Shown here: positions 1 through 63,876 of the stretch, piece after piece
How the letters are laid out: the number at the start of each line of letters is the position of its first letter
Numbering within the stretch: position 1 is the stretch's first letter
Virus record (IMG/VR): IMGVR_UViG_3300026078_000003
Coordinates: 1 to 63,876 of that record
Reading direction: 5' to 3' (one strand)
Length of the DNA: 63,876 nucleotides
Source: a virus
Program-made: the position numbers and the translations under genes
Notes under the pieces: generated by a model
Told to the model about the DNA's origin: nothing
What the model saw: the letters and a program-made list of their open reading frames with translations, nothing else
Database searches by the model: none

Positions 1-127
1 GCCGCCGCTATTGGTGCGCCGCAAAAAAGAGGAATCATCGTCTTGATCGTTCGCGCGGCGCCGATAGAATGATCCTGTTCCGTCTAGGGATTCATTCAAC
101 CACGCAAGTATGCGTTGCAGGCGTTGA
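1..127. repeat. 127-bp direct terminal repeat (left copy), circular overlap
   Basis: Bases 1-127 are identical to 63750-63876. A repeat of exactly 127 bp at both ends of a contig is what de Bruijn assembly leaves on a circular or circularly permuted molecule. A reading frame with a good ribosome binding site starts at 153 and continues without interruption at 63749 to a stop at 63483, which supports true continuity. The unit length is therefore 63,749 bp. A genuine short terminal redundancy cannot be excluded from sequence alone. Confidence 0.9.
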
Positions 128-153
128 GGAGGTCGTATCGAAGCTGTTATCAT
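1..153 (-). CDS. Small membrane protein with coiled coil, N-terminal part (gene crosses the circular junction)
   Basis: The start is ATG at 151-153, preceded by GGAGATCC in the right position. The first residues read MITASIRPPQRLQ and run off the window edge into the 3' part at 63483-63749, giving about 139 residues in total. The N-terminal half is basic and polar. A single membrane segment lies in the part at the other end of the window (around FVLYLVAQTAGGIWWAA), followed by a short coiled coil. It belongs to the leftward late operon, between the spike-end genes and the genes at 63.2-62.3 kb. A role in lysis (holin- or spanin-like) is possible, but no family was recognised. Confidence 0.75.
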   Translation of the reverse strand, partial: MITASIRPPQRLQRILAWLNESLDGTGSFYRRRANDQDDDSSFLRRTNSGG

Positions 154-220
154 TATTTGGATCTCCTCTAAAAATAAAACAGATGTGTTTTTTGTTAAGA
201 AGAATAGATTTACATTTTTT

Positions 221-634
221 CTATCGAGATATAGTGACTGCAAAACTAGCGACGATGCCGCTACCTCTCCGCTTATCAAAACTATCGCTGACCGTCAAAC
301 CCACAGCGACTTTCCAGCCGCCGGAAGTCTGATTCATATAGGCCATCGACAGATCAGCGCTTTTAAGATCTGAGCCAAGCTTAATGACAAAATGCGGGGA
401 TAGTTTCGATATTTCTACTTTCGCTTGGCGTGATTCGCTGTCGTAAACTATTCCGATATGATAAGCAACCGAATCTTTACCGGCAATGTCCGCCAATGAT
501 TCACGAAGCTTGACAGCCAACGTCTTTGGATTTATGATCGTTCGCGAAAGATCTTTTGTACGCTGAGTGAGTGCAGTTACGACAGGATCATCAACAGGAT
601 CATTATTGCTCTCTTTAGTCTCCTTAGCGTCCAT
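221..634 (-). CDS. Hypothetical protein, 137 aa
   Basis: Starts at ATG with GGGAGATC upstream and directly follows the DUF1353-type gene (start and upstream stop overlap). The sequence is mixed alpha/beta in character with no signal peptide or membrane segment. The C-terminal half (YMNQTSGGWKVAVGLTV) resembles a small beta-sheet domain. It sits at the distal end of the tail/spike module. No function is assigned. Confidence 0.7.
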   Translation of the reverse strand: MDAKETKESNNDPVDDPVVTALTQRTKDLSRTIINPKTLAVKLRESLADIAGKDSVAYHIGIVYDSESRQAKVEISKLSPHFVIKLGSDLKSADLSMAYMNQTSGGWKVAVGLTVSDSFDKRRGSGIVASFAVTISR

Positions 635-1071
635 TAGATTGATCTCCCTGCGATGAATATACCTTTGGGTCTTTTCGCGGCAGCATGAACACCAAACACT
701 CTGACAGCTTGATACTCTATCTCGGCCCGTTGCACGCTCATTCCATCCTCGATACAGAGAGCGCGATAAAGTAGATCAAAATCGTATTTGTATCGCTCGT
801 TTAAATCCGTTTCGCGCAAGAGTTGGTATCCCGCGTCGTGAAACAAACTAGGCCGCATATTGTGCGCATCTTGAATAGCCGGATGAGATGCACCATCCCA
901 AGCGTAACGTTCATAAACTGTTAACCATCCGTCGATTTCGAGCGAGACAAATCCAAGAATCATCGCTTTTACGTCACGAATCGCGGTCTGTACTTTCGCG
1001 GTGTTTTGCAACTGATAGCGATAACCTGTGCAATAAGTAATCGGACCGGACGAGGGAATTAGATCGCTCAT
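634..1071 (-). CDS. DUF1353-family protein
   Basis: 145 residues. The segment YAWDGASHPAIQDAHNMRPS followed by LFHDAGYQLLR matches the conserved core of DUF1353 (WDGAS...R.S..HDALYQ), a small phage protein family often encoded near tail fibre and lysis genes. Here it lies just downstream of the spike gene. The conserved Asp and His residues have led others to suspect an enzymatic or metal-binding role, but none is established. Confidence 0.8.
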   Translation of the reverse strand: MSDLIPSSGPITYCTGYRYQLQNTAKVQTAIRDVKAMILGFVSLEIDGWLTVYERYAWDGASHPAIQDAHNMRPSLFHDAGYQLLRETDLNERYKYDFDLLYRALCIEDGMSVQRAEIEYQAVRVFGVHAAAKRPKGIFIAGRSI

Positions 1072-1088
1072 GATTTTGATTTTCTTTT

Positions 1089-3407
1089 TTAGAGCCGCCC
1101 GATGTTAACGCACGAGAATTTATAGTTAGACGATGTCGTAAGTGCGGTCGCAACGCCGCCCACTAAATTATTCCAAGTAAAAACCGGCGCTGTCAATGAT
1201 TCAGTCGTGACCTGGATAGTTGCTCCATTGCCCCAATTCGACGCGCCGGAAATCAACGTGCAGGCCCAAATCGGAGTGTTGGTAATAAAGCCATTCGCGT
1301 AGGTGATCGTGCAGGTTCCAGTTGATCCAGGAGTGCCTGTTCCTGTATTGATTGTGATTTTGAATGCGTTGTCCGTCCCAACAATGGTTGGCGCTGCCGG
1401 AGACGTTCCCGTACCTGTACACGAGACCGACGGCGTCGGCCCGAGCGTCGTCACATGAAGCGCCGAGTCGATTCTCAATGCCTCTGTAATAGTTGCCGAC
1501 GACAAAGGAGTAACGTTAAATCGCAGCATCGTTGGGGTTGAGCCAGAAGACCACGCAGCGCCGGTCTGCATTTGAATGCTCGCTCGACTCCCAGAGGTGT
1601 ATGTTGTTCCGTCGTACCCGAACGCAGATATCGCGCCGATGACCTCGCTGACATTGAGCGCTGAAGGGGAGGCATTAGAGGTGTCTGCGCGATAGAAATC
1701 TAGAGAGGAGGAGTTAGCGAAACCGTTCATAGCAAACCGCGTCAGTGTACCATCAATATTTCCAAGCTGCGTAAGAGTACCCGTAACGGGCGAAGGTAGA
1801 GACGCGGCATTGGCCGACACGGTGAGCAAACTTGTTGGTGATGGGGTTCCAATACCGACTTTACCCGCCTGTGTCAGCGTTTCAAGAAGAGTAGCCCCGT
1901 TATTAGCGTACCGATTTAGATTTCCGGAGCTATCAACACCCAGATACTGAGCTGACGTGCCTGCCGAATTAATGATGCCCAGCATGGTCGTAGCGGTATT
2001 TCCCGTAAGCAATATAGGAGGAGAAGAATATCTAAGACTTCCTGACGGCACAAGCTTCGTAAGATCGTTACAGAACGTACTCGATGCGTAGTAGCTCGGC
2101 CGCATATCAACGTCGTGAGTGGTGCTGTCGACTCTGACGGCAAGCGTCGGCCCCGCAAAACGAGTCCCGACGATTGACACCCGAGAAACTGTGTTCTTGA
2201 GATTCAAATCTTCGCCGGATGCACCAGTTGAGCCATAAAACGATCCGCCCGTAATTGTCGATTCTGTAACACCGTCGAATGTGATTGCGGCGGCGTTTGC
2301 GCTCGGATATTGATTCGCTCCGAATGGCGACGTAAGATAGACATGCCGTGTACCTACGAATCGAAATCCATCCATCGCAAAGTTTCCGTCCGCAACACAT
2401 TGATTACAGAAGATCCACATCGGGTGAATCGTCGAAACCGATGAAAACAGAAAACCACTTCCGGTCAGAGTGCCGTTTACACCAACGTTATAAAACTGTG
2501 CTCCTCCGGCATCTACAGTTCCAGTTTTAGTATAATTAACGCCATTGACTCCAACGGTCGTAACCATATCGATATTGCGATACCAGTTACTCGCGAAGTT
2601 CTCGCCAATGATCTTTACCGCGTCTTGTGTGTATTGCGCGAGATACATATTCTCAAACGTGCCAAATCTTGACTCTTCAACTATCAGCGCGGACGATCCA
2701 CCTTGAACATAAACATTGTGAATTTCCGGCCCCTGAAGATTCGCGAGATGCATAGCGTTCGCACCGGCAGGCGGATTGATTCGCAAATCTCGGATACCAG
2801 AGCCATCATTACGCCCGCTACCGATCCCGCCTTGCGCGCCAAGATAAATACAATCAGTCGTACAAGAAGTAAAATTAAGAGTCGTCGAGTTTCGGCCGTC
2901 GCCTTCGATAATTAGCGGTAGCGTAGTACTGGAATTCGGATTATTAACAATGCTATTTGCAATGACACATTGGCCGGAAAGATGAAGAACTCCACCACCG
3001 AGAAATGCTTGAATTTGTGTTACAGCGGCGTTAATGGCTGCTGTATCGGTCGCGCTTACTCCAACGCACGATACATTAACAGTGTGAATATTCGGTCCAT
3101 AAACCGAAAGGGTGCGATTTGCTCCCAAAGACATTGATGTTGAACCATCGCAGAGTAAAGGCGGCGTGCAGCTTATCGAGCGCAAGGCAAATAGCGCGTT
3201 CGGTGTGACTTTATAAGTTGTAGGAGTCCCGCTCGCGTTAGCTTCGGGAAGATAATCGAGTAGTGAGGGCGTAGGCGCTGAGGGTAGATCGCGAATTTTG
3301 ACAGCTTGAGAGAAAAGAGCGTTATTATTGATTACAAACACGGACACAATGATAACGATGAACGAAAACAACCCAACGCCGATAAAACTTCTAGTCTTGA
3401 TCTTCAT
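1089..3407 (-). CDS. Tail spike / right-handed beta-helix receptor-binding protein
   Basis: 772 residues. Residues about 8-27 are a strong hydrophobic segment, then a short spike-like linker (KIRDLPSAPTPSLLDYLPEA). Residues about 100-400 are pectate-lyase-like beta-helix repeats (GGVLHLSGQCVIANS, IEGDGRNSTTLNF, GSGIRDLRI, IHNVYVQGG). A repeat-rich trimeric-fibre-like region follows (GKVGIGTPSP, which occurs before adhesin-type domains), then a small beta C-terminal domain. It is the last large gene of the tail module and probably binds or degrades host surface glycan. The N-terminal membrane-like segment is unusual for a spike. Confidence 0.75.
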   Translation of the reverse strand: MKIKTRSFIGVGLFSFIVIIVSVFVINNNALFSQAVKIRDLPSAPTPSLLDYLPEANASGTPTTYKVTPNALFALRSISCTPPLLCDGSTSMSLGANRTLSVYGPNIHTVNVSCVGVSATDTAAINAAVTQIQAFLGGGVLHLSGQCVIANSIVNNPNSSTTLPLIIEGDGRNSTTLNFTSCTTDCIYLGAQGGIGSGRNDGSGIRDLRINPPAGANAMHLANLQGPEIHNVYVQGGSSALIVEESRFGTFENMYLAQYTQDAVKIIGENFASNWYRNIDMVTTVGVNGVNYTKTGTVDAGGAQFYNVGVNGTLTGSGFLFSSVSTIHPMWIFCNQCVADGNFAMDGFRFVGTRHVYLTSPFGANQYPSANAAAITFDGVTESTITGGSFYGSTGASGEDLNLKNTVSRVSIVGTRFAGPTLAVRVDSTTHDVDMRPSYYASSTFCNDLTKLVPSGSLRYSSPPILLTGNTATTMLGIINSAGTSAQYLGVDSSGNLNRYANNGATLLETLTQAGKVGIGTPSPTSLLTVSANAASLPSPVTGTLTQLGNIDGTLTRFAMNGFANSSSLDFYRADTSNASPSALNVSEVIGAISAFGYDGTTYTSGSRASIQMQTGAAWSSGSTPTMLRFNVTPLSSATITEALRIDSALHVTTLGPTPSVSCTGTGTSPAAPTIVGTDNAFKITINTGTGTPGSTGTCTITYANGFITNTPIWACTLISGASNWGNGATIQVTTESLTAPVFTWNNLVGGVATALTTSSNYKFSCVNIGRL

Positions 3408-3439
3408 AATGTTTTTCGTCTTCCTTTTACATTTGTTCT

Positions 3440-4111
3440 TTACGGCGAAATTTTAATGTCACCACCGGACAATATCAGCGCGCCTGAAGTTTCAGAGCCC
3501 GTAATTCGTTTATATCCGCTACCGCTCGGATCGATGATAAGATAATGTCCCGCGTGCGGTCCGACGACAACGTATCCACAGCCTGACGAATCTGAATCTA
3601 AATGATTAAATCCCACTGCGGGAAGCTGCAATTTCGCACCATATACGATGACAAAACTCGCGGGACTGCCAAACGGCGCGAGTGCAGTAAACACTAAGCT
3701 CCACCCACCAATATATGCTCCCGGAGGAATCGCGGCTGCTTCTGTTGGCGTCAATGCCAGAGTGAAATCCTGAATCGAGTTTGAAAGTGAGACAATCCGC
3801 GTCGCCAGCACTGTTGATCCGTTCTTTAGATCAACCCGCATATTGTTCGATGCGCTGCCACTTTTTGCGGCCTCGAAAAGAATATTCCACCCATCGGCGT
3901 AATAATTAGGATTCGTAACCGCGCTTAGTCCGTGTTCTGTTGTCCAATCCAGTCCCGGGAAGAATTGAAAATCGGGCGATGTTATGTTATCACTTACATC
4001 GAAAGGAGATTCGTCAATCGCGGTGTAGAGAGATCCGCCAGATGGATTTCTGGTCCATGAGGTAGAAACATCGCTAACCGGAATCGCATACTGAAAACGT
4101 GTGACAGGCAT
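3440..4111 (-). CDS. Tail-associated protein, 223 aa
   Basis: Lies between a tail protein and the spike gene, in the same orientation with short gaps. The N-terminal 150 residues look like a beta-sandwich (repeated TVLATRIVSLS-type strands). The end (GYVVVGPHAGHYLIIDPSGS then GYKRITG) is Gly/Ser-rich. Position suggests a minor tail or fibre component. No named family was recognised. Confidence 0.7.
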   Translation of the reverse strand: MPVTRFQYAIPVSDVSTSWTRNPSGGSLYTAIDESPFDVSDNITSPDFQFFPGLDWTTEHGLSAVTNPNYYADGWNILFEAAKSGSASNNMRVDLKNGSTVLATRIVSLSNSIQDFTLALTPTEAAAIPPGAYIGGWSLVFTALAPFGSPASFVIVYGAKLQLPAVGFNHLDSDSSGCGYVVVGPHAGHYLIIDPSGSGYKRITGSETSGALILSGGDIKISP

Positions 4112-4118
4112 ATGATAA

Positions 4119-4865
4119 TCAACCGCCTATGGGTTTCGAGAACGCGAGCAATAAACGATCCGCCGAAAGCATTCTGCCGATCTCAACAAGACGCAAAGTA
4201 GAGCTAGGTGTTGGCGCAGTCGTAAGCAATGGAGTTCCGCTTGTCCCAAGCCACAAGCGTTGACCGGCAGCGAATCCGAGCGAGGTGAGGCCAGATATTA
4301 CAGCTCCGTTTGGATAGTAACCTGATCCGAATTTGAATAGCAATGCTGATAAATCAGCGTTTGTGTCTGTATTAAACGCATCCGTGAATGTGCTAGATGA
4401 CGCATAGCGCACAACGCGGCCACTAGTTCCGCCAGTTCCAGGGACCGCAACCGAAGCCAATCTATTCCAAGCGTTCGCGGCTTGAACATCATTCATCTCA
4501 GCAAGCGCGTTTTCGGCGAACATGAACGATTCCGCCGCGCAATTACAGAACGCGTTTCGAGTGCCTCCTAAGCTCCAAGCAACGGGAGTAGCAGGGCCGT
4601 TGGTGGAATATGTAATCACTCGCGAGGTAATTTTATCGAGTGCGGGAGAGGCACCGTATACGAGAGTACCGTACGAGAACTCTTGATTCCCGGTCGTAGA
4701 ATCGTAAAGCTCTAGAGGAACTCCAGTGGCGCCATTCGCGAATTTATCGCGAAAATTTAATTTCCCCGTGCTCGCGACAACATCTAGAGTTACATCGCCG
4801 CCAGTTGTAGACGTCGAGCTACCTTGCCAGATACAACTAGAGGGACGAAACGCTAGAGTAGCCAT
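4119..4865 (-). CDS. Conserved phage tail protein, 248 aa
   Basis: The sequence carries features of a phage tail-tip/fibre-base family: FRDKFANGATGVPLELYDS, a one-beta-sheet repeat with LVYGASPALDKITSRV, then AWNRLASVAVPG and a C-terminal SGTPLLTTAPTPS. The gene ends just before the spike-end genes and overlaps no neighbour. It probably forms part of the distal tail; the exact role is unknown. Confidence 0.7.
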   Translation of the reverse strand: MATLAFRPSSCIWQGSSTSTTGGDVTLDVVASTGKLNFRDKFANGATGVPLELYDSTTGNQEFSYGTLVYGASPALDKITSRVITYSTNGPATPVAWSLGGTRNAFCNCAAESFMFAENALAEMNDVQAANAWNRLASVAVPGTGGTSGRVVRYASSSTFTDAFNTDTNADLSALLFKFGSGYYPNGAVISGLTSLGFAAGQRLWLGTSGTPLLTTAPTPSSTLRLVEIGRMLSADRLLLAFSKPIGG

Positions 4866-4866
4866 A

Positions 4867-5736
4867 TTATAGCATCTCTCTTATCTTAACCACTACCTCG
4901 AAATTATTATTGTCGCTTAAGCTCACATCTTGTAGGGACTCAAGCAATCCATAAGTGATCTTCTGCATTTGAAAACCATTTCCATTCGTATCGCCAACGT
5001 CTTCGATCAACATTATTGCTTGTGATATTCCTACATCGCGACGTAATTTTGCCATTCCGCCTCGATAAGCGCTCTCGTTCAAAAATCTCAACGTGAATGA
5101 TTTTCGCCCTGATCGCGGCCGTATTCTTGGAAATACCGCGCCACCTTCAGAAGTGGTAATTTTCTGTTCTTCGTCTTGTCCCTCTGAAACGGTGCCTTGT
5201 TGACGGATCGCGTTGCCGATGCTGGACGAGATACCGTAATCAACGATTAGATTCCCGATTTCAAACCATGCAGCGGTTGCATATCCAGCGGCATTGCGCG
5301 CGGCTTTTCGCGGTGCAGGATCATTAATCGTAATCGTAAAAACGTTATCCGGGATGCCTTGAGGCTCATAAATATACGAGTGAATTTTAAGATAGTCACC
5401 GCTATCGGTCGAAGGCCACAATGGTTTATTTAGCTTCGAGTATCCGAGATCGCCTGTGACTGAGAATGTTCCCGCACTTGAAGCGTTGTTATGTGTCAGC
5501 ACTAGACATCGGATCACGCTCACGCCCTGCGCTGCTTTCGCCGCCGTAAGATCTACAGTAAAAACAATCGGCGAATTGAGATCAATAAATCTGCAACGAT
5601 CTGTCGGCTGTTGCGACGAAATCATATTATTAAGTGGCGTATCTCCCGCAGTGATCGCGGTAGATGATAGGCTTCCCCAGCGAGATAGTTTATCGCTGAT
5701 AATCAGCCAGTCGAGATTTGTATCGATGAAGGTCAC
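4867..5736 (-). CDS. Minor tail protein, 289 aa
   Basis: The start is GTG at 5734-5736, one base after the stop of the small HTH gene upstream (TAA A GTG), implying translational coupling. The protein is rich in beta-strand-like segments and has two recognisable halves: an N-terminal domain about the tail surface (VFTVDLTAAKAAQGVSVIRC) and a C-terminal region with FTLRFLNESAYRGGMAKLRRD. It lies between the 810-residue tail protein and the distal tail genes. It could be a distal tail or baseplate-hub-like component. Confidence 0.7.
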   Translation of the reverse strand: MTFIDTNLDWLIISDKLSRWGSLSSTAITAGDTPLNNMISSQQPTDRCRFIDLNSPIVFTVDLTAAKAAQGVSVIRCLVLTHNNASSAGTFSVTGDLGYSKLNKPLWPSTDSGDYLKIHSYIYEPQGIPDNVFTITINDPAPRKAARNAAGYATAAWFEIGNLIVDYGISSSIGNAIRQQGTVSEGQDEEQKITTSEGGAVFPRIRPRSGRKSFTLRFLNESAYRGGMAKLRRDVGISQAIMLIEDVGDTNGNGFQMQKITYGLLESLQDVSLSDNNNFEVVVKIREML

Positions 5737-5737
5737 T

Positions 5738-5945
5738 TTATTTGTGATCTTTAAGCGCGTCGGCTATTTGATTGAATCGACGTAACATTTCTGATTTTTT
5801 CCGTTCAAATGCTTCTGCGTATTTGGCATCAATTAAGCCATCGATAATGTTCGGACATAGAAACGCCCACTCTTCGCGCTGACTCAAAAAGCATTCCGGA
5901 ATACAAATATTCTTTCAAGAATTTGGATTGTGTCTCTGTTATCAT
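5738..5945 (-). pseudogene. Small HTH protein (terminase-small-subunit-like fold), single frameshift
   Basis: Translation from ATG at 5943-5945 gives MITETQSKFLKEYLYSGMLF and SARRVGVSMSEHYRW, then stops. Shifting by one base restores LIDAKYAEAFERKKSEML and a stop at 5738-5740, one base before the next gene's GTG. Joined, the product is about 68 residues, with the 'ARRVGVSxxxxYRWL' helix-turn-helix seen in small terminase subunits (compare the gene at 41.0-41.7 kb). The correct downstream coupling argues that the shifted frame is the original one. A sequencing error, a recent mutation or recoding at CTTAATTG could each explain it. Confidence 0.6.
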
Positions 5946-5963
5946 ATTTTTTCTCTTCTTTGC

Positions 5964-8396
5964 TCAATCTACAGCCAAAAACTCTCCACTATCTGTTATC
6001 AAAACTTCTTCATCCTCTGTCGCGATATAAGTATATTCGTAATCCAGTCCCCATGCCTCCAGCACCGTATTTTGATTCGCGTCCTCTGTCCTCGCTACAA
6101 TCACTAATAACGCCGCTTGTAAATTCTCGACATAACTCCCATTCGCCGCTTGAATGTTCGCCTCGAATTCGTCGCCGATTTCATATTGATACGTTCCCCG
6201 CGTCAACGGTAGCTCATAGGTCGCCCGGTTCACCCCCCACAGAAGTTGCCGCCGTACTGCTTCAGGATACACCTCTGCCGGGTCGTCGTAAAGCGTCTCC
6301 AGGACGAGGTCCTGAGCAGCGGGCCTGACGGCCAGGACTCCCGTGTCGATCGGCGTGGAAAGGCTCCTGGAGGCCTTCCCGAGGTCGGCTACGGCCGCCG
6401 GGGACAGAGACGTCGAGAGCGCGGTTGGGTCCTGTGTCGTTGAGTAGTTTCGATATTTAAGAGTTGTACGTTTGGCGGCGAGAGTCTTCGCGATCATCGT
6501 GACTGCGGATGCTTGTACATCGTTCTCAGTCAAGCGGAATTTTGGAACGCTCGGCGCTTCTAATACGCGGGTCGTGAGCATGCCGCGACGAGTAAAGATC
6601 GCCCATGCTCCAGATTTTTTCGCGATCTCCTGAATCAAATCCCAAATTGTACGATTACTGTTACGTAAACCAATTTCAATTGCCATTGGATATTTAAACG
6701 TCATTTGGGCAAAAGCAACTAAATCCACTTCATCGTCAGTGAGACGGTTCGATGGAAGTGGATAAACTTGCGCTAGTCGCTTAACAACACTAGCGTAGTC
6801 TTTTGTATCTGTCGAAACCGTAACTGTCAACGTCCCCTGTGGAGCGTTTTGCAACCGTAATAACGTCCGCGTTCCCATTCGCGAGATGACACAATGGCCA
6901 GCAACCGGTGTCCAGTCGTAAATATCACTTACGGGCGAATCCATCGTTAGCGTCATCGCGCCTTTATCGCTTACGCTACTTACCGTGATATTTACACTCT
7001 CTGGATTTCTAGTCACCTCATATACATAATTTTGCGAATCAACGTTAACGGGCTCGACTTGTCTATTGATTCCTTCCCACAATGGCGGATACTGTCCCGC
7101 GAGAGTTGCATCGCCTTCGAGAGAGCCCACCCATTGAGCAGTCCCATTGATTGTTAGATTGTGGCCACCACCGGATGTATCGAAAAGCGTTGAACCTGTT
7201 CCTTCGTTTATCGGATAATACGATTTACAAATTGTTGGATCGGCAAGAACCAAATCTCTGGACGCGTTTAGTTCATCGACTGTTAACGCTCGCGGATGAA
7301 TTCTTATCTCGCTTATGTCTACGTCGGCGAAATTTGCGCTCGCGTCGGGCGTTCTTAACAACGCCAAATTCGATAGTACCGTGTTGAATGTTCCCGATAT
7401 ACTCCCATTATATATCTGCTGCGTCATAAAATCTAAATCGACAACAAGGCTCAATTTCAACGTCGCAACATCTAGAATATACGCGAGATGATACATCTTG
7501 TGGGGCTCTAGCACGCCCGAGCCTAGACTACTCGCGGTCACTACGAATTGAGCTCCGCTATCGTTTCTAATCGCTACTTCAGGAGCATTGTTCAAAACAC
7601 CACTCGCGAATCTCAACTCTCTCTGTCCTGCTAGCGATCCATTTCTCCATCCAACGATATCTTTTTGAGTAGCAGCGCTTGTTCGCGGACGTACAAAAAT
7701 CTCAACCGTCATTGATCCCGCAGGACACAGACATGTGCCGCTAACATATGTATCGGTACCGTTTCCTCTTAATGCTGCGCCAGAGCCTCGATAGGTTTCG
7801 TTGATGATATAGCTAGACAGTCTGTAGCTCTTGTCAAGCAACGGAACATGGCATTCTGTCGCATTGCTAGAATTTACCGTCCCTGCTACACCATCAAATA
7901 GAACTCCAAATTCGCTTAGCTTACTTTCCGGCCGACCTAATAGTATTTGAACTTGTGCCGCGTCCCATTCGTAAGATTTTAGCGGCAATAATCTCCCCGT
8001 CGCAAGCTCAAAAACAAACTCGCCTTCTTGCCCGCTTCCTGTTGCGGCTTCGGGATTCGACACGCTAGAGTTGTCAATGATCTGACCGCTCTGCATCACT
8101 CGGTGAGTTGAGTAATAAGGGTTTAACAATCCCGCGCGGAATAACGCATGCGGCAGGGGCGTATGAACCGCATCTGGCAAAGTATCGTTGTCTTGGGATG
8201 CAAAACCGTCGCCTAGTTTCACGGTAACAATCTCGCCAGTGACAAAGTTTTTAGGCCTCGCGTAAACTAGAAACGTTCTTCTTGCTTGCGAATCTGTTAG
8301 AAATGCTTGAAACGGATCGCCAACAGATAAATCGCCTGAAAGATCGTCAGGCAATCCGAAAGGCGATAATCCGAAAGGACCGAAACCGAAGACCAT
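5964..8396 (-). CDS. Large tail-tip / tail structural protein with lectin-like domain
   Basis: 810 residues. The N-terminal region GFGPFGLSPFGLP and residues to about 180 resemble tail-hub proteins. Residues about 200-400 form a concanavalin-A/LamG-like jelly roll (MTVEIFVRPRTSA, HLAYILDVATLKLSLVVD, ISEIRIHPRALTVDELNAS). The rest (ESVNITVSSVSDKG, RLAQVYPLPSNRLTDDE, IWDLIQEIAKKSG) resembles the later part of siphovirus tail-tip proteins. It follows the tape measure, as expected for tail hub/tip genes. A short GC-rich patch at 6230-6440 differs from its surroundings. Confidence 0.75.
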   Translation of the reverse strand: MVFGFGPFGLSPFGLPDDLSGDLSVGDPFQAFLTDSQARRTFLVYARPKNFVTGEIVTVKLGDGFASQDNDTLPDAVHTPLPHALFRAGLLNPYYSTHRVMQSGQIIDNSSVSNPEAATGSGQEGEFVFELATGRLLPLKSYEWDAAQVQILLGRPESKLSEFGVLFDGVAGTVNSSNATECHVPLLDKSYRLSSYIINETYRGSGAALRGNGTDTYVSGTCLCPAGSMTVEIFVRPRTSAATQKDIVGWRNGSLAGQRELRFASGVLNNAPEVAIRNDSGAQFVVTASSLGSGVLEPHKMYHLAYILDVATLKLSLVVDLDFMTQQIYNGSISGTFNTVLSNLALLRTPDASANFADVDISEIRIHPRALTVDELNASRDLVLADPTICKSYYPINEGTGSTLFDTSGGGHNLTINGTAQWVGSLEGDATLAGQYPPLWEGINRQVEPVNVDSQNYVYEVTRNPESVNITVSSVSDKGAMTLTMDSPVSDIYDWTPVAGHCVISRMGTRTLLRLQNAPQGTLTVTVSTDTKDYASVVKRLAQVYPLPSNRLTDDEVDLVAFAQMTFKYPMAIEIGLRNSNRTIWDLIQEIAKKSGAWAIFTRRGMLTTRVLEAPSVPKFRLTENDVQASAVTMIAKTLAAKRTTLKYRNYSTTQDPTALSTSLSPAAVADLGKASRSLSTPIDTGVLAVRPAAQDLVLETLYDDPAEVYPEAVRRQLLWGVNRATYELPLTRGTYQYEIGDEFEANIQAANGSYVENLQAALLVIVARTEDANQNTVLEAWGLDYEYTYIATEDEEVLITDSGEFLAVD

Positions 8397-8402
8397 TATA
8401 TG

Positions 8403-8555
8403 TTAGTCTCTAAGTGCAAGAAATGTCAGAGGGCCAAGAAACAATCCAAGAACCAGCAATTCTGTGTGTTTGCCGTGTTTTCTCTCAGCTAACAGATGAC
8501 CGAGAAAACCTAGAAATAGCCAAAACAAACAAATCAAAATTCCAGCAATTATCAT
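8403..8555 (-). CDS. Small two-segment membrane protein, 50 aa
   Basis: Starts at ATG 8553-8555 with GGAGG inside the last codons of the tape measure gene and stops at 8403-8405. The product begins MIIAGILICLFWLFLGFLGH, then a basic turn (ERKHGKH), then a second hydrophobic stretch (LLVLGLFLGPLTFLAL). This is a compact hairpin membrane protein. Small holins and tail-linked membrane proteins have this look, but position in the tail module (between tape measure and hub) is unusual for a holin. Function is unassigned. Confidence 0.7.
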   Translation of the reverse strand: MIIAGILICLFWLFLGFLGHLLAERKHGKHTELLVLGLFLGPLTFLALRD

Positions 8556-8557
8556 TT

Positions 8558-11500
8558 TTATCCTCCAACTCCCGCTCTTCTGTGTCTCGGCCGCGTATTT
8601 GTTACCACAGTATCGAGTGCGTCCGCCGCGCGCTTCATCTGAGTAAACAACTCGTCACTATTTCCACGTGATTCAGTTCTAAACTTCAAGATATTATCTG
8701 ACAAACCCTTTACTGCGCCGCTCAAATCTTGCAATGCCGTAGCGTTTTTATTCTGCGCGTCTAGAGCCGCGTCTACTTGCGGCTGCTGAATTTGATCCAT
8801 CGCGGTTGCGATCGCGTTAGGCGTTGTAGTGGTCAAATTATCATTGATCGCGGATAAAGTATGATTTGATACTGAGCCGATCCCTGAGATATTCGATAGA
8901 CCACCGACAATCGCGGCAGTATCTGGGCTCAAAACGTGAGCGACAGCAGGAATAAGCTTAATCCTGTTAATCGTATCGTCAATTCCTGAAAGCACCGAGG
9001 CCGTTAGCTCGCTCGAAGGCGAGAACGCCACGAGATTTTTGCGATACGTCTCGGCAAAGTCTCTAAACTTGGTGATCGCGTCAGCATCACCCGTAAGGGC
9101 CTTGATTCGATCGGCCTCGTAATCAGCTTTAGAGTTCGCCAAAGCCGTTCTCGCGTCAACTAATCCAAGCGACGAATCTGTATGGAGCGACGTCTGATAA
9201 TCTAATAACGACTGAACCGCAGATTTAAGCGAATCAGCGGCGGTATTCTGATTGGCAGCGGCATCCGATAGAGAGCTTGCCGCAGTTGTCACACTATCGA
9301 AGCTAGGAACCCAATTCTTACCTCCCGGCAAAATATCTTTATTGGAATCGAGCCAGCCAAAAGCTTTATCGAGTAGATCGATCTCGTCTTTAGTTAAATC
9401 GCCCTTAGCTTTTAGTAGCACATATTCATCTCGAAGCTCAATCATTTTGATCTGGAAATTAATAACTTCTTGCGTCTGTAACAATTCGTTATGTAACAAG
9501 TGCTGCTGTGCGTTGATGTTACTATCCGCGATAACATTTGATAGATCACCCACGAGAGACGAGAATTGCTGCATTGACAACTTCTCAATTGCTTTATCTT
9601 CGGCTGCGGTCAATTTTCCTAACATATTCGCGGTTCTTACCGCACCATATCCCGCGCCTTCGATCTCTTTCTTCATATCCTCGAAAGGTTTACGAGCCTG
9701 TTCAAATGCATCATTCGGATTAACAAGCTGATTAAATCGATCCGCGACATCTTTTTGATGAGCCTTTGTCGCGGCCTCGATTTCTTGATGTTGCAGCGCT
9801 AATAACTCTTCTCTAAGTTTTTTATCCTTGCCCGCCGCGAGTAACTGAGCCGCATAGTCGTGATTGATCTGTGCGAGCTGTTGATGGAATTGGTCCATTC
9901 CATCAAGTGACATCTGGAAACGTTTATCATCAATGAACGATTGAACAGATTGTTTATCGCTTCCCTTTCCCCCACCAGCATGAGGCGCTTTCCCCGCAGC
10001 AGCTAACGCCGCAGCGAGCGCATCGTTAAACATCCCGGCGAATTCTTCCCACTTCCCGAGCATTTCGAGTTGCAATTTAATCTGATCGAACTCAATTTGT
10101 ACTTTGACCTTTGCCCATTGCGCGGCCTCCTTAGCATATTTCGGCGACGCCTGGAGATACTGATACAATGTATCGAATATCCCCATGTTAATTTCTTGAT
10201 CGGTCAGCGCTTTGGGAACCTTATTCAGCTCGTCAATATAGTGCGCGAGAGTTTCGCGAAGATGAGCGAGCGCTGCGTCACTATCGGAGCTGAGGGTTTT
10301 GACCATATCGCCAAGATCAAAACCGCCATCCTGTCCACCGCCGCGTAAATCGGGGCCTCCGCCACCACCAGAATTCGGGCCATGCCAGCCTGGGTTAGTT
10401 TCCAGTTGACTAATTTGGCGCTGTACATCTTCGATTTGTTTTTGAAGGGCTGCGGTGATCGAATCTGAAGCTTCACCGATTCCATCCGATAGAGATTTCA
10501 GCGCGGCAAGTCTATCACTGGCGGTTGTATCAATTCCGAGAGCAGAATTTTTCTCAGCCTGAGTCGCGCGATCTCTCGCGGCAACGGTCGCATCCGTAGA
10601 CAATCCTAATCTTCTTTCGGCCTCGATTTCGCGATTATATTTCTCAACGATCCCGATATATTGAGCGCCTGCGTCACCTAAGCGATCGTTCCTGGCCTGT
10701 GTTGCCGTCTGGATATTTTGCTCAATTTGATCTAGAGTTTGACCGATTGACAGTTGCAGCGCCTGTACGATTTCTTTTGATACGCCAGCAAAATTTGCCT
10801 GAGTTATCGCCGCAGCTATTCCGGCCTCCATTGCTTCTTGAGCAGAATCAAATTCGCCCACCCAAACACCCGCAACATAGGCGCCGAATTTTTTACCGTC
10901 GTTGCGTGCCCGGATTGTAATCTGTGGCAAATCCATAAGAATGCCACCGATCGCATCCGTGATCTGCTGCAACATTTTACGAAGAGCATCAGAAATTTTT
11001 TTCCCTGCCTGATCGAAATACGAGGGTGAGGACCAATCTCCGCCCGAGACAGTTAATTGCGTAGCGGTACCGAATTTGTGAGCTTCCTGATCTTTTATCA
11101 TTTGATCTACAAGCGAATAGACCGCATAAAAGATCTGAACTTCAGCAAGAATGCCGCCCATCGCACCGCCAAGACCGGCGCCGCCAACACCCATATTGTT
11201 TAACATTCCGCCGACCTGCTGACCCGTTTGATATGCGGACTGAACATCGGCGATGACTTTAGAAAGGTAATTGGCAATTTTTCCTAGAAATCCTCCAAAT
11301 AGACTGCCGATGTTGTTTAGCGCTGAAGACCATGTCGAGGCTTGATTTGCCCAATATTCCGAATCTAAATGTTCAATATAAGCCTGTGCGTCTTTGACTT
11401 GTTGTGAGGTGCGTCCGGTGCTGCCAGAGACGTATTGTTCGATTCGATCGCGTTCCTCTTTGTATAGATCAAACGGCGTTTTTGACGCACCTGAGATTGT

Positions 11501-13972
11501 CTTAGAAATCTGAACATCCTGAAGGTCCTGTAAATCTTTCTTTATTGCATCCGATATACTTCCGATGTTGATGCCCAGCGATTCAAATATTTTTTCAGTC
11601 TCATCTATGATTCGCTGACCTTCTTCGATAGATCCGTGTCCGATGTTAGCAATTATTTCTAGATATTGCGTCTCAAGCTCTTGTAAATATTTCGATTGAC
11701 CAGTATCAACACGAGATATCGCGGTCTGTAAACTCGCCTGATTATTAAGACTCCCTAAAGCTTTCGCGGCCTCTAGAGCATCTTTCATCGAATTTGTAAA
11801 ATCATGCTCTCGGCGCACAGCCTCAGTGATTGAATCTGTCAAATCATCTTGAGTGTGCTTGAGCGACTCCAGAACCTTACGCTTGATTTCGGCCTGAATC
11901 GCGTTCTCTCTAGTTGCGACGCTGGTACCTGTTAGCTCGTCGGTTAGTTGCGCCTGCAATTCGAGCTGTTTGTTTAGAAACTCGGAATTCTCTTTGCTAG
12001 TCGATAGCACAAGATCCGTCGAGTGTTTTAGATCAAAATTCTTTCCAGCCAGATCTCCAACGACCTTAACTTGCTTTTGATATGATGCATTCGACGCATC
12101 GATTTCGGCTCTAATTTTCGCCGCATCGCCTGCGCGCTTATCGTCATTGCCTTTTCTTTCGAGATCTTGAAGTTTTTCGATCTCGGTTCTGTGCTCTTTT
12201 TCAAGCTGAGTCACTGCCGCGAGGACTACTTTACGGCGCTCTTGGGTCAGCAACTCTCGCGCGTAGACGTCTAGCCCTTGCTCCGCCGCCGACAACAAAT
12301 GACTTTGCTCGACGTCTTCTTCTACAAGTTTTTTTGTCAGATCCGCGAGCTTGTCGGTGTACGCACGAATAATTTTATCCGACTCTAGAACGAGATCATT
12401 TAACTTTTTTTGTTTGTTGCCGATTTCGTCTTGAGCGCTTCCGTGTTTTTTTGCTACATCGGTGTCACCTTCAAGAGCTTGTTTGTGCGCCATCCAACTA
12501 ATGATTGCATCATCACTCGCCTTTTGATTCTTACCGAGAGCTACTGTGTCCGTGAGAAGAGAATCGGTCGCAGTTTTGAGTGCCGATCCGATGCCGTTTT
12601 TAACGGGCTCCCAAGCCGCACCCATGATCGGAACTTTAGACATAAACTGAGCAAATTCGCCCAGTTCTTCTAGAATCGAAATCAGGGCTTTATCTATGAT
12701 TATAGCGACTTCGTCCCAGCTTGCAGCTAAATCATGAAAAACAACTATCGTGCCGTATACTTCGGTTCTTAGAAAATCTCCAATAGTATGACCGAAATCA
12801 GACGCCCCCTTCGATGCCTGTTTCCAGTCGTCAACGGAGCCGAATAGATCATGCGATAAATATTCCAGCGCGGGAATCAATTCCGATGCGATACCTTCCT
12901 TCAGCTCGCCATAAACAAATTTGATTCTGCCTGCTTGAATGCCCAGCGTCTCGTGAGCGCCCGCAGCCAATCCAACCTTTTCTGTCAAAATATCAAAAAT
13001 CTTGGCTTGATACCCAGCGATATCGCCAGTATCAACCATCGATTTTAACATCGCTTGTTGGCCGGTTGTTAAATCAACGCCGATCTCTTTGGCCGCTCTT
13101 AGCGATCTTGTATTACCGTCAATCAGCGGCCCGATTTTTCTTGCGGCTTCGGCGGCTGTAATTCCTTGAGCGCGTGCATAGGCGTTAACTGCGTCTAACG
13201 CTTTCGGATAGACATCTTCGGTGAGATTTTTAAATCGTGTGAGAACGAGCGCTGCTTGTATTTCTTCTTCCTTGGTTCGGCCAGTCAACAACGCATACGA
13301 TCCCGCAAGCTCAATGATCTCGTGTGAAGACAAGCCAGAATACGAGCCTGTATTTTTAAGTGAGTCATTTAGCCTCTCGACAACAGCCTGTAGCTTTAAC
13401 CCCTCCTCTACAGCGTCTTTGATAAATTCAAACGCCGCAAATGCAACGCCGACAGCAACCAATCCAGCAGCCAATCCGGCAACAATCGGAAGAAGCGGGC
13501 CCAATCCCTTAATCATCTCACCCAGCGAGCCGACCTTTCCCGCGAGACCTCCGAGACCTTCGGCCATCTCATGCGCTTCGGCTCCAGCAGGCCCCATTGA
13601 GCCTGTCAACTTGATAACGTGTTCTATTAGCGATTTGAGAGGTGATTCGTTCTCAGAATATTTTTGTTTGGCTTTGTCGAGAAGCTCCAGATATTTCTCG
13701 TGCGACGGGATCAATCCCGATTTATACGCGTCAGATAGCGCTTTATGGGCTTTTTCTAGTTTCTGTTCGGCAGCAATAGTAGGGTCAATCGACGCGGCAA
13801 CTTTTTTATATGTGCTTTCGATTCCCGCGAGTTCTTTCAAATAAGAGCTTAGGGTTGTGCGTGATATGTTCGCCTGCTTCGCGATGTCGTCTAAGCTCTT
13901 ATCAACGTTGGATTTGTCAACTCTCCAAGTGAGAAGACCTTCGAGCGTTCCTATGTTGACGGTGCCGGACAT
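8558..13972 (-). CDS. Tail tape measure protein
   Basis: 1804 residues, by far the longest gene. It has long coiled-coil and Ala/Gln/Lys-rich stretches, a hydrophobic segment near residues 155-185 (LLPIVAGLAAGLVAVGVAFA) and another near 945. It sits directly after the tail assembly chaperone genes, where tape measures are found in siphoviruses. At about 0.15 nm per residue it would set a tail of roughly 270 nm. The protein fixes tail length and is ejected with the DNA. Confidence 0.95.
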   Translation of the reverse strand: MSGTVNIGTLEGLLTWRVDKSNVDKSLDDIAKQANISRTTLSSYLKELAGIESTYKKVAASIDPTIAAEQKLEKAHKALSDAYKSGLIPSHEKYLELLDKAKQKYSENESPLKSLIEHVIKLTGSMGPAGAEAHEMAEGLGGLAGKVGSLGEMIKGLGPLLPIVAGLAAGLVAVGVAFAAFEFIKDAVEEGLKLQAVVERLNDSLKNTGSYSGLSSHEIIELAGSYALLTGRTKEEEIQAALVLTRFKNLTEDVYPKALDAVNAYARAQGITAAEAARKIGPLIDGNTRSLRAAKEIGVDLTTGQQAMLKSMVDTGDIAGYQAKIFDILTEKVGLAAGAHETLGIQAGRIKFVYGELKEGIASELIPALEYLSHDLFGSVDDWKQASKGASDFGHTIGDFLRTEVYGTIVVFHDLAASWDEVAIIIDKALISILEELGEFAQFMSKVPIMGAAWEPVKNGIGSALKTATDSLLTDTVALGKNQKASDDAIISWMAHKQALEGDTDVAKKHGSAQDEIGNKQKKLNDLVLESDKIIRAYTDKLADLTKKLVEEDVEQSHLLSAAEQGLDVYARELLTQERRKVVLAAVTQLEKEHRTEIEKLQDLERKGNDDKRAGDAAKIRAEIDASNASYQKQVKVVGDLAGKNFDLKHSTDLVLSTSKENSEFLNKQLELQAQLTDELTGTSVATRENAIQAEIKRKVLESLKHTQDDLTDSITEAVRREHDFTNSMKDALEAAKALGSLNNQASLQTAISRVDTGQSKYLQELETQYLEIIANIGHGSIEEGQRIIDETEKIFESLGINIGSISDAIKKDLQDLQDVQISKTISGASKTPFDLYKEERDRIEQYVSGSTGRTSQQVKDAQAYIEHLDSEYWANQASTWSSALNNIGSLFGGFLGKIANYLSKVIADVQSAYQTGQQVGGMLNNMGVGGAGLGGAMGGILAEVQIFYAVYSLVDQMIKDQEAHKFGTATQLTVSGGDWSSPSYFDQAGKKISDALRKMLQQITDAIGGILMDLPQITIRARNDGKKFGAYVAGVWVGEFDSAQEAMEAGIAAAITQANFAGVSKEIVQALQLSIGQTLDQIEQNIQTATQARNDRLGDAGAQYIGIVEKYNREIEAERRLGLSTDATVAARDRATQAEKNSALGIDTTASDRLAALKSLSDGIGEASDSITAALQKQIEDVQRQISQLETNPGWHGPNSGGGGGPDLRGGGQDGGFDLGDMVKTLSSDSDAALAHLRETLAHYIDELNKVPKALTDQEINMGIFDTLYQYLQASPKYAKEAAQWAKVKVQIEFDQIKLQLEMLGKWEEFAGMFNDALAAALAAAGKAPHAGGGKGSDKQSVQSFIDDKRFQMSLDGMDQFHQQLAQINHDYAAQLLAAGKDKKLREELLALQHQEIEAATKAHQKDVADRFNQLVNPNDAFEQARKPFEDMKKEIEGAGYGAVRTANMLGKLTAAEDKAIEKLSMQQFSSLVGDLSNVIADSNINAQQHLLHNELLQTQEVINFQIKMIELRDEYVLLKAKGDLTKDEIDLLDKAFGWLDSNKDILPGGKNWVPSFDSVTTAASSLSDAAANQNTAADSLKSAVQSLLDYQTSLHTDSSLGLVDARTALANSKADYEADRIKALTGDADAITKFRDFAETYRKNLVAFSPSSELTASVLSGIDDTINRIKLIPAVAHVLSPDTAAIVGGLSNISGIGSVSNHTLSAINDNLTTTTPNAIATAMDQIQQPQVDAALDAQNKNATALQDLSGAVKGLSDNILKFRTESRGNSDELFTQMKRAADALDTVVTNTRPRHRRAGVGG

Positions 13973-13990
13973 AACGATATTTAATCTTTC

Positions 13991-14405
13991 TTATCCCTGC
14001 ACTGTATTTTCGACCGGCTTACGCCCATGTAATAAACGCTTGAGGTACCCATTCCATGCGAGTTGTGCATCATCCGGATCTAGAGTTTCAGCGGCTTTTT
14101 CTTGTTCTTTCTGTTCTACTTCCTTTTGGATCATTTCATCGATAGTCGGCAACATAAAATCGCTTGGTTTAGTGAGCGCTGACTTTTCGACAATATTTAC
14201 GTTGTAGATCGCACTAGCTATCTGTCCCGCTCTGAGATCTTCTCTCTCCTCTAGAAATGGGCTTAATCTATTGAATTCCATCCACGCCCAGAACTGATCC
14301 AAAGTCAACTTATGAATAAATCCATTCGGCCCTTCTACGTTCCATTCTCGAAAGTGCGCGGCCAGCCGATAAACTTGACGTAAGATCGGAGACCGCCTTA
14401 GTCTT
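13991..14405 (-). CDS. Tail assembly chaperone, frameshift extension (gpT-like)
   Basis: The frame is open from the end of the upstream chaperone gene without a good start of its own. It contains FHREW-like and 'TLDQFWAWMEFNRLSPFLEE' / REDLRAGQIASAIYNVN segments typical of the T part of lambda G/GT chaperone pairs (DEW.AY.RLEPFGEERADLRAG in relatives). A -1 shift at the GGGGG run at about 14404-14411, just before the G-gene stop, would join the two frames into about 272 residues. A separate initiation at TTG 14308 is the alternative. Confidence 0.75.
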
Positions 14406-14808
14406 CCCCCGGTTCTTCTCTGCTAGAGCTTGTGATCGCCTCATAGAGCAGATTTAGAATTTTGACAGCGACAGGCCCCCACTGATCGTACGTCGCCAAC
14501 TGCTGACCATCTTCCTTTACGATCAGGTTAGAAAGAAGCTTGCGAAGACCAACGATGCGGTTTTGTTCTGAAGTGTTCGCTAGGAGTTCTTCGGCATCGT
14601 CAATAGACACGGGAAGATGGAAAAACTGATAGATCTCGCCGTCTGGAAATTTTACGTTGATCGCGGTGACTTTTTCGCTCTCTTTTTCCATTAGATCAAG
14701 AGAGAGAATTCCAGCGGGTTTGACTCTGTTGATTTCGGCCTGAGTCATCGTGGGCTTAGAGGACTTAGAAGTGCGACGCGTATTGCTCCGAACTGGACGA
14801 TTAGCCAT
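14398..14808 (-). CDS. Tail assembly chaperone (gpG-like)
   Basis: 136 residues, from ATG at 14808, immediately upstream of the tape measure region and downstream of the tail tube gene. The basic N terminus is followed by an alpha/beta domain (IYQFFHLPVSIDDAEELLAN, IVGLRKLLSNLIVKEDG). The stop at 14398-14400 is preceded by CCGGGGGAAGAC, a plausible -1 slippage site leading into the T-like frame. These chaperones coat the tape measure during tail assembly and are not in the mature virion. Confidence 0.8.
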   Translation of the reverse strand: MANRPVRSNTRRTSKSSKPTMTQAEINRVKPAGILSLDLMEKESEKVTAINVKFPDGEIYQFFHLPVSIDDAEELLANTSEQNRIVGLRKLLSNLIVKEDGQQLATYDQWGPVAVKILNLLYEAITSSSREEPGED

Positions 14809-14861
14809 GATTTTGCTCCTAAAAAATGCCTGCCTTAATTTTGTGCTGCTCGTTTTGGGGT

Positions 14862-15332
14862 TTAGGTATAAATTGTTCCGTTAACCTTCATCGCGCCGAG
14901 CGTCGGCGTAAACACCCATTGGCACTTGTACTCACCGTTCCGCGCAGGACCCATCTTCTTCCAGGTGCTGACCTCTCCGCTTTGAATCACGCAATCAGTA
15001 CTTGGCGCGGTTCCCTCCGGCCCCAGAACCATGACGCCGAAGGTAACGCCCGTGTGATAGTGGTCATGCAGAGCCGCATGCACGGCGTTGGCGAATTTGT
15101 AAGTCATATCATTCGTCATATCATCGCGGCCCATGACCTGAGACACGATGTTGCTACCAACTCCAGCACCGTGCGCGGTGATCTCTGTTTTCTGTCGCGA
15201 GGTGCCGACATCAATAGAGCTAGTGACTTCAGGTACAAGTGTGAATACTCCAGGCGACAGATCCGGATCGATCTCAATGTAGAGCTTTGTCCCGTGTCCG
15301 GCAACGGGAATAGTTCCAGGCGTAACAGGCAT
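14862..15332 (-). CDS. Major tail (tube) protein
   Basis: 156 residues. Gene order (tail terminator, small protein, this gene, chaperones, tape measure) and the beta-rich sequence with VTSSIDVGTSRQKTEIT and a C-terminal CQWVFTPTLGAMKVNG match siphovirus tail tube proteins. It polymerises into the tail tube around the tape measure. Confidence 0.85.
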   Translation of the reverse strand: MPVTPGTIPVAGHGTKLYIEIDPDLSPGVFTLVPEVTSSIDVGTSRQKTEITAHGAGVGSNIVSQVMGRDDMTNDMTYKFANAVHAALHDHYHTGVTFGVMVLGPEGTAPSTDCVIQSGEVSTWKKMGPARNGEYKCQWVFTPTLGAMKVNGTIYT

Positions 15333-15365
15333 AATTGGCGCTCCTTTCGAGAAAATTACACGTTT

Positions 15366-15569
15366 CTACTTTGCTGGCGAAATGTCAAGATAATATTCTT
15401 TGTCCTTTTCAAACTGCTCTAGTGCTGCGTCGTTTACAGTCGAAAGGATAAGTGAGCCGCTCGGTGTGTATTTATAAAACTGCTCGTTTTCCTTGCTACC
15501 ACTGATAACCGGCGACATGTGAACCGTTCCATTTTCAATGCCATTACAAATGAATTTTGCGCGTACCAT
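15366..15569 (-). CDS. Small virion-module protein, 67 aa
   Basis: The start has a good ribosome binding site (GGAGAG) and the gene lies between the tail terminator-like gene and the tail tube gene with short gaps. The product MVRAKFICNGIENGTVHMSP has a small beta domain including a FYKYTPSGSLILSTV segment. No known function; perhaps a tail or connector accessory protein. Confidence 0.65.
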   Translation of the reverse strand: MVRAKFICNGIENGTVHMSPVISGSKENEQFYKYTPSGSLILSTVNDAALEQFEKDKEYYLDISPAK

Positions 15570-15584
15570 AAGTAACTCTCCTTT

Positions 15585-16007
15585 TTACGTTAAGCTCACG
15601 ACGATATTTCTTAGCCCGTCCAAATATTGGTAAACCTTCTCGGCACGATCTCTGCAAGATTCATAATCCTCAGCACAAGTCAAGATTTGCAAACCTCGAT
15701 TTTCCCGCTTTGAATCATGCGTTTCTTCGGGCTCATAACCTCCAGTTGGAATGACAACATTAAAGGGTCCCGCACCGTCTGGCAATGAACCCTTAAACCC
15801 GAGATATACAATCTCGCTAGACGATATCGGCGGCGTTCCCGGGCCAGCCTTCAAAATCTCTTCTATTTCTTCCTCGAAATGAGTTGTTGGCGCTAAAATT
15901 CTAACAATGAAATTCGTAGAGAACAATTGGCGATCATCTGTCGTGATCCGATACGGAAATGGCGCTTGGATTGCGCGAATTTCCTGATAAAAAGTGCTGG
16001 AAGCCAT
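15585..16007 (-). CDS. Tail terminator-like protein, 140 aa
   Basis: Lies between the gp10-like connector gene and the tail tube gene. This is the position of the tail terminator (gpU-type) in siphovirus modules. The sequence shows alpha/beta alternation (ILTCAEDYESCRDRAEKV) and a C-terminal YLDGLRNIVVSLT helix. The assignment rests mostly on synteny. Confidence 0.6.
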   Translation of the reverse strand: MASSTFYQEIRAIQAPFPYRITTDDRQLFSTNFIVRILAPTTHFEEEIEEILKAGPGTPPISSSEIVYLGFKGSLPDGAGPFNVVIPTGGYEPEETHDSKRENRGLQILTCAEDYESCRDRAEKVYQYLDGLRNIVVSLT

Positions 16008-16013
16008 TTATTA

Positions 16014-16466
16014 TTAACCTAATTTGCTTCCAATTTTGCTACCTATTCTCTGCGCCATTCCTGCTATTGATTCATTGAACGGCCGTTCTAGAAATTTCGG
16101 TCCTGTTCCTTCTGGATGAAACTGGACACTGACACCTTCCCACGACGGCGGATCGTGCGGGCTCGGATGCTCGTGAATCGCGAGAGTGTAGGGAATAGAA
16201 TCGTCGCCAGCAGTGAAAGCGACCACTACATCGGCACCTTCTGTGAAATGGCCGAGAGAATTGCGTCCTTGAGATAATCCACTTTTCATAACGCGGATGG
16301 AATCTCGAAGCTCGCCAGACTTTACGGGCGTCATCGCTTTGGCTTTCGCTACGATCATGTCTGCCTCCTCTTCGACGCTATCGTTCAGCGCTTCCCGAGA
16401 GGCACGATCAATCGACTTGATCCGCGTTTGAAGATCGCTTAAACCGCGAAGCTCAAAATCAGCCAT
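16014..16466 (-). CDS. HK97 gp10-like head-tail connector / neck protein
   Basis: 150 residues. The N terminus MADFELRGLSDLQTRIKSI, then EEEADMIVAKAKAMTPVKSG and ELRDSIRV, is the HK97-gp10 signature. These proteins sit at the neck or join head and tail. The start overlaps the stop of the glycosyltransferase gene by 8 bp. Confidence 0.85.
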   Translation of the reverse strand: MADFELRGLSDLQTRIKSIDRASREALNDSVEEEADMIVAKAKAMTPVKSGELRDSIRVMKSGLSQGRNSLGHFTEGADVVVAFTAGDDSIPYTLAIHEHPSPHDPPSWEGVSVQFHPEGTGPKFLERPFNESIAGMAQRIGSKIGSKLG

Positions 16467-18423
16467 TGGCAGACCTCGCTTCTATCTCGCTTTGCTCCAA
16501 TCGACGCAAACCATGAGGAAGCGATCCCCATTTAGCTGTAAAATTTTCCTGCGCGGTAAAGTAACGCCGCTTGTATTCTATTTTTTCGGACTCAGAAATA
16601 ATCGCTCTTTGTGTTCCATTCTTAGTGTGCGCTATGCCATGATTTGGCACATCTTCCATTGCAATAGGATCAGCCGGGTTTTCTTTACAGTAAACTTCAA
16701 TTCTGTTCGTATAGTCACAATCCTCGAAGTAGGCAAATCCAGGCGATATTGATTCATCGAACTTGCCGATTTTATTTACGCAAGAATCGCGCAGCAAGAA
16801 ACAGGAATAGCCGATACCTTGCGGAAATACTAGATCGGCCGAGCACTTAGCGAGTGTTTCGATTGAATCAGCAGAGAATTCAATATCATCGTTAGAGATA
16901 ATCCGGCTTCCGCTTGTATTTGCAATAAAAATGTTCCAAGATTCAGCCAAACCTAGACGTCTGGTATTCAGTACGATTACATCGAAAGGAAGGTCCTTGA
17001 CGCACTCGGCCATTTTCTCGCTGTTTGTGCCGTTGTCGATAACAAAAACCTTGCCGCGCCGTTTTGCGATAATCAACGATTCGAGACACTTTCGCAATAG
17101 GTCATAACGATTCAGCACAGTAATGCAAACATCGACCGTGTTTGAGGCCGATACGCTAGCGCGTTTGGCACGTGCCATGAATCCTTCCAACGATTCCACG
17201 AACAATCTGCCTGTATTTTCCCACGATAACGTTTCTGCCAAAATCAAAGCATCTTGATTCGGCATCGAAGGATACAACGCATTACGTTGCTGATAGATAA
17301 ACGATAAACACTTGACAGTTTCTTCTTTGTCCGCGACCGCGCCCACGGTATAAGGATTACGACCTTGAGGCGCTGTCAATGCAACACCACTACACGGCAC
17401 TCTATAAGCACAATTCTTTTTAACCCAACCCGATTGCGTATTGAACGCCGAGTGATCCGGCAGAACACAATCAACGCCGCATGCCATCGCTTCTAATGCG
17501 GGAAGACCGAAACCCTCACCCTGACTCTGCGTCATGTACACGTCCATTGCCGAATAAACAAACGGCATGCGAGAGTCTTCGTCACCGATCCCCGCATCGG
17601 GCGTATGAACGATAACACGACCGCTTAATCCGAAATACTTCACTAGCGATTTAAGATCACAGCTCGCGTCTCCGGTCGGAGCGACATGAAGATAGAGAAA
17701 AGCATCGTTGACGTTATAGCTATGAATCCATGATGCGAAATAATCCAGCGTTAATTCTAAACGTTTACGTGCTTGATTGCGACCGACAACACCGACGATA
17801 AACGAATCTAGCGGTATCTGTAACTGATCGAAACCTAGCTCGATTCGGCTCTGCTTCTTGTCTCGCGGATAGAATAGTGACGTATCTACTCCGAGAGGAA
17901 CAACATCTATCCCGAGATAAATCAACCGATGTAGGTCTAGAGGCCCCGAATAAGTTGCTATGGATTTTGCAAATTCCTCTCGCGCGAATTCAGTCCATAC
18001 CATGACATGCGATAAGCGTTCTAGTTGTTCACCTTTTTGATTCTTACTATCAACCGCGAGCCATCCGACAACCGGAGGAATATTAAACTCTATCCCACGC
18101 GTCTTGCACTCTTCGGCAACTGAATCTAAACATTCAAAATACGTCGGTAGATTCCACGGATCTTGCAAAATCACAATTACATCGGGTTTAATTCGCGCGA
18201 TCATTGAGGGTAGACGCGCCTCGCCGCCATAGCTTTTCGCACGGTCTAGCGGCGCATAGCACGGCCAGATCTTATAAGGAAACGAATGTGGATCGCCGTA
18301 GTATGCCATCCCCAGGACAGTAACATCGTGACCGGCCGAATGTAATGCGTCGCAAGCCACGCGAGTACATCTAGAAAAGCCCGTGGATACGGTTGGCGAG
18401 TCGCCAATAAATAAGACTTTCAA
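16459..18423 (-). CDS. Two-domain glycosyltransferase (GT4-like plus GT2-like)
   Basis: 654 residues. Residues 1-400 have a GT-B fold: VLFIGDSPTVSTGFSR at the start and the EGFGLPALEAMACG motif (E-x7-E). Residues 430-654 have a GT-A (GT2) fold: VDVCITVLNRYDLLRKCLES, then ISNDDIEF and YFEDCDYTNRI. It would add sugars to a phage or host acceptor in the cytoplasm. It forms a cassette with the methyltransferase upstream (ATGA overlap), inserted between neck genes. The target (capsid, tail, or host surface precursor) is not evident. Confidence 0.85.
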   Translation of the reverse strand: MKVLFIGDSPTVSTGFSRCTRVACDALHSAGHDVTVLGMAYYGDPHSFPYKIWPCYAPLDRAKSYGGEARLPSMIARIKPDVIVILQDPWNLPTYFECLDSVAEECKTRGIEFNIPPVVGWLAVDSKNQKGEQLERLSHVMVWTEFAREEFAKSIATYSGPLDLHRLIYLGIDVVPLGVDTSLFYPRDKKQSRIELGFDQLQIPLDSFIVGVVGRNQARKRLELTLDYFASWIHSYNVNDAFLYLHVAPTGDASCDLKSLVKYFGLSGRVIVHTPDAGIGDEDSRMPFVYSAMDVYMTQSQGEGFGLPALEAMACGVDCVLPDHSAFNTQSGWVKKNCAYRVPCSGVALTAPQGRNPYTVGAVADKEETVKCLSFIYQQRNALYPSMPNQDALILAETLSWENTGRLFVESLEGFMARAKRASVSASNTVDVCITVLNRYDLLRKCLESLIIAKRRGKVFVIDNGTNSEKMAECVKDLPFDVIVLNTRRLGLAESWNIFIANTSGSRIISNDDIEFSADSIETLAKCSADLVFPQGIGYSCFLLRDSCVNKIGKFDESISPGFAYFEDCDYTNRIEVYCKENPADPIAMEDVPNHGIAHTKNGTQRAIISESEKIEYKRRYFTAQENFTAKWGSLPHGLRRLEQSEIEARSANG

Positions 18424-19229
18424 TTCTGGCCTCTCTGCGCGATCAAAATGATTGACGTTGAAACGTGAATCTGATTTATTCTCAACGCGAGATGAACAGG
18501 ATTCACATACGGCGGATCATCGATAATCTTATCTTCCGGAAGATCGCCGCCGCGAAGATCTAACGGCAATAATCTATCACCTTGAGCTTTCAACATTTCA
18601 TCTAAGTGCTCTAGATCCTGTTTTCTGAACAAAACTAGATCTTTCGCGTTGATCGTTTCGTCGTTGGATCCAAAATTATATTCTGTCGTGTGTGCTGCAA
18701 TCCCGCCGGGTTTAAGCGCTTTCATCTGATTACAAAAGAAATTTAGACTTGCGTCGATCCCGCCGATATGCTCGAAGGAACCACAAGACCACGTAAAGCC
18801 AAACGAACCATTTAACAAAAACTCAGAAATGTTATTCATGTCAACAGCTTTGTAGTTTACGCTCCAATCGAAAGCTTGTCTAGAAATAATCGACGCAAAG
18901 AATAGATCGTCAGGATTCGCTGAATGTTGCGAAGACACTGACCAGATACGATCTATAGCGTCGGTCAAGGGTGCATCGCTTGCCACGACGGAACATCCAA
19001 ATTTCGCGAGCCAGGAAGGTATCGGCTCTTTTCCACAGCCAAAACCCAAACACTTTTCACCTTCTCCACCGTAACTATCAAGAAAAACCTGCGCAATCGC
19101 CGCAAATTCCCAGATTTTTCGATGCTTTCTATCCGGTTCCAAACACATCTCGCGCGCACGATCTTTCAACCATTGTTGATCAAAATCACGCGCCAGAACG
19201 CGACGAGAGCCAGTAAATATTTTATCCAC
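18420..19229 (-). CDS. SAM-dependent methyltransferase-like protein
   Basis: 269 residues. CLGFGCGKEPIPSWLAKFGC and SVVASDAPL resemble motifs I and II of class I methyltransferases. FGFTWSCGSFEHIGGI matches the motif IV region, and ALKPGGIAAHTTEY resembles the 'LkPGG' motif. The stop overlaps the glycosyltransferase start (ATGA), so the pair is probably a functional cassette modifying a sugar. It is flanked by neck genes and is foreign to the usual connector order. Confidence 0.75.
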   Translation of the reverse strand: MDKIFTGSRRVLARDFDQQWLKDRAREMCLEPDRKHRKIWEFAAIAQVFLDSYGGEGEKCLGFGCGKEPIPSWLAKFGCSVVASDAPLTDAIDRIWSVSSQHSANPDDLFFASIISRQAFDWSVNYKAVDMNNISEFLLNGSFGFTWSCGSFEHIGGIDASLNFFCNQMKALKPGGIAAHTTEYNFGSNDETINAKDLVLFRKQDLEHLDEMLKAQGDRLLPLDLRGGDLPEDKIIDDPPYVNPVHLALRINQIHVSTSIILIAQRGQN

Positions 19230-19247
19230 TTTATATCTCTCTTGTTC

Positions 19248-19646
19248 TCATCTCGCGCCCAACATGATTTGTTGAATGTAACCCATTCCCGTTTTTGGAT
19301 CGATCGGCGCCGATGCATCAATTATCGGTCCTGTAAATCCATTCGGCAATGTAATTCTATCTCGGGGATCAATTGGCTCACGTCTTCCTGGAGTCCCATT
19401 CGGTTCAACTGGCGATGTGAAAGTTAACGTCGCCATAACGGTTAGATTCTGCCCACCAGTTGTGACTATTATTCTCTGTCTCGAATCGATCACGCATCTT
19501 GGATGTGTCGGTGCCGCGTAAGTTGCTTTGCCGAATTTATCTTGTCCTATCCATGCTTCGTGAGTGATTACGCTCTGGCCGTCGGATGTAAACTGATCCG
19601 CTAGTTTGACCCCTAAACGCACGAATTTGGAAAATGGAAAGCTCAT
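19248..19646 (-). CDS. Head-closure / head-tail connector protein
   Basis: 132 residues. It lies after the adaptor (DnaT-like fold) gene and before the inserted cassette. The C-terminal half (PGRREPIDPRDRITLPN with GFTGPIIDASAP) is the compact beta domain seen in small neck proteins. The assignment comes from gene order. Confidence 0.6.
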   Translation of the reverse strand: MSFPFSKFVRLGVKLADQFTSDGQSVITHEAWIGQDKFGKATYAAPTHPRCVIDSRQRIIVTTGGQNLTVMATLTFTSPVEPNGTPGRREPIDPRDRITLPNGFTGPIIDASAPIDPKTGMGYIQQIMLGAR

Positions 19647-19658
19647 TTAAATCTCGTC

Positions 19659-20273
19659 TCAAATCAGCGGATCTAATATCATTCCCTTACCCATCTCTAC
19701 TTCCACATACCACGACGGCACAAGCAACAATCTCACGGCTCGCGGAATCACATTCAGATAGTTAAACTGTGAAAGTTGCTGTCTCATTCGAGTACCCGCC
19801 GCGTCTAGTGTATCTGTCGTGTCTTGAAACTCGACTGAAACCGATCCCGCTTTGACTCCTTTTACGTTGAATTTGGCGGCAACATCATCCCCCAGAACGT
19901 CGCTGCCTTCTGATTTCGTTAAGGCGTCTTCGTGTAACTGTACGGCAAGCTCGCATTGTGCTTTTTTGAGATCGACAGCTACTACGTCTTCGGCGATCGG
20001 TTTTCCGTTTCTATTTACCCAACCTTTTCGCGGCGCAATTAGAGCTTGTTCATCGGTCGCGGCCTCACCTGTCCAGATCAATCCAGCGCCAAGGATTTCA
20101 CACGATGCCAATAAATCGATTGTCAAATCAGCATCGATCAACCCCGCATCTGCTTGTGTTGCCCACGTTGGTTGCGGACGTCTCGAAACAATATACGTTT
20201 TATAAAAATCCAAATCCGCGAACGTGTTCGCGTCGGCGCTACCGGGAGTAGATACGAGCACAGGAATCGGCAT
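19659..20273 (-). CDS. Head-tail adaptor (DnaT-like family)
   Basis: 204 residues. MPIPVLVSTPGSADANTFAD, the LLASCEILGAGLIWTGEAAT segment, PRKGWVNRNGKPI and the helix-rich middle (DLKKAQCELAVQLHEDAL) match phage adaptor proteins grouped under the DnaT-like Pfam family. It is expected at the portal-tail interface. Confidence 0.75.
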   Translation of the reverse strand: MPIPVLVSTPGSADANTFADLDFYKTYIVSRRPQPTWATQADAGLIDADLTIDLLASCEILGAGLIWTGEAATDEQALIAPRKGWVNRNGKPIAEDVVAVDLKKAQCELAVQLHEDALTKSEGSDVLGDDVAAKFNVKGVKAGSVSVEFQDTTDTLDAAGTRMRQQLSQFNYLNVIPRAVRLLLVPSWYVEVEMGKGMILDPLI

Positions 20274-20276
20274 CGG

Positions 20277-20504
20277 CTATATTTCCTGTTTCGGCGGCCA
20301 TGTCCAGCAATGAACCGTTTCGCCGTGCTCCATAGAAAACACTTTCTTTGTGTGCTCAGGCAACATAATCGTTTTTTGTTGATTCGGCTTTCCGTCTACT
20401 TCCCAGAGAATAAGATCAATGCCGTCATCCCAAGGCTCTTGTGAAACATGAGCACAGGTATAATCCACCCATCGATTTCGCCCCTTCATGACACGAACAA
20501 CCAT
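20277..20504 (-). CDS. Hypothetical protein, 75 aa
   Basis: Small, acidic and beta-rich (DLILWEVDGKPNQQKTIMLP). It starts three bases after the preceding stop in the same strand. It sits between two small genes of the connector region. No function is assigned; it is probably real because the gap with its neighbours is short and the frame is well coupled. Confidence 0.6.
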   Translation of the reverse strand: MVVRVMKGRNRWVDYTCAHVSQEPWDDGIDLILWEVDGKPNQQKTIMLPEHTKKVFSMEHGETVHCWTWPPKQEI

Positions 20505-20555
20505 ATGCCGCGCTGCCTTCCTATGTTAAGAGTGCTACGTTTTTTCGCTTTGTTT

Positions 20556-20810
20556 CTAAACCAACTTCACTCGATCTCCGAAATCTTCCGCTTGCTTATC
20601 GGTCAGCTCAATGAGATCGCCTTGCGGGTTATTAACCGAAATCCCGTAGTAAACGTCGCCATCCGCGCTCAAATGCTTTCCAGCCAAAAGGCGATACATC
20701 TTCTTCTCATCGGACGCGGGCTCAATTGCGGCCTTAAGAGTCTCGGGCGAAATATTATTGTCTTTCTCGTCAGGATCGGATTGCGGTTGTGGCTTCGTTG
20801 CGACGGGCAT
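20556..20810 (-). CDS. Hypothetical protein, 84 aa
   Basis: I chose the start at ATG 20808-20810 (MPVATKPQPQSDPDEK) because GGAGAG lies at the right distance. Translation can be extended upstream to 20837, but that has no good start signal. The sequence is polar with Asp/Glu/Lys-rich segments and resembles a small virion accessory gene. It lies just after the major capsid gene. Confidence 0.6.
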   Translation of the reverse strand: MPVATKPQPQSDPDEKDNNISPETLKAAIEPASDEKKMYRLLAGKHLSADGDVYYGISVNNPQGDLIELTDKQAEDFGDRVKLV

Positions 20811-20858
20811 AATCTCTCCTTTTCTTTTTTTTTTCAATTTAAGCCGAAGGTTTAATTT

Positions 20859-21890
20859 TTAGGTCTTATTTCCGACCGCAACACCGTACAATCCGTTTGC
20901 GTCCGCAAACATCCGGAAAATCACGCAGCTCAGCACCACCCAATACGTATTCCACTTCGGACCATCTGTCCAACTGATCGGAACCGGCTGTTGTCCAATA
21001 ACAACGTCAACTGCCATGGGGTCCATCTGAACAAGAACAACTCTATGATCCGGTGCGGTATCATCGACCGAGATTTGAAGGTTTTTGCCGCCGTACGGTC
21101 CCAGCGCCTCCAAGGCCGCACGCACCGTGCCCGGATATGTCGTTGTATATTGTTTGTTAAGGACCATGGAATAGTTGCCAGGGACGCGCAAACTATAAGG
21201 CCCAGGATGCGTAATTCTCAGAAGCTCAATCGCGCCGAGAACGATATCCACGATCTGTGCTCCCGTGAGCGTAGACCAGTCAGCGTAACTAAAAGTGGTA
21301 GTAGACGAGAGAATGCCGGGCGCGGTCATGCCGTCGATCGTCATTACGTTGCCCTGGTCGTCCGTGAGACCATTCCATGCCTGGTCCTCTATGGCCTCGT
21401 TTACTCTGTAGGTCGCTTCCGTCGTGTGCGTGGTATCGAGCGGCGCGCCCATCCGCTCAGCAATCGCAAGAGACCGCACGTCAAACGAGAAGTTGCTCCA
21501 AGTACAGAAAATCGGCCAGCTAGTGCCTCCGCGCTGAAGAACGAATCTCTCGCCTCGCGAATCCGGAACCATCGTCCGGTGTGCGGTTCCTGCCTCGCCA
21601 AGACTGCCGCGACGTAAAGATGGCACAGCCCACCAGTTTGACAGAGGCGTCGTGAGTCCTGCCGCGATCAGATCAGCCACGAGACGGAGGCGTTTCTTTT
21701 GCACCAGAGTTACCGCACGCTCGATTACCTCGTGAGCGTTCGGCGGAAATGGCGCGGACACGACCGTATTCGCGCTCGCCGCGTAATACTTCTCCAACGA
21801 GCCATAATGCGCGATTGCGGTAAGAAGCGCGTCAGGAGGGACATTTCGATTCAGATCACCTAAGGCTAGATATTGCGCCACCTTACTCAT
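20859..21890 (-). CDS. Major capsid protein (HK97-fold, encapsulin-like)
   Basis: 343 residues, directly downstream of the decoration-type gene. The C-terminal half contains LRVPGNYSMVLNKQYTTTYP, ALEALGPYGGKNLQIS and VLVQMDPMAVDVVIGQQPV. This matches the A- and P-domain order of encapsulin-like phage capsids (long alpha helix, then WTDGPKWNTYWVV). There is no separate scaffold domain in this protein. Confidence 0.85.
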   Translation of the reverse strand: MSKVAQYLALGDLNRNVPPDALLTAIAHYGSLEKYYAASANTVVSAPFPPNAHEVIERAVTLVQKKRLRLVADLIAAGLTTPLSNWWAVPSLRRGSLGEAGTAHRTMVPDSRGERFVLQRGGTSWPIFCTWSNFSFDVRSLAIAERMGAPLDTTHTTEATYRVNEAIEDQAWNGLTDDQGNVMTIDGMTAPGILSSTTTFSYADWSTLTGAQIVDIVLGAIELLRITHPGPYSLRVPGNYSMVLNKQYTTTYPGTVRAALEALGPYGGKNLQISVDDTAPDHRVVLVQMDPMAVDVVIGQQPVPISWTDGPKWNTYWVVLSCVIFRMFADANGLYGVAVGNKT

Positions 21891-21941
21891 TGGGTATGGT
21901 TTCCTTTTGTTGTATAAATTCAGTTTAATTTTTCGTGTGTT

Positions 21942-22409
21942 CTAGAGCACCAGCGTACGCACACGAGTAAGCGCTGTTACCGCACCAAGAGTCTCAAGGA
22001 ACTGATACTTCGCGACGCCGGCAGACGCGGCGCTTGACGTTGCTTCCTTAAGCCAGCCATCGCCATTGTCCTGACCAAAATCGCCCGCTGTAATGTTCTC
22101 ACCGCTAGGCACACAAGCCCAGAACGTCGAGCCTTTTTCTAGATGTACGAGCCTTACAAGCTCGTTCACCGCGTAAGGATCGTCGACGGTCTTGTTATGG
22201 ATGATTTTCTCGACCGCAACCATAGGCGCGCCTGAAGTCGTGGCGCTCGATTTCGGTCGAAGCTTCATCTTGCCAGTGCCAGGATCGTAAAATTCGATTA
22301 TCATTCCGGGCGTGATCGCGACCCCGGCAGAGAATTCATTGACAGTTGTACCAGGATCGTCCATTGGACCAAGAATGATTGTGTTAGGCGGATGCTTGCT
22401 CAATGCCAT
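21942..22409 (-). CDS. Head decoration / capsid-associated protein
   Basis: 155 residues. It lies between the protease gene and the major capsid gene, where decoration proteins sit. The sequence KSSATTSGAPMVAVEKIIHN and WACVPSGENITAGDFGQDNG is typical of small beta-tulip or immunoglobulin-like capsid-stabilising proteins. Exact class is not certain. Confidence 0.7.
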   Translation of the reverse strand: MALSKHPPNTIILGPMDDPGTTVNEFSAGVAITPGMIIEFYDPGTGKMKLRPKSSATTSGAPMVAVEKIIHNKTVDDPYAVNELVRLVHLEKGSTFWACVPSGENITAGDFGQDNGDGWLKEATSSAASAGVAKYQFLETLGAVTALTRVRTLVL

Positions 22410-22451
22410 GTGATTATGCTCCTTTATTTATGAGATATTTATCGATGGATT

Positions 22452-24170
22452 TTAATTGGTTTTCGAGTTCAAGCCCCACGTATCGGGAAGCGCACGCTCC
22501 GAAACACTTGTCGAAGTTCTCGACGCAGGAACTCCGCGCAGAGAATAATCGGCCACGGTTGGTGAATCAACGCCGAACGAAACAGCGAGCTTCTCCAGAG
22601 TATCGATGTTCATTTCGTTTAGATCAGTCTCAGTAAGCCCGCTCTGTGCGTTCTTGAGTGACGTAACGAGATGAGCTTTACGCGCCGCGATCTGCTGAGA
22701 GTGTGCATCGGCGGCGGCCTTGATCTGCGCGTATTCCTCGCGAGTAAGAGTCACGCTGTTGGCGGAGGAATCGATAACAGGCGCCGGTGCAGCAGCCGTG
22801 TTTGCGGTAGATGCCGCGACTTCCGGCTTCTCGTCTTCAAACTTTGCCGCAAGAGTCTTAAGCTTTTCTTCGGACATTGCCTCAAGCACGTCACGGTCCG
22901 ACTCCTCGAAAGGCGCGACACTCGACGCAATGAGCTGACTTGCGAGATTCTTCTGTGCGACGGTTGGCTTCATAGTAGATTCTCCTTTATTTTTATTGTG
23001 ACAGTTGCAGGAGGCAGAAATTGATGATCGAGAAGTGTTAGGATCAATCGGCGCGGCTTCAGATTCCACAACAACAACTTCGGTCTCCGCCTCGACCTCC
23101 GTTTCTGTTGTATCTTCTGTCGTGATCGCTTTCACAACCCACGCTTTGGTCTGATCGAAAACCAATTCAACTCTGTCATCATTCACACTTACGCTATTGT
23201 CCGCATTCACCGTGAACGATCTCTGATACCAGTGATATTCGCGCTCGGAATCATCATCCCAAGAATAGCCATAACTGATTACCACGACGTAACGGAACGT
23301 CCCTGCCGCAACGTCCTCATCATCCACGTATTGAACTCCGGGCTCTAGCTCGCTTACAGCTTGATAAAGCTTCCAGCGAAGATCGTTATTTGACATTGAG
23401 GCGCGAATCTTCGCGAGCATCCGCCCAAAAATCGAGTCCTTCATCGCGGCATCTCCTTTAGATTTGTTTGCGGTCGCGGATGCTTTAATATCGTTACTAG
23501 CACTTAGCACAATAATTGATGAAGATCCAGACTCATCTTCACTGTCTTGTGATACTTGCAGCCGTCCACATCCCATTTCGTTATTGCAAGCTCCAGTCTT
23601 GCCAACATCTAACATCGCGAGATGATCGCTTACCGCAGAAATCCATCTAATCCCGTACTCTTTTCCATTAAATATTCCATCTTCTTTGATCGCTAGAACC
23701 GCATTACCTTCACTTACTTCAACATTTTCGCCCGCTTGTAGTCTCACGATAACGTTTTCTGCCGCTGGTCCTACTTCTTTAGCCCGAATCGGATCTAGCC
23801 ACGCTTCAACTTTTACGCGGCCATCATCGAAAACCGAGTTAAACATGAATCCAAATTGATAATCTTGGAGAACGTCGGGTGAATTTGCGCTGACATAATC
23901 GCCTGAGATTTTAGGGTGTCCCATGACCACAGGTCGAAAATTTCTCGTTTGTGCGTGAGTCGCGAGCACAGACGATAGAATTAAAACCGGCGCAGGAGAA
24001 TTGATCGGCCACCAGACTTGATCGCCAACGGCGGAAACGATCGGGACAACGATATACGAGATGCCGTTGAATGTATCTTCGCGTAATTGTGATCCATCCG
24101 CGCTCGCGCCGATGCCAACGAAATAAGAGGACGGAAAAGATAGATCACGGCTTACGCGCGAGGATTTCAT
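22452..24170 (-). CDS. Prohead protease with scaffold-like C terminus (DUF2213-like)
   Basis: 572 residues, spanning the protease region YIVVPIVSAVGDQVWWPINS ... MGHPKISGDYVSANSPDVLQ ... ISAVSDHLAMLDVGKTGACN. This matches the DUF2213-type head maturation protease pattern (HP, SAN, DHLAMLP, GAC). An Asp/Ser-rich linker and a helical C-terminal part (YAQIKAAADAHSQQIAARKA) look like a scaffold. The start overlaps the portal stop by 4 bp (ATGA). Confidence 0.8.
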   Translation of the reverse strand: MKSSRVSRDLSFPSSYFVGIGASADGSQLREDTFNGISYIVVPIVSAVGDQVWWPINSPAPVLILSSVLATHAQTRNFRPVVMGHPKISGDYVSANSPDVLQDYQFGFMFNSVFDDGRVKVEAWLDPIRAKEVGPAAENVIVRLQAGENVEVSEGNAVLAIKEDGIFNGKEYGIRWISAVSDHLAMLDVGKTGACNNEMGCGRLQVSQDSEDESGSSSIIVLSASNDIKASATANKSKGDAAMKDSIFGRMLAKIRASMSNNDLRWKLYQAVSELEPGVQYVDDEDVAAGTFRYVVVISYGYSWDDDSEREYHWYQRSFTVNADNSVSVNDDRVELVFDQTKAWVVKAITTEDTTETEVEAETEVVVVESEAAPIDPNTSRSSISASCNCHNKNKGESTMKPTVAQKNLASQLIASSVAPFEESDRDVLEAMSEEKLKTLAAKFEDEKPEVAASTANTAAAPAPVIDSSANSVTLTREEYAQIKAAADAHSQQIAARKAHLVTSLKNAQSGLTETDLNEMNIDTLEKLAVSFGVDSPTVADYSLRGVPASRTSTSVSERALPDTWGLNSKTN

Positions 24171-25837
24171 GTCGCTGGCACCTCGCTAGGAATCGTCGTA
24201 TCCGGAATCAAATTGTCGGCCGGATCGCTTGTTGTGTTCGGATCACTCGGCGGCAAATCATTCTTCGGCACAATCAACGCGGCTTGATCGTAAACCTCGT
24301 CTCGAATCTCGTCGCCTGTCTTTACTGCCGTTCCATTGGCTTTATATTGATTTAGATTCGCCATCGCTAGTAGATTCGCAAGCTTGGCTTTATCCATCTC
24401 ATCTAACTCATCTTCGGTCGGCCATTCAACGTTATATTCATCTTTCGGTGTCGGTAAACCATTATATTTTATTAGCCGATCGACAAAATCGCGGATCAAT
24501 CCCGTTCCATATTCGTCTTGTCGCGCAGCGATTGTGTCATTGTCGGATTTCTCATCTTGAGTCGATGCGAGATGTCCGCGTTCGCTGCCTAGCAATTTTC
24601 TTTGTGGCTTATTTTTAGTCGCCGATATTAAACCGATAATAGTTTTGACATTCTCGGCGAAATTCGGCGGAGTCGAATCGATCGTTTTCGGTGTGACTCC
24701 GCGCGACAACGCATACGAGCGTAAATTGTGCGCCATCTCTTCGAGATCGTTCTTTAATTTCTCCTTGCTCTCGTTAAATGCGGCTAGTTTCTTGGGATCG
24801 ATCGGCGCGCCTGTTGTATTCCCTGAGATTGAGCTTCCATCAGGACCAATATCTTTATCGAGATCAAATAGAACCTTTTTCAGTGCTTCCTTCCAGAATA
24901 TCTCGCTACCGCCGCCCGCGAGCTTATCCAGATCGCATAGATAATGCCAGACGGGTTGTAACTCGGGAGTTGAAAATATCTCGTTATCGATCGGCTCGTG
25001 CGTGACGTGAATCACTCGCGACCAGTGAACTTTGCGAATAGTCGAATTCACCGCGCCCGTGTTGGCACCTGTGATATGCCGACGAGATCTAGACAACTGA
25101 ATATTGTAATATTTCGGCAATCCATATCGCGGATCGTCTACGCGATCATCTGGAGAGTCACCAACGAATTCTGTAATTTGTGCTTGATCTTGCGCTAGTG
25201 GCCGTAAGAATACAATATCATCGGGGCCGCTCAATCGTGGCATTTCTTGAGCTAGCGTTTCGGCAGGTCCGGTTATATTCGCGCCTTTCTTTTCTTTCAC
25301 GCCGATGTAAATTACCGCGTATTCGCCAATTCCCGCTTGGATATCTGCGCGCTTGAAAACACTGCCGACGTTCAAACGTTTGCAAATAGATTCCCACGCC
25401 GATTCGAGCTTAGTTTTCTTTTTGAGATCACGATTTTCAACGATGGCAACTTTCGACCAGCCCATTGCTTCAGGCGACATCGTGATAATTCTGCGTGCGA
25501 TGCCACCATTTTCAAATCTGTCGCGAAAATCTTCGATCGAAAACGCAGTAGGATATCCTAAAACTTCGTTGATTTGTCTTGCGCCGCCGAATTGGTCAAA
25601 TCCAGAGAGTCCGAATCTGCGCGCGAATTTCTGGCGCTCGACTAAGAGAGATTGTGCGGCGGAAAGAAGAGACTGATATGCGGCAGATAGATCTGCGTCG
25701 AGAGAGTCAGCGGCGTCTGGAGAGCTACCAGCAGAGAGAGCACCTGAGACGGCCAGACCTTCGCCAGCGGCATCTATAGGCGGTCCAGGCACGCCTAGAG
25801 GCCCCTCAGGCTCTCCTGGAGAAGTGTCCATGCCCAA
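24167..25837 (-). CDS. Portal protein (DUF1073-type)
   Basis: 556 residues. The core FSIEDFRDRFENGGIARRII, then MSPEAMGWSKVAIVENRDLK, GIGEYAVIYIGVK and VIHVTHEPIDNEIFSTPELQ are characteristic of DUF1073-type portals. The start may be TTG at 25837 or ATG at 25831; the frame is open upstream to a TGA near 25940, and no strong ribosome binding site decides it. It forms the dodecameric DNA entry ring. Confidence 0.85.
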   Translation of the reverse strand: MGMDTSPGEPEGPLGVPGPPIDAAGEGLAVSGALSAGSSPDAADSLDADLSAAYQSLLSAAQSLLVERQKFARRFGLSGFDQFGGARQINEVLGYPTAFSIEDFRDRFENGGIARRIITMSPEAMGWSKVAIVENRDLKKKTKLESAWESICKRLNVGSVFKRADIQAGIGEYAVIYIGVKEKKGANITGPAETLAQEMPRLSGPDDIVFLRPLAQDQAQITEFVGDSPDDRVDDPRYGLPKYYNIQLSRSRRHITGANTGAVNSTIRKVHWSRVIHVTHEPIDNEIFSTPELQPVWHYLCDLDKLAGGGSEIFWKEALKKVLFDLDKDIGPDGSSISGNTTGAPIDPKKLAAFNESKEKLKNDLEEMAHNLRSYALSRGVTPKTIDSTPPNFAENVKTIIGLISATKNKPQRKLLGSERGHLASTQDEKSDNDTIAARQDEYGTGLIRDFVDRLIKYNGLPTPKDEYNVEWPTEDELDEMDKAKLANLLAMANLNQYKANGTAVKTGDEIRDEVYDQAALIVPKNDLPPSDPNTTSDPADNLIPDTTIPSEVPAT

Positions 25838-25914
25838 GAGCCTACGCGCGCGGATAGGGGCTTGTGTGGGATCGTTGCGCGAGAGGAAACGGCAAAATGG
25901 GAAGGCGCGAGATT

Positions 25915-25930
25915 GTCACCTAGAGAGGAC
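25915..25930 (+). promoter_or_regulatory. Candidate operator/activator site D: GTCAC-N6-AGGAC
   Basis: GTCACCTAGAGAGGAC is followed by GAGA and TGTGAC. Its right half, spacer and TGT-A box match the same order at 39.0 and 39.1 kb (AGGAC-GAG/AAA-N-TGTAAA). It ends 45 bp before the -35 box at 25976, the same distance as site B. The left half (GTCAC) is degenerate relative to GTCCT. Confidence 0.45.
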
Positions 25931-25975
25931 GAGATGTGACAATTGTAAAGAAGTTGTAAAAAACGCTGAGAAGAC

Positions 25976-26004
25976 TTGACGTGTGGGGACAGTGAGGGTA
26001 CACT
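25976..26004 (+). promoter_or_regulatory. Sigma70-type promoter for small rightward operon
   Basis: TTGACG (25976-25981), 17-bp spacer, TACACT (25999-26004). The predicted start of transcription, about 26011, lies just before a strong ribosome binding site and ATG at 26033. An AT-rich tract with the phrase aagttgtaaaa lies upstream; the same 11-mer appears before the 39.19 kb promoter. Confidence 0.65.
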
Positions 26005-26032
26005 TAAACAGTCAGAGAAAAGGAGATAAAAG

Positions 26033-26077
26033 ATGAGCCAACACAACAGCTGGCGACCACCAGGAGGCGCGGAATAA
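26033..26077 (+). CDS. Possible 14-residue leader peptide
   Basis: AAAGGAG is placed well before ATG AGC CAA CAC, giving MSQHNSWRPPGGAE and a stop. It lies directly between the promoter and the ribbon-helix-helix gene, whose ATG follows the stop by three bases. It may simply couple translation. No family is known. Confidence 0.35.
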   Translation: MSQHNSWRPPGGAE

Positions 26078-26080
26078 AAC

Positions 26081-26254
26081 ATGACCAAACAACGCGGCAA
26101 TCCCATCTTTCATCTTCGTCTATCTCCCGAGCGGCGAAAGCTCTGGGAAGAAGCGGCGCGAAAAGAACAGCGGACGTTAAGCGATTTCATCAAAGTGGCA
26201 ACAGACGAAAAAAGCAGAAGAATTATGAAGGGTAGAGATCAAAGGGAAAACTAA
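26081..26254 (+). CDS. Ribbon-helix-helix (CopG/Arc-like) small DNA-binding protein
   Basis: 57 residues from ATG 26081: MTKQRGNPIFHLRLSPERRK then LWEEAARKEQRTLSDFIKVA. This is the RHH pattern of a beta strand (FHLRLS), a helix and a second helix starting LSDFI. It is probably a small transcription regulator or anti-host factor. It is rightward and oriented away from the late operon, under the 25.98 kb promoter. Confidence 0.75.
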   Translation: MTKQRGNPIFHLRLSPERRKLWEEAARKEQRTLSDFIKVATDEKSRRIMKGRDQREN

Positions 26255-26265
26255 GGAGATCGGTC

Positions 26266-26502
26266 ATGCTTCCAGAAGAGATTCGTTACTATCAAATGTC
26301 TAAGGTAGATCAGCGGAAAGTAGTCCGCGCAGCCCTGAAGCGGTGGAGAGAGCAAAATCCGACCAAACTTCCCGTGTCGTCTCTACGCCATGGTTGGTAT
26401 GGATGGTGTCTTGAAAGCACAAGCGGAGATCGTGGCATTGTCGCTAATGTCATGCGAGATTGTATTGTTCCCTACCTGCGAGAGAACGTAGAAGAAAAGT
26501 AA
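26266..26502 (+). CDS. Hypothetical protein, 78 aa
   Basis: ATG at 26266 with GGAGATC upstream, 11 bp after the RHH gene, so probably in the same operon. The sequence is basic and helical (LRHGWYGWCLESTSG in the middle) with no recognised domain. It ends before the 26609-29143 gene, with which it converges. The interval 26503-26608 holds only a short CTCGC/GCGAG inverted repeat that could be a terminator stem. Confidence 0.65.
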   Translation: MLPEEIRYYQMSKVDQRKVVRAALKRWREQNPTKLPVSSLRHGWYGWCLESTSGDRGIVANVMRDCIVPYLRENVEEK

Positions 26503-26608
26503 AAAATCACGGACATCGATCAATCTAGGAGAGCTTTAGTTCAAAAACACACTCGCCACCACAGAGCGAGAGATTAGGATCTTTCTCACGTCTTCCTCGC
26601 CATCTTAC

Positions 26609-29143
26609 CTACAATAAACTTACCGCATCCGCTAGCGTACTATCTGCAAGTCCCGTTACCTTATTTAGCGGCTGGTTATTGTCCTTGATCCAACCCAGCG
26701 TGTACTCTACTAGCTGCTTTGCTTTATCTTTCATGACAGAATCTTGGCTCGATTTTGCTGCACGCGCCCAACTAGCACACATGCCAGGAAGATCCCCAGG
26801 ATACATGTAGAGATAGTTATCGGTATCGGGCTGTACTTTGACATTAGTTATGGTTGATTGACCGTCCCAATCAAATGAGAATGCTCTCGCCCATTTACTA
26901 TCTTTTGATAGCGATCCGTCTCCTGAAACAACGATAGACCCATATCTCTGAATGGTTTTGACTAGCTTAGTAAACTTATCAGCTATGACAATAGTGTGGA
27001 CTGTGTTATTGCTGTTGTTATCGACATATACACCATATTGCCAGAGTGATTCTAAATCCCAAATAGACAACGCATACAGATTCGGCGTGATGTTGGTTCC
27101 TTTCTTTTTCTGGCCATCTGCCCAAAAAGCCACCACCTCACCTTGATAACTTCCCTCTACGTAGCACTGGTCAATAGCTCTCTTCATGGAATCAAGCCAA
27201 GCTTGCCTGAACATATCTCGCTTACCTGAATCTGGATGGGCCTGCGATAAGAACCTCCAAGCCCTTAAACGCTGATGAGGAAATCTTCCCGCAAGCGGTT
27301 GTGAGCTAACTTCGCGGATCATCCTCTCTTCACCTCTTGCTATTATATCGATAACTAGCTTATTTCCAGTTAACAAATAATACCACATCAGATTCTCGTA
27401 GTAGCTATGGCTTGAGTTGAAGTCCGACCGGCCGCACCCGTAGCCCGCAGGAGCCCAGCAGCCATAGACCCATGGGTCCTGTGGGTCCGTCTGCATGATC
27501 TGGGTCCAGAGCATCCTCTGAGCGGCAGGAAAGGCAAGCTCACGGAGAGAACTCGGATCGCCTGTCATGAGAGCAAGAGTGACCATGCTGCGAGTGACTG
27601 AGTAGTAATCCGTGAAGGCGGTTGTTTTGTAAAGAGTGTCCCATGTTGGATTGTTATCACTTGTCTCGACATATGAATCATCCCAGTATCTCGGCCACCA
27701 TCCGTAGACTTGTAGACCATAAAGACCATCTTTCGCGATGCGTTCTTGAGTCTTGTTGTGGATAAGAGTCAGTGAGTCCATATATTGTTTGAAATAGCTA
27801 AGATCTGGACTCGGAATAGAACGCCCACTAGTCGAATAATAACTAGGCGGAGCAAAAGCTATCATGGGTTGACTTAAGTCTGCGTCTACGTTGAAAGCAG
27901 ATTGTTCGGTGAATCCAATCACACACGCAGTAAAAGCGCCCTGATGATGCGCTAGCCACACTTGATCATTGGCGTGTGTGATAGTAATGTTTCCATTGGC
28001 GAAACTGATAGACTGGGGCTCGTAGTTCTCCATGTACTTTAGCCCGGCGATCATATTGACGTGAGAATTTTGCACAGGAATGTATATCAGTCCTGGATTA
28101 GGTGTTAAGCCAGTTACTGACTCTTGGCGTGCTTTGCGTCGATCTGGTCTCAGAGAGATAGAAGTAGTTGTCGGAGTCGTATCCACCTTAACGGGATCAA
28201 TAGAAAACGAATCAACCCACTTAGTCAGTAACACGCCGTTAACTGTGACACCATCCTTGAGGAGATATTCTGAGCCGTTCTTGGTTCCTTCATACTTGAT
28301 CACGCTTTCAACGGTAACTAGAGATGATCCGGCAACAAACTGATATCTACGCGTAGTTGATATATAAGCCGGTTTACCATTAGATAAAGTACCAGACGTG
28401 AACGAAATAGATACTGTCTCCACGATCAGGTAGCACACTATTTGTCCAGCGTATTCTACTTCCATCCGTCTAACACGCGGCGCAGAGAGACTGAATCCGT
28501 CAGTTTGTCCATCTGCCGTGAACGAAGTCGCCGATCCCTTAAGTTCAAGATCATCATACTTGAGTGATCTAAATAATCCCTCGGCTCCGATTGTGAAGGT
28601 AGCTGAGCCTGTGTTTACTGTAGCTGTGTTGGTGTTATCGATCACACACGTAACCTTACTTGGATCGGCCGATAATGATGATTCGCCGATCGTTATTTTA
28701 TATGACTTCGACTCAAGTGCTTTGAGTGAGTCAACCCAGTATATCTGCACCCATTGGATTGATCCATCATCCCACCACGAAGTTGGTCTAACATCAGCAA
28801 CTATCATTTTGTCACGACTATCTAGTAGATGAACTCTATAGATATCAACTAGCTTTGTTGATTGTGGAACAGGCACAGCACATCTCACAAAACTAGAACT
28901 GCGATCTACGTTAGCGGATTCTTTGGCTGTTATGGTTGTGAGTAGAACGGCAGAAGACGCGATAGGCGGCACAACAGGCACAGGAGCTGGCCCAGCACCA
29001 GCATCAGAAGATTGTAAAGCTGATAAACTATCCGACACAGCTTGTATGTCGGTCACAATATCAGAAGCTCTAGACTTAAGATCATTAAGCTTGACAATAG
29101 CGATCGCGATGACATCGTTAGCAGCGTTATTATTGACGCTCAT
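26609..29143 (-). CDS. Glycan-active protein, PcRGLX/YetA-like (rhamnogalacturonan lyase-related)
   Basis: 844 residues. A coiled-coil N terminus and a Pro-rich linker (DAGAGPAPVPVVPPIAS) are followed by a RIFT-like beta-barrel region (YRVHLLDSRDKMIVADVRPT and SWWDDGSIQWVQIYWVDSLK). An (alpha/alpha)6-type region follows (YSVTRSMVTLALMTGDPSSL, SHSYYENLMWYYLLTG). This resembles exo-rhamnogalacturonan lyase-related proteins. Coiled coil plus enzyme suggests a depolymerase on virions. Location between terminase and portal is unusual. Confidence 0.6.
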   Translation of the reverse strand: MSVNNNAANDVIAIAIVKLNDLKSRASDIVTDIQAVSDSLSALQSSDAGAGPAPVPVVPPIASSAVLLTTITAKESANVDRSSSFVRCAVPVPQSTKLVDIYRVHLLDSRDKMIVADVRPTSWWDDGSIQWVQIYWVDSLKALESKSYKITIGESSLSADPSKVTCVIDNTNTATVNTGSATFTIGAEGLFRSLKYDDLELKGSATSFTADGQTDGFSLSAPRVRRMEVEYAGQIVCYLIVETVSISFTSGTLSNGKPAYISTTRRYQFVAGSSLVTVESVIKYEGTKNGSEYLLKDGVTVNGVLLTKWVDSFSIDPVKVDTTPTTTSISLRPDRRKARQESVTGLTPNPGLIYIPVQNSHVNMIAGLKYMENYEPQSISFANGNITITHANDQVWLAHHQGAFTACVIGFTEQSAFNVDADLSQPMIAFAPPSYYSTSGRSIPSPDLSYFKQYMDSLTLIHNKTQERIAKDGLYGLQVYGWWPRYWDDSYVETSDNNPTWDTLYKTTAFTDYYSVTRSMVTLALMTGDPSSLRELAFPAAQRMLWTQIMQTDPQDPWVYGCWAPAGYGCGRSDFNSSHSYYENLMWYYLLTGNKLVIDIIARGEERMIREVSSQPLAGRFPHQRLRAWRFLSQAHPDSGKRDMFRQAWLDSMKRAIDQCYVEGSYQGEVVAFWADGQKKKGTNITPNLYALSIWDLESLWQYGVYVDNNSNNTVHTIVIADKFTKLVKTIQRYGSIVVSGDGSLSKDSKWARAFSFDWDGQSTITNVKVQPDTDNYLYMYPGDLPGMCASWARAAKSSQDSVMKDKAKQLVEYTLGWIKDNNQPLNKVTGLADSTLADAVSLL

Positions 29144-29192
29144 TTTGTGATATCTCCTTTAGTTTGCGGATCATCATTTCGGCTTAATAGAT

Positions 29193-30743
29193 CTACCAAC
29201 TAACTTCATATACTACCGCCTCTTCATTCGGTTTCAACTTCAATACACTCAGCATAAGCCCGTCCGCGCGGTCAGGGCTAGGTAATTTTCTTTTCTCTTT
29301 CATATCGCGCTTAGATTCGATCTGTATTCGGCCGGCATTGTGAAAATATTTCAAGCTTGACAACTGCGCCGCGAGTTGCTCATCTGCCGGATCAATATCG
29401 ATATTCCCTTCTTTGAACAATTCTCGCAAATGCCAGAATCCCTCAGCGCGATAATTCGCGAAGTGAATTGGATCATTGCCCGTGCGCCCAACTTCAACAC
29501 CGACAACAAGAGCTGCGCGACGAGAGTAGTCAGGTTGATCTCGGCGAATAGTTTGATCGTTAGAGATTTGTTTCGCACGATCCGCAGCTCCGTGCCCGAT
29601 TCCAATGGCGTCTATTTTGGCAGATTTGGCGTTAGGTTCGCGCTCAAGCTCAAGTAAAAGATACTCTAGCGTTTGCATTGTGTCTGGATTGTTATTATCC
29701 AGAACTAATTTGGCGCGTCTGCCTTTGCGTTTATATATCACGTTTTTGTTATTACCGCCTCCAACATCGCAACCTAACTCAACATCGTAACATTCTTCAG
29801 TTTCAAATGCGTCGTTATCCCATCTCTTTTGAGCTGCCTTGATCCACGATAGCGGAATCAACGTATCATCTGTGTTCTCTGGAAATTCCGCCAACACTTT
29901 AGATTTATAATATGGAGAATCTTTGCCATACTCTTCCTCGCGCTCCTGTACCCAGATTCGCGATACTAAGCCTAGACGCGCTTCCTCTGATACCTCCTCG
30001 CCTGTCAAATTTGGCGTCTCAAACGCTGAGATTCTAATAACATTATAATGTGGCTTGTAGTTAGGCTCGCAAACTTTCGCAAATTCGGTTGACGCATCGG
30101 CGGGGTTACCGATTAGTAACAATCGCGCCCGCTCATTGCCTAACAATCCTTTGATCGCGTCCAAGAGAGCTTTCTCGTATTCGCCCGCTTCATCTACAAT
30201 CACGAGCACATCCGGCGCGTGAATACCTTGCAGTGCTGATGCGTTATGTTCAGCAGGCTTACGTCCAAAAGCGACAAGCTCCTCGCGAGTAGATCCATCG
30301 GATTCGTCAACGATTGGAACATACCATTCGGTTTGATTTAATCTACCTGGAAGCTTTCCTTTTGAATGCGCACGAGAGATCTCGGTCCATAAAACTGCCT
30401 TGACCTGCCCGCCAGTTATCGAAGTAGTGATAACGCGCGCAGTACCAAGCGGCCGCGTATCGATGAACCAACAAGCACAGCGGGCCGCGATGAAGCTCTT
30501 TCCGGACTCATAGCACGAGGGTACGGCAGTGTAGCGGTTGTCGCGAACAGATTCTAAAATCTCTCGCTGTTTAGACCAGAGATGTTCGCCTAGTTTGTCC
30601 TCGCACCAGAATACAGGATCATCGCGGTATCGAGCGCGTTTGACGGATTCGCGCAGAGATTCTATGGAGGGAATGAGAAGAGATGATGATTGCTTTGGCG
30701 TATCGAGAGAACGCATGCGGGAATAGGCGGGAGCGTGAGACAT
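29193..30743 (-). CDS. terL: Terminase large subunit
   Basis: 516 residues. Walker A is near residue 80 (CYESGKSFIAA), Walker B and the catalytic Glu near residue 178 (VLVIVDEAGE), and the nuclease domain begins near residue 319 (DVELGCDVGGGNN). Length and order match TerL. It packages DNA with the portal. The N-terminal MSHAPAYSRMRSLDTP segment is repeated in a separate short gene upstream at 30960-31109. Confidence 0.92.
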   Translation of the reverse strand: MSHAPAYSRMRSLDTPKQSSSLLIPSIESLRESVKRARYRDDPVFWCEDKLGEHLWSKQREILESVRDNRYTAVPSCYESGKSFIAARCACWFIDTRPLGTARVITTSITGGQVKAVLWTEISRAHSKGKLPGRLNQTEWYVPIVDESDGSTREELVAFGRKPAEHNASALQGIHAPDVLVIVDEAGEYEKALLDAIKGLLGNERARLLLIGNPADASTEFAKVCEPNYKPHYNVIRISAFETPNLTGEEVSEEARLGLVSRIWVQEREEEYGKDSPYYKSKVLAEFPENTDDTLIPLSWIKAAQKRWDNDAFETEECYDVELGCDVGGGNNKNVIYKRKGRRAKLVLDNNNPDTMQTLEYLLLELEREPNAKSAKIDAIGIGHGAADRAKQISNDQTIRRDQPDYSRRAALVVGVEVGRTGNDPIHFANYRAEGFWHLRELFKEGNIDIDPADEQLAAQLSSLKYFHNAGRIQIESKRDMKEKRKLPSPDRADGLMLSVLKLKPNEEAVVYEVSW

Positions 30744-30749
30744 ATAAAG

Positions 30750-30944
30750 CTAAAGCTTCTCTCGTAAAACCACACTACAACCGTCGCATATTCGTAAACC
30801 GCGATTGTTTCCGTTAGTGATTGGTCGTGCTACTTTAGATCCGACAGGCAGTGGTTTACGGCAACGAGCGCAAATAGAACGATTGCGCAATTTAAAACCG
30901 CAAGCGAATTTCTCGCCTTTGTAATTGAAAAGAGGAAACATCAT
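30750..30944 (-). CDS. Small zinc-ribbon protein
   Basis: 64 residues with two CxxC knuckles (ICARCRKPLPVGS and RICDGCSVVL). It lies just upstream of terL in the same direction, with a 6-bp gap. A structural zinc ribbon with nucleic-acid or protein-binding role is likely; nothing more specific can be said. Confidence 0.6.
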   Translation of the reverse strand: MMFPLFNYKGEKFACGFKLRNRSICARCRKPLPVGSKVARPITNGNNRGLRICDGCSVVLREKL

Positions 30945-30959
30945 AATATAAAAGAGAAC

Positions 30960-31109
30960 TTATTTCCTTCGCACAACTTTAAGGCTCAACGCGTATAACA
31001 AATCACATGATTGTAAGCGTTCTTCGAGTGGTATATCACGATTATTTATAATGTGGTCGTGTGGCGTATCGAGAGAACGCATGCGGGAATAAGCGCCGGG
31101 ATGAGGCAT
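30960..31109 (-). CDS. Short ORF duplicating the TerL N terminus
   Basis: 49 residues from ATG 31107-31109: MPHPGAYSRMRSLDTPHDHI. The first 16 residues match the TerL start (MSHAPAYSRMRSLDTP) at the nucleotide level as well, including the upstream TATAAAGCT. After the shared part, sequence diverges. This looks like a partial duplication of the 5' end of terL or a fragment captured by recombination. It may be expressed, or be scar sequence. Confidence 0.5.
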   Translation of the reverse strand: MPHPGAYSRMRSLDTPHDHIINNRDIPLEERLQSCDLLYALSLKVVRRK

Positions 31110-31115
31110 ATAAAG

Positions 31116-31394
31116 CTACTGCCTCTCTTGCATGGCATCGTGAAATCTAACGTATTCACTGCGCTCGCATTGTGGGCATCCAAAAGTCCCCGAAGGATGA
31201 AACACGGGATGCCCCACATAATCACACAGCTCGCAACGCATGATCCGTCCAGGCGCGCGCGGATCTTCAGGAATTGTTGCGGGATCGATTTCGCGATCAG
31301 CAATCAAGTAGAGATCGCCAGGGACTATCAGACCCTCGATCTCACACTCACGTACAATGTTTCCAGTCTTCTCGTCTTTATATAGCTTTCCCAT
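31116..31394 (-). CDS. Zinc-ribbon-containing hypothetical protein, 92 aa
   Basis: MRCELCDYVGHPVF and TFGCPQCERSEYV form a four-Cys zinc ribbon at residues about 53-80. The N-terminal part (GDLYLIADREIDPATIP) is a small beta region. It is transcribed with the short TerL-like ORF and the terminase. Confidence 0.65.
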   Translation of the reverse strand: MGKLYKDEKTGNIVRECEIEGLIVPGDLYLIADREIDPATIPEDPRAPGRIMRCELCDYVGHPVFHPSGTFGCPQCERSEYVRFHDAMQERQ

Positions 31395-31428
31395 TTATTA
31401 AACGTTATCCTTCACTTAAAAAATGCCT

Positions 31429-31890
31429 TCATCTTGTGTAAATCTCGACGTTTAAACTTTCCAACTTCTCAAGATACTCGCGCATCAAATGGCCTACCTC
31501 GCCGCGATCTAAGCCGCCCAGCCCACAGCCTAGCATCGGGAAGGCTATTGAGTCAATGCCGAGAGAGCGATAAACCAAAGCAAACTTCATTAAACCCGAT
31601 CGGACGTACATTGGATTAGAAGGATCGCGCCAATGATTTTTAGTCGGAAAATTCAAAATCCGACGGTTATGCGGATTGGGATTAGGAAGTCTCCAAAGAT
31701 GCAGCACTCCAACCGATAGGTTGCCGCGCAAACATTCATGCCTGTAATCTCCAAACATTGCCGGAAATCTCCGCTTAAATTCTAGCGCCAATCCCGCGCC
31801 CATTATCCCATCGCAATTAACAGGATTCACAAGCACAGAACATTTGGAGTCAAATATGCTCGCGCGTTTATCTGTTATCCAAGTTATCAC
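31429..31890 (-). CDS. Macrodomain protein (DarG-like ADP-ribosylglycohydrolase fold)
   Basis: 153 residues, start GTG 31888-31890. The ADP-ribose loop VNPVNCDGIMGAGLALEFKR covers residues 21-40. FPTKNHWRD places Lys84 where DarG-type macrodomains have their catalytic Lys. MLGCGLGGLD (119-128) is the second signature loop. Proteins of this group bind ADP-ribose and, in DarG, remove ADP-ribose from DNA. A stand-alone copy in a phage could protect its genome from DarT-type defence toxins; that is an inference. Confidence 0.9.
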   Translation of the reverse strand: MITWITDKRASIFDSKCSVLVNPVNCDGIMGAGLALEFKRRFPAMFGDYRHECLRGNLSVGVLHLWRLPNPNPHNRRILNFPTKNHWRDPSNPMYVRSGLMKFALVYRSLGIDSIAFPMLGCGLGGLDRGEVGHLMREYLEKLESLNVEIYTR

Positions 31891-31915
31891 AGTTTGGTCA
31901 GTCCTCCAAGTTTAT

Positions 31916-32097
31916 TCAAGTGAAATAACGCGGCGCTTTTATCCCATTTGAAATTTCTTTTATCGCGTGGGAAATCTCTAGTAAACCAATAGAAACTAGT
32001 ACACTTCCGGTCAAGATAGACATAACAACAGAAGAATTGTAAATCGCTAGCGTTCCCATTACAATACAGCCACAAAACGCTATTTTGAATCCAACAT
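31916..32097 (-). pseudogene. Possible small membrane protein with a frameshift
   Basis: A hydrophobic frame (IAFCGCIVMGTLAIY ... VVMSILTGSVLVSIGLLEI) runs to a TGA at 31916-31918, just before the ribosome binding site for the macrodomain gene. Its start, ATG at 32095-32097 with AGGAGG about 15 bp upstream, is in another frame and stops after five codons (at AAAATAG). One inserted base in the A-run would join them. It may be a broken gene, or a sequence error. The alternative +1 frame (31887-32075) lacks a normal start. Confidence 0.35.
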
Positions 32098-32136
32098 TAC
32101 GCGCTTTAAGTGCCTCCTGGTGTTTTAAAGTTAAAA

Positions 32137-32181
32137 ACGCGAGCGTTCCTTTGATAATCTTTCTGATAAAAACGCTCGCGT
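32137..32181 (-). terminator. Intrinsic terminator (minus strand)
   Basis: ACGCGAGCGTT and AACGCTCGCGT form an 11-bp perfect stem with a 23-nt loop. On the minus strand the second arm is followed by TTTT. It lies 30 bp after the stop of the coiled-coil gene at 32211 and would end its transcript before the macrodomain region. Confidence 0.7.
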
Positions 32182-32210
32182 GGTTTCTTTAAATTTGCTC
32201 CTTTCCTCTT

Positions 32211-32726
32211 TTAGATCGTGCTCTTCTCGTCGTCATCCTCCGCCGGGATATTTACTTGCAGCGAAGTCGTATCGTTAGTGTCGCCAGGCACAGCGATCGG
32301 AGTTATCTCTGTAGGAGTTGCGCTCGTGTTCGTTGTATCCGAAAGCTCAGGAGTGCCACGTGTCTCAGTCGTGGGCGCAGGCCCAGGCGCGGGGCTCTGC
32401 GAACCTTGCGAACTCTGTGGAGTGTTCCCGCTCGTCGCGTCAGCATCCGCCGCCAGAAGCGCACTCAGCCGCGCATTGACCGCGTGGAGCTTATCCGTCG
32501 CGGTCTGAATCGCGAAGTTATCGCCGCTATCTTGCGCGTCCGCAAGCTCCTTTTTCAGCTCAGCGACTTGGGCGTGAAGTGCGGCGACTTCGGTTTCCTC
32601 GCGCTGTTCGTTCGCGTCGATCGTGTTTACCTCGTCTGTCAGCTTGTTGATTCGATCGCTCATTTGTTGAATTCTCCTCTCTAGTGTTTGAATGCGTTGC
32701 TCGTGTTCGTTCACCGCTCCCCACAA
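32211..32726 (-). CDS. Coiled-coil, acidic low-complexity protein
   Basis: The visible frame reads WGAVNEHEQRIQTLERRIQQ then a long coiled coil, then a Pro/Thr/Ser-rich tail ending PAEDDDEKSTI. The start is uncertain. TTG at 32726 and ATG at 32663 are possible. A strong AAGGAGG at 32799-32805 sits nine bases before an ACG codon at 32787-32789 from which the frame is open and protein-like (LLQITKNFLNWFRPSKLPQ). The protein is probably membrane- or virion-associated; no family was recognised. Confidence 0.65.
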   Translation of the reverse strand: MWGAVNEHEQRIQTLERRIQQMSDRINKLTDEVNTIDANEQREETEVAALHAQVAELKKELADAQDSGDNFAIQTATDKLHAVNARLSALLAADADATSGNTPQSSQGSQSPAPGPAPTTETRGTPELSDTTNTSATPTEITPIAVPGDTNDTTSLQVNIPAEDDDEKSTI

Positions 32727-32828
32727 AGCTTGCGGGAGTTTGGATGGCCGAAACCAGTTGAGAAAGTTTTTCGTTATCTGTAGTAGCGTTTTAGACCACC
32801 TCCTTTACAAAATCTCGGATTGGAATTT

Positions 32829-33065
32829 TTAGCCATACCAACCCTGACAATCATTCTGACATGACTGCCAGTTGGTAAAGCACTCATAGGTGCCTTGACT
32901 CGCGGGTCGAGTACCTGCGCAGAAATCGTATTCGCACCCACAGGTGTCCAAGCACTCTCCCAGATTGTGACTGATCCCGCCGCAGAACGCATGCGCTTGC
33001 TCAGGCGGATTGAGCAGAAACACGACGGCGAGAGCTGTAACGAGCATAATTAACTTTTTCTTCAT
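32829..33065 (-). CDS. Secreted 8-cysteine microprotein
   Basis: 78 residues. The N terminus MKKKLIMLVTALAVVFLL, then NPPEQAHA, is a Sec signal peptide with an AHA cleavage site. The mature part has eight Cys (including FCGG, GEC, DTCGC, DFC, YEC, QSC, NDC) and few hydrophobic residues, so it is probably disulfide-rich in the periplasm or outside the cell. No known family. It is flanked by small genes in a leftward operon. Possible roles are surface modification or superinfection exclusion. Confidence 0.75.
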   Translation of the reverse strand: MKKKLIMLVTALAVVFLLNPPEQAHAFCGGISHNLGECLDTCGCEYDFCAGTRPASQGTYECFTNWQSCQNDCQGWYG

Positions 33066-33138
33066 TTGGATTATCTCTCCTTTTGCGAGTCAAGGCTAGC
33101 GTCATTGCTTGCCTATCTGTAGATATATCGCGCCTAAA

Positions 33139-33357
33139 TCAAAGCCGCGAGCGGTAACCGCTAGAGTAGTTTGCGGTCGAGCTTCTACTGCGCGTCAAAA
33201 CACAGTGCAATTCAAAATCTAGACACGAAAAGTATTTATTATGCACGCGGACATATTCGCTTATCGTGTGTCCGCCAGTATTATGTGGTTGTGAGATTGT
33301 CATTGAATCAATAAACCCGTCTGTTTTTCCACGCTCGTATTCTAATTGGTTAGCCAT
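33139..33357 (-). CDS. Hypothetical protein, 72 aa
   Basis: I take the start at ATG 33355-33357 (MANQLEYERGKTDGF) because GAGGAAATG lies about 10 bp upstream. The middle (QPHNTGGHTISEYV) is polar and the end is basic. Upstream is the 513-bp intergenic region; downstream is the secreted protein gene. No function is assigned. Confidence 0.55.
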   Translation of the reverse strand: MANQLEYERGKTDGFIDSMTISQPHNTGGHTISEYVRVHNKYFSCLDFELHCVLTRSRSSTANYSSGYRSRL

Positions 33358-33870
33358 TTTTTTCATTTCCTCTCTTGCCACATCATAGCTCCCATCTTTT
33401 TTGTCAGCTCATTTTTATCCGCGTGATGTTTTGAATTTCTTTCATCATGCGCTCCACAGGATAATTCTCGAAAAAACGACTTCGTCTGTGAATCTATAAA
33501 CTATTTTGTGCGCCCCATTTGAGTTATATACTAACCTCCTCTTTTTTAAGGATTATGTTTTCTTGGTCATCAAACCTAAAACGCCGCCTCGTTTGGTTTT
33601 TCTCACTTTACGTCAAACCCGCCCCTCTAATATAAATACTATATTTTTATTAGGTTGGAACCAAACCACCAAAATCATGCCTACCTTTCGCCTTTCGTAA
33701 GGTAAAATCGGAATCATACCCAAATATAGGGTCTCGACGTTTGGTATTATAAACGAGGATACCAAAAAATCACGAAGCACCAGTCCAGAGACACTGTTAG
33801 GTAAAACCGGAACGCAACCAAATTTGACGCTTTTAGAGTCTAATAGCATGGCCGGATGTCTTAGATTTTG
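33358..33870. other. 513-bp intergenic control region
   Basis: No convincing gene; a 78-codon minus frame at 33613-33849 has no ribosome binding site. The region contains ACCAAACCACCAAA (33660-33673), and an inverted repeat TTTGGTAT-N11-ATACCAAA (33740-33747 and 33759-33766). The same words recur in the region at 59.07-59.44 kb. AT-rich runs (tataaatactatattttt) occur near 33640. It is probably a promoter/operator region for the leftward genes below. Confidence 0.5.
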
Positions 33871-34791
33871 TTATTTTGCGAGCGGAAACTTGAAAACTTT
33901 TTCGATCTCATTTGGAGTAAAGTCGGGCCGCGAATCAATTGGCATTAATTTGGCTCTAAGATTCTTGCCGCCGTTTAAGAATGGAACCTCGCGAGGGTTC
34001 AAAACGCCATAGATGCCGAGACTAGGCTCGTTATAGTTCATGGCCGCCCAGACACACGCGCTATCATTGCTGAAGTGTGCTACATCATCAAAGTAAGCGA
34101 CATGACCAGAGCGTGCCTTGATCACGGTTAGCGCGAATTTAACAGGAAGGATATCAGCGTTGGTTGCGGACGTGATCTCTTTGCGGATGCCGGGCCACGA
34201 TTGCGCCCACGGTTCTTTCATTTTGAACGCGGCGTCGATTCTCAAAAGAGCATTCAATCCCAGCCAGTCTGGAGCTATTGCTATCGTCTGAGGGATTCGT
34301 ATCTTTTTGCCTGCAAGCCATTGCATCGTAGAGATCAACTGTTGGCGTTGATCGGCGCCGTCAAGTAGGCGTGCGCAAGGTGAGGCGAAGTTAGACATAG
34401 AAGGATCGGAGAGCAACACAAACGCGGCATAATCGGATTTCCAGACATTCACCATGATTGAGATTGCTTCGGCGTCTTGCGCTTTCATCGCGAAGAGAAG
34501 AGCTGAGCCACGAGCAGCGCCGTAGTGCGATTCGTGTGAAACCGGAAACTGTAACTCACCACCGCGATTGCCGCGAGATGACATGCCTTTGCCGTAGAAG
34601 TAGATAAGAGCATCTCGTGTGCTTTTGGGACTGCGGCCATAATCACCAACAATGCGTTCTTCAGTGTGGTTTTCGGTTTCGCCTTTGACGGAGAGAATAG
34701 GAGAAGGTAGACCTTCGTGGGATGCAAAAGAGCCAAGAGCGTCAAATATGTTGGCGGCGTATTTGTCGTTGATTTCGCTTGAGGGTTTCAT
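33871..34791 (-). CDS. Hypothetical protein, 306 aa
   Basis: Starts at ATG 34791 and overlaps no neighbour. The sequence has an N-terminal polar part with RDALIYFYGKGMSSRGNR, and a mixed alpha/beta remainder (MQWLAGKKIRIPQTIAIAPD, GIYGVLNPREVPFLNGGKNL). No domain is recognised. It is in a leftward operon with the lysozyme-like gene, 18 bp after that gene's stop. Confidence 0.75.
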   Translation of the reverse strand: MKPSSEINDKYAANIFDALGSFASHEGLPSPILSVKGETENHTEERIVGDYGRSPKSTRDALIYFYGKGMSSRGNRGGELQFPVSHESHYGAARGSALLFAMKAQDAEAISIMVNVWKSDYAAFVLLSDPSMSNFASPCARLLDGADQRQQLISTMQWLAGKKIRIPQTIAIAPDWLGLNALLRIDAAFKMKEPWAQSWPGIRKEITSATNADILPVKFALTVIKARSGHVAYFDDVAHFSNDSACVWAAMNYNEPSLGIYGVLNPREVPFLNGGKNLRAKLMPIDSRPDFTPNEIEKVFKFPLAK

Positions 34792-34808
34792 GGTTTAATG
34801 GCTCCTTT

Positions 34809-35393
34809 CTAGAACTGAGGCGGTGGAGTATAAAGCGGCGCGATATACGTTTCGTAATTATCGAGAAATTCTTCTTCTGTTCCTTTGCCCTGTTCGGAGT
34901 TATAGTATTTCTTCCAGTAGCGGGCTAGTTCAGCGGGAGAGAGTATTGCAGGAGATTCAGGGAAATTAAATGAAGAGTCGAAATATTTTAGCCTCGCTAT
35001 AGCGCACGAGAGAGGATGATTTATCGCAAGTTGGCGAACTACAGTATCGAGGGGCCCAGAGACTAAGTCGATCCCATTTTGCACTGGAATACGGACTGGA
35101 AAGACCAATGATTGTAGTTTGATTGCGAGCGAAGACGAGAAACGGCGAATGACGTAGCGCGACCATAGATCTCTTGCGGTGAAGGGCTCGATTTGCCAGA
35201 AAGACAGAGCAGGACCATTGCCCATTTGATAGACACGTGTGAAGCCGAGAGATTCGTGCGCGGCGGTAGAGATAATGAGGCGTTCACATGAGCCGCCAGA
35301 TTCAGAATGAGGCAGAGCGAGATAAGAGAGAGTAGGCCGCACGATGTGGTCTAGAACGTAACGAGGAGTGTAGAGAGTTATAGAAGTATCCAT
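34809..35393 (-). CDS. Lysozyme / transglycosylase-like protein
   Basis: About 194 residues, start chosen at ATG 35391-35393 (an upstream TTG is in frame). LIISTAAHESLGFTRVYQMG followed by NGPALSFWQIEPFTARDLWS is the signature of a phage lysozyme-like family in which the Glu of 'A.HES' is the likely catalytic acid. It probably cleaves peptidoglycan during lysis or entry. There is no signal peptide. It overlaps no neighbour and stands between a hypothetical gene and the DUF7178-like fusion. Confidence 0.75.
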   Translation of the reverse strand: MDTSITLYTPRYVLDHIVRPTLSYLALPHSESGGSCERLIISTAAHESLGFTRVYQMGNGPALSFWQIEPFTARDLWSRYVIRRFSSSLAIKLQSLVFPVRIPVQNGIDLVSGPLDTVVRQLAINHPLSCAIARLKYFDSSFNFPESPAILSPAELARYWKKYYNSEQGKGTEEEFLDNYETYIAPLYTPPPQF

Positions 35394-35417
35394 GTCCAAC
35401 GCACCTCATTTTCTTTT

Positions 35418-36527
35418 TTAGAAAGGTACAAACTTCGAGAGATCGATTGGTCGATCATAAACTTGGAACCTGCCGTCCGCTGCCCGCCCTCCTGCCAGCT
35501 CAGCCAGATAGACGTGGTGTCGCCCGTGTCTCTCAGCGAGCATAACGCGATAGTTGGACAAGTCAAGTTGATCGTTGGTCTTATCAAGGTCAATATGATC
35601 AACGTGCTCGTCGGGGCGTAGACGTTCGCCTGTGTGTCTCATGACGAGATAGCGGGAAAGGTACTGCCAGCCCGCCTTGTTAGCAAAGGGGTGGGACTTA
35701 CCCAAGACGATCCGCTTGCGGCCTAGACGTCCGTCGTGCGGATCTCGGCTCTGGGTGATCGGGTAGCCGTCAAGGTAGGCAATAGGTGGACGTACGAATC
35801 GGCGCATGACTCCGGAATAAGGCACCAAGCGTAGATCGTTGCAGGTAGAGCAATAAAACCGGCGCGGCTTCTTACCAAATGAATACATGGGCCGATTGCA
35901 GCAATAGGGCGAATCAGGATGAGGGAGCAGGGCTTGCCCAGACTCGACTCGTCGCTGGACAAACCAAGCAATGGCAGCTAGACGATTGCCGATTCCTTCG
36001 CGCTCGCCCAGCTCAAGGTAGATCGACTCGACACGAGTGTAAAGTGACTTGGAACCGATGATCCGAGAGAGCAAATTGTTATCTGTTATCTTGAGGCCCA
36101 AGGCAAGACAGAACAAGTGGCGATCAACTGGAATTGCATCTCGTACGCTGGGGTCGGCAATAGCACGATAGAAGGCTCGTACCTTGTTGCCCTTGAGAAC
36201 ATCAAGGGGATCGGCGCCACTCGCAATCTGCAAAGCCTTGAGCTTGTTGGCATGTGGAGTGTTGACCTTGGCTTGATCGCCCAACCTCAGAATATCGAAG
36301 ATATTGGCAACGTTGGTATCCCAATTGTTGAGTGGGGAAAGAGCAGCATAGATCCCAGCGACTTGCTCAACAGTGAGCTTATACACACGAGCGATCAACT
36401 TGCACAGACCGTGCGCACCCTCATAGAACGTCATTCCGTCATGTATCTCTTGATCACTGGCACAGAGCAGGGCTCGCCAGATGTTAAGACGCATGGAGCG
36501 TCGAGACGCCTTTTTATTTGGACTCAC
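35418..36527 (-). CDS. DUF7178-like domain fused to HNH endonuclease
   Basis: 369 residues, start GTG. Residues about 20-190 resemble the DUF7178 pattern (VEQVAGIYAALSPLNNWDTN, KVRAFYRAIADPSVRDAIPV, DRHLFCLALG). Next is a Cys-rich part (CCNRPMYSFGKKPRRFYCST), then an HNH nuclease (RPDEHVDHIDLDKTNDQLDL, SNYRVMLAERHGRHH). The gene's GC content is visibly higher than its neighbours, as expected for a mobile HNH element fused to a phage protein. The nuclease may promote its own spread. Confidence 0.8.
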   Translation of the reverse strand: MSPNKKASRRSMRLNIWRALLCASDQEIHDGMTFYEGAHGLCKLIARVYKLTVEQVAGIYAALSPLNNWDTNVANIFDILRLGDQAKVNTPHANKLKALQIASGADPLDVLKGNKVRAFYRAIADPSVRDAIPVDRHLFCLALGLKITDNNLLSRIIGSKSLYTRVESIYLELGEREGIGNRLAAIAWFVQRRVESGQALLPHPDSPYCCNRPMYSFGKKPRRFYCSTCNDLRLVPYSGVMRRFVRPPIAYLDGYPITQSRDPHDGRLGRKRIVLGKSHPFANKAGWQYLSRYLVMRHTGERLRPDEHVDHIDLDKTNDQLDLSNYRVMLAERHGRHHVYLAELAGGRAADGRFQVYDRPIDLSKFVPF

Positions 36528-36532
36528 AGAGA

Positions 36533-36745
36533 TCAGACCTCGTGATAGAAACCGATGCCGTATTCGGTACCAATATAACGATAAGTGATATCGTCGCGGC
36601 TGCGCAATGGAAATAGCTCACGCTCCTGTAGCCAAGTTTTAGATCCGTCGTTACGTCTTAGAAGTATACGACCGGCCGCGCACACGTTAAGTGTTTTTTC
36701 TTCGATAACTTTTGCAGGGATAAGCGGCGGCTGTTCTGCGTTCAT
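36533..36745 (-). CDS. Hypothetical protein, 70 aa
   Basis: ATG at 36743-36745 overlaps the stop of the upstream gene (ATGA). The product MNAEQPPLIPAKVIEEKTLN then CAAGRILLRRNDG is a small beta-rich protein. It is in a compact leftward operon. No function is assigned. Confidence 0.6.
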   Translation of the reverse strand: MNAEQPPLIPAKVIEEKTLNVCAAGRILLRRNDGSKTWLQERELFPLRSRDDITYRYIGTEYGIGFYHEV

Positions 36746-37554
36746 TGTGCATCTCCATTGAGCGTCTCTAGAAGAACTTCGGCGATGCGCTTTCGCATTT
36801 CAACGCGGCGTAAGAACGTATCTATTGCTTGTGATAATTGTCTTTGATGTGCTTCGATTGTGGTAGGCTGGACTGAGAGAGTCAACATCGTGCAGATAAT
36901 GAGAAGAGATGACACCGGCGCGCCTAATTTTTTTGCTAACCCACCGAGATTTTGGGCAAGCCATTCGGGAAGTAATATATTCATCTTCTCGCTTTTCAAT
37001 CCGCCTGAATCATCGGGGATAGCGATCTTAAACACTTTTAAAAGCGCGTAGAATTCTAGAACGTCGCGACCGCTATTAACGATGTGATCTTCGAGGAATC
37101 GGTCGCGAAAATCGGCTAAATCGCGAACGTGAGGATTTTTATAGAGTTGAGAGATGCCGAATGAGATACAACAAGAGATGATCGGATGGAGACTGAGTTT
37201 CAGAGTTGAATTGAGCCTGTGCTGAATACGGTCGAGATTATAGGAAACTACTGACGGAATATCATATACCGACAGTTGTTGTCGCTCGTTGCCGTGAGCT
37301 TTGTATCGTTCGGCGTTGAGAGTGAGTTCCTCTATTGCGTCAAAATCAGGCCCGAATAGGTTCTGCTGCTCGAATAGTTCGATTTGATGCGATATAGGAG
37401 GATGAGATAACGATGATGAGCCCTCGCGATGTTCTTTGTGCCGCTGAAGATCGCGTTTGGCTTTTTGAGACGAGAAGGAGTAGATATTGCGAGGAAATGA
37501 AGATCGTTCAGCGGCAGACGTGGAGTTAGCGTTTGCGTTTGTCGAGTTTGGCAT
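36742..37554 (-). CDS. Hypothetical helical protein, about 270 aa
   Basis: I chose ATG 37552-37554 (MPNSTNANANSTSAAERSSF) because the intrinsic terminator at 37681-37729 lies inside any longer reading frame (which could begin at 37731). The sequence has a low-complexity basic N terminus and then helices: LTLNAERYKAHGNERQQLSV, HPIISCCISFGISQLYK and LPEWLAQNLGGLAKKLGAPV. No domain is recognised. No clear ribosome binding site precedes the ATG. Confidence 0.6.
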   Translation of the reverse strand: MPNSTNANANSTSAAERSSFPRNIYSFSSQKAKRDLQRHKEHREGSSSLSHPPISHQIELFEQQNLFGPDFDAIEELTLNAERYKAHGNERQQLSVYDIPSVVSYNLDRIQHRLNSTLKLSLHPIISCCISFGISQLYKNPHVRDLADFRDRFLEDHIVNSGRDVLEFYALLKVFKIAIPDDSGGLKSEKMNILLPEWLAQNLGGLAKKLGAPVSSLLIICTMLTLSVQPTTIEAHQRQLSQAIDTFLRRVEMRKRIAEVLLETLNGDAQ

Positions 37555-37870
37555 TAGTCGCGATTTGGTTAGAGAGTTTGAGCGGAATAAAAAACGAGAG
37601 CAAAGTATACAGAACACATGTCCTTCTTTTTTATTCGGCACAGAGAAACAGATCAAAATCCACTCCCTCAAATCGCAATCAAAAAAGGCTGGCCCTCCAG
37701 AACAATCGCGGCTGTTTAAGAGGACCAGCAAATAGTGGAAGATCCGCTCTGTGTCTCTGGGTGCTACAGGGGATAGAGTAGCACAGATCAGGGGTGTTGT
37801 CTAGGGGGAAACGGGACCAAGGCGGGGGAGCGGTCGGCTATACCTCACAACCTCACCTCGGAACTCGTAG
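37555..37870. other. Intergenic region with terminator and inverted repeat
   Basis: Contains the intrinsic terminator at 37681-37729 and a 7-bp inverted repeat GTGCTAC/GTAGCAC (37761-37767, 37778-37784). Leftward transcription from the 38.95 kb promoter probably stops here, and the operon below starts again between 37680 and 37555; I see TATACT near 37606 but no matching -35 box. Confidence 0.5.
37681..37729 (-). terminator. Intrinsic terminator (minus strand)
   Basis: Minus strand: GCTGGTCCTC ... GAGGGCCAGC (10-bp stem with one G-U pair) followed by CTTTTTT (37681-37687). It is placed after the small genes at 37.9-38.9 kb. Confidence 0.75.
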
Positions 37871-38047
37871 TCATCGAATCCTCGCGGGGACGGGTGTGTC
37901 TGGTGTTGAAGTGATCTTAGTAACTATAACCTCCTCGCCGGAATCGCGCGTCCAGACGACGGGACGGGGAACTTTCTGCGCTCCTAATGTTTTCGTTCGT
38001 TCCCAGGATTCAGCTTGTTTTTGTGAATACCACGCGTAGAAGGGCAT
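37871..38047 (-). CDS. Hypothetical protein, 58 aa
   Basis: AAAGGAGG precedes ATG 38045-38047 at a suitable distance. The product MPFYAWYSQKQAESWERTKT continues to a TGA at 37871-37873. It is Trp/Tyr-rich and basic. It is probably expressed with the small genes upstream. Confidence 0.6.
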   Translation of the reverse strand: MPFYAWYSQKQAESWERTKTLGAQKVPRPVVWTRDSGEEVIVTKITSTPDTPVPARIR

Positions 38048-38096
38048 TTCCGTTGAGCCTCCTTTGTTAGGTGCTGTTCAATCTTACAGGTCTTTA

Positions 38097-38150
38097 TTAG
38101 AACTTGTGCCCTACTGCAGCTCGTCCACCGTCGTTGAATTGGAATGTCAT
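38097..38150 (-). pseudogene. Truncated NDGGR-type phage gene (17 codons)
   Basis: AGGAG is followed by ATG ACA TTC CAA TTC AAC GAC GGT, giving MTFQFNDGGRAAVGHKF and a stop. FNDGGRAAxGyKG is the beginning of a widespread phage protein family that continues 'aGDCvtRAIAIA'. The rest is missing here, so only the N-terminal 17 residues remain. Alternatively it is a short leader peptide. Confidence 0.35.
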
Positions 38151-38157
38151 TTGTCTT

Positions 38158-38424
38158 TTAGCTCCTAAAGCCCGACTGAAGAAGCTTCCGGGCTGAATCG
38201 GCGCTAGAACGAGCCTGAATAGCTCCCTTTGGAGCGTCGAATGCCTCTAGACGATCAGCCGCCGCGTCGAGAGCGGAAGCGAGTCTATCCACTTCCCGGC
38301 GCAACTCTCGAATGACGGCATCGCGGGGATCTTCCGGGGAACAAATCGGACACGTCGTGTAAGGCTGATAGTGGTGACCGTGCTCTCGGATCTCTTGCTC
38401 TGTGTACGTGATTTTATTACTCAT
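38158..38424 (-). CDS. Hypothetical protein, 88 aa
   Basis: N-terminal half carries TYTEQEIREHGHHYQPYTTC then PICSPED, a CxxC knuckle. The C-terminal half is helical (VIRELRREVDRLASALDAAA). The start overlaps the stop of the next upstream gene (ATGA at 38421-38424). Probably a small accessory protein. Confidence 0.65.
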   Translation of the reverse strand: MSNKITYTEQEIREHGHHYQPYTTCPICSPEDPRDAVIRELRREVDRLASALDAAADRLEAFDAPKGAIQARSSADSARKLLQSGFRS

Positions 38425-38735
38425 TCTATTTCTCCTGTTTTCATGAAGCGCTTTAATTGTTGTAATTCTTCGCCCTCGACTTTTTGCCTCGCATATTCGC
38501 CTTTCTTACTCAACACGAGCCGATGAACCGCCGCGCCGATACTCAACTCCCCGTCGTCTTTCGCGGTAACGTGACCGGCGGCGAGCAATCCTGGAAGTGT
38601 TGGCGGTACGTCGATGACAAGCCACGCGAACGAATCCGCGAAGATCCCGAGATAGGTATGCCCGTCGGGAGAAGATCGATAGCCGATCGCACGGACCCAA
38701 GAAGAGCGGGCAGGAGAGATGAAAGTGAGAGACAT
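38421..38735 (-). CDS. Hypothetical protein, 104 aa
   Basis: Alpha/beta sequence (GYRSSPDGHTYLGIFADSFA, LLAAGHVTAKDDGELSIGAA) with a compact operon position: ATGA overlap downstream, 7 bp after the 38743 gene upstream. No family was recognised. Confidence 0.65.
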   Translation of the reverse strand: MSLTFISPARSSWVRAIGYRSSPDGHTYLGIFADSFAWLVIDVPPTLPGLLAAGHVTAKDDGELSIGAAVHRLVLSKKGEYARQKVEGEELQQLKRFMKTGEIE

Positions 38736-38742
38736 TTTATTT

Positions 38743-38925
38743 TTATCCTCTCTTCTTATGCACAGGAACGACTACCAGGATAGTTTCTCCTTTCCTGTGT
38801 CCTTCTAAAAGAATAGCTTCCTCAAACATTCCGCCGTATAATTCTACTGTTTGTCCTGTGTGGTGAATAGCGTCACCCTTCCAATAGCCTGTTATCGTTT
38901 GAGCGATGCTGTTATTTTTGGTCAT
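38743..38925 (-). CDS. Hypothetical protein, 60 aa
   Basis: First gene of the leftward unit under the 38.98 kb promoter; GAGGAGAG precedes the ATG. The product ends ILVVVPVHKKRG; the middle (DAIHHTGQTVELYGGMFEEA) is beta-rich. No function is assigned. Confidence 0.6.
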   Translation of the reverse strand: MTKNNSIAQTITGYWKGDAIHHTGQTVELYGGMFEEAILLEGHRKGETILVVVPVHKKRG

Positions 38926-38951
38926 TTTGATTTCTCTCCTCTGATGTCCTC

Positions 38952-38980
38952 ATGTTCCCACACTTGCCCGCGCCTGTCAA
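38952..38980 (-). promoter_or_regulatory. Leftward sigma70-type promoter
   Basis: Minus strand: TTGACA (38975-38980), 17-bp spacer, GAACAT (38952-38957). It precedes the AGGAG and ATG of the 38743-38925 gene. The -35 box is perfect, the -10 box weak. Confidence 0.6.
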
Positions 38981-39026
38981 CACTTCACGCGAAGAATCTC
39001 GCGAAGATTCAAAGATTTTACAACTC

Positions 39027-39042
39027 GTCCTCGAAAGTGGAC
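39027..39042 (-). promoter_or_regulatory. Candidate operator/activator site A
   Basis: Minus strand: GTCCACTTTCGAGGAC, then GAGT and TGTAAAA. It starts the shared element used at the leftward promoter, with 46 bp between its GGAC end and the -35 box. Confidence 0.55.
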
Positions 39043-39128
39043 AGAGTCGCGGACGAGAATTGCTGAGCTATCTGGATGAATCGCGCGCGTACGTCGTGAA
39101 GAGCAAGAGGCGTGCCATAGTGAGATTC

Positions 39129-39144
39129 GTCCTATTTCGAGGAC
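39129..39144 (+). promoter_or_regulatory. Candidate operator/activator site B
   Basis: GTCCTATTTCGAGGAC, followed by AAAA and TGTAAAA. A perfect 5-bp dyad (GTCCT/AGGAC). 45 bp separate it from the -35 box at 39190. The reverse complement of its right part, TTTACATTTTGTCCT, recurs exactly at 61054-61068. Confidence 0.6.
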
Positions 39145-39189
39145 AAAATGTAAAAGTTGTAAAATTTTGAGGGAAAGTGCGGAAAGGTG

Positions 39190-39218
39190 TTGACATACGA
39201 GGGAAGAGGCGAGAGAAT
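39190..39218 (+). promoter_or_regulatory. Rightward sigma70-type promoter
   Basis: TTGACA (39190-39195), 17-bp spacer, GAGAAT (39213-39218). The predicted transcription start, about 39225, lies upstream of the ATG at 39258, which rules out the longer reading frame starting at 39177. Confidence 0.6.
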
Positions 39219-39257
39219 GAAGATTGTCAGAGGAGAAAAAGGGAGAACAAAGAACCA

Positions 39258-39740
39258 ATGAGCAAAGGACAACGAATCACGGTTGACGGTCAGTCAGTGA
39301 CAATCGAAGCTACCGATCGCAGCAATTTTGGGCGCATTGCTTACTTTAGACTTGATGGAGTTTATCAGTGGGAATACGTCTCAGTTCTCACGGGCGGGAG
39401 AGAGAGAGAAATAGAAAAGATGTCTAATCGCTGGCAACCCGTCGAGTGCAGAGATAACGATCCCGAAAGAGTCTATTGGCGAATTTCGCGGCGTAATCCA
39501 GAAACACAAGAACGCGAATATGGACTAAGTGAAGACGAGAATGGAAGAGTGTTAGAGTTCGAGAATCGAGAACAGGCGCAGAGTGTTTGTGACAGTAGAA
39601 ACGGTAGTGATTTCGTGTATGATGACGAGAATGAGATTCGGATTAAACGCGGCAAGAATAGAGATAAGGCGGTGATTAAACCGCGAGTCGGCCCGGAAGC
39701 ATTAAGCGCGATATTGGCAGATTTAGACGATGACGACTAA
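39258..39740 (+). CDS. Early protein with shared C-terminal ALSAILAD peptide, 160 aa
   Basis: The start at ATG 39258 lies downstream of the predicted promoter start; GGGAG is about 12 bp before it. The protein begins MSKGQRITVDGQSVTIEA and is beta-rich and charged (WRISRRNPETQEREYG). It ends VGPEALSAILADLDDDD, almost the same as the ends of the proteins at 50103-50711 and (less closely) 49434-49901. It leads the rightward operon. Function is unknown. Confidence 0.75.
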   Translation: MSKGQRITVDGQSVTIEATDRSNFGRIAYFRLDGVYQWEYVSVLTGGREREIEKMSNRWQPVECRDNDPERVYWRISRRNPETQEREYGLSEDENGRVLEFENREQAQSVCDSRNGSDFVYDDENEIRIKRGKNRDKAVIKPRVGPEALSAILADLDDDD

Positions 39741-39767
39741 AACGGAATAAAATTAGAGGAAAAAAAA

Positions 39768-40052
39768 ATGAGCGATGCCAGCGGATATGTCGGAGAGTTT
39801 CTCAAGGAAATAACTATTCAGGGACGCATGGTTGGAGCCAAAGAGGAGCCGCTCGGAAATATGTCACATATTCGGGTCTATTCTTACAGCCCTTCGAGTG
39901 TTGCTCTACAGCTTCGGTCTCTCATTAGAGTGGGGCGCGGCTCGAAGGCACGCCAGGCGCACATCACGGCTCTACTCACGGACTCAGAGCTTGTTGAGCT
40001 TCGAGATTATCTAACCGATCTGATCGCCATTCGCGCCGAAAGGAGGCCTTAG
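39768..40052 (+). CDS. Hypothetical protein, 94 aa
   Basis: Second gene of the rightward operon, with GAGGAA before ATG. It contains a beta-rich N terminus (ITIQGRMVGAKEEPLG) and an alpha/beta rest. No known family. Confidence 0.65.
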   Translation: MSDASGYVGEFLKEITIQGRMVGAKEEPLGNMSHIRVYSYSPSSVALQLRSLIRVGRGSKARQAHITALLTDSELVELRDYLTDLIAIRAERRP

Positions 40053-40055
40053 AAA

Positions 40056-40244
40056 ATGAATCGAGAGCTTACCCTGAAGGAAACCAACACGGCAACGTTG
40101 CAGGCTAGACTAGACGAGCTGATGAGAATGGCTCAAGAACAGCTCGCATTCCACGAATTTCTCGACTGGCCCTTGTCCAACGACGATATCGAGCGTGAGC
40201 TTGAAGAGCGTAACGAGACCGAGCAGAAAGTGAGTAGGTGGTGA
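40056..40244 (+). CDS. Hypothetical protein, 62 aa
   Basis: Three bases after the previous stop, with AGGAGG ahead. The product is helical and acidic (LQARLDELMRMAQEQLAFHE). It is probably a small regulatory or accessory protein. Confidence 0.6.
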   Translation: MNRELTLKETNTATLQARLDELMRMAQEQLAFHEFLDWPLSNDDIERELEERNETEQKVSRW

Positions 40245-40248
40245 TAAA

Positions 40249-40476
40249 ATGAGCAAAGTAACTTTCGTCCCTAAGCCCGGCACTGAGTACGAATCCGGCT
40301 GGCCCGAGAAGGTAATCGGAGACGGCTTCATCAATCTCAGCTTGTGGGAAATTAATTATGGAGAGACGGAGGATGAGGACGACTCAGCGATCTATCAGGA
40401 CCAGTTCAATGATGAGTACGAGTTCTTCGATAAGACGGCTGGAGAGTGGACTGTCGAAGTTAGAGAGGATGGCTAG
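40249..40476 (+). CDS. Hypothetical acidic protein, 75 aa
   Basis: ATG at 40249, four bases after the preceding stop. Very acidic in its second half (EINYGETEDEDDSAIYQDQF). No domain is recognised. Confidence 0.6.
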   Translation: MSKVTFVPKPGTEYESGWPEKVIGDGFINLSLWEINYGETEDEDDSAIYQDQFNDEYEFFDKTAGEWTVEVREDG

Positions 40477-40483
40477 AGAGAAT

Positions 40484-40648
40484 ATGACCAAACGAATCAA
40501 ATCTGCTGAAATCAAATTCTATCTAGAACCTGAATTGCGCTCACAAGTCGAGCAAGATCGCGGTCTAGTATCGCTGTCAGCATGGATGCGAGACGCGATT
40601 AGATTGAAGCTGTCGAGTAACACGACGATAGACAGGAAAGAGGCTTAA
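40484..40648 (+). CDS. Ribbon-helix-helix (CopG-like) protein, 54 aa
   Basis: I take ATG 40484 as the start (GAGAGAAT upstream): MTKRIKSAEIKFYLEPELRS, then VSLSAWMRDAIRLKL. The pattern, a beta strand with FYL followed by helices and 'SLSAWMRDAI', is typical of CopG/Arc repressors. It resembles the protein at 26081-26254 in size and in the N-terminal MTKxR. It may regulate the rightward operon. Confidence 0.7.
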   Translation: MTKRIKSAEIKFYLEPELRSQVEQDRGLVSLSAWMRDAIRLKLSSNTTIDRKEA

Positions 40649-40650
40649 CG

Positions 40651-40866
40651 ATGCTCTCCGATTCAACTGTCCGCACGCTTCACGAGGCCATCAGAACCGA
40701 TCGCCTTTATGTCGTCATGCGCCGCGATGGTACGGCGTGGATAATGGAAGGTGGAGATGTTAAAGAAGTAGCCGACGAAGCGGAAAGTATTTGGGGTGTG
40801 GCGCCCTGGAGCGTGACGCCACTTGAGGGTATGTTACCGCTGCCACGAACGGAGATAAGGCCATGA
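40651..40866 (+). CDS. Hypothetical protein, 71 aa
   Basis: Two bases after the RHH gene and 4-bp overlap with the next gene (ATGA). Contains RRDGTAWIMEGGDVKEVADE. Unknown function. Confidence 0.6.
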   Translation: MLSDSTVRTLHEAIRTDRLYVVMRRDGTAWIMEGGDVKEVADEAESIWGVAPWSVTPLEGMLPLPRTEIRP

Positions 40867-41060
40867 GTACAAGCCTAATTCGATCAATTCAATGCGATTC
40901 TTGCGGCAAAGAGAGAACATTTGACGGTAGAACTTCTCTCCGTAACTGTCGAGAGATTTTATTAGTGCTCGGCTGGCGACGGACGAAGCGCCGAGATCTC
41001 TGTCGCGAGTGTTCGTGTGTAACTCCGAAGTCTATTAAGCCAGCAGAATCAAGTCGTTAA
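40863..41060 (+). CDS. Small zinc-binding protein, 65 aa
   Basis: CDSCGKERTFDGRTS and later LCRECSCV give a four- to five-Cys cluster. The last gene of the rightward operon; its end overlaps the end of the convergent small-terminase gene by 26 bp (41035-41060). No terminator is seen between them. Confidence 0.6.
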   Translation: MSTSLIRSIQCDSCGKERTFDGRTSLRNCREILLVLGWRRTKRRDLCRECSCVTPKSIKPAESSR

Positions 41061-41718
41061 TATCCCAAATCTCCCGCTCAACTCTATCGCTATCTGTTCT
41101 TTCCAAATCACCGCCAAAAATCGCATCATAATCACTCGAAAAATCCGGCAGCTCTTCGGGCGCCGGATTGAGCGCTTTAAGTTCTTCACTGCCAAGCTCG
41201 CGTTCGAGTATCGCTAAGATCTCTTTTTGAGCTTCGAGAGAGAGTTTGTGTAACGGGATCGGTTGCGCGGTGACGTTTACTTCGATCGGGCCTCCATTGG
41301 CGCCAGTTACCTCTACCTTGTTCATTCGGTAGTTATAACCGAGTTCAGGAGCCCGAGCGCCCAGAGCAGAGAGTAAAAGAACGTCACTTTTCTGGCGGAT
41401 ATACGCTCCTGGCTCGCCTTTATAGAACCCTACAGGAATTAGCTCACCTTCAACGCCGCGCTTTACTAACTCGTCTTCGAGAACGGCGACCGAGATACGC
41501 TTCGCTTTCTTGAATAACTCGACGTAGACAGGATCGGTGTCTAGCCACATGTAATGAGATTGAACGCTGGTATTGGCGGCTTTGGCCGAGCGGTAGAGTA
41601 ATCCCGCCGTTGGGCCGCTTGCAAACGCGCGCAAAAACCGCATCTGTTTCGCGACAGTGCGCGGCAAACGCTGACAAGATTCAGGGTGATCTTTGTAGCG
41701 AAATCCTGCGGGAGGCAT
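41035..41718 (-). CDS. Terminase small subunit (HTH-type, phBC6A51-like)
   Basis: 227 residues. The N-terminal region MRFLRAFASGPTAGLLYRSA and KAANTSVQSHYMWLDTDPVY is the homeodomain-like DNA-binding helix-turn-helix of this TerS group. The rest has an acidic C-terminal tail (DYDAIFGGDLERTDSDRVER). It would bind packaging sites and load TerL. It lies 10 kb away from terL, at the end of the early leftward region. Confidence 0.7.
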   Translation of the reverse strand: MPPAGFRYKDHPESCQRLPRTVAKQMRFLRAFASGPTAGLLYRSAKAANTSVQSHYMWLDTDPVYVELFKKAKRISVAVLEDELVKRGVEGELIPVGFYKGEPGAYIRQKSDVLLLSALGARAPELGYNYRMNKVEVTGANGGPIEVNVTAQPIPLHKLSLEAQKEILAILERELGSEELKALNPAPEELPDFSSDYDAIFGGDLERTDSDRVEREIWDINDLILLA

Positions 41719-41730
41719 AGAGATGATCCT

Positions 41731-42087
41731 TTAATCTTTCTTACGCGCACGCTTGACTTGCCAGTAAGGCTCGCCGCGCTCTTTGCAGGATTCTATAGTT
41801 GCGGCTGGAATACCTTCTTCTAGAAGCCTCTGCTCTTTTAGAGTGAGCTTTCCTTGGCAGAGAGTGAGATCAAAGGCGTCTGGAAGCTTGACGTTAGGCA
41901 AGTCGTAATCGGCCGCGATCGTTTTGATGAGAGCCATTTGGGATTTTTTAGCTTCTTCGAGCCGAGATAACTCTAGATTGATCTCGGCTACCGACGAGCC
42001 CAAAGAAGAGAGTTTTTGACGAATAGCGAGAGGGATATCGAGGTCGGAAATAATGACGGATTCAGAACGAGAGTTATCAGATTTCAC
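41731..42087 (-). CDS. Hypothetical helical protein, 118 aa
   Basis: Coiled-coil-like N-terminal half (LGSSVAEINLELSRLEEAKK). The start overlaps the next gene's stop by 4 bp (42084-42087). It may partner the small terminase, whose gene follows by 13 bp. No family is recognised. Confidence 0.6.
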   Translation of the reverse strand: MKSDNSRSESVIISDLDIPLAIRQKLSSLGSSVAEINLELSRLEEAKKSQMALIKTIAADYDLPNVKLPDAFDLTLCQGKLTLKEQRLLEEGIPAATIESCKERGEPYWQVKRARKKD

Positions 42088-42902
42088 TTATGGCTCCTAG
42101 TAATGATACCAACAAGCTGATTATATTTCGCGTAGAATCGTCTTAGATCAAAATCGGTTAGCAGGAAAGAATACCAGCTATTTTGTGCGTTCTTGAGCAA
42201 AAATCTATAGATTTCACAAAGAGCTGAATCTACTTTGGATCGTTCATTGTTACACTTTACGCAAGCTAGCACAATTTCATTATCAGTGCCACCGAAGGCT
42301 TTGGGAGGATCGTGATCGACGCTGGCCTCTCGATAGGTCATCCAGCGAGAACACCAGTGGCATCTAACCTTGCGTTGAGAAATAAGGCTGCCGTTGGTTC
42401 GTGGCCAAATAGACCACTTGAGATTTCTATTATCGGCGTGCGGTTGCGGCATAATTGCATCAGCTTGCTTTTTACAGAGCCCACAGAGAGGTTCTAGGGC
42501 GATACTGATACTTGCCCATTTAGACGGCAGATCGCGCAAGTCATAACGATCAAGCGGGCCGTATCCTAGTCCGTTTGTGAAAGCCTGCCATGATATCGCT
42601 AGCATTTCTTCCTCATATCTGAGCCACGAAGGATGAAACTCGCCTCCACCCTCAGTACGTAAAACTAAGGAAGGCCGATCGAAAATACATTCAGCGACTA
42701 AAGAGTGCAATAGCTCGTGTTCTACAAGAGAGCGCCAGACGGCAAGGCTATCATTACCTTTGTAGCCTTGCGAGCGTGCCTCGCGAATGTTTTGATCGTT
42801 AACCTCGCGCGATCCATAACAGAAAATGCCATCCGGAAAAAATGTACATACGTTGTCGTTAGGAAAAATGTGAACTGAGGCAAATTGGAGATTGATAATC
42901 AT
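42084..42902 (-). CDS. HELLH-type protein with C-terminal HNH endonuclease
   Basis: 272 residues. The N-terminal half contains VEHELLHSLVAECIFDRPSL, an HExxH-like motif seen in phage hypothetical proteins. Residues about 190-240 are an HNH nuclease (CHWCSRWMTYREASVDHDPP, then GGTDNEIVLACVKCNNERSK) with two CxxC knuckles. The HNH part may be a mobile insertion in an older gene, or the two are a functional fusion. The sequence is adjacent to the polymerase gene. Confidence 0.65.
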   Translation of the reverse strand: MIINLQFASVHIFPNDNVCTFFPDGIFCYGSREVNDQNIREARSQGYKGNDSLAVWRSLVEHELLHSLVAECIFDRPSLVLRTEGGGEFHPSWLRYEEEMLAISWQAFTNGLGYGPLDRYDLRDLPSKWASISIALEPLCGLCKKQADAIMPQPHADNRNLKWSIWPRTNGSLISQRKVRCHWCSRWMTYREASVDHDPPKAFGGTDNEIVLACVKCNNERSKVDSALCEIYRFLLKNAQNSWYSFLLTDFDLRRFYAKYNQLVGIITRSHK

Positions 42903-43159
42903 TGTGGGAGATCACTCCGGTCAACTTCGATCTCTAGTAGCCTAAGCATCGCGACATGAACTTCATTGCCATCTACTCCATATTCAACGACTCTGCCGCC
43001 AATCAGATCAAAAGTAAGGCATTGTCTTGCTCCTTGCTTCCACGGACCAAAATCATCTAACATTACACCCTCGATAATTAGGCAGTCTAAATGATTTTCA
43101 TGCAATTTTTCAATCGTAATTGGAAATAGCCGCCATGCATCAAACGTTGTGTTAGTCAT
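42899..43159 (-). CDS. Hypothetical protein, 86 aa
   Basis: Start taken at ATG 43157-43159 (MTNTTFDAWRLFPITIEKLH) after GGGGAGGATTGAA; its start overlaps the polymerase stop (ATGA). Contains GARQCLTFDLIGGRVVEYGV. Unknown function. Confidence 0.6.
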   Translation of the reverse strand: MTNTTFDAWRLFPITIEKLHENHLDCLIIEGVMLDDFGPWKQGARQCLTFDLIGGRVVEYGVDGNEVHVAMLRLLEIEVDRSDLPQ

Positions 43160-44565
43160 TTCAATCCTCCCCATGTTTTCGCAAAATGTCCTTCCGCGCT
43201 AATCGGCACTCGCAATTTAACCCCGCTATGATTTATCATTCCGTCGAGCACAAGATTACTCAGCTCGTCTTGGGTCTCTTGTGCTTCATCACACGTAAAA
43301 ATGTACTCATCGTGCACCTCCAGTCGCCAATCAATCCCTCTTCCTCTCTGCTGTAAAGTATACACCCGAGGCCCTAGCCACGCCATCGCCGCCTGTGCCA
43401 TGTGTTGGGCCGTCCCCTGGATGACCAAGTTGAAGGCTTGGCGGGCGGCTTCAGCGGCCTCTCCACGGCGGCTGGAGCGGATCGAGGGCAGGTAGCGGAT
43501 CATCCCGGGCTGGCGCCCCCGGCCGTAGTAGTCGCGGATAAAGCCGGTCTGGCGAACGAAAGACTCGACGGCTCGTGAAGCTCTTCCCAGCTCCGGATAG
43601 ATCTCGTCTCTAATATCGTTACAGAGTTTCTCGCAATCTTCAACGTTCCCCCATGGATGCGTGCCGTCCTCATTAAGAGGGATATTCATGAAGAATTGAT
43701 CTTGAAGACCGAGACCCGCGAGACCATTTAAAACTCCAAATGTTGCAGTTTTTGTCGGATTGCGTTCTCTGTCGGTAACGTCTTCTAGACGGATGCCATA
43801 GTTACGGGCTGCGGCCTCGCGGTGAGGATCGCGAGATTTATGTTTGGCGTTCTCAGATTTTTTGCATTTAGAGACAGAGGGTAAGCGTTCGCCACAATAG
43901 CGACAGGTGGTGAAAATTTCGTGAAGGAATTCGTCTTCTGAGAAATCAGCGGCAACGCATAGCTCCTGCGCGCTAAAGTCGAATGAGGCAAATAGTTTCC
44001 CTTCGGGCGCGACGTAACATGCACGGACCATCTTGCCAATTTCTGAACGAGTCGGCATTTGTAATAGCGGCGGCTTTGCAATACTCAAGCGTCGCGATAC
44101 AACAGTAACCGGCTGGATATTACCGTGAATGTAGAATAGATCGGATTCGGGTTCGCCAGCATCTTCGCGACGCGCTGCTTCATCTTCCATCAAGTCTAGA
44201 ATGAATTTGACGTATTTTGATTTGATAGATAAATGTTCCTTGATCGTGAAGTTGAGACCCACAAAAGCATCGGTATGGCGGGCATGTTCGATTGATTTTT
44301 TGCCGACGGATATGCCTTTTTTCGTTCTCTTGCGCGCGACAACTCCGCGACGTTCGATTTCGTCCGCAACTTGTGGTTGAGAGTTAACATTAATGCGATA
44401 TCCGAGAAGAGTGTTGAGTTGATTTTGAAGGCGGTTTGTAGTTGAGTCTACGTAAGCGGACAGAGCTTCAAATTTCGAGCGTGACGCTGGCATTCCATTG
44501 CGCTGCATTTCCTCGAAAATAGGAAGCACGCGCATGGCTTGAGAGTGAAGATGAGAGAGGCTCAT
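43156..44565 (-). CDS. Family A DNA polymerase, polymerase part
   Basis: 469 residues. Motif A is near residue 193 (FASFDFSAQEL, replacing DYSQIEL), motif B near residue 270 (KTATFGVLNG), and motif C near residue 417 (EVHDEYIF). There is no exonuclease domain; that is in the gene at 45569-47005, separated by three small genes. Together they would form a split PolA for phage replication. A GC-rich patch (about 43370-43600) covers the part just before motif C. Confidence 0.9.
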   Translation of the reverse strand: MSLSHLHSQAMRVLPIFEEMQRNGMPASRSKFEALSAYVDSTTNRLQNQLNTLLGYRINVNSQPQVADEIERRGVVARKRTKKGISVGKKSIEHARHTDAFVGLNFTIKEHLSIKSKYVKFILDLMEDEAARREDAGEPESDLFYIHGNIQPVTVVSRRLSIAKPPLLQMPTRSEIGKMVRACYVAPEGKLFASFDFSAQELCVAADFSEDEFLHEIFTTCRYCGERLPSVSKCKKSENAKHKSRDPHREAAARNYGIRLEDVTDRERNPTKTATFGVLNGLAGLGLQDQFFMNIPLNEDGTHPWGNVEDCEKLCNDIRDEIYPELGRASRAVESFVRQTGFIRDYYGRGRQPGMIRYLPSIRSSRRGEAAEAARQAFNLVIQGTAQHMAQAAMAWLGPRVYTLQQRGRGIDWRLEVHDEYIFTCDEAQETQDELSNLVLDGMINHSGVKLRVPISAEGHFAKTWGGLK

Positions 44566-44804
44566 TGCTCGAATTTTTGAACTTTGGATAGAGCTATGGC
44601 ATTTGCGTCAACTTCATGCATTCCGAGAGAAGTCAGAAAATACGCTAGACCTTGGCGCATAGGGGGTATCGTTGTATCAGAGCCCATTCTTTCAGATGTC
44701 GTCCAGGAACGTAAATCGGCGGTCCATATCTCTTTGCCGTTTACGTGAGCTACCACTGTGAATAGTTTCTCGTATAATCCATCAGGCTTACGTGGCTCGC
44801 TCAT
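44562..44804 (-). CDS. Hypothetical protein, 80 aa
   Basis: Overlaps both neighbours slightly. Contains FTVVAHVNGKEIWTADLRSW and MGSDTTIPPMRQGLAYFLTS. Unknown. Confidence 0.6.
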   Translation of the reverse strand: MSEPRKPDGLYEKLFTVVAHVNGKEIWTADLRSWTTSERMGSDTTIPPMRQGLAYFLTSLGMHEVDANAIALSKVQKFEQ

Positions 44805-45132
44805 TTACTCTTATCCCCTCTATCTTAATGTTTCTCTTCCGTGCTAGTTCCGCGCAAACATCGCAAGGATCAATAGGCATCAAAGCGCCGCGTTTATTCA
44901 CACGAATAATAACGATTCGGCTAAGCGATCTTGGCGAATTAAATATCACTTTCTCTTCCGCATGAGAGCCGCGTTTGCCCCGTGATACGTTCGCAGGACC
45001 GTTCGTCGCGATAGAGATAATCGTTCCTCGTGCGTCTAGACCAGCCGCGACGACGCGTTGAGAACAGAAACGATGGACACGTAATCCTGCGCGGATCATT
45101 CGAGAGATCAAGATAGAAGAATGGCATCTCAT
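44788..45132 (-). CDS. Small deaminase-like zinc protein
   Basis: 114 residues. HAE (57-59) and PCDVC (89-93), with a basic linker, match the zinc-site motif pair of the cytidine deaminase superfamily (H-A-E and P-C-x2-C). The gene starts by overlapping the NADAR stop (ATGA). It is short for CDA-type enzymes, so the substrate (nucleoside, nucleotide or nucleic acid) is unclear. It stands in the insertion between the two parts of the polymerase. Confidence 0.65.
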   Translation of the reverse strand: MRCHSSILISRMIRAGLRVHRFCSQRVVAAGLDARGTIISIATNGPANVSRGKRGSHAEEKVIFNSPRSLSRIVIIRVNKRGALMPIDPCDVCAELARKRNIKIEGIRVNERAT

Positions 45133-45572
45133 TTCAAATTCTTTCTTATCTCATCGCGAATTTCCATCAATAACTTGCCCAGATGATTCTCTCCTTCATT
45201 TTGCCCATCTACACCCCAGAAACGATCGCCCCAAGTATTTCCTTCAATGAGGACAACACTGCCGGTTGCTAATAGTTTAGAACACAAAACAGAATTTCGG
45301 AATTTCTGTCTAAGAAGCGAACGCATAACAGGAATTCGTAACTGATTCCATCCTTCACGTAAAGTAACTACACGGCCTAGCCGCTTAGCTTCTCCGGGCG
45401 TTTTTGCGTTTCGTATTGTTTCTCTTTGGTTTACATTAATTGTTTTTGCTGCCTGATACGCATGTTCTACAGACGGATAGATCATTTCATCTAGTGTCAC
45501 AACACAAGGCCAGAAATTAGAAAGGAACCTATACGGTCCTTGAAAGTTGTTTATCTTGCTTGGAATAGTCAT
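45129..45572 (-). CDS. NADAR-domain protein (candidate anti-DarT factor)
   Basis: 147 residues. FQGPYRFLSNFWPCVVTLDE, the motif PSVEHAYQAAKT (Glu36), GNTWGDRFWG (112-121) and NHLGKLLMEIRDEI (129-) match NADAR over the full domain. NADAR proteins remove ADP-ribose from guanosine-modified DNA, and a phage NADAR (AdfN) overcomes DarTG defence in T4-like phages. This gene probably has that role; that is inference from family. The start overlaps the upstream polymerase-exonuclease stop. Confidence 0.9.
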   Translation of the reverse strand: MTIPSKINNFQGPYRFLSNFWPCVVTLDEMIYPSVEHAYQAAKTINVNQRETIRNAKTPGEAKRLGRVVTLREGWNQLRIPVMRSLLRQKFRNSVLCSKLLATGSVVLIEGNTWGDRFWGVDGQNEGENHLGKLLMEIRDEIRKNLK

Positions 45573-47005
45573 TTTACGCTCCTTGTTTTTTCGTCTAATT
45601 CTCTGTCCCGTTCATCCATCGCGATAGACAGCTTCGGTTTAAGCCGACCAGTCGCGTCCGGATCGCGGCCAGCGTAATATATTGCTCTCTTTAACGGAAT
45701 ATCATCTAGCGTTCCGTAAGGAAATACTCCATACAATCTCTCGACAGGCGCGCGGACAAACTTAGGGATTTTTCGCCAGCGTTTCGCGGGATCAGTCGGC
45801 CCGTCTGCATTGACTTTGCCGCTTTCGACGTCGGATACGATGCGGTCGATATACGCGCCAATAGAGTTATATTGTTTTGGTTTATAGCTGCCGTCGCTTT
45901 GGCGCAAAACAACGATATCCGGTTTATTCCATTTTCGTTGTGCTGCGATTTTCAGATACTCCACTTGCTTTTGTTTTCCGATGTCGCCAATCAATAACGT
46001 ATATTCCTCCATTTTCATCTGAAGCCAACGATACGCCAGAGTTTTGAGCGATTTTGATTCCAAACGCAATAGATACGCCGAGTACATTGTATCCCAAATC
46101 TCGGCGTAACGCAACTCTAATCCCATCGAGCGGCATATCTGTGTATCAATCATACAGCCGGAAGGTGTTCCCGCTTGATGAGTGATATAGGTTGTGCCGC
46201 GTTCGGCGCAGGTCTGAAGATAAGAAATCGCGTCGTCGAAATCATCTCGTGAACATCTCAAGACATAGCCGATCCCGGGTTCTGGCGAGATCTGAACCGA
46301 CCAGGGGTTAGATACCCAGCCCTCGGTGTCCATTCCAAATTCAAGAGGCGCAGAAAGAACAGAGTCATGATAGGGCTCTAGAAGAGAGATAAGCTCACGT
46401 CCGCCAACATCGTGATATTGTTCTTTGCCGTCGAGAGGATCGGGGGTAACGAGGAATTCAGATAAAGCGGCATTAGGATTCGAGCGCAGTATTTTGCAGA
46501 ATTTGGCGACGGTAGCATAATCTTCCGCGATCTGTGGCTTCATATCGGTAGAATGAAAGCCGAACGCGGGATGATATATTGGTAAGATGTAAATGAGTCG
46601 ATTTGTGTCAGGCTCGCGCCACGAAAATAACAAACGATGTACGTCTTCTAGATCACAATTTGGGTCTAGAAACCATCGCGCCGCAAATCGGCCGACAGCG
46701 ATAATTAATCTCGGTTGCTTATCTCGGATCTCATCTAGTAGAGCCTGCCGCCAGAAAGAAATTAACTCAGGCGTAGGATCGGGATTGCCCGCGATGTATG
46801 TTTTACATACGTTGGTTTTATACCACGAACGCGACGAGACATTATGAGGCTCTAGATACCATTCCTGTTCCAGTCCAGAGCGTCCGACAAATGGGCGTCC
46901 TTTATAGAATTCTTCCTCGCCTGGAGCCTCGCCGATAGACATGACGATAGAGCGGCCCGGAGGACCAAAACCATAGACGGCGGAAGAGAGAGGATCGAAA
47001 TCCAT
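45569..47005 (-). CDS. UDG-like domain fused to 3'-5' exonuclease (PolA-type)
   Basis: 478 residues. The N-terminal part has the uracil-DNA-glycosylase family pattern (GEAPGEEEFYKGRPFVGRSG near residues 26-45, and IYHPAFGFHS near residue 155). The C-terminal part has a DnaQ/PolA-type DEDD exonuclease (FGMDTEG near residue 223, WDTMYSAYLL later). This resembles SPO1-type DNA polymerases, which carry a UDG-like module, but is separated from the polymerase domain. The pair would form a replication enzyme. Confidence 0.85.
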   Translation of the reverse strand: MDFDPLSSAVYGFGPPGRSIVMSIGEAPGEEEFYKGRPFVGRSGLEQEWYLEPHNVSSRSWYKTNVCKTYIAGNPDPTPELISFWRQALLDEIRDKQPRLIIAVGRFAARWFLDPNCDLEDVHRLLFSWREPDTNRLIYILPIYHPAFGFHSTDMKPQIAEDYATVAKFCKILRSNPNAALSEFLVTPDPLDGKEQYHDVGGRELISLLEPYHDSVLSAPLEFGMDTEGWVSNPWSVQISPEPGIGYVLRCSRDDFDDAISYLQTCAERGTTYITHQAGTPSGCMIDTQICRSMGLELRYAEIWDTMYSAYLLRLESKSLKTLAYRWLQMKMEEYTLLIGDIGKQKQVEYLKIAAQRKWNKPDIVVLRQSDGSYKPKQYNSIGAYIDRIVSDVESGKVNADGPTDPAKRWRKIPKFVRAPVERLYGVFPYGTLDDIPLKRAIYYAGRDPDATGRLKPKLSIAMDERDRELDEKTRSVK

Positions 47006-47023
47006 AATAAGCGTGCGTGTGAC

Positions 47024-47248
47024 CTAGTCGAAAATCAAAACGGGAACATTGACCAATTTTGAATTCGGATTGGAATGACAGAAAGGACAGGTCGGTCCGC
47101 AATAATAGACGATGCCACAAATTATATGAGCATCAATTCTGTATTCATCAATAAATCTTAAGGTCAGAATTTGGCCAGATTCTCGCGTGATTATCGGAGT
47201 ATCGTCGGGACACTCCGCGAGCGCCTCAATTAGTTCTTTCTTTGTCAT
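47024..47248 (-). CDS. Hypothetical CxxC protein, 74 aa
   Basis: ATG preceded by GGAGATAA, which is itself part of the repeat array beginning at 47248. The product MTKKELIEALAECPDDTPII, then TCPFCHSNP, is a small protein with a CxxC pair. It is followed by the UDG-exonuclease gene. Confidence 0.65.
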   Translation of the reverse strand: MTKKELIEALAECPDDTPIITRESGQILTLRFIDEYRIDAHIICGIVYYCGPTCPFCHSNPNSKLVNVPVLIFD

Positions 47249-47545
47249 TTTATCTCCTGTTCCTTGTCGCTCCTCTGATATGGTTATCTCTACTATTTTG
47301 ACTCGCTCCGGTTCATTGGTTATCTTCCGCTATGTGACTCGCTCGTGCCACTAGATTATCTCGTCCGTTATGGCTCGCTCAAGCGGCTTGGTTATCTCAC
47401 GCCAGGCGACTCGCTCACTCCTTATGATTATCTCCAAACAAAGGGCTCACTCATCCCAACATGTTTATTTCTCTTCTCATTGATTCGCTAACCTCTTATG
47501 ATTATCTCCGTCTGCGTGGCTTACTTCGCTCTGTTATCTTCTCTC
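47248..47545. repeat. 18/36-nt tandem array, main block (8 units)
   Basis: A regular array of a 36-nt unit: GGTTATCTC, 9 variable bases, GACTCGCTC, 9 variable bases. Block A copies begin at 47248, 47282, 47318, 47354, 47390, 47426, 47463 and 47500. Block B copies begin at 47266, 47300, 47336, 47372, 47408, 47444, 47482 and 47518. Spacing is exactly 36 from 47282 to 47426. The variable 9-mers are mostly different. The two blocks on the minus strand read GAGATAACC and GAGCGAGTC, similar to each other, so the array may have come from an 18-nt unit. Confidence 0.85.
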
Positions 47546-48357
47546 GCGATATAGTCCACATGGTGTAGAATCGCAATTGCATACGGCACTGGCGCTTTGA
47601 CACCTAAAATCTCTTCGCACATTACCTCGTGAAGATGAGCTAAGAAGATCTTGACCGCATAGCGCTTCGCTCTAGCGTGAATATGCGCTGGTGGTAGCTT
47701 TCCTTCACTATAGGCTTTGTAGGCTTCGGTATCCTTACCGATGTTTTTGATCTCAAGAACTCTCGCGGCCTGATCTTTAAACTGAAGCTCATCGTTTCGT
47801 CTGGTTTCTAGCTCTTTGCGCTCGCGATAGAGTCGCCCGTAGACGGATTTTTCATTGTTGCTTATCTTGACAAAGGATTCGCCCGCTTTCCAGCAAACGA
47901 CTTTTAGGCGCGCGTTAAATGGACGGCGTTCACCTTTCTTCCATGTAATGGTCGGATCGAGTCCAGCGAAACGCCAGATGTGGCATGCTGTCGGGGCTTT
48001 GTGAATGTCGATGTGGGCCAGTAATCCCGCAGCAATGACAGGTCCGATACCTGTGACCGAAATGAGCCATTGGCCTACTTTATCGTTCTCGACATAAACT
48101 TTCAGGGCGCGCTTGATCTGATTTTCGAGAGTCTCGCTCTGTCCTGCTAGCCATTGGAGTACGCTATGTGGTTCTTCGGAGGCATTGAGAGCGCGGACAC
48201 GCTCGCCTGACCGGATTCGATCCTCTTGCATGGAGTAATAGGAATCGACCAGGAAACGAGCCTCGCCTGGACTGAGAGTAGATGAGGCGCTAGAGAGATC
48301 GCGCGTAAGTCGCTGAACGGGATCAAGAGACACAATAGAGCTGTTTTCGTCATGCAT
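47521..48357 (-). CDS. IS110-like protein (Transposase_20/HhH domain)
   Basis: About 278 residues, start taken at ATG 48355-48357 (MHDENSS, GAAAGGA upstream). LISVTGIGPVIAAGLLAHID, then RFAGLDPTITWKKGERRP, corresponds to the C-terminal Transposase_20 domain of IS110/IS116/IS902 transposases. The usual N-terminal DEDD/RuvC domain is absent, and the region around the expected catalytic Ser is not clearly conserved. The gene is flanked on both sides by an 18/36-nt repeat array. It could be a domesticated guide-RNA-type protein or a decayed transposon. Confidence 0.7.
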   Translation of the reverse strand: MHDENSSIVSLDPVQRLTRDLSSASSTLSPGEARFLVDSYYSMQEDRIRSGERVRALNASEEPHSVLQWLAGQSETLENQIKRALKVYVENDKVGQWLISVTGIGPVIAAGLLAHIDIHKAPTACHIWRFAGLDPTITWKKGERRPFNARLKVVCWKAGESFVKISNNEKSVYGRLYRERKELETRRNDELQFKDQAARVLEIKNIGKDTEAYKAYSEGKLPPAHIHARAKRYAVKIFLAHLHEVMCEEILGVKAPVPYAIAILHHVDYIAREDNRAK

Positions 48358-48401
48358 GAAGAAAATTCCTTTCTCGAAGGTAGACAAACTTCAGGAAGTA
48401 T

Positions 48402-48465
48402 GGTTATCTCCGCTCAAAATGGTTCATTCAATCTAGATGGTTATCTCGGCCCGGATGATTCGCCT
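48402..48465. repeat. 18/36-nt array, second block (2 units)
   Basis: GGTTATCTC at 48402 and 48439, with second blocks GGTTCATTC (48421) and GATTCGCCT (48457). These match the units on the other side of the IS110-like gene. The left end of this block lies between the IS110-like start and the next gene; the right end runs into the coding end of 48428-48676. Confidence 0.75.
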
Positions 48466-48676
48466 TTTTAACTCTCCTCCTCTTATGATCGATTAACTCC
48501 GCAACAATTATTCGTATTTCATCGCGAGAGGCTCCATCAATAGCGTCCGAATATGTTAAGTCGTTTTCTGACGGATCACTATCGAAATTATCTCCTGTTC
48601 TTTCTTGCCAAGAATCCTCAAGAGCGTAACTGTCGTCGTAATTTATTCTCTCCCGCACGGGGAGAGCAGCCCACAT
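48428..48676 (-). CDS. Hypothetical protein, 82 aa
   Basis: Contains ELIDHKRRRVKKANHPGRDN near the C terminus, which is encoded inside the second repeat block, so the array may have extended into the gene. N-terminal part is acidic and polar. No function. Confidence 0.55.
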   Translation of the reverse strand: MWAALPVRERINYDDSYALEDSWQERTGDNFDSDPSENDLTYSDAIDGASRDEIRIIVAELIDHKRRRVKKANHPGRDNHLD

Positions 48677-48679
48677 CGG

Positions 48680-48862
48680 TCAGCCAAAACCACTTGATTT
48701 ATCGTAGACGTGACCATCCAATAACAAGGGTTTCTCATCGTCTATGTACTTAAGGAGGCGGCGCAAATCTTTAACAGGAATTTGGGCTAAGCCAAGCTTT
48801 ACGATTTTGTGCACGCGTTTGGTCATAAAATTGCTCCTTATCGATCTAATAAAATTCCTCAT
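48680..48862 (-). CDS. Hypothetical protein, 60 aa
   Basis: Between two small genes in the early leftward region with good spacing. Contains KIVKLGLAQIPVKDLRRLLK. The first residues overlap the next upstream gene's end. Unknown. Confidence 0.55.
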   Translation of the reverse strand: MRNFIRSIRSNFMTKRVHKIVKLGLAQIPVKDLRRLLKYIDDEKPLLLDGHVYDKSSGFG

Positions 48863-49106
48863 TTATTCGTTTATCGATCTCAGCGTCTAAATCTTCCGCC
48901 GTAGCTGTGGCGCGGCCGAACCATTCCTGAGCATTTCTGGTGCAAAAATAACGCCATCTGATCGCGTCGGCGACGACCTGTTCTAGTTCAGGTGGTGCAG
49001 GATAGAAGGAATCCAATCCTTGCGGATAAAGATCTCGAAGTGCTTGAACTAGAGCACCGTGCGCGATTTGTTCAATTACTTCGCTAGAGATTTCTAATTT
49101 TTTCAC
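48846..49106 (-). CDS. Hypothetical protein, 86 aa
   Basis: Start taken at GTG 49104-49106, which overlaps the upstream stop (GTGA). The sequence is helical (EISSEVIEQIAHGALVQALR, VVADAIRWRYFCTRNAQEWF). No family is recognised. Confidence 0.55.
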   Translation of the reverse strand: MKKLEISSEVIEQIAHGALVQALRDLYPQGLDSFYPAPPELEQVVADAIRWRYFCTRNAQEWFGRATATAEDLDAEIDKRINEEFY

Positions 49107-49300
49107 TGTAAGTGCTCTTTTATTTCCGCCCTGCACAACTTCCAAATTTCGTGCGCTAGCGCCGCGAATCGGGATAAAACAGGTCCATCAAATTGCCATT
49201 TGCCGTTTATGAATTCCATCCGTGTTGCGTGAGGCAGAAATGGCGTTTGTTCGTCGGACGCATCGAAGACAATAAGAATTTTGGATATTTTCAAGATCAA
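49103..49300 (-). CDS. Hypothetical protein, 65 aa
   Basis: Starts at ATG 49300 with AGGAGG about 10 bp upstream. The product MILKISKILIVFDASDEQTP continues PHATRMEFINGKWQFDG. Unknown; located in a run of short early genes. Confidence 0.6.
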   Translation of the reverse strand: MILKISKILIVFDASDEQTPFLPHATRMEFINGKWQFDGPVLSRFAALAHEIWKLCRAEIKEHLQ

Positions 49301-49343
49301 CCTCCTACCTGTTTCCTCTCACACAACACCTAGAACAAAATAC

Positions 49344-49406
49344 AAGGCCGCTTCAAGATCGAAGATCACGAAATTTCAACGTATTTCGAGTCTTTGAAGC
49401 GACCTT
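49344..49406 (-). terminator. Terminator-like hairpin
   Basis: Minus strand: AAGGTCGCTTCAA ... TTGAAGCGGCCTT, a 13-bp stem with one G-U pair, followed by GTATTTTGTTC. It lies after the stop of the 49434 gene. The T-tract is interrupted, so efficiency may be partial. Confidence 0.55.
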
Positions 49407-49433
49407 AGAAAATAGTTCACGATACAGCTTTTT

Positions 49434-49901
49434 TTAGTCTTCCGCAAGCATCGCGGCGAAATCCTCAGGCGCCACACGCTCACTGTGCTGGCGGTCGAAG
49501 GTCGGAACCTCAGGAGCGTCTGCCGGAAGCTGACCGGCCGCGACGTACTTCTCGCGCTGCTTTCGCATGGTGTTGATTGTAGATGAGACCTTGACGGGCG
49601 TGATGCGATCCGCGATGTCAGCGAACTCCGGCAGCGACTTGAGATGAGCCGCGACGGCAGACGGCGTAACCTGCCCGGCGATCTCACCCTTACGCATACG
49701 CCGCATGGTCTTCGTAATGAGCTTGAGCTGTTCCTGCGTCAGCGGCAGAGAGGGCTGGCGCTCCTTGGCCGTAGCGGCCTCGCCAGTGGTCTCCTGGGAG
49801 CCGTTCTCGGCAGCGGTAGCGGTCTCAGGGGCAGTCACGGTAGCATCCACAGTCTCTTCAGTGACAGAGGGCTTGACAGCAGCGGCGGTGGGTTTAGGCA
49901 T
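49434..49901 (-). CDS. Basic/alanine-rich protein with shared C-terminal peptide
   Basis: 155 residues. N-terminal half is low-complexity (Ala/Thr/Glu), the middle helical and basic (KLITKTMRRMRKGEIAGQVT), the end VAPEDFAAMLAED. That end matches the C-terminal tails of the proteins at 50103-50711 and 39258-39740. It has its own promoter (50011-50040) and a terminator, as expected for an abundant protein. A DNA-associated role is possible. Confidence 0.7.
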   Translation of the reverse strand: MPKPTAAAVKPSVTEETVDATVTAPETATAAENGSQETTGEAATAKERQPSLPLTQEQLKLITKTMRRMRKGEIAGQVTPSAVAAHLKSLPEFADIADRITPVKVSSTINTMRKQREKYVAAGQLPADAPEVPTFDRQHSERVAPEDFAAMLAED

Positions 49902-50010
49902 GGTGTTGTTCCTTTCTTTAGTGAGACGTTTTTGATTCGAGACTTTGGAAGCGAGCGAGCAAACTTAGGTTTCTTGGTCTCTCGTTGGCCTCTCCGTCTC
50001 AAGCAAAAAC

Positions 50011-50040
50011 AGTCTACGCCACTCCCGCACGCGTTGTCAA
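50011..50040 (-). promoter_or_regulatory. Leftward sigma70-type promoter
   Basis: Minus strand: TTGACA (50035-50040), 18-bp spacer, TAGACT (50011-50016). It precedes the 49434-49901 gene. Upstream is a CTTCGCGAAAATTTCTCGCG stretch resembling the one next to the 38.98 kb promoter. Confidence 0.65.
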
Positions 50041-50102
50041 GAGGAAATCGCGAGAAATTTTCGCGAAGTTTAGAGGGCGAGTCGTGCGGCGGTCACGCGG
50101 AG

Positions 50103-50711
50103 TCAATCATCGCCATCGTCATCTGCCAAAATGGCACTAAGAGCGCCAGGAGCCACACCGCGCGACGTCTCGGGTTTGGACGTAGAAGAACCAAACGAGC
50201 CTGTCTTTATAGGTGTGCGTCTCTCGGCTCTAGGCTCACGCGGTTCTTTTCTTTCTTGACGGTCGCATCCGTCGATCTCCCACGCGCGCGTTTTACCTGA
50301 ATCGTCAAGCGATTCCGCGTGTTGAGAAGGATTGACTCCGGCAGAATGGATAAGCTTTTGTGATTTTAAAGTGTTTCGCAATCTATCGGCTTGATTTACT
50401 AGTTCTTGCGCGAGAGTTTCGCAACGCCCTATAAGCAGTTGTGTTTTTTCGCGAGTTATTTGTTCTGCATCACTACATAAGACAAGCTCACCGCGCGTTG
50501 TAGATGTCAAAGCGGGCCATTCTGTTTCAATCGCGGCGACATATCCCGTGCGTGTCTCTCTAAAGCGAGTGATTACGCCGAGTTTTGCAGGAAATGATGG
50601 AAACTCTGCGTCACGAGCAAGACTGGGAGCGAAATCTGAGAGTGACGAATGCACCACGGAGGATGAAGGATCAAAGGCGTCCGCGAGCGAGAAGATCTCT
50701 TTGTTTTTCAT
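50103..50711 (-). CDS. Hypothetical protein with shared C-terminal peptide, about 202 aa
   Basis: Start chosen at ATG 50709-50711 (MKNKEIFSLADAFDPSSSVV) because GGAG lies at the right distance and the ATG overlaps the SLOG stop (ATGA). The middle is mixed alpha/beta (LGVITRFRETRTGYVAAIET), the C-terminal part basic, and the end VAPGALSAILADDDGDD. The tail matches the protein at 39258-39740. Confidence 0.7.
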   Translation of the reverse strand: MKNKEIFSLADAFDPSSSVVHSSLSDFAPSLARDAEFPSFPAKLGVITRFRETRTGYVAAIETEWPALTSTTRGELVLCSDAEQITREKTQLLIGRCETLAQELVNQADRLRNTLKSQKLIHSAGVNPSQHAESLDDSGKTRAWEIDGCDRQERKEPREPRAERRTPIKTGSFGSSTSKPETSRGVAPGALSAILADDDGDD

Positions 50712-50936
50712 TTGACGCTCCGACACTTGAGCCATTCCGACCAAAGATTAGTTACAGGTTTATTTTTAGCCTTCGCGTATTGTAGCGTTTTAAACGTGCC
50801 GCCATAAGTATCGCCGTTGTAGAGCGCCAGAAAGATGAGATAGAATAAATCTAGTGAGCTTGTCTAGATCAGGCCGTGAATAAGATAATCCAAGTCTTGG
50901 CGGTCTGTGTCCTGTTCCGGCGAGCACGTTAGGCAT
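50708..50936 (-). pseudogene. Decayed SLOG / DUF1273 (YspA-like) gene with internal deletion
   Basis: From ATG 50934-50936 the frame gives MPNVLAGTGHRPPRLGLSYS, the start of the DUF1273/SLOG fold (aGTGHRPxxLG). After about 45 codons it is joined, in another frame, to LALYNGDTYGGTFKTLQYAK and KNKPVTNLWSEW, the end of the same fold. The central nucleotide-binding part is missing. The stop at 50708-50710 overlaps the next ATG, so the operon spacing is preserved. Confidence 0.7.
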
Positions 50937-50976
50937 AATCAAATCTTCAGTCTCCTTGATCTATCTGCCTGTATTT

Positions 50977-51825
50977 TTATTTCGTCCAGTCCTTAAAATT
51001 CTTCGCCGTTATCGCTCCAATCCGCATTGTTCTTCCCTTGCCTTTTTTGGTGTCCATAGTGATTGACGAAATTTCGTCAACTGACGCCGTATGCATCTTC
51101 AAACTTGAACCTTTAAAATATCTCGCTAGCGCAATCGCTTTCGTTGTGCCTATTCTCGGAATACTATTAGCGATATTAGCGCAGACTAGTTCTTTTCGTG
51201 TCAGTCCGCTAGCCTCTAAAGACTCTGCGCTGATGACTCTAGAGCGATCAAATCCATTCATTGATGTATGAGATTCATAGTCGCGATTCCACCAGCGATA
51301 TTTTTCGGCGATCCAATAGGCTATTTGCTGTATCGTGGTGTCTTTGTCGAATCCTTGTAAGCCACTTGCGAAGTGTTTGAGACGGATTCCTTTTTCTTCA
51401 AGACCGGACAGAATTCCCTCTAAATAAGCGTGGCGTACCTTTTGCTTTCCAACGTAATAAGTTCGCCATTCATTGCGTTTAGAGGTTTGAGAATAAAAAG
51501 GCAATACAATAAACCCATCTTTTGATACTTTATATTGTCCATAGTACGCGAGATAACAACGATCATATGTTGCGTTCATCAAGCGAATCTGGGTCCCTTG
51601 AAGGCGCCCAGAAGTGCGAGATGATACGAGATCGTATAAAGATTTTAACTCTATTGCTATCGTATATGATGCGTTATTTGGTCCTTTGCCATTGAACGCG
51701 AAGTCGCCAGATTTCAATTTGAATAGCATCGCGGGAATATCAGAGTCTAGAAGTGTGCCAGAGTCAGGCTCTGAAGGAACAAAGAACTCGTTACTTCCTT
51801 TACGATAGTCGATTAGAATGGTCAT
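50977..51825 (-). CDS. ERCC4-type nuclease with C-terminal helix-hairpin-helix
   Basis: 282 residues. TILIDYRKGSNEFF and TIAIELKSLYDLVSSRTSGR lie in the nuclease core. The C-terminal part (ANIANSIPRIGTTKAIALAR) is a helix-hairpin-helix region, as in XPF-type enzymes. The ERKxxxD motif is degenerate (IAIELKSLYDL). Probably a branched-DNA or flap nuclease for phage DNA processing. Confidence 0.75.
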   Translation of the reverse strand: MTILIDYRKGSNEFFVPSEPDSGTLLDSDIPAMLFKLKSGDFAFNGKGPNNASYTIAIELKSLYDLVSSRTSGRLQGTQIRLMNATYDRCYLAYYGQYKVSKDGFIVLPFYSQTSKRNEWRTYYVGKQKVRHAYLEGILSGLEEKGIRLKHFASGLQGFDKDTTIQQIAYWIAEKYRWWNRDYESHTSMNGFDRSRVISAESLEASGLTRKELVCANIANSIPRIGTTKAIALARYFKGSSLKMHTASVDEISSITMDTKKGKGRTMRIGAITAKNFKDWTK

Positions 51826-52058
51826 GGCTGACGAGAAGAAGATTCAAAGTGACGTTCTGCACAATTGCGACAAAACCAAATCCAACAATAGAAACACTTG
51901 AAAGCGAGAGAGATAGGGATAGAGTTTCCGCAAGGACAGGTTATGTGGTGATTCATAGCGCTACCGAGTTCGATTAGTTGTTTTCGCTGTTCGGATAGAA
52001 TGAGATCGCGTTCGATCTCGTTTTGTGGCTCGCGATCGACTAAGCTAGAAGGTAACAT
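51822..52058 (-). CDS. Zinc-binding hypothetical protein, 78 aa
   Basis: Cys/His-rich second half (CPCGNSIPISLAFKCFYCWI, FCRNCAERHF) with at least three CxxC pairs. It overlaps the ERCC4 start by 4 bp. Probably a small zinc-finger accessory protein. Confidence 0.6.
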   Translation of the reverse strand: MLPSSLVDREPQNEIERDLILSEQRKQLIELGSAMNHHITCPCGNSIPISLAFKCFYCWIWFCRNCAERHFESSSRQP

Positions 52059-52075
52059 ATCGGTTTTTCTCGTGC

Positions 52076-52546
52076 TTAGGACATTCTCTCTAAACGAAAT
52101 TGGACAATCTCAAAATCGTCAGCATTGCGCCCCTCGACTTTGGTTAGAACTGGAACGCATTCAGTTCCGCCCCATCCGTCATCTCCAATGCTCTCGTTGT
52201 TCCACTCGCCTTGCAGCCACGCCGACAACGCACGACGAGCCGATAATGCGCTTTTAAATAAGCGCGGAAATTCATATCCAGGCTCGTCATGAGAATAACC
52301 ACGCGATGTTTTCCAGCGCATCGGTAAATACATGCCAGTTGAGATCTGACGAATAGCGTAACAATCGAACACAGGCACAAGACAACAACCGTCACTTTCG
52401 ATTACTCTTCCAGTACCTCCACATAATTGGCAATCACGATTGGCGACAACGCCGTTCATTCCGTAAGGCTCTATTGGCCTCATATAAGGGAGATTATCTG
52501 AAACTATAGAGCCTTCAACCACGCAAGAGCAATAGTCAGATTTCAT
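52076..52546 (-). CDS. Conserved phage protein, 156 aa
   Basis: CQLCGGTGRVIE is a DnaJ-like zinc motif. The region TGMYLPMRWKTSRGYSHDEP followed by FPRLFKSALSARRALSAWLQ matches a conserved phage family of unknown function (tGkyLP...GYSH.EP...RLF.s...A..AL..WL.G). It may be a replication accessory factor. Confidence 0.7.
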   Translation of the reverse strand: MKSDYCSCVVEGSIVSDNLPYMRPIEPYGMNGVVANRDCQLCGGTGRVIESDGCCLVPVFDCYAIRQISTGMYLPMRWKTSRGYSHDEPGYEFPRLFKSALSARRALSAWLQGEWNNESIGDDGWGGTECVPVLTKVEGRNADDFEIVQFRLERMS

Positions 52547-52561
52547 AATTTCTCTTCCTTT

Positions 52562-52753
52562 TTAGTTCAAATGATACCAGAACTCGGGCCGCGTAACATC
52601 ATCATTCCCGACGACGTAAAATAGAACGAGAAACGATCCGTGCAACTTTCCTATTCTGTGTTCTTCTACTAGAAATCCACACAAAAGGAACATAAGGGCA
52701 GAATAAGTATGTAATTCGAGAAACCATGAGAAAGATTTATTATCGGTTTTCAT
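52562..52753 (-). CDS. Hypothetical protein, 63 aa
   Basis: ATG 52751-52753 overlaps the stop of the Sak4-like gene (ATGA). The product MKTDNKSFSWFLELHTYSAL then LMFLLCGFLVEEH has a hydrophobic centre, perhaps a short membrane segment. Unknown. Confidence 0.6.
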   Translation of the reverse strand: MKTDNKSFSWFLELHTYSALMFLLCGFLVEEHRIGKLHGSFLVLFYVVGNDDVTRPEFWYHLN

Positions 52754-53658
52754 TTCCAATCCTCAATGCTGCTCTTCGGATAAAGCATCGAATTCATATA
52801 CGCCCACGGGCCATCTCCGCCCCAGTCGTCTTCGGTATAGACGCTCAGCGTCTCGGCTGGATTTACCTTTGCGTTATGAACGAGCAACTCGAAGCTAAAT
52901 TTCTTGCCTCGCGTTTTCATCTTAATCCCTGTGATCCAATCTACCGCGTCTTCGGCAACGTCTTGGATCTTCGGTTGATATCTGTCAGGCACTGGTGTAT
53001 TGTCTCTCCATACGCCCGTTTGACGCGAAAGAACTACGAGATTGACTCCTGCCGATCTTGCCGATTGGAACAATCCCCACCACTGGAGCGCGATTTGGTT
53101 CTTACTGTTGCCGTAGTCGCTTTCTTTGGTTCCGACGCGGCCACGAATCGCGAGCGTGACAAGGTCACCTAGCTCTGTGCCTGTATCAAGAACGATATAG
53201 TTTAGATTGCCTTTGATCGCGGCTTCTAATCCAGCTTCATAGTTGCGAGTCACGAAATCCAACGCGGATAATCCAGCGACTTGAGCGTCTTCCTTGGACA
53301 TCCGCGCAACACGTTTTGTATCAAAAGGCACTTCCAGATAATGGATCTTTTTGCCAAGTTCGCGAGCCTCTCTGACGACTTGACGCGCGCGACCATCAAA
53401 GTTGATAAGCATTCCCGGAGACGGTGCGTGTCTGAGCATTAGAGAGGTCTTACCGCTTCCGGGTCCGCCGTAAAGAATACCGATAGATTGTTGTCTCTCT
53501 TCTTCGAGAAAAACGCAATCGCCAATGCCTGAAGGCGAGGATTTCCCGGAGCTGACAACGGATACAGGCCGAACGACAGGAGACGAGGACGACGAAGATG
53601 AAGAGCTAGGTTTGCTCTTATTGGATTGAACGTCAGCGGGATTTGTTGGACGCGGCAT
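52750..53658 (-). CDS. Sak4-like RecA-fold ATPase
   Basis: 302 residues. Walker A is near residue 64 (GILYGGPGSGKTSLMLR), Walker B near residue 162 (YIVLDTGTELGDLV). The Ser-rich N terminus and overall length match the Sak4/AAA_24 group of phage recombination ATPases, which act with single-strand annealing or DNA-binding proteins. Its neighbours are a PD-(D/E)XK nuclease and a helicase. Confidence 0.8.
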   Translation of the reverse strand: MPRPTNPADVQSNKSKPSSSSSSSSSPVVRPVSVVSSGKSSPSGIGDCVFLEEERQQSIGILYGGPGSGKTSLMLRHAPSPGMLINFDGRARQVVREARELGKKIHYLEVPFDTKRVARMSKEDAQVAGLSALDFVTRNYEAGLEAAIKGNLNYIVLDTGTELGDLVTLAIRGRVGTKESDYGNSKNQIALQWWGLFQSARSAGVNLVVLSRQTGVWRDNTPVPDRYQPKIQDVAEDAVDWITGIKMKTRGKKFSFELLVHNAKVNPAETLSVYTEDDWGGDGPWAYMNSMLYPKSSIEDWK

Positions 53659-53841
53659 TTATAGATTCCTCTCTTTGATATGCGATCCGATCGCAGCTTG
53701 CCAGAACTCATCCCACTGTGCTTTTAGTCGATCATCCTCTAGGCGCTGTCTCTCTGGCGTTGACGGAACTGTAGTTACTCCATCATGACGGCGATTACGC
53801 CGTCTCTGAAGAATATTAGATTTAGTACGTTTAGTTTTCAT
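53659..53841 (-). CDS. Hypothetical basic protein, 60 aa
   Basis: I take ATG 53839-53841 (MKTKRTKSNILQRRRNRRHD), overlapping the end of the upstream gene. Very basic N terminus; end AIGSHIKERNL. Possibly nucleic-acid-binding. Confidence 0.55.
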   Translation of the reverse strand: MKTKRTKSNILQRRRNRRHDGVTTVPSTPERQRLEDDRLKAQWDEFWQAAIGSHIKERNL

Positions 53842-54217
53842 GATGCTCACGCACCAACGCGACAATCTTATTCATCAAGTCATCATTTTGTCTAACAACA
53901 TCCTTTTGATTCGCCTGCAATAGCGCTGCGTTTAAAGCATCATAAACCATGTCGCTATATTCGTCTAGTCTGTCCAGTTGGTGCAGTTGAAAAATGATCG
54001 TGGCGAACTGATCGATCATTTTATACGAATGGTACCATTTTCGATTGCCAGCACACCCCGCGAAACCATAAGCGCCACGATAAATCACATAAGTATTATA
54101 ATATCGATCTAGCGGCCAATCTCCAGGCCGCGAAAACGTGATCGCGAAGAAAAGGTTTTGTGGCTCAATTTGAATTTCATGAACTGAAGAGTTAGTCAGT
54201 TTTAGTTTTTCTGTCAT
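53831..54217 (-). CDS. Hypothetical protein, 128 aa
   Basis: Mixed alpha/beta; FAITFSRPGDWPLDRYYNTY and LHQLDRLDEYSDMVYDALNA. Good ribosome binding site (AAGGAG). Unknown role within the recombination gene group. Confidence 0.6.
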   Translation of the reverse strand: MTEKLKLTNSSVHEIQIEPQNLFFAITFSRPGDWPLDRYYNTYVIYRGAYGFAGCAGNRKWYHSYKMIDQFATIIFQLHQLDRLDEYSDMVYDALNAALLQANQKDVVRQNDDLMNKIVALVREHHEN

Positions 54218-54228
54218 GTGCTTTCTCC

Positions 54229-54852
54229 TTAAGCCACCAGCAAATCTCTAAGCTCTTTTCGTTCTTTCTTTTCTTGATAATACTTCCAAGCGTCATCTGC
54301 GTTCGCTCGCAGCATGTTCCAATTGCGTTCAAGTTGCTGCATTGTCCAGTTCTCTTCCCATTCGTAATATTCTGGCAAGGTATCTTCTAGATTATATCGG
54401 TTATAATTTCCATTGACGAAACCGATATGGAGGCGCCCTTTCGAGCTTATATCAAGTATGTAGACGTAAGCCATGAGCTGAATCCAGAACTTCCAGATTT
54501 TCGCGCTAGACATATCGTTTTTACTGGACATCCAAGTTAGTTTGATCTCATGAACACAACAGAGAATCCAATCTAACAAGTCTGGTGAGCCAACGATATT
54601 ATCTTTCTTAATCTCGCCTATCTCAGAGTAACGTTTTGGTTCATCTTGCATCATGCGTAATTTTAATCCAGCTTCGTGCGCTAGACCGAGCTGCATTCGC
54701 GTCATCTCGCGAGGAGTGATTTCGCCTTCAGATTCATCGTATATACCGCGTTTAACGCACAAATAGTGGACGATATGCGAGACGTGCAATCCGCCAGAGC
54801 GCCGAGTTAGCGGCACTAAGTTTGTTATGCCGGAGCGAACGAGAACAGGCAT
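54229..54852 (-). CDS. PD-(D/E)XK (RecB/Cas4-like) nuclease
   Basis: 207 residues. GSPDLLDWILCCVHEIKLTW contains the G-x-x-D and E-x-K elements of the nuclease core, and a conserved Gln-containing helix follows (FWIQLMAYVYIL). Cas4-like nucleases occur next to Sak4-type genes in phages. It probably processes DNA ends for recombination. Confidence 0.75.
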   Translation of the reverse strand: MPVLVRSGITNLVPLTRRSGGLHVSHIVHYLCVKRGIYDESEGEITPREMTRMQLGLAHEAGLKLRMMQDEPKRYSEIGEIKKDNIVGSPDLLDWILCCVHEIKLTWMSSKNDMSSAKIWKFWIQLMAYVYILDISSKGRLHIGFVNGNYNRYNLEDTLPEYYEWEENWTMQQLERNWNMLRANADDAWKYYQEKKERKELRDLLVA

Positions 54853-54853
54853 T

Positions 54854-55099
54854 TTACTCTAGTCCTTTACTGACTCCCTCAGCAAAATCCGCTAACTCCT
54901 TATCTATCTCAAGAAGTAGATTGATATCTTCTTGCTCGATTTCCTCTCCTTCACTCAAGTCTCTAAAAACAATCGTTTGCATTGCTTTGACTCCCGAATA
55001 AAATGCCCGCTTTGTTTCCTTCCTCTGTGTCGGATGGGCATTTGCGGGCATCACTTTATCCGCGTAATCTTGAAACTCAAGCGCTATACGATTTTTCAT
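54854..55099 (-). CDS. Hypothetical protein, 81 aa
   Basis: ATG with AAAGGAGA upstream. Acidic helical end (NLLLEIDKELADFAEGVSKG). Overlaps no gene and starts the Cas4-like gene 2 bp later. Unknown. Confidence 0.6.
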   Translation of the reverse strand: MKNRIALEFQDYADKVMPANAHPTQRKETKRAFYSGVKAMQTIVFRDLSEGEEIEQEDINLLLEIDKELADFAEGVSKGLE

Positions 55100-55195
55100 T
55101 TTGTTCTCCTTTTTTTTTCCCCAAGATCATCAACCAAAACGCGCGCCTAGATGACCCGCTAGGCGCCCCGGGTTAGTTAATCTCTCTCTCTCTCT

Positions 55196-56149
55196 TTACA
55201 GCGTCCGGATCATATCATCGTCGGCGTCGTAGATCAGCCCACGAGCCGGAGAGAACAGAGAATCATCGTTAAACGCGTCGGTGACCGCCTTCCGATCCGA
55301 CGCGCTCAGAGACTTAAACTGATCTTTCTTCGTGAGCTTGACGATGCAAACGCCCTTCGAGATCTCACCGTCTGAACCATCGGTTTCGATAATCTCGCGG
55401 ATCGCTTCGGCTACCGACTCCATGGCGGCGCCATTACCGTTGCCGTTTGATTTCGAGGCTGACTTAGAGCCGCTAGTGACTGCCGCCGTTGTTTTCGTCT
55501 CGGTCTTCGCGCTCGATTTAGCCGCACTCGCGCTAGAAGTCTTACCCTTTCCCGCTGTCGTCTTCGCCGTGCTTCCGAGGATCGCGCTTGGCAGGAGAAT
55601 CGAGGACGCTTTTTCCTCGCCGCTTTCCTTGTCCTTGTACGTGTTTCCCTTCCCGCGATCAAGGTGAAGCTGCAAACCCTCGAATTGCGCGACGGACGGG
55701 TCTCCTGAGGGCTGAAAACCGCACTCGATGAGAGCCGAGAGCCATACCAAGAAATCATCTCCCTTTTGGGGCTTGCCCATGAGATACGAGCCCTCGTATT
55801 CCTCGATCTCGTTCTCTTCGAGTTGCACGAGGCCTTCCGCGAGTTGATTGTAGACGGAATCGTCGCCGCCCGCGGGCTCGCGCTCATCTTTCGGCGTGTC
55901 AGGAGATGAATTTGTCGGGAGAGCACTATTGAGGAATCCGACGCGGTACAACTCTGTGAATTCCTCGGGCGTGTCTTCGAGCGTGCGATAGATTACACGG
56001 AAGAAACAGAAATGTTTCGTCTTGTTGCGGTAATGATCTGGCGCAAATCGAGCCTTAATGATCTCCACGTCTACGTTGTCGCGCCCTCCTGCGTTGAAGT
56101 CCTCAGGGTTTCCGGTCCATACGTCTCTGGGAAGTGGTCTGTCTGCCAT
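55196..56149 (-). CDS. Hypothetical protein, 317 aa, possible DNA-binding/recombination partner
   Basis: An N-terminal domain of about 180 residues (VDVEIIKARFAPDHYRNKTK, YLMGKPQKGDDFLVWLSALI) is followed by a Ser/Ala/Lys/Gly-rich linker. An acidic C-terminal domain ends YDADDDMIRTL. The layout (folded domain, flexible linker, acidic end) resembles single-strand DNA-binding proteins, and it lies next to the Cas4- and Sak4-like genes. No family match was recognised. Confidence 0.6.
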   Translation of the reverse strand: MADRPLPRDVWTGNPEDFNAGGRDNVDVEIIKARFAPDHYRNKTKHFCFFRVIYRTLEDTPEEFTELYRVGFLNSALPTNSSPDTPKDEREPAGGDDSVYNQLAEGLVQLEENEIEEYEGSYLMGKPQKGDDFLVWLSALIECGFQPSGDPSVAQFEGLQLHLDRGKGNTYKDKESGEEKASSILLPSAILGSTAKTTAGKGKTSSASAAKSSAKTETKTTAAVTSGSKSASKSNGNGNGAAMESVAEAIREIIETDGSDGEISKGVCIVKLTKKDQFKSLSASDRKAVTDAFNDDSLFSPARGLIYDADDDMIRTL

Positions 56150-56212
56150 GATGCGTTTTCCTTTCTAACGTGTGAGTGTTTTGTCTGTCCTACGAAAAGA
56201 TCACTCTAGTTT

Positions 56213-56407
56213 TTATTCTGTTTCGTCTTTAACAAGTCGTATTCCTGCGTCGCGAGGAATCGGCGGTTCATGTTTCGTGTTTTTCGGTAGATCGGAACCG
56301 AGTAATATAGCACCGTGTTCTGTTATCCAGAGCCAAAGTCCTTTATAAGGCCCGGAAAGAATTGCCTCAAGCTGATTTCTTGTATACATTTTTTTATGAG
56401 CCACCAA
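56213..56407 (-). CDS. Hypothetical protein, 64 aa
   Basis: The visible sequence YTRNQLEAILSGPYKGLWLW then LGSDLPKN is well formed. The start may be TTG 56407, GTG 56404 or ATG 56389; none has a decisive ribosome binding site. Overlaps the helicase stop. Confidence 0.5.
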   Translation of the reverse strand: MVAHKKMYTRNQLEAILSGPYKGLWLWITEHGAILLGSDLPKNTKHEPPIPRDAGIRLVKDETE

Positions 56408-57935
56408 AGTTCAGGCCGACCGGACTCGCGCTTTGTCTAAACGATTCTTTTATATGTGCTCCAAATTCCGCCTCTTCTTTAAACCACAACCAATGCGCGT
56501 CTAGAACATAAATAACGCAGTAATCATCTTTGTTGCGTCTTCCTCGGCCTATCTGCTGCTCAAAAGATCGCGAGGTTTCATCCAACATATAGCGCTTATC
56601 GGAATTGACTCTCGCCTGCATTAAATTCGGTTTGGCGTGTAGGTTCAAAAAAGGAACTTTGAGCACAATGATAAATCTACAGGTTTCGTTAGCGAAATCA
56701 ACGCCTTCTTTGATTGACGGTGACGCGAGAGCCAAAGGGATTGTTGATTTTCTATACCTGTTGACGCCGTCGCGCGAGTGCCCTTTTTGATGTGATATGA
56801 TTCGATTCGCTACTTTAGAAAACCTGACAAGGTAATTCATCCACTCATAGCTCGTGCATTGAATGATGCCTTTCTCGCCGCGATCGAAATGAAACTGCAA
56901 CAGGTTATCCACGCGGTTAACGATCATTCTTTTACGAGGCTCGTCGATTTTATTATCTATTCTTATCTTGGGTTCTTTCGAGATGAATACGATTGGTCCG
57001 CGTTTTGGATCGAATGTACTTGGCATTTCAAAAACTTCGGCGTCGATATGACTGATTCCAATTCGCTTTAAATCGCTTTCTTTTGCTGTCGCAGACGAGA
57101 GAATTACTTTTTTAATCTCGCGGTATAGAAATTTCTCGGCATAGTACGATCCCCACACAGGCGAGAATGTTAGCACATTGCTAGACTCAATGTCTACTGA
57201 CCATTCCGTCGCACCGTCTGAATCTTTGATAAATCTTCCTAGCGCGTGAATAAGTCTTAACGCTTTGCGGTATCGAGGCATTTGATCGTTTCGGTCTTTG
57301 CGAGCAAGATCAAGAAGAGATTGGCGAACGTTGACGGCCGTTTCTTGATAATCTTTAAGAGTGAGTGTTTTTCGCAAATCGATCTTAAAATCTTTCGACA
57401 TTCCGAGCGCTCTCATGTTATGTTCTGAGAGAGAGAATCCTACCGCTTGGCAAAGTCGATCGTTTATCAAATGCATCTCGTCACAGATCAGACACGCAAA
57501 CTTGCCGAATCTATTTGGGTCTTCTAAAGCCGGAACAAACCAATGCGCGTAATTTGTTTCGACACAAGACGAGGATAGAGATTCTTTCACCGCATCTCGA
57601 TATTGACAATCTTTTTTGTCTGAACACGAGAACTCATCGTCGGCGTCCCGCCCAGCGCAAGCATAATTACTATGTCCGCGAAGATCATACATGCCACAAT
57701 CACGAGTGTCTCGCAAAAGCTGTGATTGTAGTTCGCGAGTAGAGACTAGGTACATGAAACGATCGCCGTGAAGTTTACCACAGCACCAGTTAATGACGGT
57801 TTTCCCGCTTCCTGTGGGCGCTTTGAGCAAGATAAAGCGCGCGGTGGAAGATAGAACGTCAAGGATAATTTTCTCCTGTCCTGAATAGAACGAGGGAAAA
57901 CGAGCAGACAATAGGCCAAAGTCGGATGGTTTCAT
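56394..57935 (-). CDS. XPD/DinG-like helicase with possible Fe-S domain
   Basis: 513 residues. Walker A is near residue 39 (APTGSGKT), the DEAH-like box near residue 153 (CDEMH), and the C-terminal half ends with QQIGRGRRNKDD (motif VI). Between motifs I and II lie four Cys (YAC, FSC, KDC, SSC) arranged like the Fe-S cluster of XPD and DinG. It may open DNA for recombination or replication. Confidence 0.8.
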   Translation of the reverse strand: MKPSDFGLLSARFPSFYSGQEKIILDVLSSTARFILLKAPTGSGKTVINWCCGKLHGDRFMYLVSTRELQSQLLRDTRDCGMYDLRGHSNYACAGRDADDEFSCSDKKDCQYRDAVKESLSSSCVETNYAHWFVPALEDPNRFGKFACLICDEMHLINDRLCQAVGFSLSEHNMRALGMSKDFKIDLRKTLTLKDYQETAVNVRQSLLDLARKDRNDQMPRYRKALRLIHALGRFIKDSDGATEWSVDIESSNVLTFSPVWGSYYAEKFLYREIKKVILSSATAKESDLKRIGISHIDAEVFEMPSTFDPKRGPIVFISKEPKIRIDNKIDEPRKRMIVNRVDNLLQFHFDRGEKGIIQCTSYEWMNYLVRFSKVANRIISHQKGHSRDGVNRYRKSTIPLALASPSIKEGVDFANETCRFIIVLKVPFLNLHAKPNLMQARVNSDKRYMLDETSRSFEQQIGRGRRNKDDYCVIYVLDAHWLWFKEEAEFGAHIKESFRQSASPVGLNFGGS

Positions 57936-58223
57936 CTAAAAACCTTCGTCAGCATAGAGATAACCAGTCTCGTCAGTTTCTTTGTATGTGGCTTCGGAGA
58001 TGATCGCTGTGCTGTAGGGTTCTCCGTTCTCGTTTAAACAGGCGCGAATAGTTCCTTTCTGCTGACCAAGACGACGAACCGAATTCAACGGCCGATTTAA
58101 AATCCACTGCGGATGTTGAGGTTTGTGACCGTCGAAAACCCAAAAACCGGCTTCGAGCCAATCTAGTAACTCATCTAGAGTGCCGAACGGGCTTCCCACG
58201 AAACATTTTTTCTTGTGTGCCAT
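57936..58223 (-). CDS. Hypothetical protein, 95 aa
   Basis: Starts MAHKKKCFVGSPFGTLDELL; ends just before the helicase gene. Alpha/beta character (GFWVFDGHKPQHPQWILNRP). No family. Confidence 0.6.
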   Translation of the reverse strand: MAHKKKCFVGSPFGTLDELLDWLEAGFWVFDGHKPQHPQWILNRPLNSVRRLGQQKGTIRACLNENGEPYSTAIISEATYKETDETGYLYADEGF

Positions 58224-58236
58224 TTGCTTGTCATTC

Positions 58237-58395
58237 TCAGAGAACCTGAAGGGTCCCCTCTATAATGTATACGTCCGTATTATCGAGCGTATCGCGTCCG
58301 TCGATACCGATGTAAGTAATCTTAATATCGCCATCAAGCTGCTTCTCTTCCAACTTTTGGTCTACTATTTTCTTTAGCTCGTTCCATGTAAGCAT
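58237..58395 (-). CDS. Hypothetical protein, 52 aa
   Basis: Too short to be obvious, but AAAAGGAG is well placed before ATG 58393-58395. The product MLTWNELKKIVDQKLEEKQL, then ITYIGIDGRDTLDN, reads as a compact alpha/beta protein and ends at TGA 58237-58239. Unknown. Confidence 0.6.
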   Translation of the reverse strand: MLTWNELKKIVDQKLEEKQLDGDIKITYIGIDGRDTLDNTDVYIIEGTLQVL

Positions 58396-58420
58396 TTTTA
58401 GTCTCCTTTTGGTGTGTTAT

Positions 58421-58666
58421 TCACTTCGGCCAAATCACTCCCGCTTGCCACATCACTTTATCCTTGAAATGCTTCGTCGCGCAATCGAAACAAACGTGTA
58501 TCAAAGGCTCGTGGGGATTATTCCCGTCATCGTTACCGTTTTGCGAATTCCAAACCGTAAGACTCGCAACAGCGTGAAATTCATCATAGTAATAGCTTAG
58601 TCCGCCCGTTACGGAATTACACTCGCATGGTGTTAATCCTAAGTGTAGAGCCTCGCGATTTGTCAT
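58421..58666 (-). CDS. Hypothetical zinc-binding protein, 81 aa
   Basis: CECN near the N terminus and VCFDCATKHF near the C terminus give two Cys pairs. The start overlaps the upstream stop (TAATG). Unknown. Confidence 0.6.
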   Translation of the reverse strand: MTNREALHLGLTPCECNSVTGGLSYYYDEFHAVASLTVWNSQNGNDDGNNPHEPLIHVCFDCATKHFKDKVMWQAGVIWPK

Positions 58667-58803
58667 TATCGATCGGCGCCTTTTCCGTATAAGATTCGCA
58701 ACACGATGCGATGCGATAATGTCTCGTGAATCTTTATCTTTCTTTGCTTCCCTGAGGCAGCCATTACGCGCAAAAGAAACTGAATTCGTTTGATCTCGAT
58801 CAC
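58666..58803 (-). CDS. Short basic protein, 45 aa
   Basis: GTG 58801-58803 preceded by AGAGAG. The product (V)IEIKRIQFLLRVMAASGKQ, then HRIVLRILYGKGADR, is basic and helical. Its TAA overlaps the next ATG (TAATG). Unknown. Confidence 0.45.
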   Translation of the reverse strand: MIEIKRIQFLLRVMAASGKQRKIKIHETLSHRIVLRILYGKGADR

Positions 58804-58815
58804 GATTTCTCTCTT

Positions 58816-59073
58816 TTAGTCTCGTGGGCTAAAAAGATCATTTGCTCGCGAAATTCGTGGGATTGATTTAAGCAATGTAAGCGCGCGCCGCCAACGTGCA
58901 CGATACTTTCGGCACCACTCGTGATGATATGCTTCTCCAGTATAGGGACCGTTACACCAGCACGGACCTTCGCGTTCTGGCGTCGGAACTCCAAGCGCAA
59001 TCCAGATACGTTCCATCAAGTCTTCATCCATTGACACGGGTACATAGGTTATAACTTTTCTTGTTCGAGACAT
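58816..59073 (-). CDS. Hypothetical protein, 85 aa
   Basis: MSRTRKVITYVPVSMDEDLM, then EGPCWCNGPYTGEAYHHEWC. The CxC ... C cluster with His suggests metal binding. It is the first gene below the 59.17 kb promoter. Confidence 0.6.
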   Translation of the reverse strand: MSRTRKVITYVPVSMDEDLMERIWIALGVPTPEREGPCWCNGPYTGEAYHHEWCRKYRARWRRALTLLKSIPRISRANDLFSPRD

Positions 59074-59442
59074 TATATATCACACATTTCTTTGTGTTGA
59101 TTCGATTTTCCAAAGAATAACGGTTTTTTCTCTCCTGATCCTTTGTTTATAATAGATAGCCTATCACCGTGCCTGTTGTTTGTCAAGCAACACCATAGAT
59201 ATTCATTTTTCTGGATCGAACGTCATTCTTTGGTATAGATCAAGTGAAAACCAAAAATATTCTGCGTCAGGTTTGGACGTAAAAACACCTAACATTTGGT
59301 TTATCTCGTCCTGAAACCTAATAGCAACGCTCGCTCGCCTCGAATCCCTCTTCTGTATTTATCTTAGGCACGTACCAAACCACCAAACGGCACATTTTCA
59401 GGCATAAAATTTTGGTATTTTCGGCAAAAGTACCAAATATCT
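59074..59442. other. 369-bp intergenic region with promoter and repeats
   Basis: Contains the leftward promoter at 59158-59186 and TTTGGTAT (59229-59236). It also has GTACCAAACCACCAAAC (59372-59388) and an inverted repeat TTTGGTA-N13-TACCAAA (59411-59417, 59431-59437). The 14-mer ACCAAACCACCAAA is shared with 33660-33673. A short minus frame ending ...LYQRMTFDPEK at about 59207 has no ribosome binding site and is not called. Confidence 0.5.
59158..59186 (-). promoter_or_regulatory. Leftward sigma70-type promoter
   Basis: Minus strand: TTGACA (59181-59186), 17-bp spacer, TAGGCT (59158-59163). It precedes the 58816-59073 gene by about 80 bp. Confidence 0.5.
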
Positions 59443-59706
59443 TTAATAATCATCCGGGTATTCCTCCACTAACACAGTGTAAATAGGGAATCCGTTTTCT
59501 GAAAGCTCTCCCGTTGCTTCACGGACGACTTGGATGGTCTCATCTCCATTAATTTCACGATAACATTTCACGGTTTTATCTCCTTTCTTCGGCGGCAATA
59601 GCCAACCCTCGCGATTCGCTACCTCGGTTTCAATCTCGTACTCAGCGTAGATGCGTCCGTCTTCTTCGTCGCGAGCGAAGTGAAATTTGCGTCCTTCGAG
59701 AGTCAT
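59443..59706 (-). CDS. Hypothetical protein, 87 aa
   Basis: MTLEGRKFHFARDEEDGRIY, then PPKKGDKTVKCYREINGDET. Starts at the overlap with the upstream stop (59703-59706). Ends EEYPDDY. Beta-rich; unknown. Confidence 0.6.
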   Translation of the reverse strand: MTLEGRKFHFARDEEDGRIYAEYEIETEVANREGWLLPPKKGDKTVKCYREINGDETIQVVREATGELSENGFPIYTVLVEEYPDDY

Positions 59707-60117
59707 TTGCTTTCCCTCCGTCCGCCATGAACAATTAAAAGCTCTGGAAAGTCTTCAGCCAAATCAAAACCTTCGACATAACTACAATATACTTTATTGC
59801 CGTCTTTGAAAGTAATACCTTTTATGATTTTTCGCAGCTTTCGGTTTTCATTTTTTAGTTCTTCTAAGTTCATCTCTTTAGCTCCCTTTGTGGTGGCGCG
59901 ATTCGTTGCCGGAGACCAGTCATCAAATCCCTCCAATTCAAAACCATCCGCCTCGCGAAATTCGTGGAATATTTCTTGTCTATCCGCCGAAGAGAACAAC
60001 TCAATCTCTCCGGTTCCGTCTGCGCGTCTAAACCATCAAGCGCGAATCTCTCGGCGTTCTGTTCTGTCGGAGAGCGAGCTTAACGGGACTGAAGTTTACG
60101 GCGTCTGTCCAATGCAT
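59703..60117 (-). pseudogene. Conserved small phage protein with a frameshift
   Basis: ATG 60115-60117 with AGAAGGAG upstream gives MHWTDAVNFSPVKLALRQNR, then stops after LMV. A +1 shift at TTGATGG continues with WFRRADGTGEIELFSSADRQ and LEGFDDWSPATNRATTKG. In relatives the 'MxWxxAVxxSPxxxA...EGFDDWxP' parts are one protein. The frame ends at 59703. A sequencing error, a recent mutation or +1 recoding would all fit. Confidence 0.6.
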
Positions 60118-60134
60118 TTACGCCACTCCTTCTA

Positions 60135-60395
60135 TTAAGCTCTCTTCAATCTGCTTACGAATTCGTTTCTAATCTCTCTTCTTTCGATTCGCTCTTTGTC
60201 ATCTATGGTGAAATGCGCCGCTAGCTGTTGCGCTTTCAAATGCTCGAATCTTCCAAGCTCGCGATACTGAGGCTCGATTCCGTTTTGCGGCTTGATCAAG
60301 ATCTGAGTTTCATATCTGCCGTCATCGTGACAGACAAGGCGATAGTGAGATTGAGCGATGTTGGCGCCGCCGTTCCATTCTTCAACGATTCGCAT
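60135..60395 (-). CDS. Hypothetical protein, 86 aa
   Basis: I use ATG 60393-60395 (MRIVEEWNGGANIAQSHYRL), which overlaps the upstream gene's end. The frame is open further upstream, but only without a good start. Beta-rich and basic at the end (RIERREIRNEFVSRLKRA). Unknown. Confidence 0.55.
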   Translation of the reverse strand: MRIVEEWNGGANIAQSHYRLVCHDDGRYETQILIKPQNGIEPQYRELGRFEHLKAQQLAAHFTIDDKERIERREIRNEFVSRLKRA

Positions 60396-60585
60396 AGTGC
60401 TCCATTGCTTCTGCTTTCGCTGACCACACGCAACAAGCAGACGACGCATAATAATAAAATTTATCGGGTCCTTGAATCTCGTATCCTCCAAGTGTGCTCT
60501 TTGTTGCTGAGAATTCCTTTGGGGCAAGCTTCAAATCTTTTTTGGTTGCTGCTAAAAGTTCGCGACAAAACGAGTGAGCATCCAT
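60382..60585 (-). CDS. Hypothetical protein, 67 aa
   Basis: MDAHSFCRELLAATKKDLKL, then YEIQGPDKFYYYASSACC. Starts after AGAAGGGAAG. Follows the terminator cluster at 60.63-60.76 kb, so it is probably read by antitermination or from a weak promoter. Confidence 0.55.
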   Translation of the reverse strand: MDAHSFCRELLAATKKDLKLAPKEFSATKSTLGGYEIQGPDKFYYYASSACCVWSAKAEAMEHYANR

Positions 60586-60628
60586 TTCTCTGGGCTTCCC
60601 TTCTTAGATTTAAATAAGCCAAACAAAA

Positions 60629-60710
60629 CGAAGCAGCTCTCCGACCGTCACCGGGATCTACGGCTCAGGATCATCTGTATAAGCATGAGTTTCATCCGAG
60701 AGCTGCTTCG
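60629..60710 (-). terminator. Intrinsic terminator with long loop
   Basis: A perfect 13-bp inverted repeat, CGAAGCAGCTCTC / GAGAGCTGCTTCG, with a 56-nt loop, followed on the minus strand by TTTTGTTTG. It covers the end of the 60692-60880 gene. The long loop suggests a structured RNA as well as a terminator. Confidence 0.65.
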
Positions 60711-60880
60711 ATTACTGATTCACTCGAGTCTCTTAGAAGCCAAAAAACAACTCCTCTGGAGTTGCTTGTTCGAGACTTTGGATTTTTAATGCCCTGACAT
60801 AGGCTGCAACGAATTCCAGAATAATCACCGTTATAAGTTGCCGAGAAATTGTCAAAATCTGCGTCCTTAAAATAGTGCAT
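60692..60880 (-). CDS. Small protein at start of the early leftward transcript, 62 aa
   Basis: ATG 60878-60880 with GAGGAGG 12 bp upstream gives MHYFKDADFDNFSATYNGDY, then IRCSLCQGIKNP. It has one CxxC pair. An intrinsic terminator is embedded in its coding sequence and another at its end. Its leader RNA is highly structured. No family was recognised. Confidence 0.55.
   Translation of the reverse strand: MHYFKDADFDNFSATYNGDYSGIRCSLCQGIKNPKSRTSNSRGVVFWLLRDSSESVIEAALG
60742..60764 (-). terminator. Intrinsic terminator inside coding sequence
   Basis: Minus strand: CAACTCC-aga-GGAGTTG followed by TTTTTT. A compact 7-bp stem with a 3-nt loop, classical in form, located within codons of the 60692-60880 gene. 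Confidence 0.75.
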
Positions 60881-60900
60881 CTCTTTTTGCCTCCTCTGTG

Positions 60901-60993
60901 TGTCGAGAGCCCCTTTCAAGGTAGCACGTCAACTCTGATCTCGCCTCACGGCTTTTACGCCCAGCCCGACTTACCTCTGAGGCGCTCTCGACA
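60901..60993 (-). ncRNA. Candidate structured leader RNA
   Basis: On the minus strand TGTCGAGAGC (60993-60984) pairs with GCTCTCGACA (60910-60901). Inside, GCCTCA (60983-60978) pairs with TGAGGC (60948-60943), stacking directly on the first stem. AGGTA (60976-60972) can pair with TACCT (60923-60919) as a pseudoknot across the structure. It starts close to the predicted transcription start (about 60992) and ends just before the GAGGAGG of the first gene. No known riboswitch class was recognised. Confidence 0.5.
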
Positions 60994-60998
60994 AAGAA

Positions 60999-61027
60999 AC
61001 ACTATCCCGCTTTTTGTGCCAGATCAA
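60999..61027 (-). promoter_or_regulatory. Candidate leftward early promoter
   Basis: Minus strand: TTGATC (61022-61027), 17-bp spacer, TAGTGT (60999-61004). The match is moderate, but it would start RNA about where the outer stem of the leader begins. The GTCCT-N6-AGGAC element lies 36 bp upstream of the -35 box, about one helical turn closer than at the other three promoters. Confidence 0.4.
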
Positions 61028-61063
61028 GCCGGTTTGGGGCCTTTTACAGAAAATTTACATTTT

Positions 61064-61079
61064 GTCCTGTTTTGAGGAC
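61064..61079. promoter_or_regulatory. Candidate operator/activator site C
   Basis: GTCCTGTTTTGAGGAC, a perfect 5-bp dyad, with TTTACATTTT before it. The 15-mer TTTACATTTTGTCCT is identical to the reverse complement of 39140-39154 region sequence. The site lies between the early leftward promoter and the XRE gene promoter. Confidence 0.6.
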
Positions 61080-61109
61080 GTTTGCGGCTCCCGATCGTGT
61101 CTCTGATGA

Positions 61110-61139
61110 TTGACAAGATTATCCGCGAGCATCTATTCT
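61110..61139 (+). promoter_or_regulatory. Promoter of the XRE gene
   Basis: TTGACA (61110-61115), 18-bp spacer, TATTCT (61134-61139). Predicted start about 61146, upstream of ATG 61185. The operator-like site C lies 31 bp upstream, which would allow autoregulation. Confidence 0.6.
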
Positions 61140-61184
61140 AATCTTCAATCGCGGCTCTATAAATGAAAGTGAGCCAAACTCAAA

Positions 61185-61466
61185 ATGTCAACGTCGCCAA
61201 TGTCAAGTTCTCTTAATCCCGACGATCGTTTTTACAATATCGATTTCGTTATCGATCAAATCGGCTATCGTCCTCTTGCCCGTCGCGCTAACTTGAGCGC
61301 CGGTCACGTTCATCGCGTGTTGAACGGCAAAATCAAGAGCCCTGTTCTCGGGACTCTACGGAAGCTTTCGGCGGCTTCGCAAATCTCGCTAGATGATTTG
61401 ATTTTCTATGTCGAGAAGCAGATGGATTTAAGTAGAAAGAACGCAAGAACAGCGAACGCGGCCTAA
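61185..61466 (+). CDS. XRE-type HTH regulator
   Basis: 93 residues (start ATG 61185; ATG 61200 is an alternative). VIDQIGYRPLARRANLSAGH, then VHRVLNGKIKSPVLGTLRKL and SAASQISLDDLIFYVEKQ, is a lambda-repressor-like helix-turn-helix (xLARRANLSAGHVHRVLNG). It is the only clear HTH repressor of the phage and may bind the GTCCT-N6-AGGAC sites. It converges with the late operon, whose last gene ends at 61494. Confidence 0.85.
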   Translation: MSTSPMSSSLNPDDRFYNIDFVIDQIGYRPLARRANLSAGHVHRVLNGKIKSPVLGTLRKLSAASQISLDDLIFYVEKQMDLSRKNARTANAA

Positions 61467-61493
61467 TTGCGACGCCCATCTCTGTGTCTTGAT

Positions 61494-61991
61494 TTATCTA
61501 TGCAGTGAGAAATAAACAGTAACCAGTGTCGCGACCAGGCCTATTGCACCCATAATAACCTTCGTCGTCAATGTCATTCCTTCTTCGCGGTTTTCAAATC
61601 GGCTCACGCGTCTCTCTACAGTTTCAATGGTTTTATTTGTCGCTTCCAGTCTCGTATAGAGATTATCTACAAGCGACTGAACCCACGGTTTAATATTATT
61701 ATGCGTCTCTAATTTCTGCTCAGCAAATTCTTCCGTTTTGGCAGCAAGAAGCTTGTTAGCTTCAATCGTTGCCGCTCCTGTTTCCTTGACCGCAGTTAGC
61801 GCTATCGTCAGTGCTTCTTTGGTGGAAGATAAAGCGAGAGCAGCGGCGGCTTCTTGAGCTTTGAACCGCTGTTCATCGCGCTTTTCTTTTTCAGCGAGAA
61901 GACTCTCAAAATACTCTTTCAGAGAGATAGAGATAGACTCATCTTTTTGTGGCCGTTTCATTTCAGGAAGCCTGTTATTTGTATATGGCAT
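61494..61991 (-). CDS. Coiled-coil protein with C-terminal membrane segment
   Basis: About 165 residues. Long charged helical region (KEKRDEQRFKAQEAAAALAL), a coiled coil with an ETVERRVSRFENREEG end, and a C-terminal membrane helix VIMGAIGLVATLVTVYFSLH. The layout resembles phage tail-anchored lysis or virion-entry proteins. It is the last gene of the late operon. ATG 61989-61991 is preferred over the TTG just before it. Confidence 0.65.
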   Translation of the reverse strand: MPYTNNRLPEMKRPQKDESISISLKEYFESLLAEKEKRDEQRFKAQEAAAALALSSTKEALTIALTAVKETGAATIEANKLLAAKTEEFAEQKLETHNNIKPWVQSLVDNLYTRLEATNKTIETVERRVSRFENREEGMTLTTKVIMGAIGLVATLVTVYFSLHR

Positions 61992-61997
61992 CAACGG

Positions 61998-62207
61998 CTA
62001 ATCCACAACCAAAGGAATTGCGGTTGGTGGCAGAAGTGATTTCCAGACGCCGCCAATATTGTATTCTAGGTCAAAACCAGTCACACGGAAAATAGGCGTA
62101 AGCACTCCCGCGACGTAAATACTCAGCGTGGCTTCAGTTGCTTCGTTTCCATCAGTCGTGGTTATCTGCTTTCCGCTCCAAGTGAATTCAGGCGAAACGA
62201 TTGCCAT
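61998..62207 (-). CDS. Hypothetical protein, 69 aa
   Basis: MAIVSPEFTWSGKQITTTDG, then VTGFDLEYNIGGVWKSLLPP. Beta-rich small protein, 4 bp before the next gene. A virion decoration role is possible. Confidence 0.6.
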   Translation of the reverse strand: MAIVSPEFTWSGKQITTTDGNEATEATLSIYVAGVLTPIFRVTGFDLEYNIGGVWKSLLPPTAIPLVVD

Positions 62208-62243
62208 GTAGAAAATCTCCTGAAAAAGTCGAACAAAAGAAAT

Positions 62244-62302
62244 AAAAAAGTGGAGCGAGAATCCTTTCTAAATGGAAAGGGAAACGAATTGATCCTCGCT
62301 CC
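62244..62302 (-). terminator. Intrinsic terminator (minus strand)
   Basis: Minus strand: GGAGCGAG ... CTCGCTCC (8-bp outer stem, extended by ATC/GAT with a mismatch), with an inner CCTTTC/GAAAGG stem, followed by ACTTTTTTATTT. Located 34 bp after the stop of the 62336 gene. The two genes below must be read through it or use another promoter. Confidence 0.75.
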
Positions 62303-62335
62303 GGCCACAAAGCTTTCCGTCTGACCGTCTAGATC

Positions 62336-63163
62336 CTACGGTGCCAACTTGCTATTCACTTTCAGAACCTCTAACGCTAAGGATCTCAACTGTTGCGCCC
62401 AATGACCGCCGCCACTGGTTCCAACCTGCTTATTCAATTCGGTAAGGGCCGCTGTCGCTTGGGATGCCAGAGGAGAAATCGCGCTCGTGAGAGCTGACTG
62501 TGAAACACTTGCAGGCTGACTTGGCTGTGTCTGCTGCTGCGATTGCCCTTGCGCTGGGCTCCCGCCGCCTTTGATCGATCTGATATCCGCCTGAACCTGC
62601 GCGACGGTCTGAGCGAGAAGCGCGATCTGCTGAAGCCCCTGGAGAATCTGATCGACAGGGAGAGGGCCGGAGGGATTCAATGCGGTCGAGGCCGCTCCCG
62701 TCGAGGCAGTTGCGCCGGTGCCCGAACCCAGAGCAGATCCTGCTGGATGTGCCTCTGTCGTCCCTGTTGACGCTACCCAGGCCGGAGTATGCCCTTGCCA
62801 CTCGGCCACCAGGAGGTCGGTCTGTGCCTCAGCGGGAGGCTCTCCGGCAGCCGGGTATCGACGCTTCAGCTCCTCTCGGGCGATCGCAGTTCTGGCGCTG
62901 TCGATGTGAGGCGGCACCGCGACGAGATATGCGCCATTGATGAGATGAGGATCTTGATTCGGGATCAAATCGCCCTGATAGCGGCCGAATGGAATGCCAT
63001 ATCTCTTATCGATCCAATCGAGAGGATCGCTAGTGGGCGTATGCTCGGGATGAAACGATCCCGCGAGAGGGAACGTGAATGGTTGCTGGACATCGCCACG
63101 TGGCGATCCGGTCCAAAGAGGAATAGTGTTAGGTGGTGCTTGATATGGATAGTTGGAAGACAT
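62336..63163 (-). CDS. Virion-region protein with Gln/Ala/Ser-rich C terminus
   Basis: 275 residues. The N-terminal half (YPYQAPPNTIPLWTGSPRGD, IDKRYGIPFGRYQGDLIPNQ, PHIDSARTAIAREELKRRYP) is a folded domain. A Gly/Ala/Ser linker follows, then helices with a Gln-rich middle (ILQGLQQIALLAQTVAQVQA). A GC-rich patch covers 62690-62900. It may be a fibre-connected or DNA-ejection protein. Confidence 0.65.
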   Translation of the reverse strand: MSSNYPYQAPPNTIPLWTGSPRGDVQQPFTFPLAGSFHPEHTPTSDPLDWIDKRYGIPFGRYQGDLIPNQDPHLINGAYLVAVPPHIDSARTAIAREELKRRYPAAGEPPAEAQTDLLVAEWQGHTPAWVASTGTTEAHPAGSALGSGTGATASTGAASTALNPSGPLPVDQILQGLQQIALLAQTVAQVQADIRSIKGGGSPAQGQSQQQTQPSQPASVSQSALTSAISPLASQATAALTELNKQVGTSGGGHWAQQLRSLALEVLKVNSKLAP

Positions 63164-63213
63164 AGCGGTAAAATCTCCTTTCTTGCTGCCTGTGTTTTTG
63201 CCCCGGAAAGCGT

Positions 63214-63483
63214 TTAAATATCTCCCGGTTTCAGTGACGCTTGACGACGATGATACTCGCTCGGCGACCGCTGTTCAGTGCTCGCGGCGCCTACGTATTT
63301 CTCAATTTCGGCCGCGATCTTGGCAACTTCATTCGTCGCGGCAATAAACCTATCTCGCATTCCGTAAGTTGGCTGCGTGATCGGCGCATTTAGCAAAATC
63401 GAAGCGTTCATGCACTGCATTGTCTGAGTGAGAGCGTTTCCGTTGTCAATGATCTGTTTCGCGCAGGGAAGGCCACCCATCAT
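63214..63483 (-). CDS. Hypothetical protein, 89 aa
   Basis: MMGGLPCAKQIIDNGNALTQ, then GMRDRFIAATNEVAKIAAEI. A helical protein, 50 bp upstream of the 62336-63163 gene, touching the stop of the membrane protein gene. Unknown. Confidence 0.6.
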   Translation of the reverse strand: MMGGLPCAKQIIDNGNALTQTMQCMNASILLNAPITQPTYGMRDRFIAATNEVAKIAAEIEKYVGAASTEQRSPSEYHRRQASLKPGDI

Positions 63484-63876
63484 TAATCTCCTTTTCTGTT
63501 ATGTAAACGGATATATTCCGCTTCTTGTTCGGACTCCTGCATTGACTCTCTAACAGCTTGGCGGATAATGTCGTTCATTTTTCCAAGTTGAAGCTCATGA
63601 GTCTCCACTTTTTGCCAGAGCTTGATATTATCTTGCTGATAGTAATCGACCTTGGCTTGCATCGTCGCGGCCCACCAGATACCGCCAGCGGTTTGTGCGA
63701 CGAGATAGAGAACAAAACCCACGATCAAGCCTGACGGAAGATTGATTCCGCCGCCGCTATTGGTGCGCCGCAAAAAAGAGGAATCATCGTCTTGATCGTT
63801 CGCGCGGCGCCGATAGAATGATCCTGTTCCGTCTAGGGATTCATTCAACCACGCAAGTATGCGTTGCAGGCGTTGA
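63483..63876 (-). CDS. Small membrane protein with coiled coil, C-terminal part
   Basis: Continuation of the gene that starts at ATG 151-153. The frame is open through the window end (63876 equals 127). Membrane segment LIVGFVLYLVAQTAGGIWWA, then MQAKVDYYQQDNIKLWQKVE, a coiled coil and an acidic end. Full length is about 139 residues. The downstream stop lies at 63483, next to ATG of the 63214-63483 gene. A holin- or virion-ejection-related role is possible. Confidence 0.75.
   Translation of the reverse strand, partial: QRLQRILAWLNESLDGTGSFYRRRANDQDDDSSFLRRTNSGGGINLPSGLIVGFVLYLVAQTAGGIWWAATMQAKVDYYQQDNIKLWQKVETHELQLGKMNDIIRQAVRESMQESEQEAEYIRLHNRKGD
63750..63876. repeat. 127-bp direct terminal repeat (right copy)
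   Basis: Identical to 1-127. See the left copy for the reasoning that it marks a circular overlap. Confidence 0.9.

Follow-up and report, generated by a model that had tools for sequence, protein, structure and literature searches.

At class I promoters of the CRP type, a dimer site lies upstream of the -35 box and works at distances one helical turn apart, with centres at -61.5, -71.5, -82.5 and -92.5, and the alpha-CTD of the polymerase sits next to the activator. T4-type phages carry mobile regulatory promoter cassettes, in which a promoter module is repeated before small early operons and the gene content is shuffled. The Mnt operator has GTCC/GGAC arms, with a half-site spacing that differs from that of the dyad described below. 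A phage-encoded dimer, p4 of phi29, acts at the late promoter A3, which has a poor -35 box; it is reported to bind an inverted repeat (CTTTTT-15 bp-AAAATG) that has A-tracts in the site and to activate via the polymerase (PMC3100819). The ribbon-helix-helix (RHH) protein AmrZ is reported to activate as well as repress (PMC3325190), and a dimer site of M.SsoII to repress one gene and stimulate another (PMC6100179).

The window analysed here is the whole 63,876-nt stretch of IMGVR_UViG_3300026078_000003, a tailed-phage genome with PHROGs matches to portal, large terminase, split DNA polymerase and helicase proteins. Its first 127 bases are identical to its last 127 (1-127 and 63750-63876, direct terminal repeats), which makes a complete phage genome unit probable; no tRNA was found in it. 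By protein identity (portal 54%, tail protein 60%, polymerase halves 45-47%), IMGVR_UViG_3300005719_000012 (67,694 bp, hereafter G002) is a true yet distant relative, and the two are uncultured bacterial viruses far apart in relatedness. G002 was the only relative recovered by tail and portal alignments, and the window terminase protein found none in IMG/VR. Among cultured phages, the tail protein had no match and the portal matches listed were at 30% identity or below. The window polymerase is divided between the ORFs 45569-47005 and 43156-44565, which small ORFs separate (region 43156-47005), unlike the single 934-aa protein of G002, and the product of 47521-48387 has a strong PHROGs 'transposase' match (E 4.7e-54).

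Four sites in the window, A (25915, +), B (39129, +), B' (39042, -) and C (61079, -), carry a composite element (Table 1). Each has a GTCCTC-N4-GAGGAC-like dyad, then after 4-5 nt TGTAAA (TGTGAC at site A), with one or two copies of (T)TGTAAA on the promoter side of the dyad, and beyond these a TTGA(C/T) box. The initial annotation had reported this motif at three promoters, at 25.98 (+), 39.19 (+) and 38.98 kb (-), with 45, 45 and 46 bp between AGGAC and the -35 box; all three are present and the spacings correct. Its view of site C as the same element one helical turn closer, at 36 bp, also fits, because G002 has a 35/36-bp version with good TTGACA/TTGACG boxes. Three features had not been joined to this evidence there: TTGTAAA repeats in addition to TGTRAM, a leader motif, and the RHH gene behind A with its conservation. 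The candidate promoter of site C was absent from the matches of the promoter scan. ORFs drawn by the crude ORF caller across the regions of A, B' and C are judged spurious because they overlap promoters.

Table 1. Parts of the four window elements, the genes behind them and the XRE gene near site C; matrix scores are from the matrix trained on the G002 sites.
Feature	Position	Strand	Remarks
Site A dyad GTCACCTAGAGAGGAC	25915-25930	+	score 19.2, weakest of the four window dyads
Site A TGTGAC and two TTGTAAA copies (25943, 25954)	25935-25960	+	
Site A promoter TTGACG-17-TACACT	25976-26004	+	45 bp past dyad
Site A leader motif GTCAGAG	26011-26017	+	6 nt past -10
RHH protein, 57 aa	26081-26254	+	downstream of A; Pfam TacA1 (PF08681), 27.3 bits, cut-off 21
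Small ORF, function unknown	26266-26502	+	behind A; no Pfam match
Site B dyad GTCCTATTTCGAGGAC	39129-39144	+	score 32.9
Site B TGTAAA and TTGTAAA copies	39149-39163	+	
Site B promoter TTGACA-17-GAGAAT	39190-39218	+	45 bp past dyad
Site B leader motif GTCAGAG	39226-39232	+	7 nt past -10
Seven small same-strand ORFs	39258-41060	+	behind B
Site B' dyad GTCCACTTTCGAGGAC	39027-39042	-	score 34.6
Site B' single TTGTAAA	39017-39023	-	
Site B' promoter TTGACA-17-GAACAT	38952-38980	-	46 bp past dyad
Site B' leader motif ATCAGAG	38939-38945	-	6 nt past -10
Small ORFs 38743-38925, 38421-38735, 38158-38424	38158-38925	-	behind B'
Site C dyad GTCCTCAAAACAGGAC	61064-61079	-	score 32.0
Site C two TGTAAA copies	61043-61059	-	
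Site C candidate promoter TTGATC-17-TAGTGT	60999-61027	-	36 bp past dyad; weak; without leader motif
XRE (HTH_26) protein	61185-61466	+	own promoter TTGACA-18-TATTCT at 61110-61139

G002 has four complete copies of the element: a at 35201 (+), b at 43033 (+), c at 61520 (-) and d at 64200 (-). Their TTGAC boxes follow after 46, 35, 36 and 45 bp, respectively; in the exact IMG/VR scan, four stretches matched, two of them on G002. A search of G002 for the dyad with up to one mismatch, promoters being ignored, gave six places. The fifth (54322, +) is a poorer dyad without TTGTAAA and with TTGACT at 46 bp, and the sixth (56779) lies inside the polymerase gene without a TTGAC at that distance. Five of the six thus have TTGAC at 35-46 bp on one strand, compared with 1.6% per strand by chance; for a random strand position, the chance of TTGAC at a gap of 35-46 bp is 1.4% in the window and 1.6% in G002.

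Neither the bare dyad nor bare TTGTAAA was accepted as a signal, their counts being not above chance. With up to two mismatches, the window holds 21 dyads against 17.3 expected (no enrichment) and 31 copies of AGGAC-N4-TGTRAM against 38, and TTGTAAAA with up to one mismatch occurs 60 times against 60 expected. The full composite departs strongly from chance expectation: when three mismatches were allowed, only B, C and B' matched (three matches) and a backwards control gave none, site A having four mismatches. When 26-column matrices were trained on the sites of one phage and run on the other, both ranked the other phage's four sites first. The window-trained matrix scored them at 36.2, 32.9, 32.2 and 27.0 in G002, with 12.9 next; in the reverse direction (Table 1) the next score was 14.6, on the other strand of B, followed by 9.3 or less, so that the motif is not found equally often inside genes, the finding by which the initial annotation would have been refuted. 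The best score in 40 Markov-random copies of the window averaged 12.7 and reached 20.1, and in 40 random copies of G002 it was at most 17.7. Site A falls below the random maximum for the window and would not stand out by its 26 bp alone; what marks it out is its TTGTAAA pair together with the spacing, the promoter and the leader. Pairs of the form TGTAAA-N3-7-TGTAAA occur five times in the two genomes, each time inside an element, and G1, T2, C3, G13, G14, A15, C16, A18, G22, T23 and A25 are invariant over the eight sites. Mean pairwise identity is 64% over the 42-bp element, compared with 28% in the 40 bp before it and 33% in the 30 bp past the -10 box, so the element is not one recently copied block. 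By these comparisons of the two genomes, the composite promoter element is real and is conserved within a single phage lineage.

Beyond the two phages, the IMG/VR pattern scans recovered only L003 (contig G001), L005 (G003), L021, L022 and L028, and the full architecture is absent from all of them. No TTGAC lies at 35-46 bp in the DNA read for G001, L005 and L028, and the G001 and G003 hits were on that ground judged chance; in L021 and L022 the gaps are 32 and 42 bp and TTGTAAA is shifted. A wrong-spacer control gave two hits, a background equal to the two additional hits that the correct pattern produced. G001, an unrelated viral contig, has (L016, around 2388-2378) a GTCCTC/GAGGAC dyad 4 nt upstream of a good promoter, TTGACA-17-TAGTAT; there the TTGACA directly adjoins the dyad on the other strand, which is a different layout. 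The genome collection gave four single hits of the composite with TTGAC, with gaps of 30, 49, 52 and 46 bp, and the last (L023, Zhouia amylolytica, TTGTAAAATCTTTG) was rejected as lying inside a cobalamin riboswitch of 91.5 bits. Listed matches of the element DNA to cultured phages were only at E ~ 9, and no title or abstract describing such an element was found in the open-access literature. The pattern scans were strict and diverged elements could escape them; with no further convincing member in IMG/VR or the genome collection, the element looks lineage-specific. These hits bear on the idea that the element is read by a host regulator and was borrowed by the phage. The phage promoters are sigma-70-like, no phage RNA polymerase is among the families listed for the proteins scanned, and the phage binder is only a candidate so far, all of which would suit a host protein. 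The collection, with its four scattered stretches, speaks the other way, weakly, since the host is possibly unsampled and the pattern strict; we regard a borrowed host regulator as distinctly unlikely.

Two other readings of the element itself were rejected. The eight sites can be read in one frame as a conserved protein tail, S-x-x-x-D-E/K-x-stop, but of the elements only G002 b and c coincide with a listed ORF read that way, and the nucleotides at third codon positions and immediately ahead of the frame vary little or not at all. As an RNA hairpin or terminator, the element, inspected by eye, has mismatched pairs that are uncompensated, lacks a T-run and precedes its own promoter; an Rfam search of the window, which found no family, also speaks against this reading. 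The dyad, unlike the T4-type cassettes, is upstream of the promoter and outside the transcript, which makes it a DNA site and not a leader stem-loop.

The -35 boxes are TTGAC(A/G) in seven of the eight promoters and TTGATC in C, with spacers of 17 bp (18 in d); in those seven the -35 is near consensus, and the -10 boxes are poor. A leader motif, RTYARAG, lies 6-7 nt past the -10, at the expected start, in six of eight (A, B, B', b, c and d, being missing from C and a). A search of both genomes for TTGA(C/T) with RTYARAG, ignoring the element, gave eight hits including all six of these promoters; the other two, at 53402 and 36885 of the window, are inside ORFs and without the element. With the motif start taken as +1, the dyad centres are at about -79 to -80 or -88 to -90. 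From the last TGTAAA copy to the -35 there are 22, 33, 43 and 22 bp in the window and 34, 32, 22 and 33 bp in G002, and with a period of 10.5 bp the dyad and the last TGTAAA copy each keep phase with the -35 (p ~ 6e-5, eight sites). When each distinct gap is counted once, p is about 0.01 for the dyad and 0.006 for the last TGTAAA; equal gaps could also stem from cassette copying. The TGTAAA arm is on the promoter side in all eight sites.

The helically periodic distances of the upstream site (35-36 and 45-46 bp) are a feature that these promoters share with the class I type, and the dimer-like dyad at turn-spaced distances is analogous to the CRP-type arrangement. It differs in that the dyad is unlike a CRP site, the centres are near -80 and -90, and binder and alpha contact are predicted. 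The arrangement described for phi29 p4 likewise has an inverted repeat upstream of a host-polymerase promoter with A-tracts present; in the element studied here the dyad reads GTCC-N8-GGAC, directly repeated A-tracts adjoin it, and the promoter has a good -35. The phasing of the tracts (22, 32-34 and 43 bp) would also suit a simpler case, in which the TTGTAAA tracts work by themselves, with no activator, as displaced alpha-CTD sites of the UP type, the dyad being incidental or having some other role. The usual UP element is nearer the promoter than these tracts, and GTC and GGAC are invariant in all eight sites, which makes this extremely improbable.

The proposal that a shared regulator acts at a fixed distance, already made from the first three promoters, gains support because eight sites in two phages keep gaps of 35-36 or 45-46 bp in one orientation. 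Regulation by a shared dimeric protein appears well supported by the arrangement of these sites, and activation seems more likely than repression. A dimeric regulator would bind the dyad, centred near -80 or -90 from the presumed start, and sit on the same face of the DNA as the polymerase. It would act as a class I-like activator, placing alpha-CTD on the adjoining TTGTAAA A-tracts, and host RNA polymerase would then read the small-gene operons marked by the element. For this whole scheme, a composite element with a dimer-bound dyad, class I-like activation of host RNA polymerase and a probably phage-encoded binder, we would put the chances at about even. Against it stand the near-consensus -35 with a poor -10, an unusual sign for class I dependence, and the weakness of the site C promoter.

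The same near-consensus -35 boxes do not obviously need help, and RHH and XRE proteins are mostly repressors. A phage repressor could instead spread or loop from the dyads, shutting the operons together. The promoters of B and B' diverge from a shared intergenic region in which the two sites are 102 bp apart centre to centre, and the helical phase suits loops too. Sites A, C and those of G002 each stand as one strong copy, no further site over the promoter scoring high, 35-46 bp is short for loops, and a simple operator needs no promoter-side TGTAAA arm, yet all eight sites have it; repression by looping or oligomers is therefore considered unlikely.

The -35/-10 spacers of five G002 promoters, at 35263 (+), 43084 (+), 61468 (-), 64139 (-) and 54384 (+) (loci L012-L015), contain palindromes: CGGACCGGTCCG, GTACTC-N5-GAGTAC, GTGCATATGCAC, GTGC-GCAT-GCAC and GCAAATTTGC. 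Three of the five reach a score level that 1.7% of random 21-mers attain. In the window, no spacer palindrome was found at A, and none by eye at B, B' and C. It could be speculated that these phages have an undescribed promoter class, in which a 57-aa RHH protein acts as a class I activator from the GTCCTC/GAGGAC dyad and passes alpha-CTD to the neighbouring TTGTAAA tracts, combined with operon-specific spacer-palindrome repressor sites in G002. This is improbable on present data; if true, there would be one common 'on' switch and operon-specific 'off' switches.

The XRE protein had been put forward in the initial annotation as the best candidate for the binder, so that it would bind all four window sites and regulate its own gene from C. 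A 16-bp dyad suits a helix-turn-helix dimer, and 30 bp separate dyad C from the XRE gene's own -35 (TTGACA at 61110), which lies on the opposite side, with the TGTAAA arm facing away. The operator of the M.SsoII regulatory domain, AGGACAAATTGTCCT, shares AGGACAAA-TGT letters with B and C (PMC6100179); its AGGAC arms point the opposite way, no M.SsoII-type methyltransferase was identified near the window sites, and the shared letters are likely a coincidence. XRE is disfavoured because G002 carries four elements without a recognisable ortholog (blastp, none at E <= 0.01, and 0 of 1 record at E <= 1). The HTH_3-like proteins of G002 are weak matches, and the one compared with XRE, at 47105-47392, lies in another genomic setting and has a different predicted recognition helix. 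Control of the element by XRE is thus very unlikely.

Of the proteins compared, the RHH protein behind A is the only one found to be conserved in both phages that also belongs to a recognised family of DNA-binding regulators (G002 ortholog at 61496-61909, 50% over 48 aa). If the binder is phage-encoded, as would be most likely, this protein is the best candidate, a tentative assignment that falls somewhat short of even; a small phage protein of no recognised family is about as likely. Its RHH fold is indicated by the PF08681 match, above the cut-off, and its structural model is of modest confidence (pLDDT 68.8), the best Foldseek matches being KacA, TacA and AtaR chains at E 0.27 or weaker. 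It thereby shares the RHH family with Arc, Mnt and AmrZ, and its Pfam and fold matches are nearer the TacA/AtaR/KacA antitoxins. Its strand PxFxxR presumably resembles that of Arc/Mnt. The strand residues that we take, by Arc numbering, to contact bases are I/H/R in the window protein and N/P/R in the G002 ortholog, a partial conservation by which its specificity is not clearly conserved. An antitoxin of the TacA type would have a GNAT toxin gene next to it; the next ORF, 26266-26502, lacks a Pfam match, and no acetyltransferase is among the 24 families listed for 70 small window proteins. Against cultured phages, the RHH protein matched four Gordonia records at E ~ 0.1. A 64-aa protein of G002 (48781-48975) weakly matches the C-terminal domain of RNA polymerase alpha, with 19.0 bits where the cut-off is 23.8.

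The genes behind the element are short and mostly of unknown function, and from strand and spacing they appear to form operons. Their content is, by the orthologs found, conserved but shuffled between the phages. The first ORF behind B (39258-39740) has a G002 ortholog (50% over 60 aa) which, like that of the RHH protein, lies in the same-strand stretch after element d. The ORF 38421-38735, behind B', shares 49% identity with G002 60909-61202, behind element c. RHH proteins recur behind A (26081, TacA1) and a (36751, RHH_1), both above cut-off, behind b (43962, NikA-like, just below cut-off), behind d (61496, by homology only) and behind B (40484-40648, by eye only). Several otherwise different small proteins end in a leucine-rich acidic tail (e.g., ALSAILADxDDD, RLNTLLAED), perhaps a docking signal; they are encoded at 39258-39740, 50103-50744 and 49434-49901 of the window and at 53744-54343, 62317-62583 and 63245-63460 of G002.

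The same short DNA switch, at a helix-matched distance in two phages, points to one shared regulator for a set of genes, and we propose that the element marks a regulon of small-gene operons. This regulon of small genes of unknown function is defined from sequence alone, with a second phage confirming it, in a lineage to which this analysis could assign no close cultured phage. Transcription is predicted to start near 26011, 39226 and 38945. If the RHH protein is the binder, it would be an unusually small phage activator, and the element may serve as a marker for small-gene operons in related phages.

What the first reader, a model, noticed from the sequence alone, without database searches (positions are those of the whole stretch)
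47248..48465. IS110-like gene flanked on both sides by a strictly periodic 18/36-nt array of constant and variable 9-mers
The Transposase_20-type gene (47521-48357) has eight units on its 3' side (47248-47545) and two on its 5' side (48402-48465). Each unit is GGTTATCTC, 9 variable nt, GACTCGCTC, 9 variable nt; five successive units are exactly 36 nt long. The variable 9-mers are mostly different. IS110-family proteins use a bridge RNA with short guide segments (established for IS621). A protein without the DEDD domain next to many short constant/variable units could be a guide-array system or a domesticated remnant. Read on the plus strand the array also encodes a six-residue repeat ([GD]-[YS]-L-x-x-x), and on the minus strand block A resembles a ribosome binding site. 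Both are alternative explanations.
Basis: partly seen in the sequence, partly recalled or inferred. Interest (0 to 1): 0.85.

Follow-up and report, generated by a model that had tools for sequence, protein, structure and literature searches.

The report
Phage TIGR-TasA dual-spacer guide array
This phage carries a small RNA-guided DNA-binding system of the TIGR-Tas type described in 2025: a nuclease-free guide-binding protein flanked by arrays of short paired guide spacers. It is a clear member of a known kind, whose natural target remains unknown.

Summary
On the minus strand, the same strand as the gene, the array reads edge GAGATAAYC, 9 nt, loop GAGCGAGYC, 9 nt. It has 14 repeats downstream and 4 upstream of the gene. 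A repeat model trained without the window scores the downstream array 126.9; the best of 100 simulated windows scores 22.3.

The protein is not an IS110 transposase. Its best sequence and fold matches among solved structures are TasR (9mty) and TasH (9w04, 21kl). IS621 is far behind and there is no nuclease domain. Gene and array together match every feature of a dual-repeat TIGR-TasA locus (Faure et al. 2025, PMC12045711) that I could test, except the usual terminator.

In IMG/VR, 67 of 68 relatives in one independent set carry the array, nearly always on the gene strand. In 1,821 regular units the repeats are conserved (0.4-1.9 bits per position) and spacer positions 2-9 are essentially random (0.01-0.1 bit). 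Loop-repeat bases covary as base pairs.

No natural target was found; an apparent enrichment did not replicate. Verdict: a new member of a known kind. Side finding: in related phages, array turnover breaks mainly at loop repeats.

The parts
47521..48357 (-). tasA: solo Nop-domain Tas protein, about 278 aa from the ATG at 48357 (288 aa from the upstream TTG at 48387)
   Evidence: ORF; PDB sequence matches to TasR 4e-14 and TasH 3e-11, profile 5e-34 and 8e-24; AlphaFold pLDDT 84.6 with the top 11 Foldseek hits all TasH/TasR; phrog_4285 4.7e-54
47281..47526 (-). Downstream TIGR array: 7 edge repeats (GAGATAAYC-like) alternating with 7 loop repeats (GAGCGAGYC-like), 9-10-nt spacers, 6 complete tigRNA units
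   Evidence: Chain score 126.9 against a maximum of 22.3 in 100 Markov controls, with repeat models trained without the window
48401..48465 (-). Upstream TIGR array: loop, edge, loop, edge; 1 complete tigRNA unit (A=ATCTAGATT, B=ATTTTGAGC)
   Evidence: Chain score 35.8
47248..47280 (-). Degenerate 3' end of the array: truncated loop GAGCGACAA and an edge-like GGAGATAA that overlaps the ribosome-binding site and start codon of the next gene (ORF 47024-47248)
   Evidence: Sequence, ORF list; inference for the overlap of roles
47527..47545 (-). Start of the downstream array inside the last codons of tasA (GAAGATAACAGAGCGAAGTAA, encoding EDNRAK-stop)
   Evidence: Sequence reading
48466..48499 (-). 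Possible decayed extra unit upstream (GAGTTAATC...), inside the 3' end of ORF 48428-48676
   Evidence: Sequence reading only

Best explanation
This is a phage-borne TIGR-TasA locus with dual-repeat arrays on both sides of tasA, all on the minus strand. Inferred working, by transfer from TasA, TasR and TasH of the founding study: the array is transcribed with the gene and cut inside each edge repeat into 36-nt tigRNAs (half edge, spacer A, loop, spacer B, half edge). A TasA dimer holds one tigRNA through the box C (CCA) and box D (GA) ends of the edge and loop repeats. It opens a 16-18-bp DNA site whose two halves pair with spacer A on one strand and spacer B on the other. With no nuclease domain, TasA should bind and bend the DNA without cutting it. 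That would most plausibly repress transcription or replication of competing mobile DNA (about 45%), or regulate phage or host genes (about 25%). Shown here: gene family, fold, array anatomy, strand, conservation of repeats with free spacers, repeat covariation. Not shown: transcription, processing, DNA binding, any target.
For: The protein's closest solved relatives are TasR and TasH by sequence and by fold (IS621 only from rank 12). No nuclease domain in Pfam; close relatives are similarly short. The array follows the published definition: two alternating 8-12-nt repeats, 9-nt spacers, up- and/or downstream of tas. Salicola phage CGphi29, the founding study's TasH locus, carries AAGACAACCA/AAGCGAGCCA repeats in the same place. 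Most relatives of the first set and 67 of 68 of an independent set carry the array; 120 of 122 chains of the second set are on the gene strand. Information is 0.4-1.9 bits per repeat position and 0.01-0.1 bit at spacer positions 2-9. Loop positions 3-8 pair in 119 of 122 loci (GC 75, AU 31, UA 9, GU 4) and 4-7 in 122 of 122 (CG 103, UA 16, UG 3), as expected of paired box C/D bases.
Against: No terminator-like site follows the window's array; published arrays typically have one. The two units next to the gene are 37 nt with degenerate repeats, so part of this copy may be decaying. No target was found in the window's own genome or in related phages. Covariation counts are not corrected for relatedness.
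Confidence: 0.88

Rival explanations
1. A decaying IS110-type transposon that lost its DEDD domain; the repeats are leftovers of its bridge RNA or ends.
For: Pfam Transposase_20 hit, 1.4e-5; PHROGs calls the family 'transposase'.
Against: IS621 is a much weaker match than TasR/TasH by sequence (1.7e-4 against 5e-34) and by fold. Hundreds of relatives match; those examined are of the same short length and keep their arrays, so it is not a remnant. IS110 has a single two-loop bridge RNA, not arrays.
Confidence: 0.02
2. The array is protein-coding (a plus-strand hexapeptide repeat) or a set of ribosome-binding sites.
For: The last edge-like GGAGATAA overlaps the ribosome-binding site of the next gene.
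Against: No frame is open through it on either strand. The repeats are found in over 100 relatives on the gene strand with free spacers.
Confidence: 0.01
3. Binding-site array (iterons) for a DNA-binding protein, with spacers only as filler.
For: Strict 18-nt spacing; spacers look random.
Against: Two alternating repeat types, RNA-type covariation inside the loop repeat, and a protein of the Tas family whose members bind exactly such RNA (PMC12045711).
Confidence: 0.03
4. A TIGR-TasA locus that is no longer functional in this phage.
For: Degenerate repeats near the gene, 37-nt units, overlap with coding ends, no terminator.
Against: tasA is full-length and aligns with its relatives without stops; four successive units are perfectly regular.
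Confidence: 0.06

Closest known systems
TIGR-TasA, dual-repeat type (e.g. Flavonifractor plautii FpTIGR; Faure et al. 2025, PMC12045711)
   Same: Solo Nop protein without nuclease, alternating edge and loop repeats, 9-nt spacers, arrays up- and downstream of the gene
   Different: Own repeat sequences (GAGATAAYC / GAGCGAGYC); phage-borne; short array (7 complete units); no terminator seen
TIGR-TasH of Salicola phage CGphi29
   Same: Homologous Nop domain, same array layout and near-identical loop repeat AAGCGAGCCA
   Different: TasH has an N-terminal HNH nuclease; the window protein has none
TIGR-TasR (PDB 9mty)
   Same: Best sequence match in the PDB, same Nop fold
   Different: RuvC nuclease absent here; TasR repeats are UG...CCA
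IS110 / IS621 bridge-RNA transposases
   Same: Distant Nop/Transposase_20 homology; two guide segments pairing to opposite strands
   Different: DEDD domain absent, array instead of one bridge RNA, fold and sequence match much weaker
VIPR (PMC13142463)
   Same: Phage-encoded small RNA-guided DNA-binding system
   Different: RAMP protein and YNNGG pentanucleotide repeats; unrelated protein and RNA

Membership tests
TIGR-TasA | Nop-domain protein of the Tas family | tested here: met
   PDB sequence and profile searches; fold search top 11 hits all Tas
TIGR-TasA | No nuclease domain | tested here: met
   Pfam shows no RuvC/HNH; the only N-terminal extra in the model is about 20 low-confidence residues
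TIGR-TasA | Two alternating 8-12-nt repeats with 9-nt spacers | tested here: met
TIGR-TasA | Array beside the gene, sense strand of the gene | tested here: met
TIGR-TasA | Repeats conserved within a locus, variable between loci; spacers variable | tested here: met
[quoted passage not shown]
   CC(A) and GA ends in both repeats; loop 3-8 and 4-7 covary; not corrected for phylogeny; pairing between successive edge repeats was not supported
TIGR-TasA | Truncated edge repeat then rho-independent terminator at the 3' end (typical, not universal) | tested here: not met
   Degenerate end but no terminator-like site; next gene starts at once
TIGR-TasA | Processing to 36-nt tigRNAs bound by the protein | not testable with these tools
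   Needs small-RNA sequencing
TIGR-TasA | Tandem-spacer DNA binding (spacer A on one strand, spacer B on the other) | tested here: inconclusive
   No reproducible natural targets
IS110 transposase | N-terminal DEDD catalytic domain | tested here: not met
   Only Transposase_20 found; 288 aa without room for it
IS110 transposase | Single bridge RNA with two loops next to the gene | tested here: not met
   Array of 36-nt units instead
VIPR | YNNGG tandem repeats and RAMP protein | tested here: not met
   Repeat unit is 36 nt; protein is Nop; definition from PMC13142463

The most novel reading that the evidence does not exclude
Phage TIGR-TasA arrays evolve by recombination between loop repeats, so the unit that is swapped (spacer B, edge, next spacer A) is offset by half a unit from the unit that works (the tigRNA). 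Each swap re-pairs the half-guides of two neighbouring tigRNAs and gives combinatorial re-targeting without any acquisition machinery. In pairwise comparison of five related phages 66 breakpoints fall at loop repeats and 20 at edge repeats.
Probability: 0.3. Interest if true: 0.7.

Novelty: new member of a known kind. Interest (0 to 1): 0.4.

Why it matters
TasA is the commonest and least understood Tas effector; the founding paper calls its role, its targets and the way arrays grow open questions. The window adds a clear phage example. The search behind it shows a large phage family (408 IMG/VR hits in one scan) with over 2,000 parsed guide units, among them groups of related phages whose arrays can be compared unit by unit. 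That makes array turnover, and in time target finding, directly testable. The label 'transposase' that PHROGs gives this family (phrog_4285) is misleading.

Tried and rejected
Targets. (1) Own genome: single 9-nt window spacers occur 8 times against 7.8 expected. (2) Composite sites spacer A + reverse complement of B, gap 0-2, in 2.3 Mb of related phages: 9 exact matches against 2.5 in shuffled pairings, 0 of 60 shuffles as high. With one mismatch allowed there was no excess (144 against 136). In a replicate with new arrays there was none (2 against 3.6, and 0 against 1.6). The row 'old units x new targets' is circular, because its 12 hits are loci that fetched with that very pattern. I therefore reject the signal as chance. 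(3) IMG/VR scans with two guides conserved in related phages: 14 and 70 matches. The one large cluster is near-identical copies of one structural-protein site, which is database redundancy.

Rfam: nothing credible. Single-protein pattern search of IMG/VR: no relatives; the alignment-based search found them. Covariation between successive edge repeats: no clear signal. Promoter scan: no more sites than in shuffles.

Full report
Observation. The window is a tailed-phage contig: terminase-like ORF at 29193-30743, tape-measure-sized ORF at 8558-13972, family A DNA polymerase at 43156-44565. On the minus strand at 47521-48387 lies an ORF of 288 aa, with an alternative ATG at 48357. I built repeat models from relatives only and chained them at spacings of 16-20 nt. 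This finds exactly two arrays in the whole window, both on the gene strand: 47526-47281 (14 repeats, score 126.9) and 48465-48401 (4 repeats, 35.8). Other sites score at most 17 and the best of 100 Markov copies of the window scores 22.3. The regular core (edges at 47434, 47398, 47362, 47326, 47290) is spaced exactly 36 nt.

Identity of the protein. Pfam finds only a short Transposase_20 match. Against all PDB sequences the best match is 9mty (4e-14), which the fold search names as TIGR-TasR; second is TasH (3e-11); IS621 is at 0.43. A profile from 30 relatives gives 5e-34, 8e-24 and 1.7e-4 in the same order. An AlphaFold model (pLDDT 84.6, pTM 0.81) has TasH or TasR as its first eleven Foldseek hits and IS621 after that. 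There is no RuvC, HNH or DEDD domain, so the protein is of the TasA type.

Identity of the array. The founding study (PMC12045711) defines TIGR arrays as two alternating 8-12-nt repeats, edge and loop, with 9-nt spacers A and B, placed up- and/or downstream of tas, repeats conserved within a locus and varying between loci. The window fits. Its closest described comparison, Salicola phage CGphi29 (the study's TasH locus), has edge AAGACAACCA and loop AAGCGAGCCA downstream of its gene. Microcystis phage Mvi-JY20 has ACGAAACCCA and ATGCGAGCCA.

Relatives. A first IMG/VR scan gave 61 relatives and one scan of prokaryote genomes gave three more loci, including Acidobacteriaceae KBS 96 and Propionivibrio aalborgensis. 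Nearly all have 36-nt arrays beside the gene. Of the few missed by the 36-nt model, L032, L046, L048 and L052 show arrays of other unit length; L037/L038 show none. A second scan matched 408 relatives, of which the best 80 loci were kept. Among the 68 not seen before, 67 have the array (the other contig ends at the gene), and 120 of 122 chains are on the gene strand.

Anatomy of the unit. Over 1,821 regular units, information per position is 0.4-1.9 bits in the edge, 0.7-1.9 in the loop and 0.01-0.1 at spacer positions 2-9. Spacer position 1 is A or G (1.2 bits) and belongs to box C, CCA. The guide core is therefore 8 nt per spacer, as reported for the CGphi29 system (16 nt in all). Loop positions 3-8 are complementary in 119 of 122 loci with four pair types, and 4-7 in all 122 with three. 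In the edge repeat, positions 3-8 also covary within loci (z = 5.5). These counts are not corrected for relatedness.

Working. By transfer from TasA, TasR and TasH (PMC12045711): 36-nt tigRNAs cut within edge repeats, a protein dimer, spacer A on one strand and spacer B on the other, no PAM. TasA has no nuclease, so binding and bending without cutting is expected. What it is for is unknown in the literature; silencing of competing mobile DNA is my first guess. Every step after 'array plus TasA protein' is inference here.

Targets. None found. An enrichment of A + rc(B) sites with gap 0-2 in related phages (9 against 2.5) vanished with one mismatch and in an independent set. Hits from two whole-collection scans were chance or redundancy.

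Array turnover. Five related phages (L015, L022, L023, L026, L027) share ordered arrays. In pairwise comparison, unchanged neighbours flank replaced blocks, the commonest length being two spacers, and 66 breakpoints lie at loop repeats against 20 at edge repeats. So spacer B of one tigRNA and spacer A of the next are often swapped together. Genome pairs are not independent and the alignment sets the register, so this is a lead only.

Verdict. A genuine, intact-looking TIGR-TasA locus in a phage. The system is published, hence a new member of a known kind; novelty lies in the comparative data, not in the window.

Noticed in passing
L015, L022, L023, L026, L027 arrays: Ordered arrays shared between related phages, with short blocks of spacers swapped between unchanged neighbours; breakpoints mostly at loop repeats (66 against 20 at edge repeats).
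   Followed up: partly
L032, L046, L048, L052: Relatives whose arrays have unit lengths other than 36 nt (about 33-37) and different repeats (e.g. GAYTTTCA with GAGCGAGCC in L048).
   Followed up: partly
L037/L038 around 5300-6400: A relative with no dual-repeat array; long inverted repeats (AACCACC...GGTGGTT) follow the gene and may be a stem-loop type array.
   Followed up: no
L034 3738-4492: GGCTACGGC-type 18-nt repeats (coding-like, glycine-rich) beside the TIGR array, a trap for period-based array finders.
   Followed up: no
L309 2496-2745 and L035 1713-1812: Rare arrays on the strand opposite to the gene.
   Followed up: no
window 45569-47005: One ORF joins a uracil-DNA-glycosylase domain to a weak 3'-5' exonuclease match, separate from the family A polymerase ORF at 43156-44565.
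   Followed up: no
PHROGs phrog_4285: The family is named 'transposase, integration and excision', yet all 30 members of the alignment of these Tas-like proteins match it; the label is probably wrong.
   Followed up: yes
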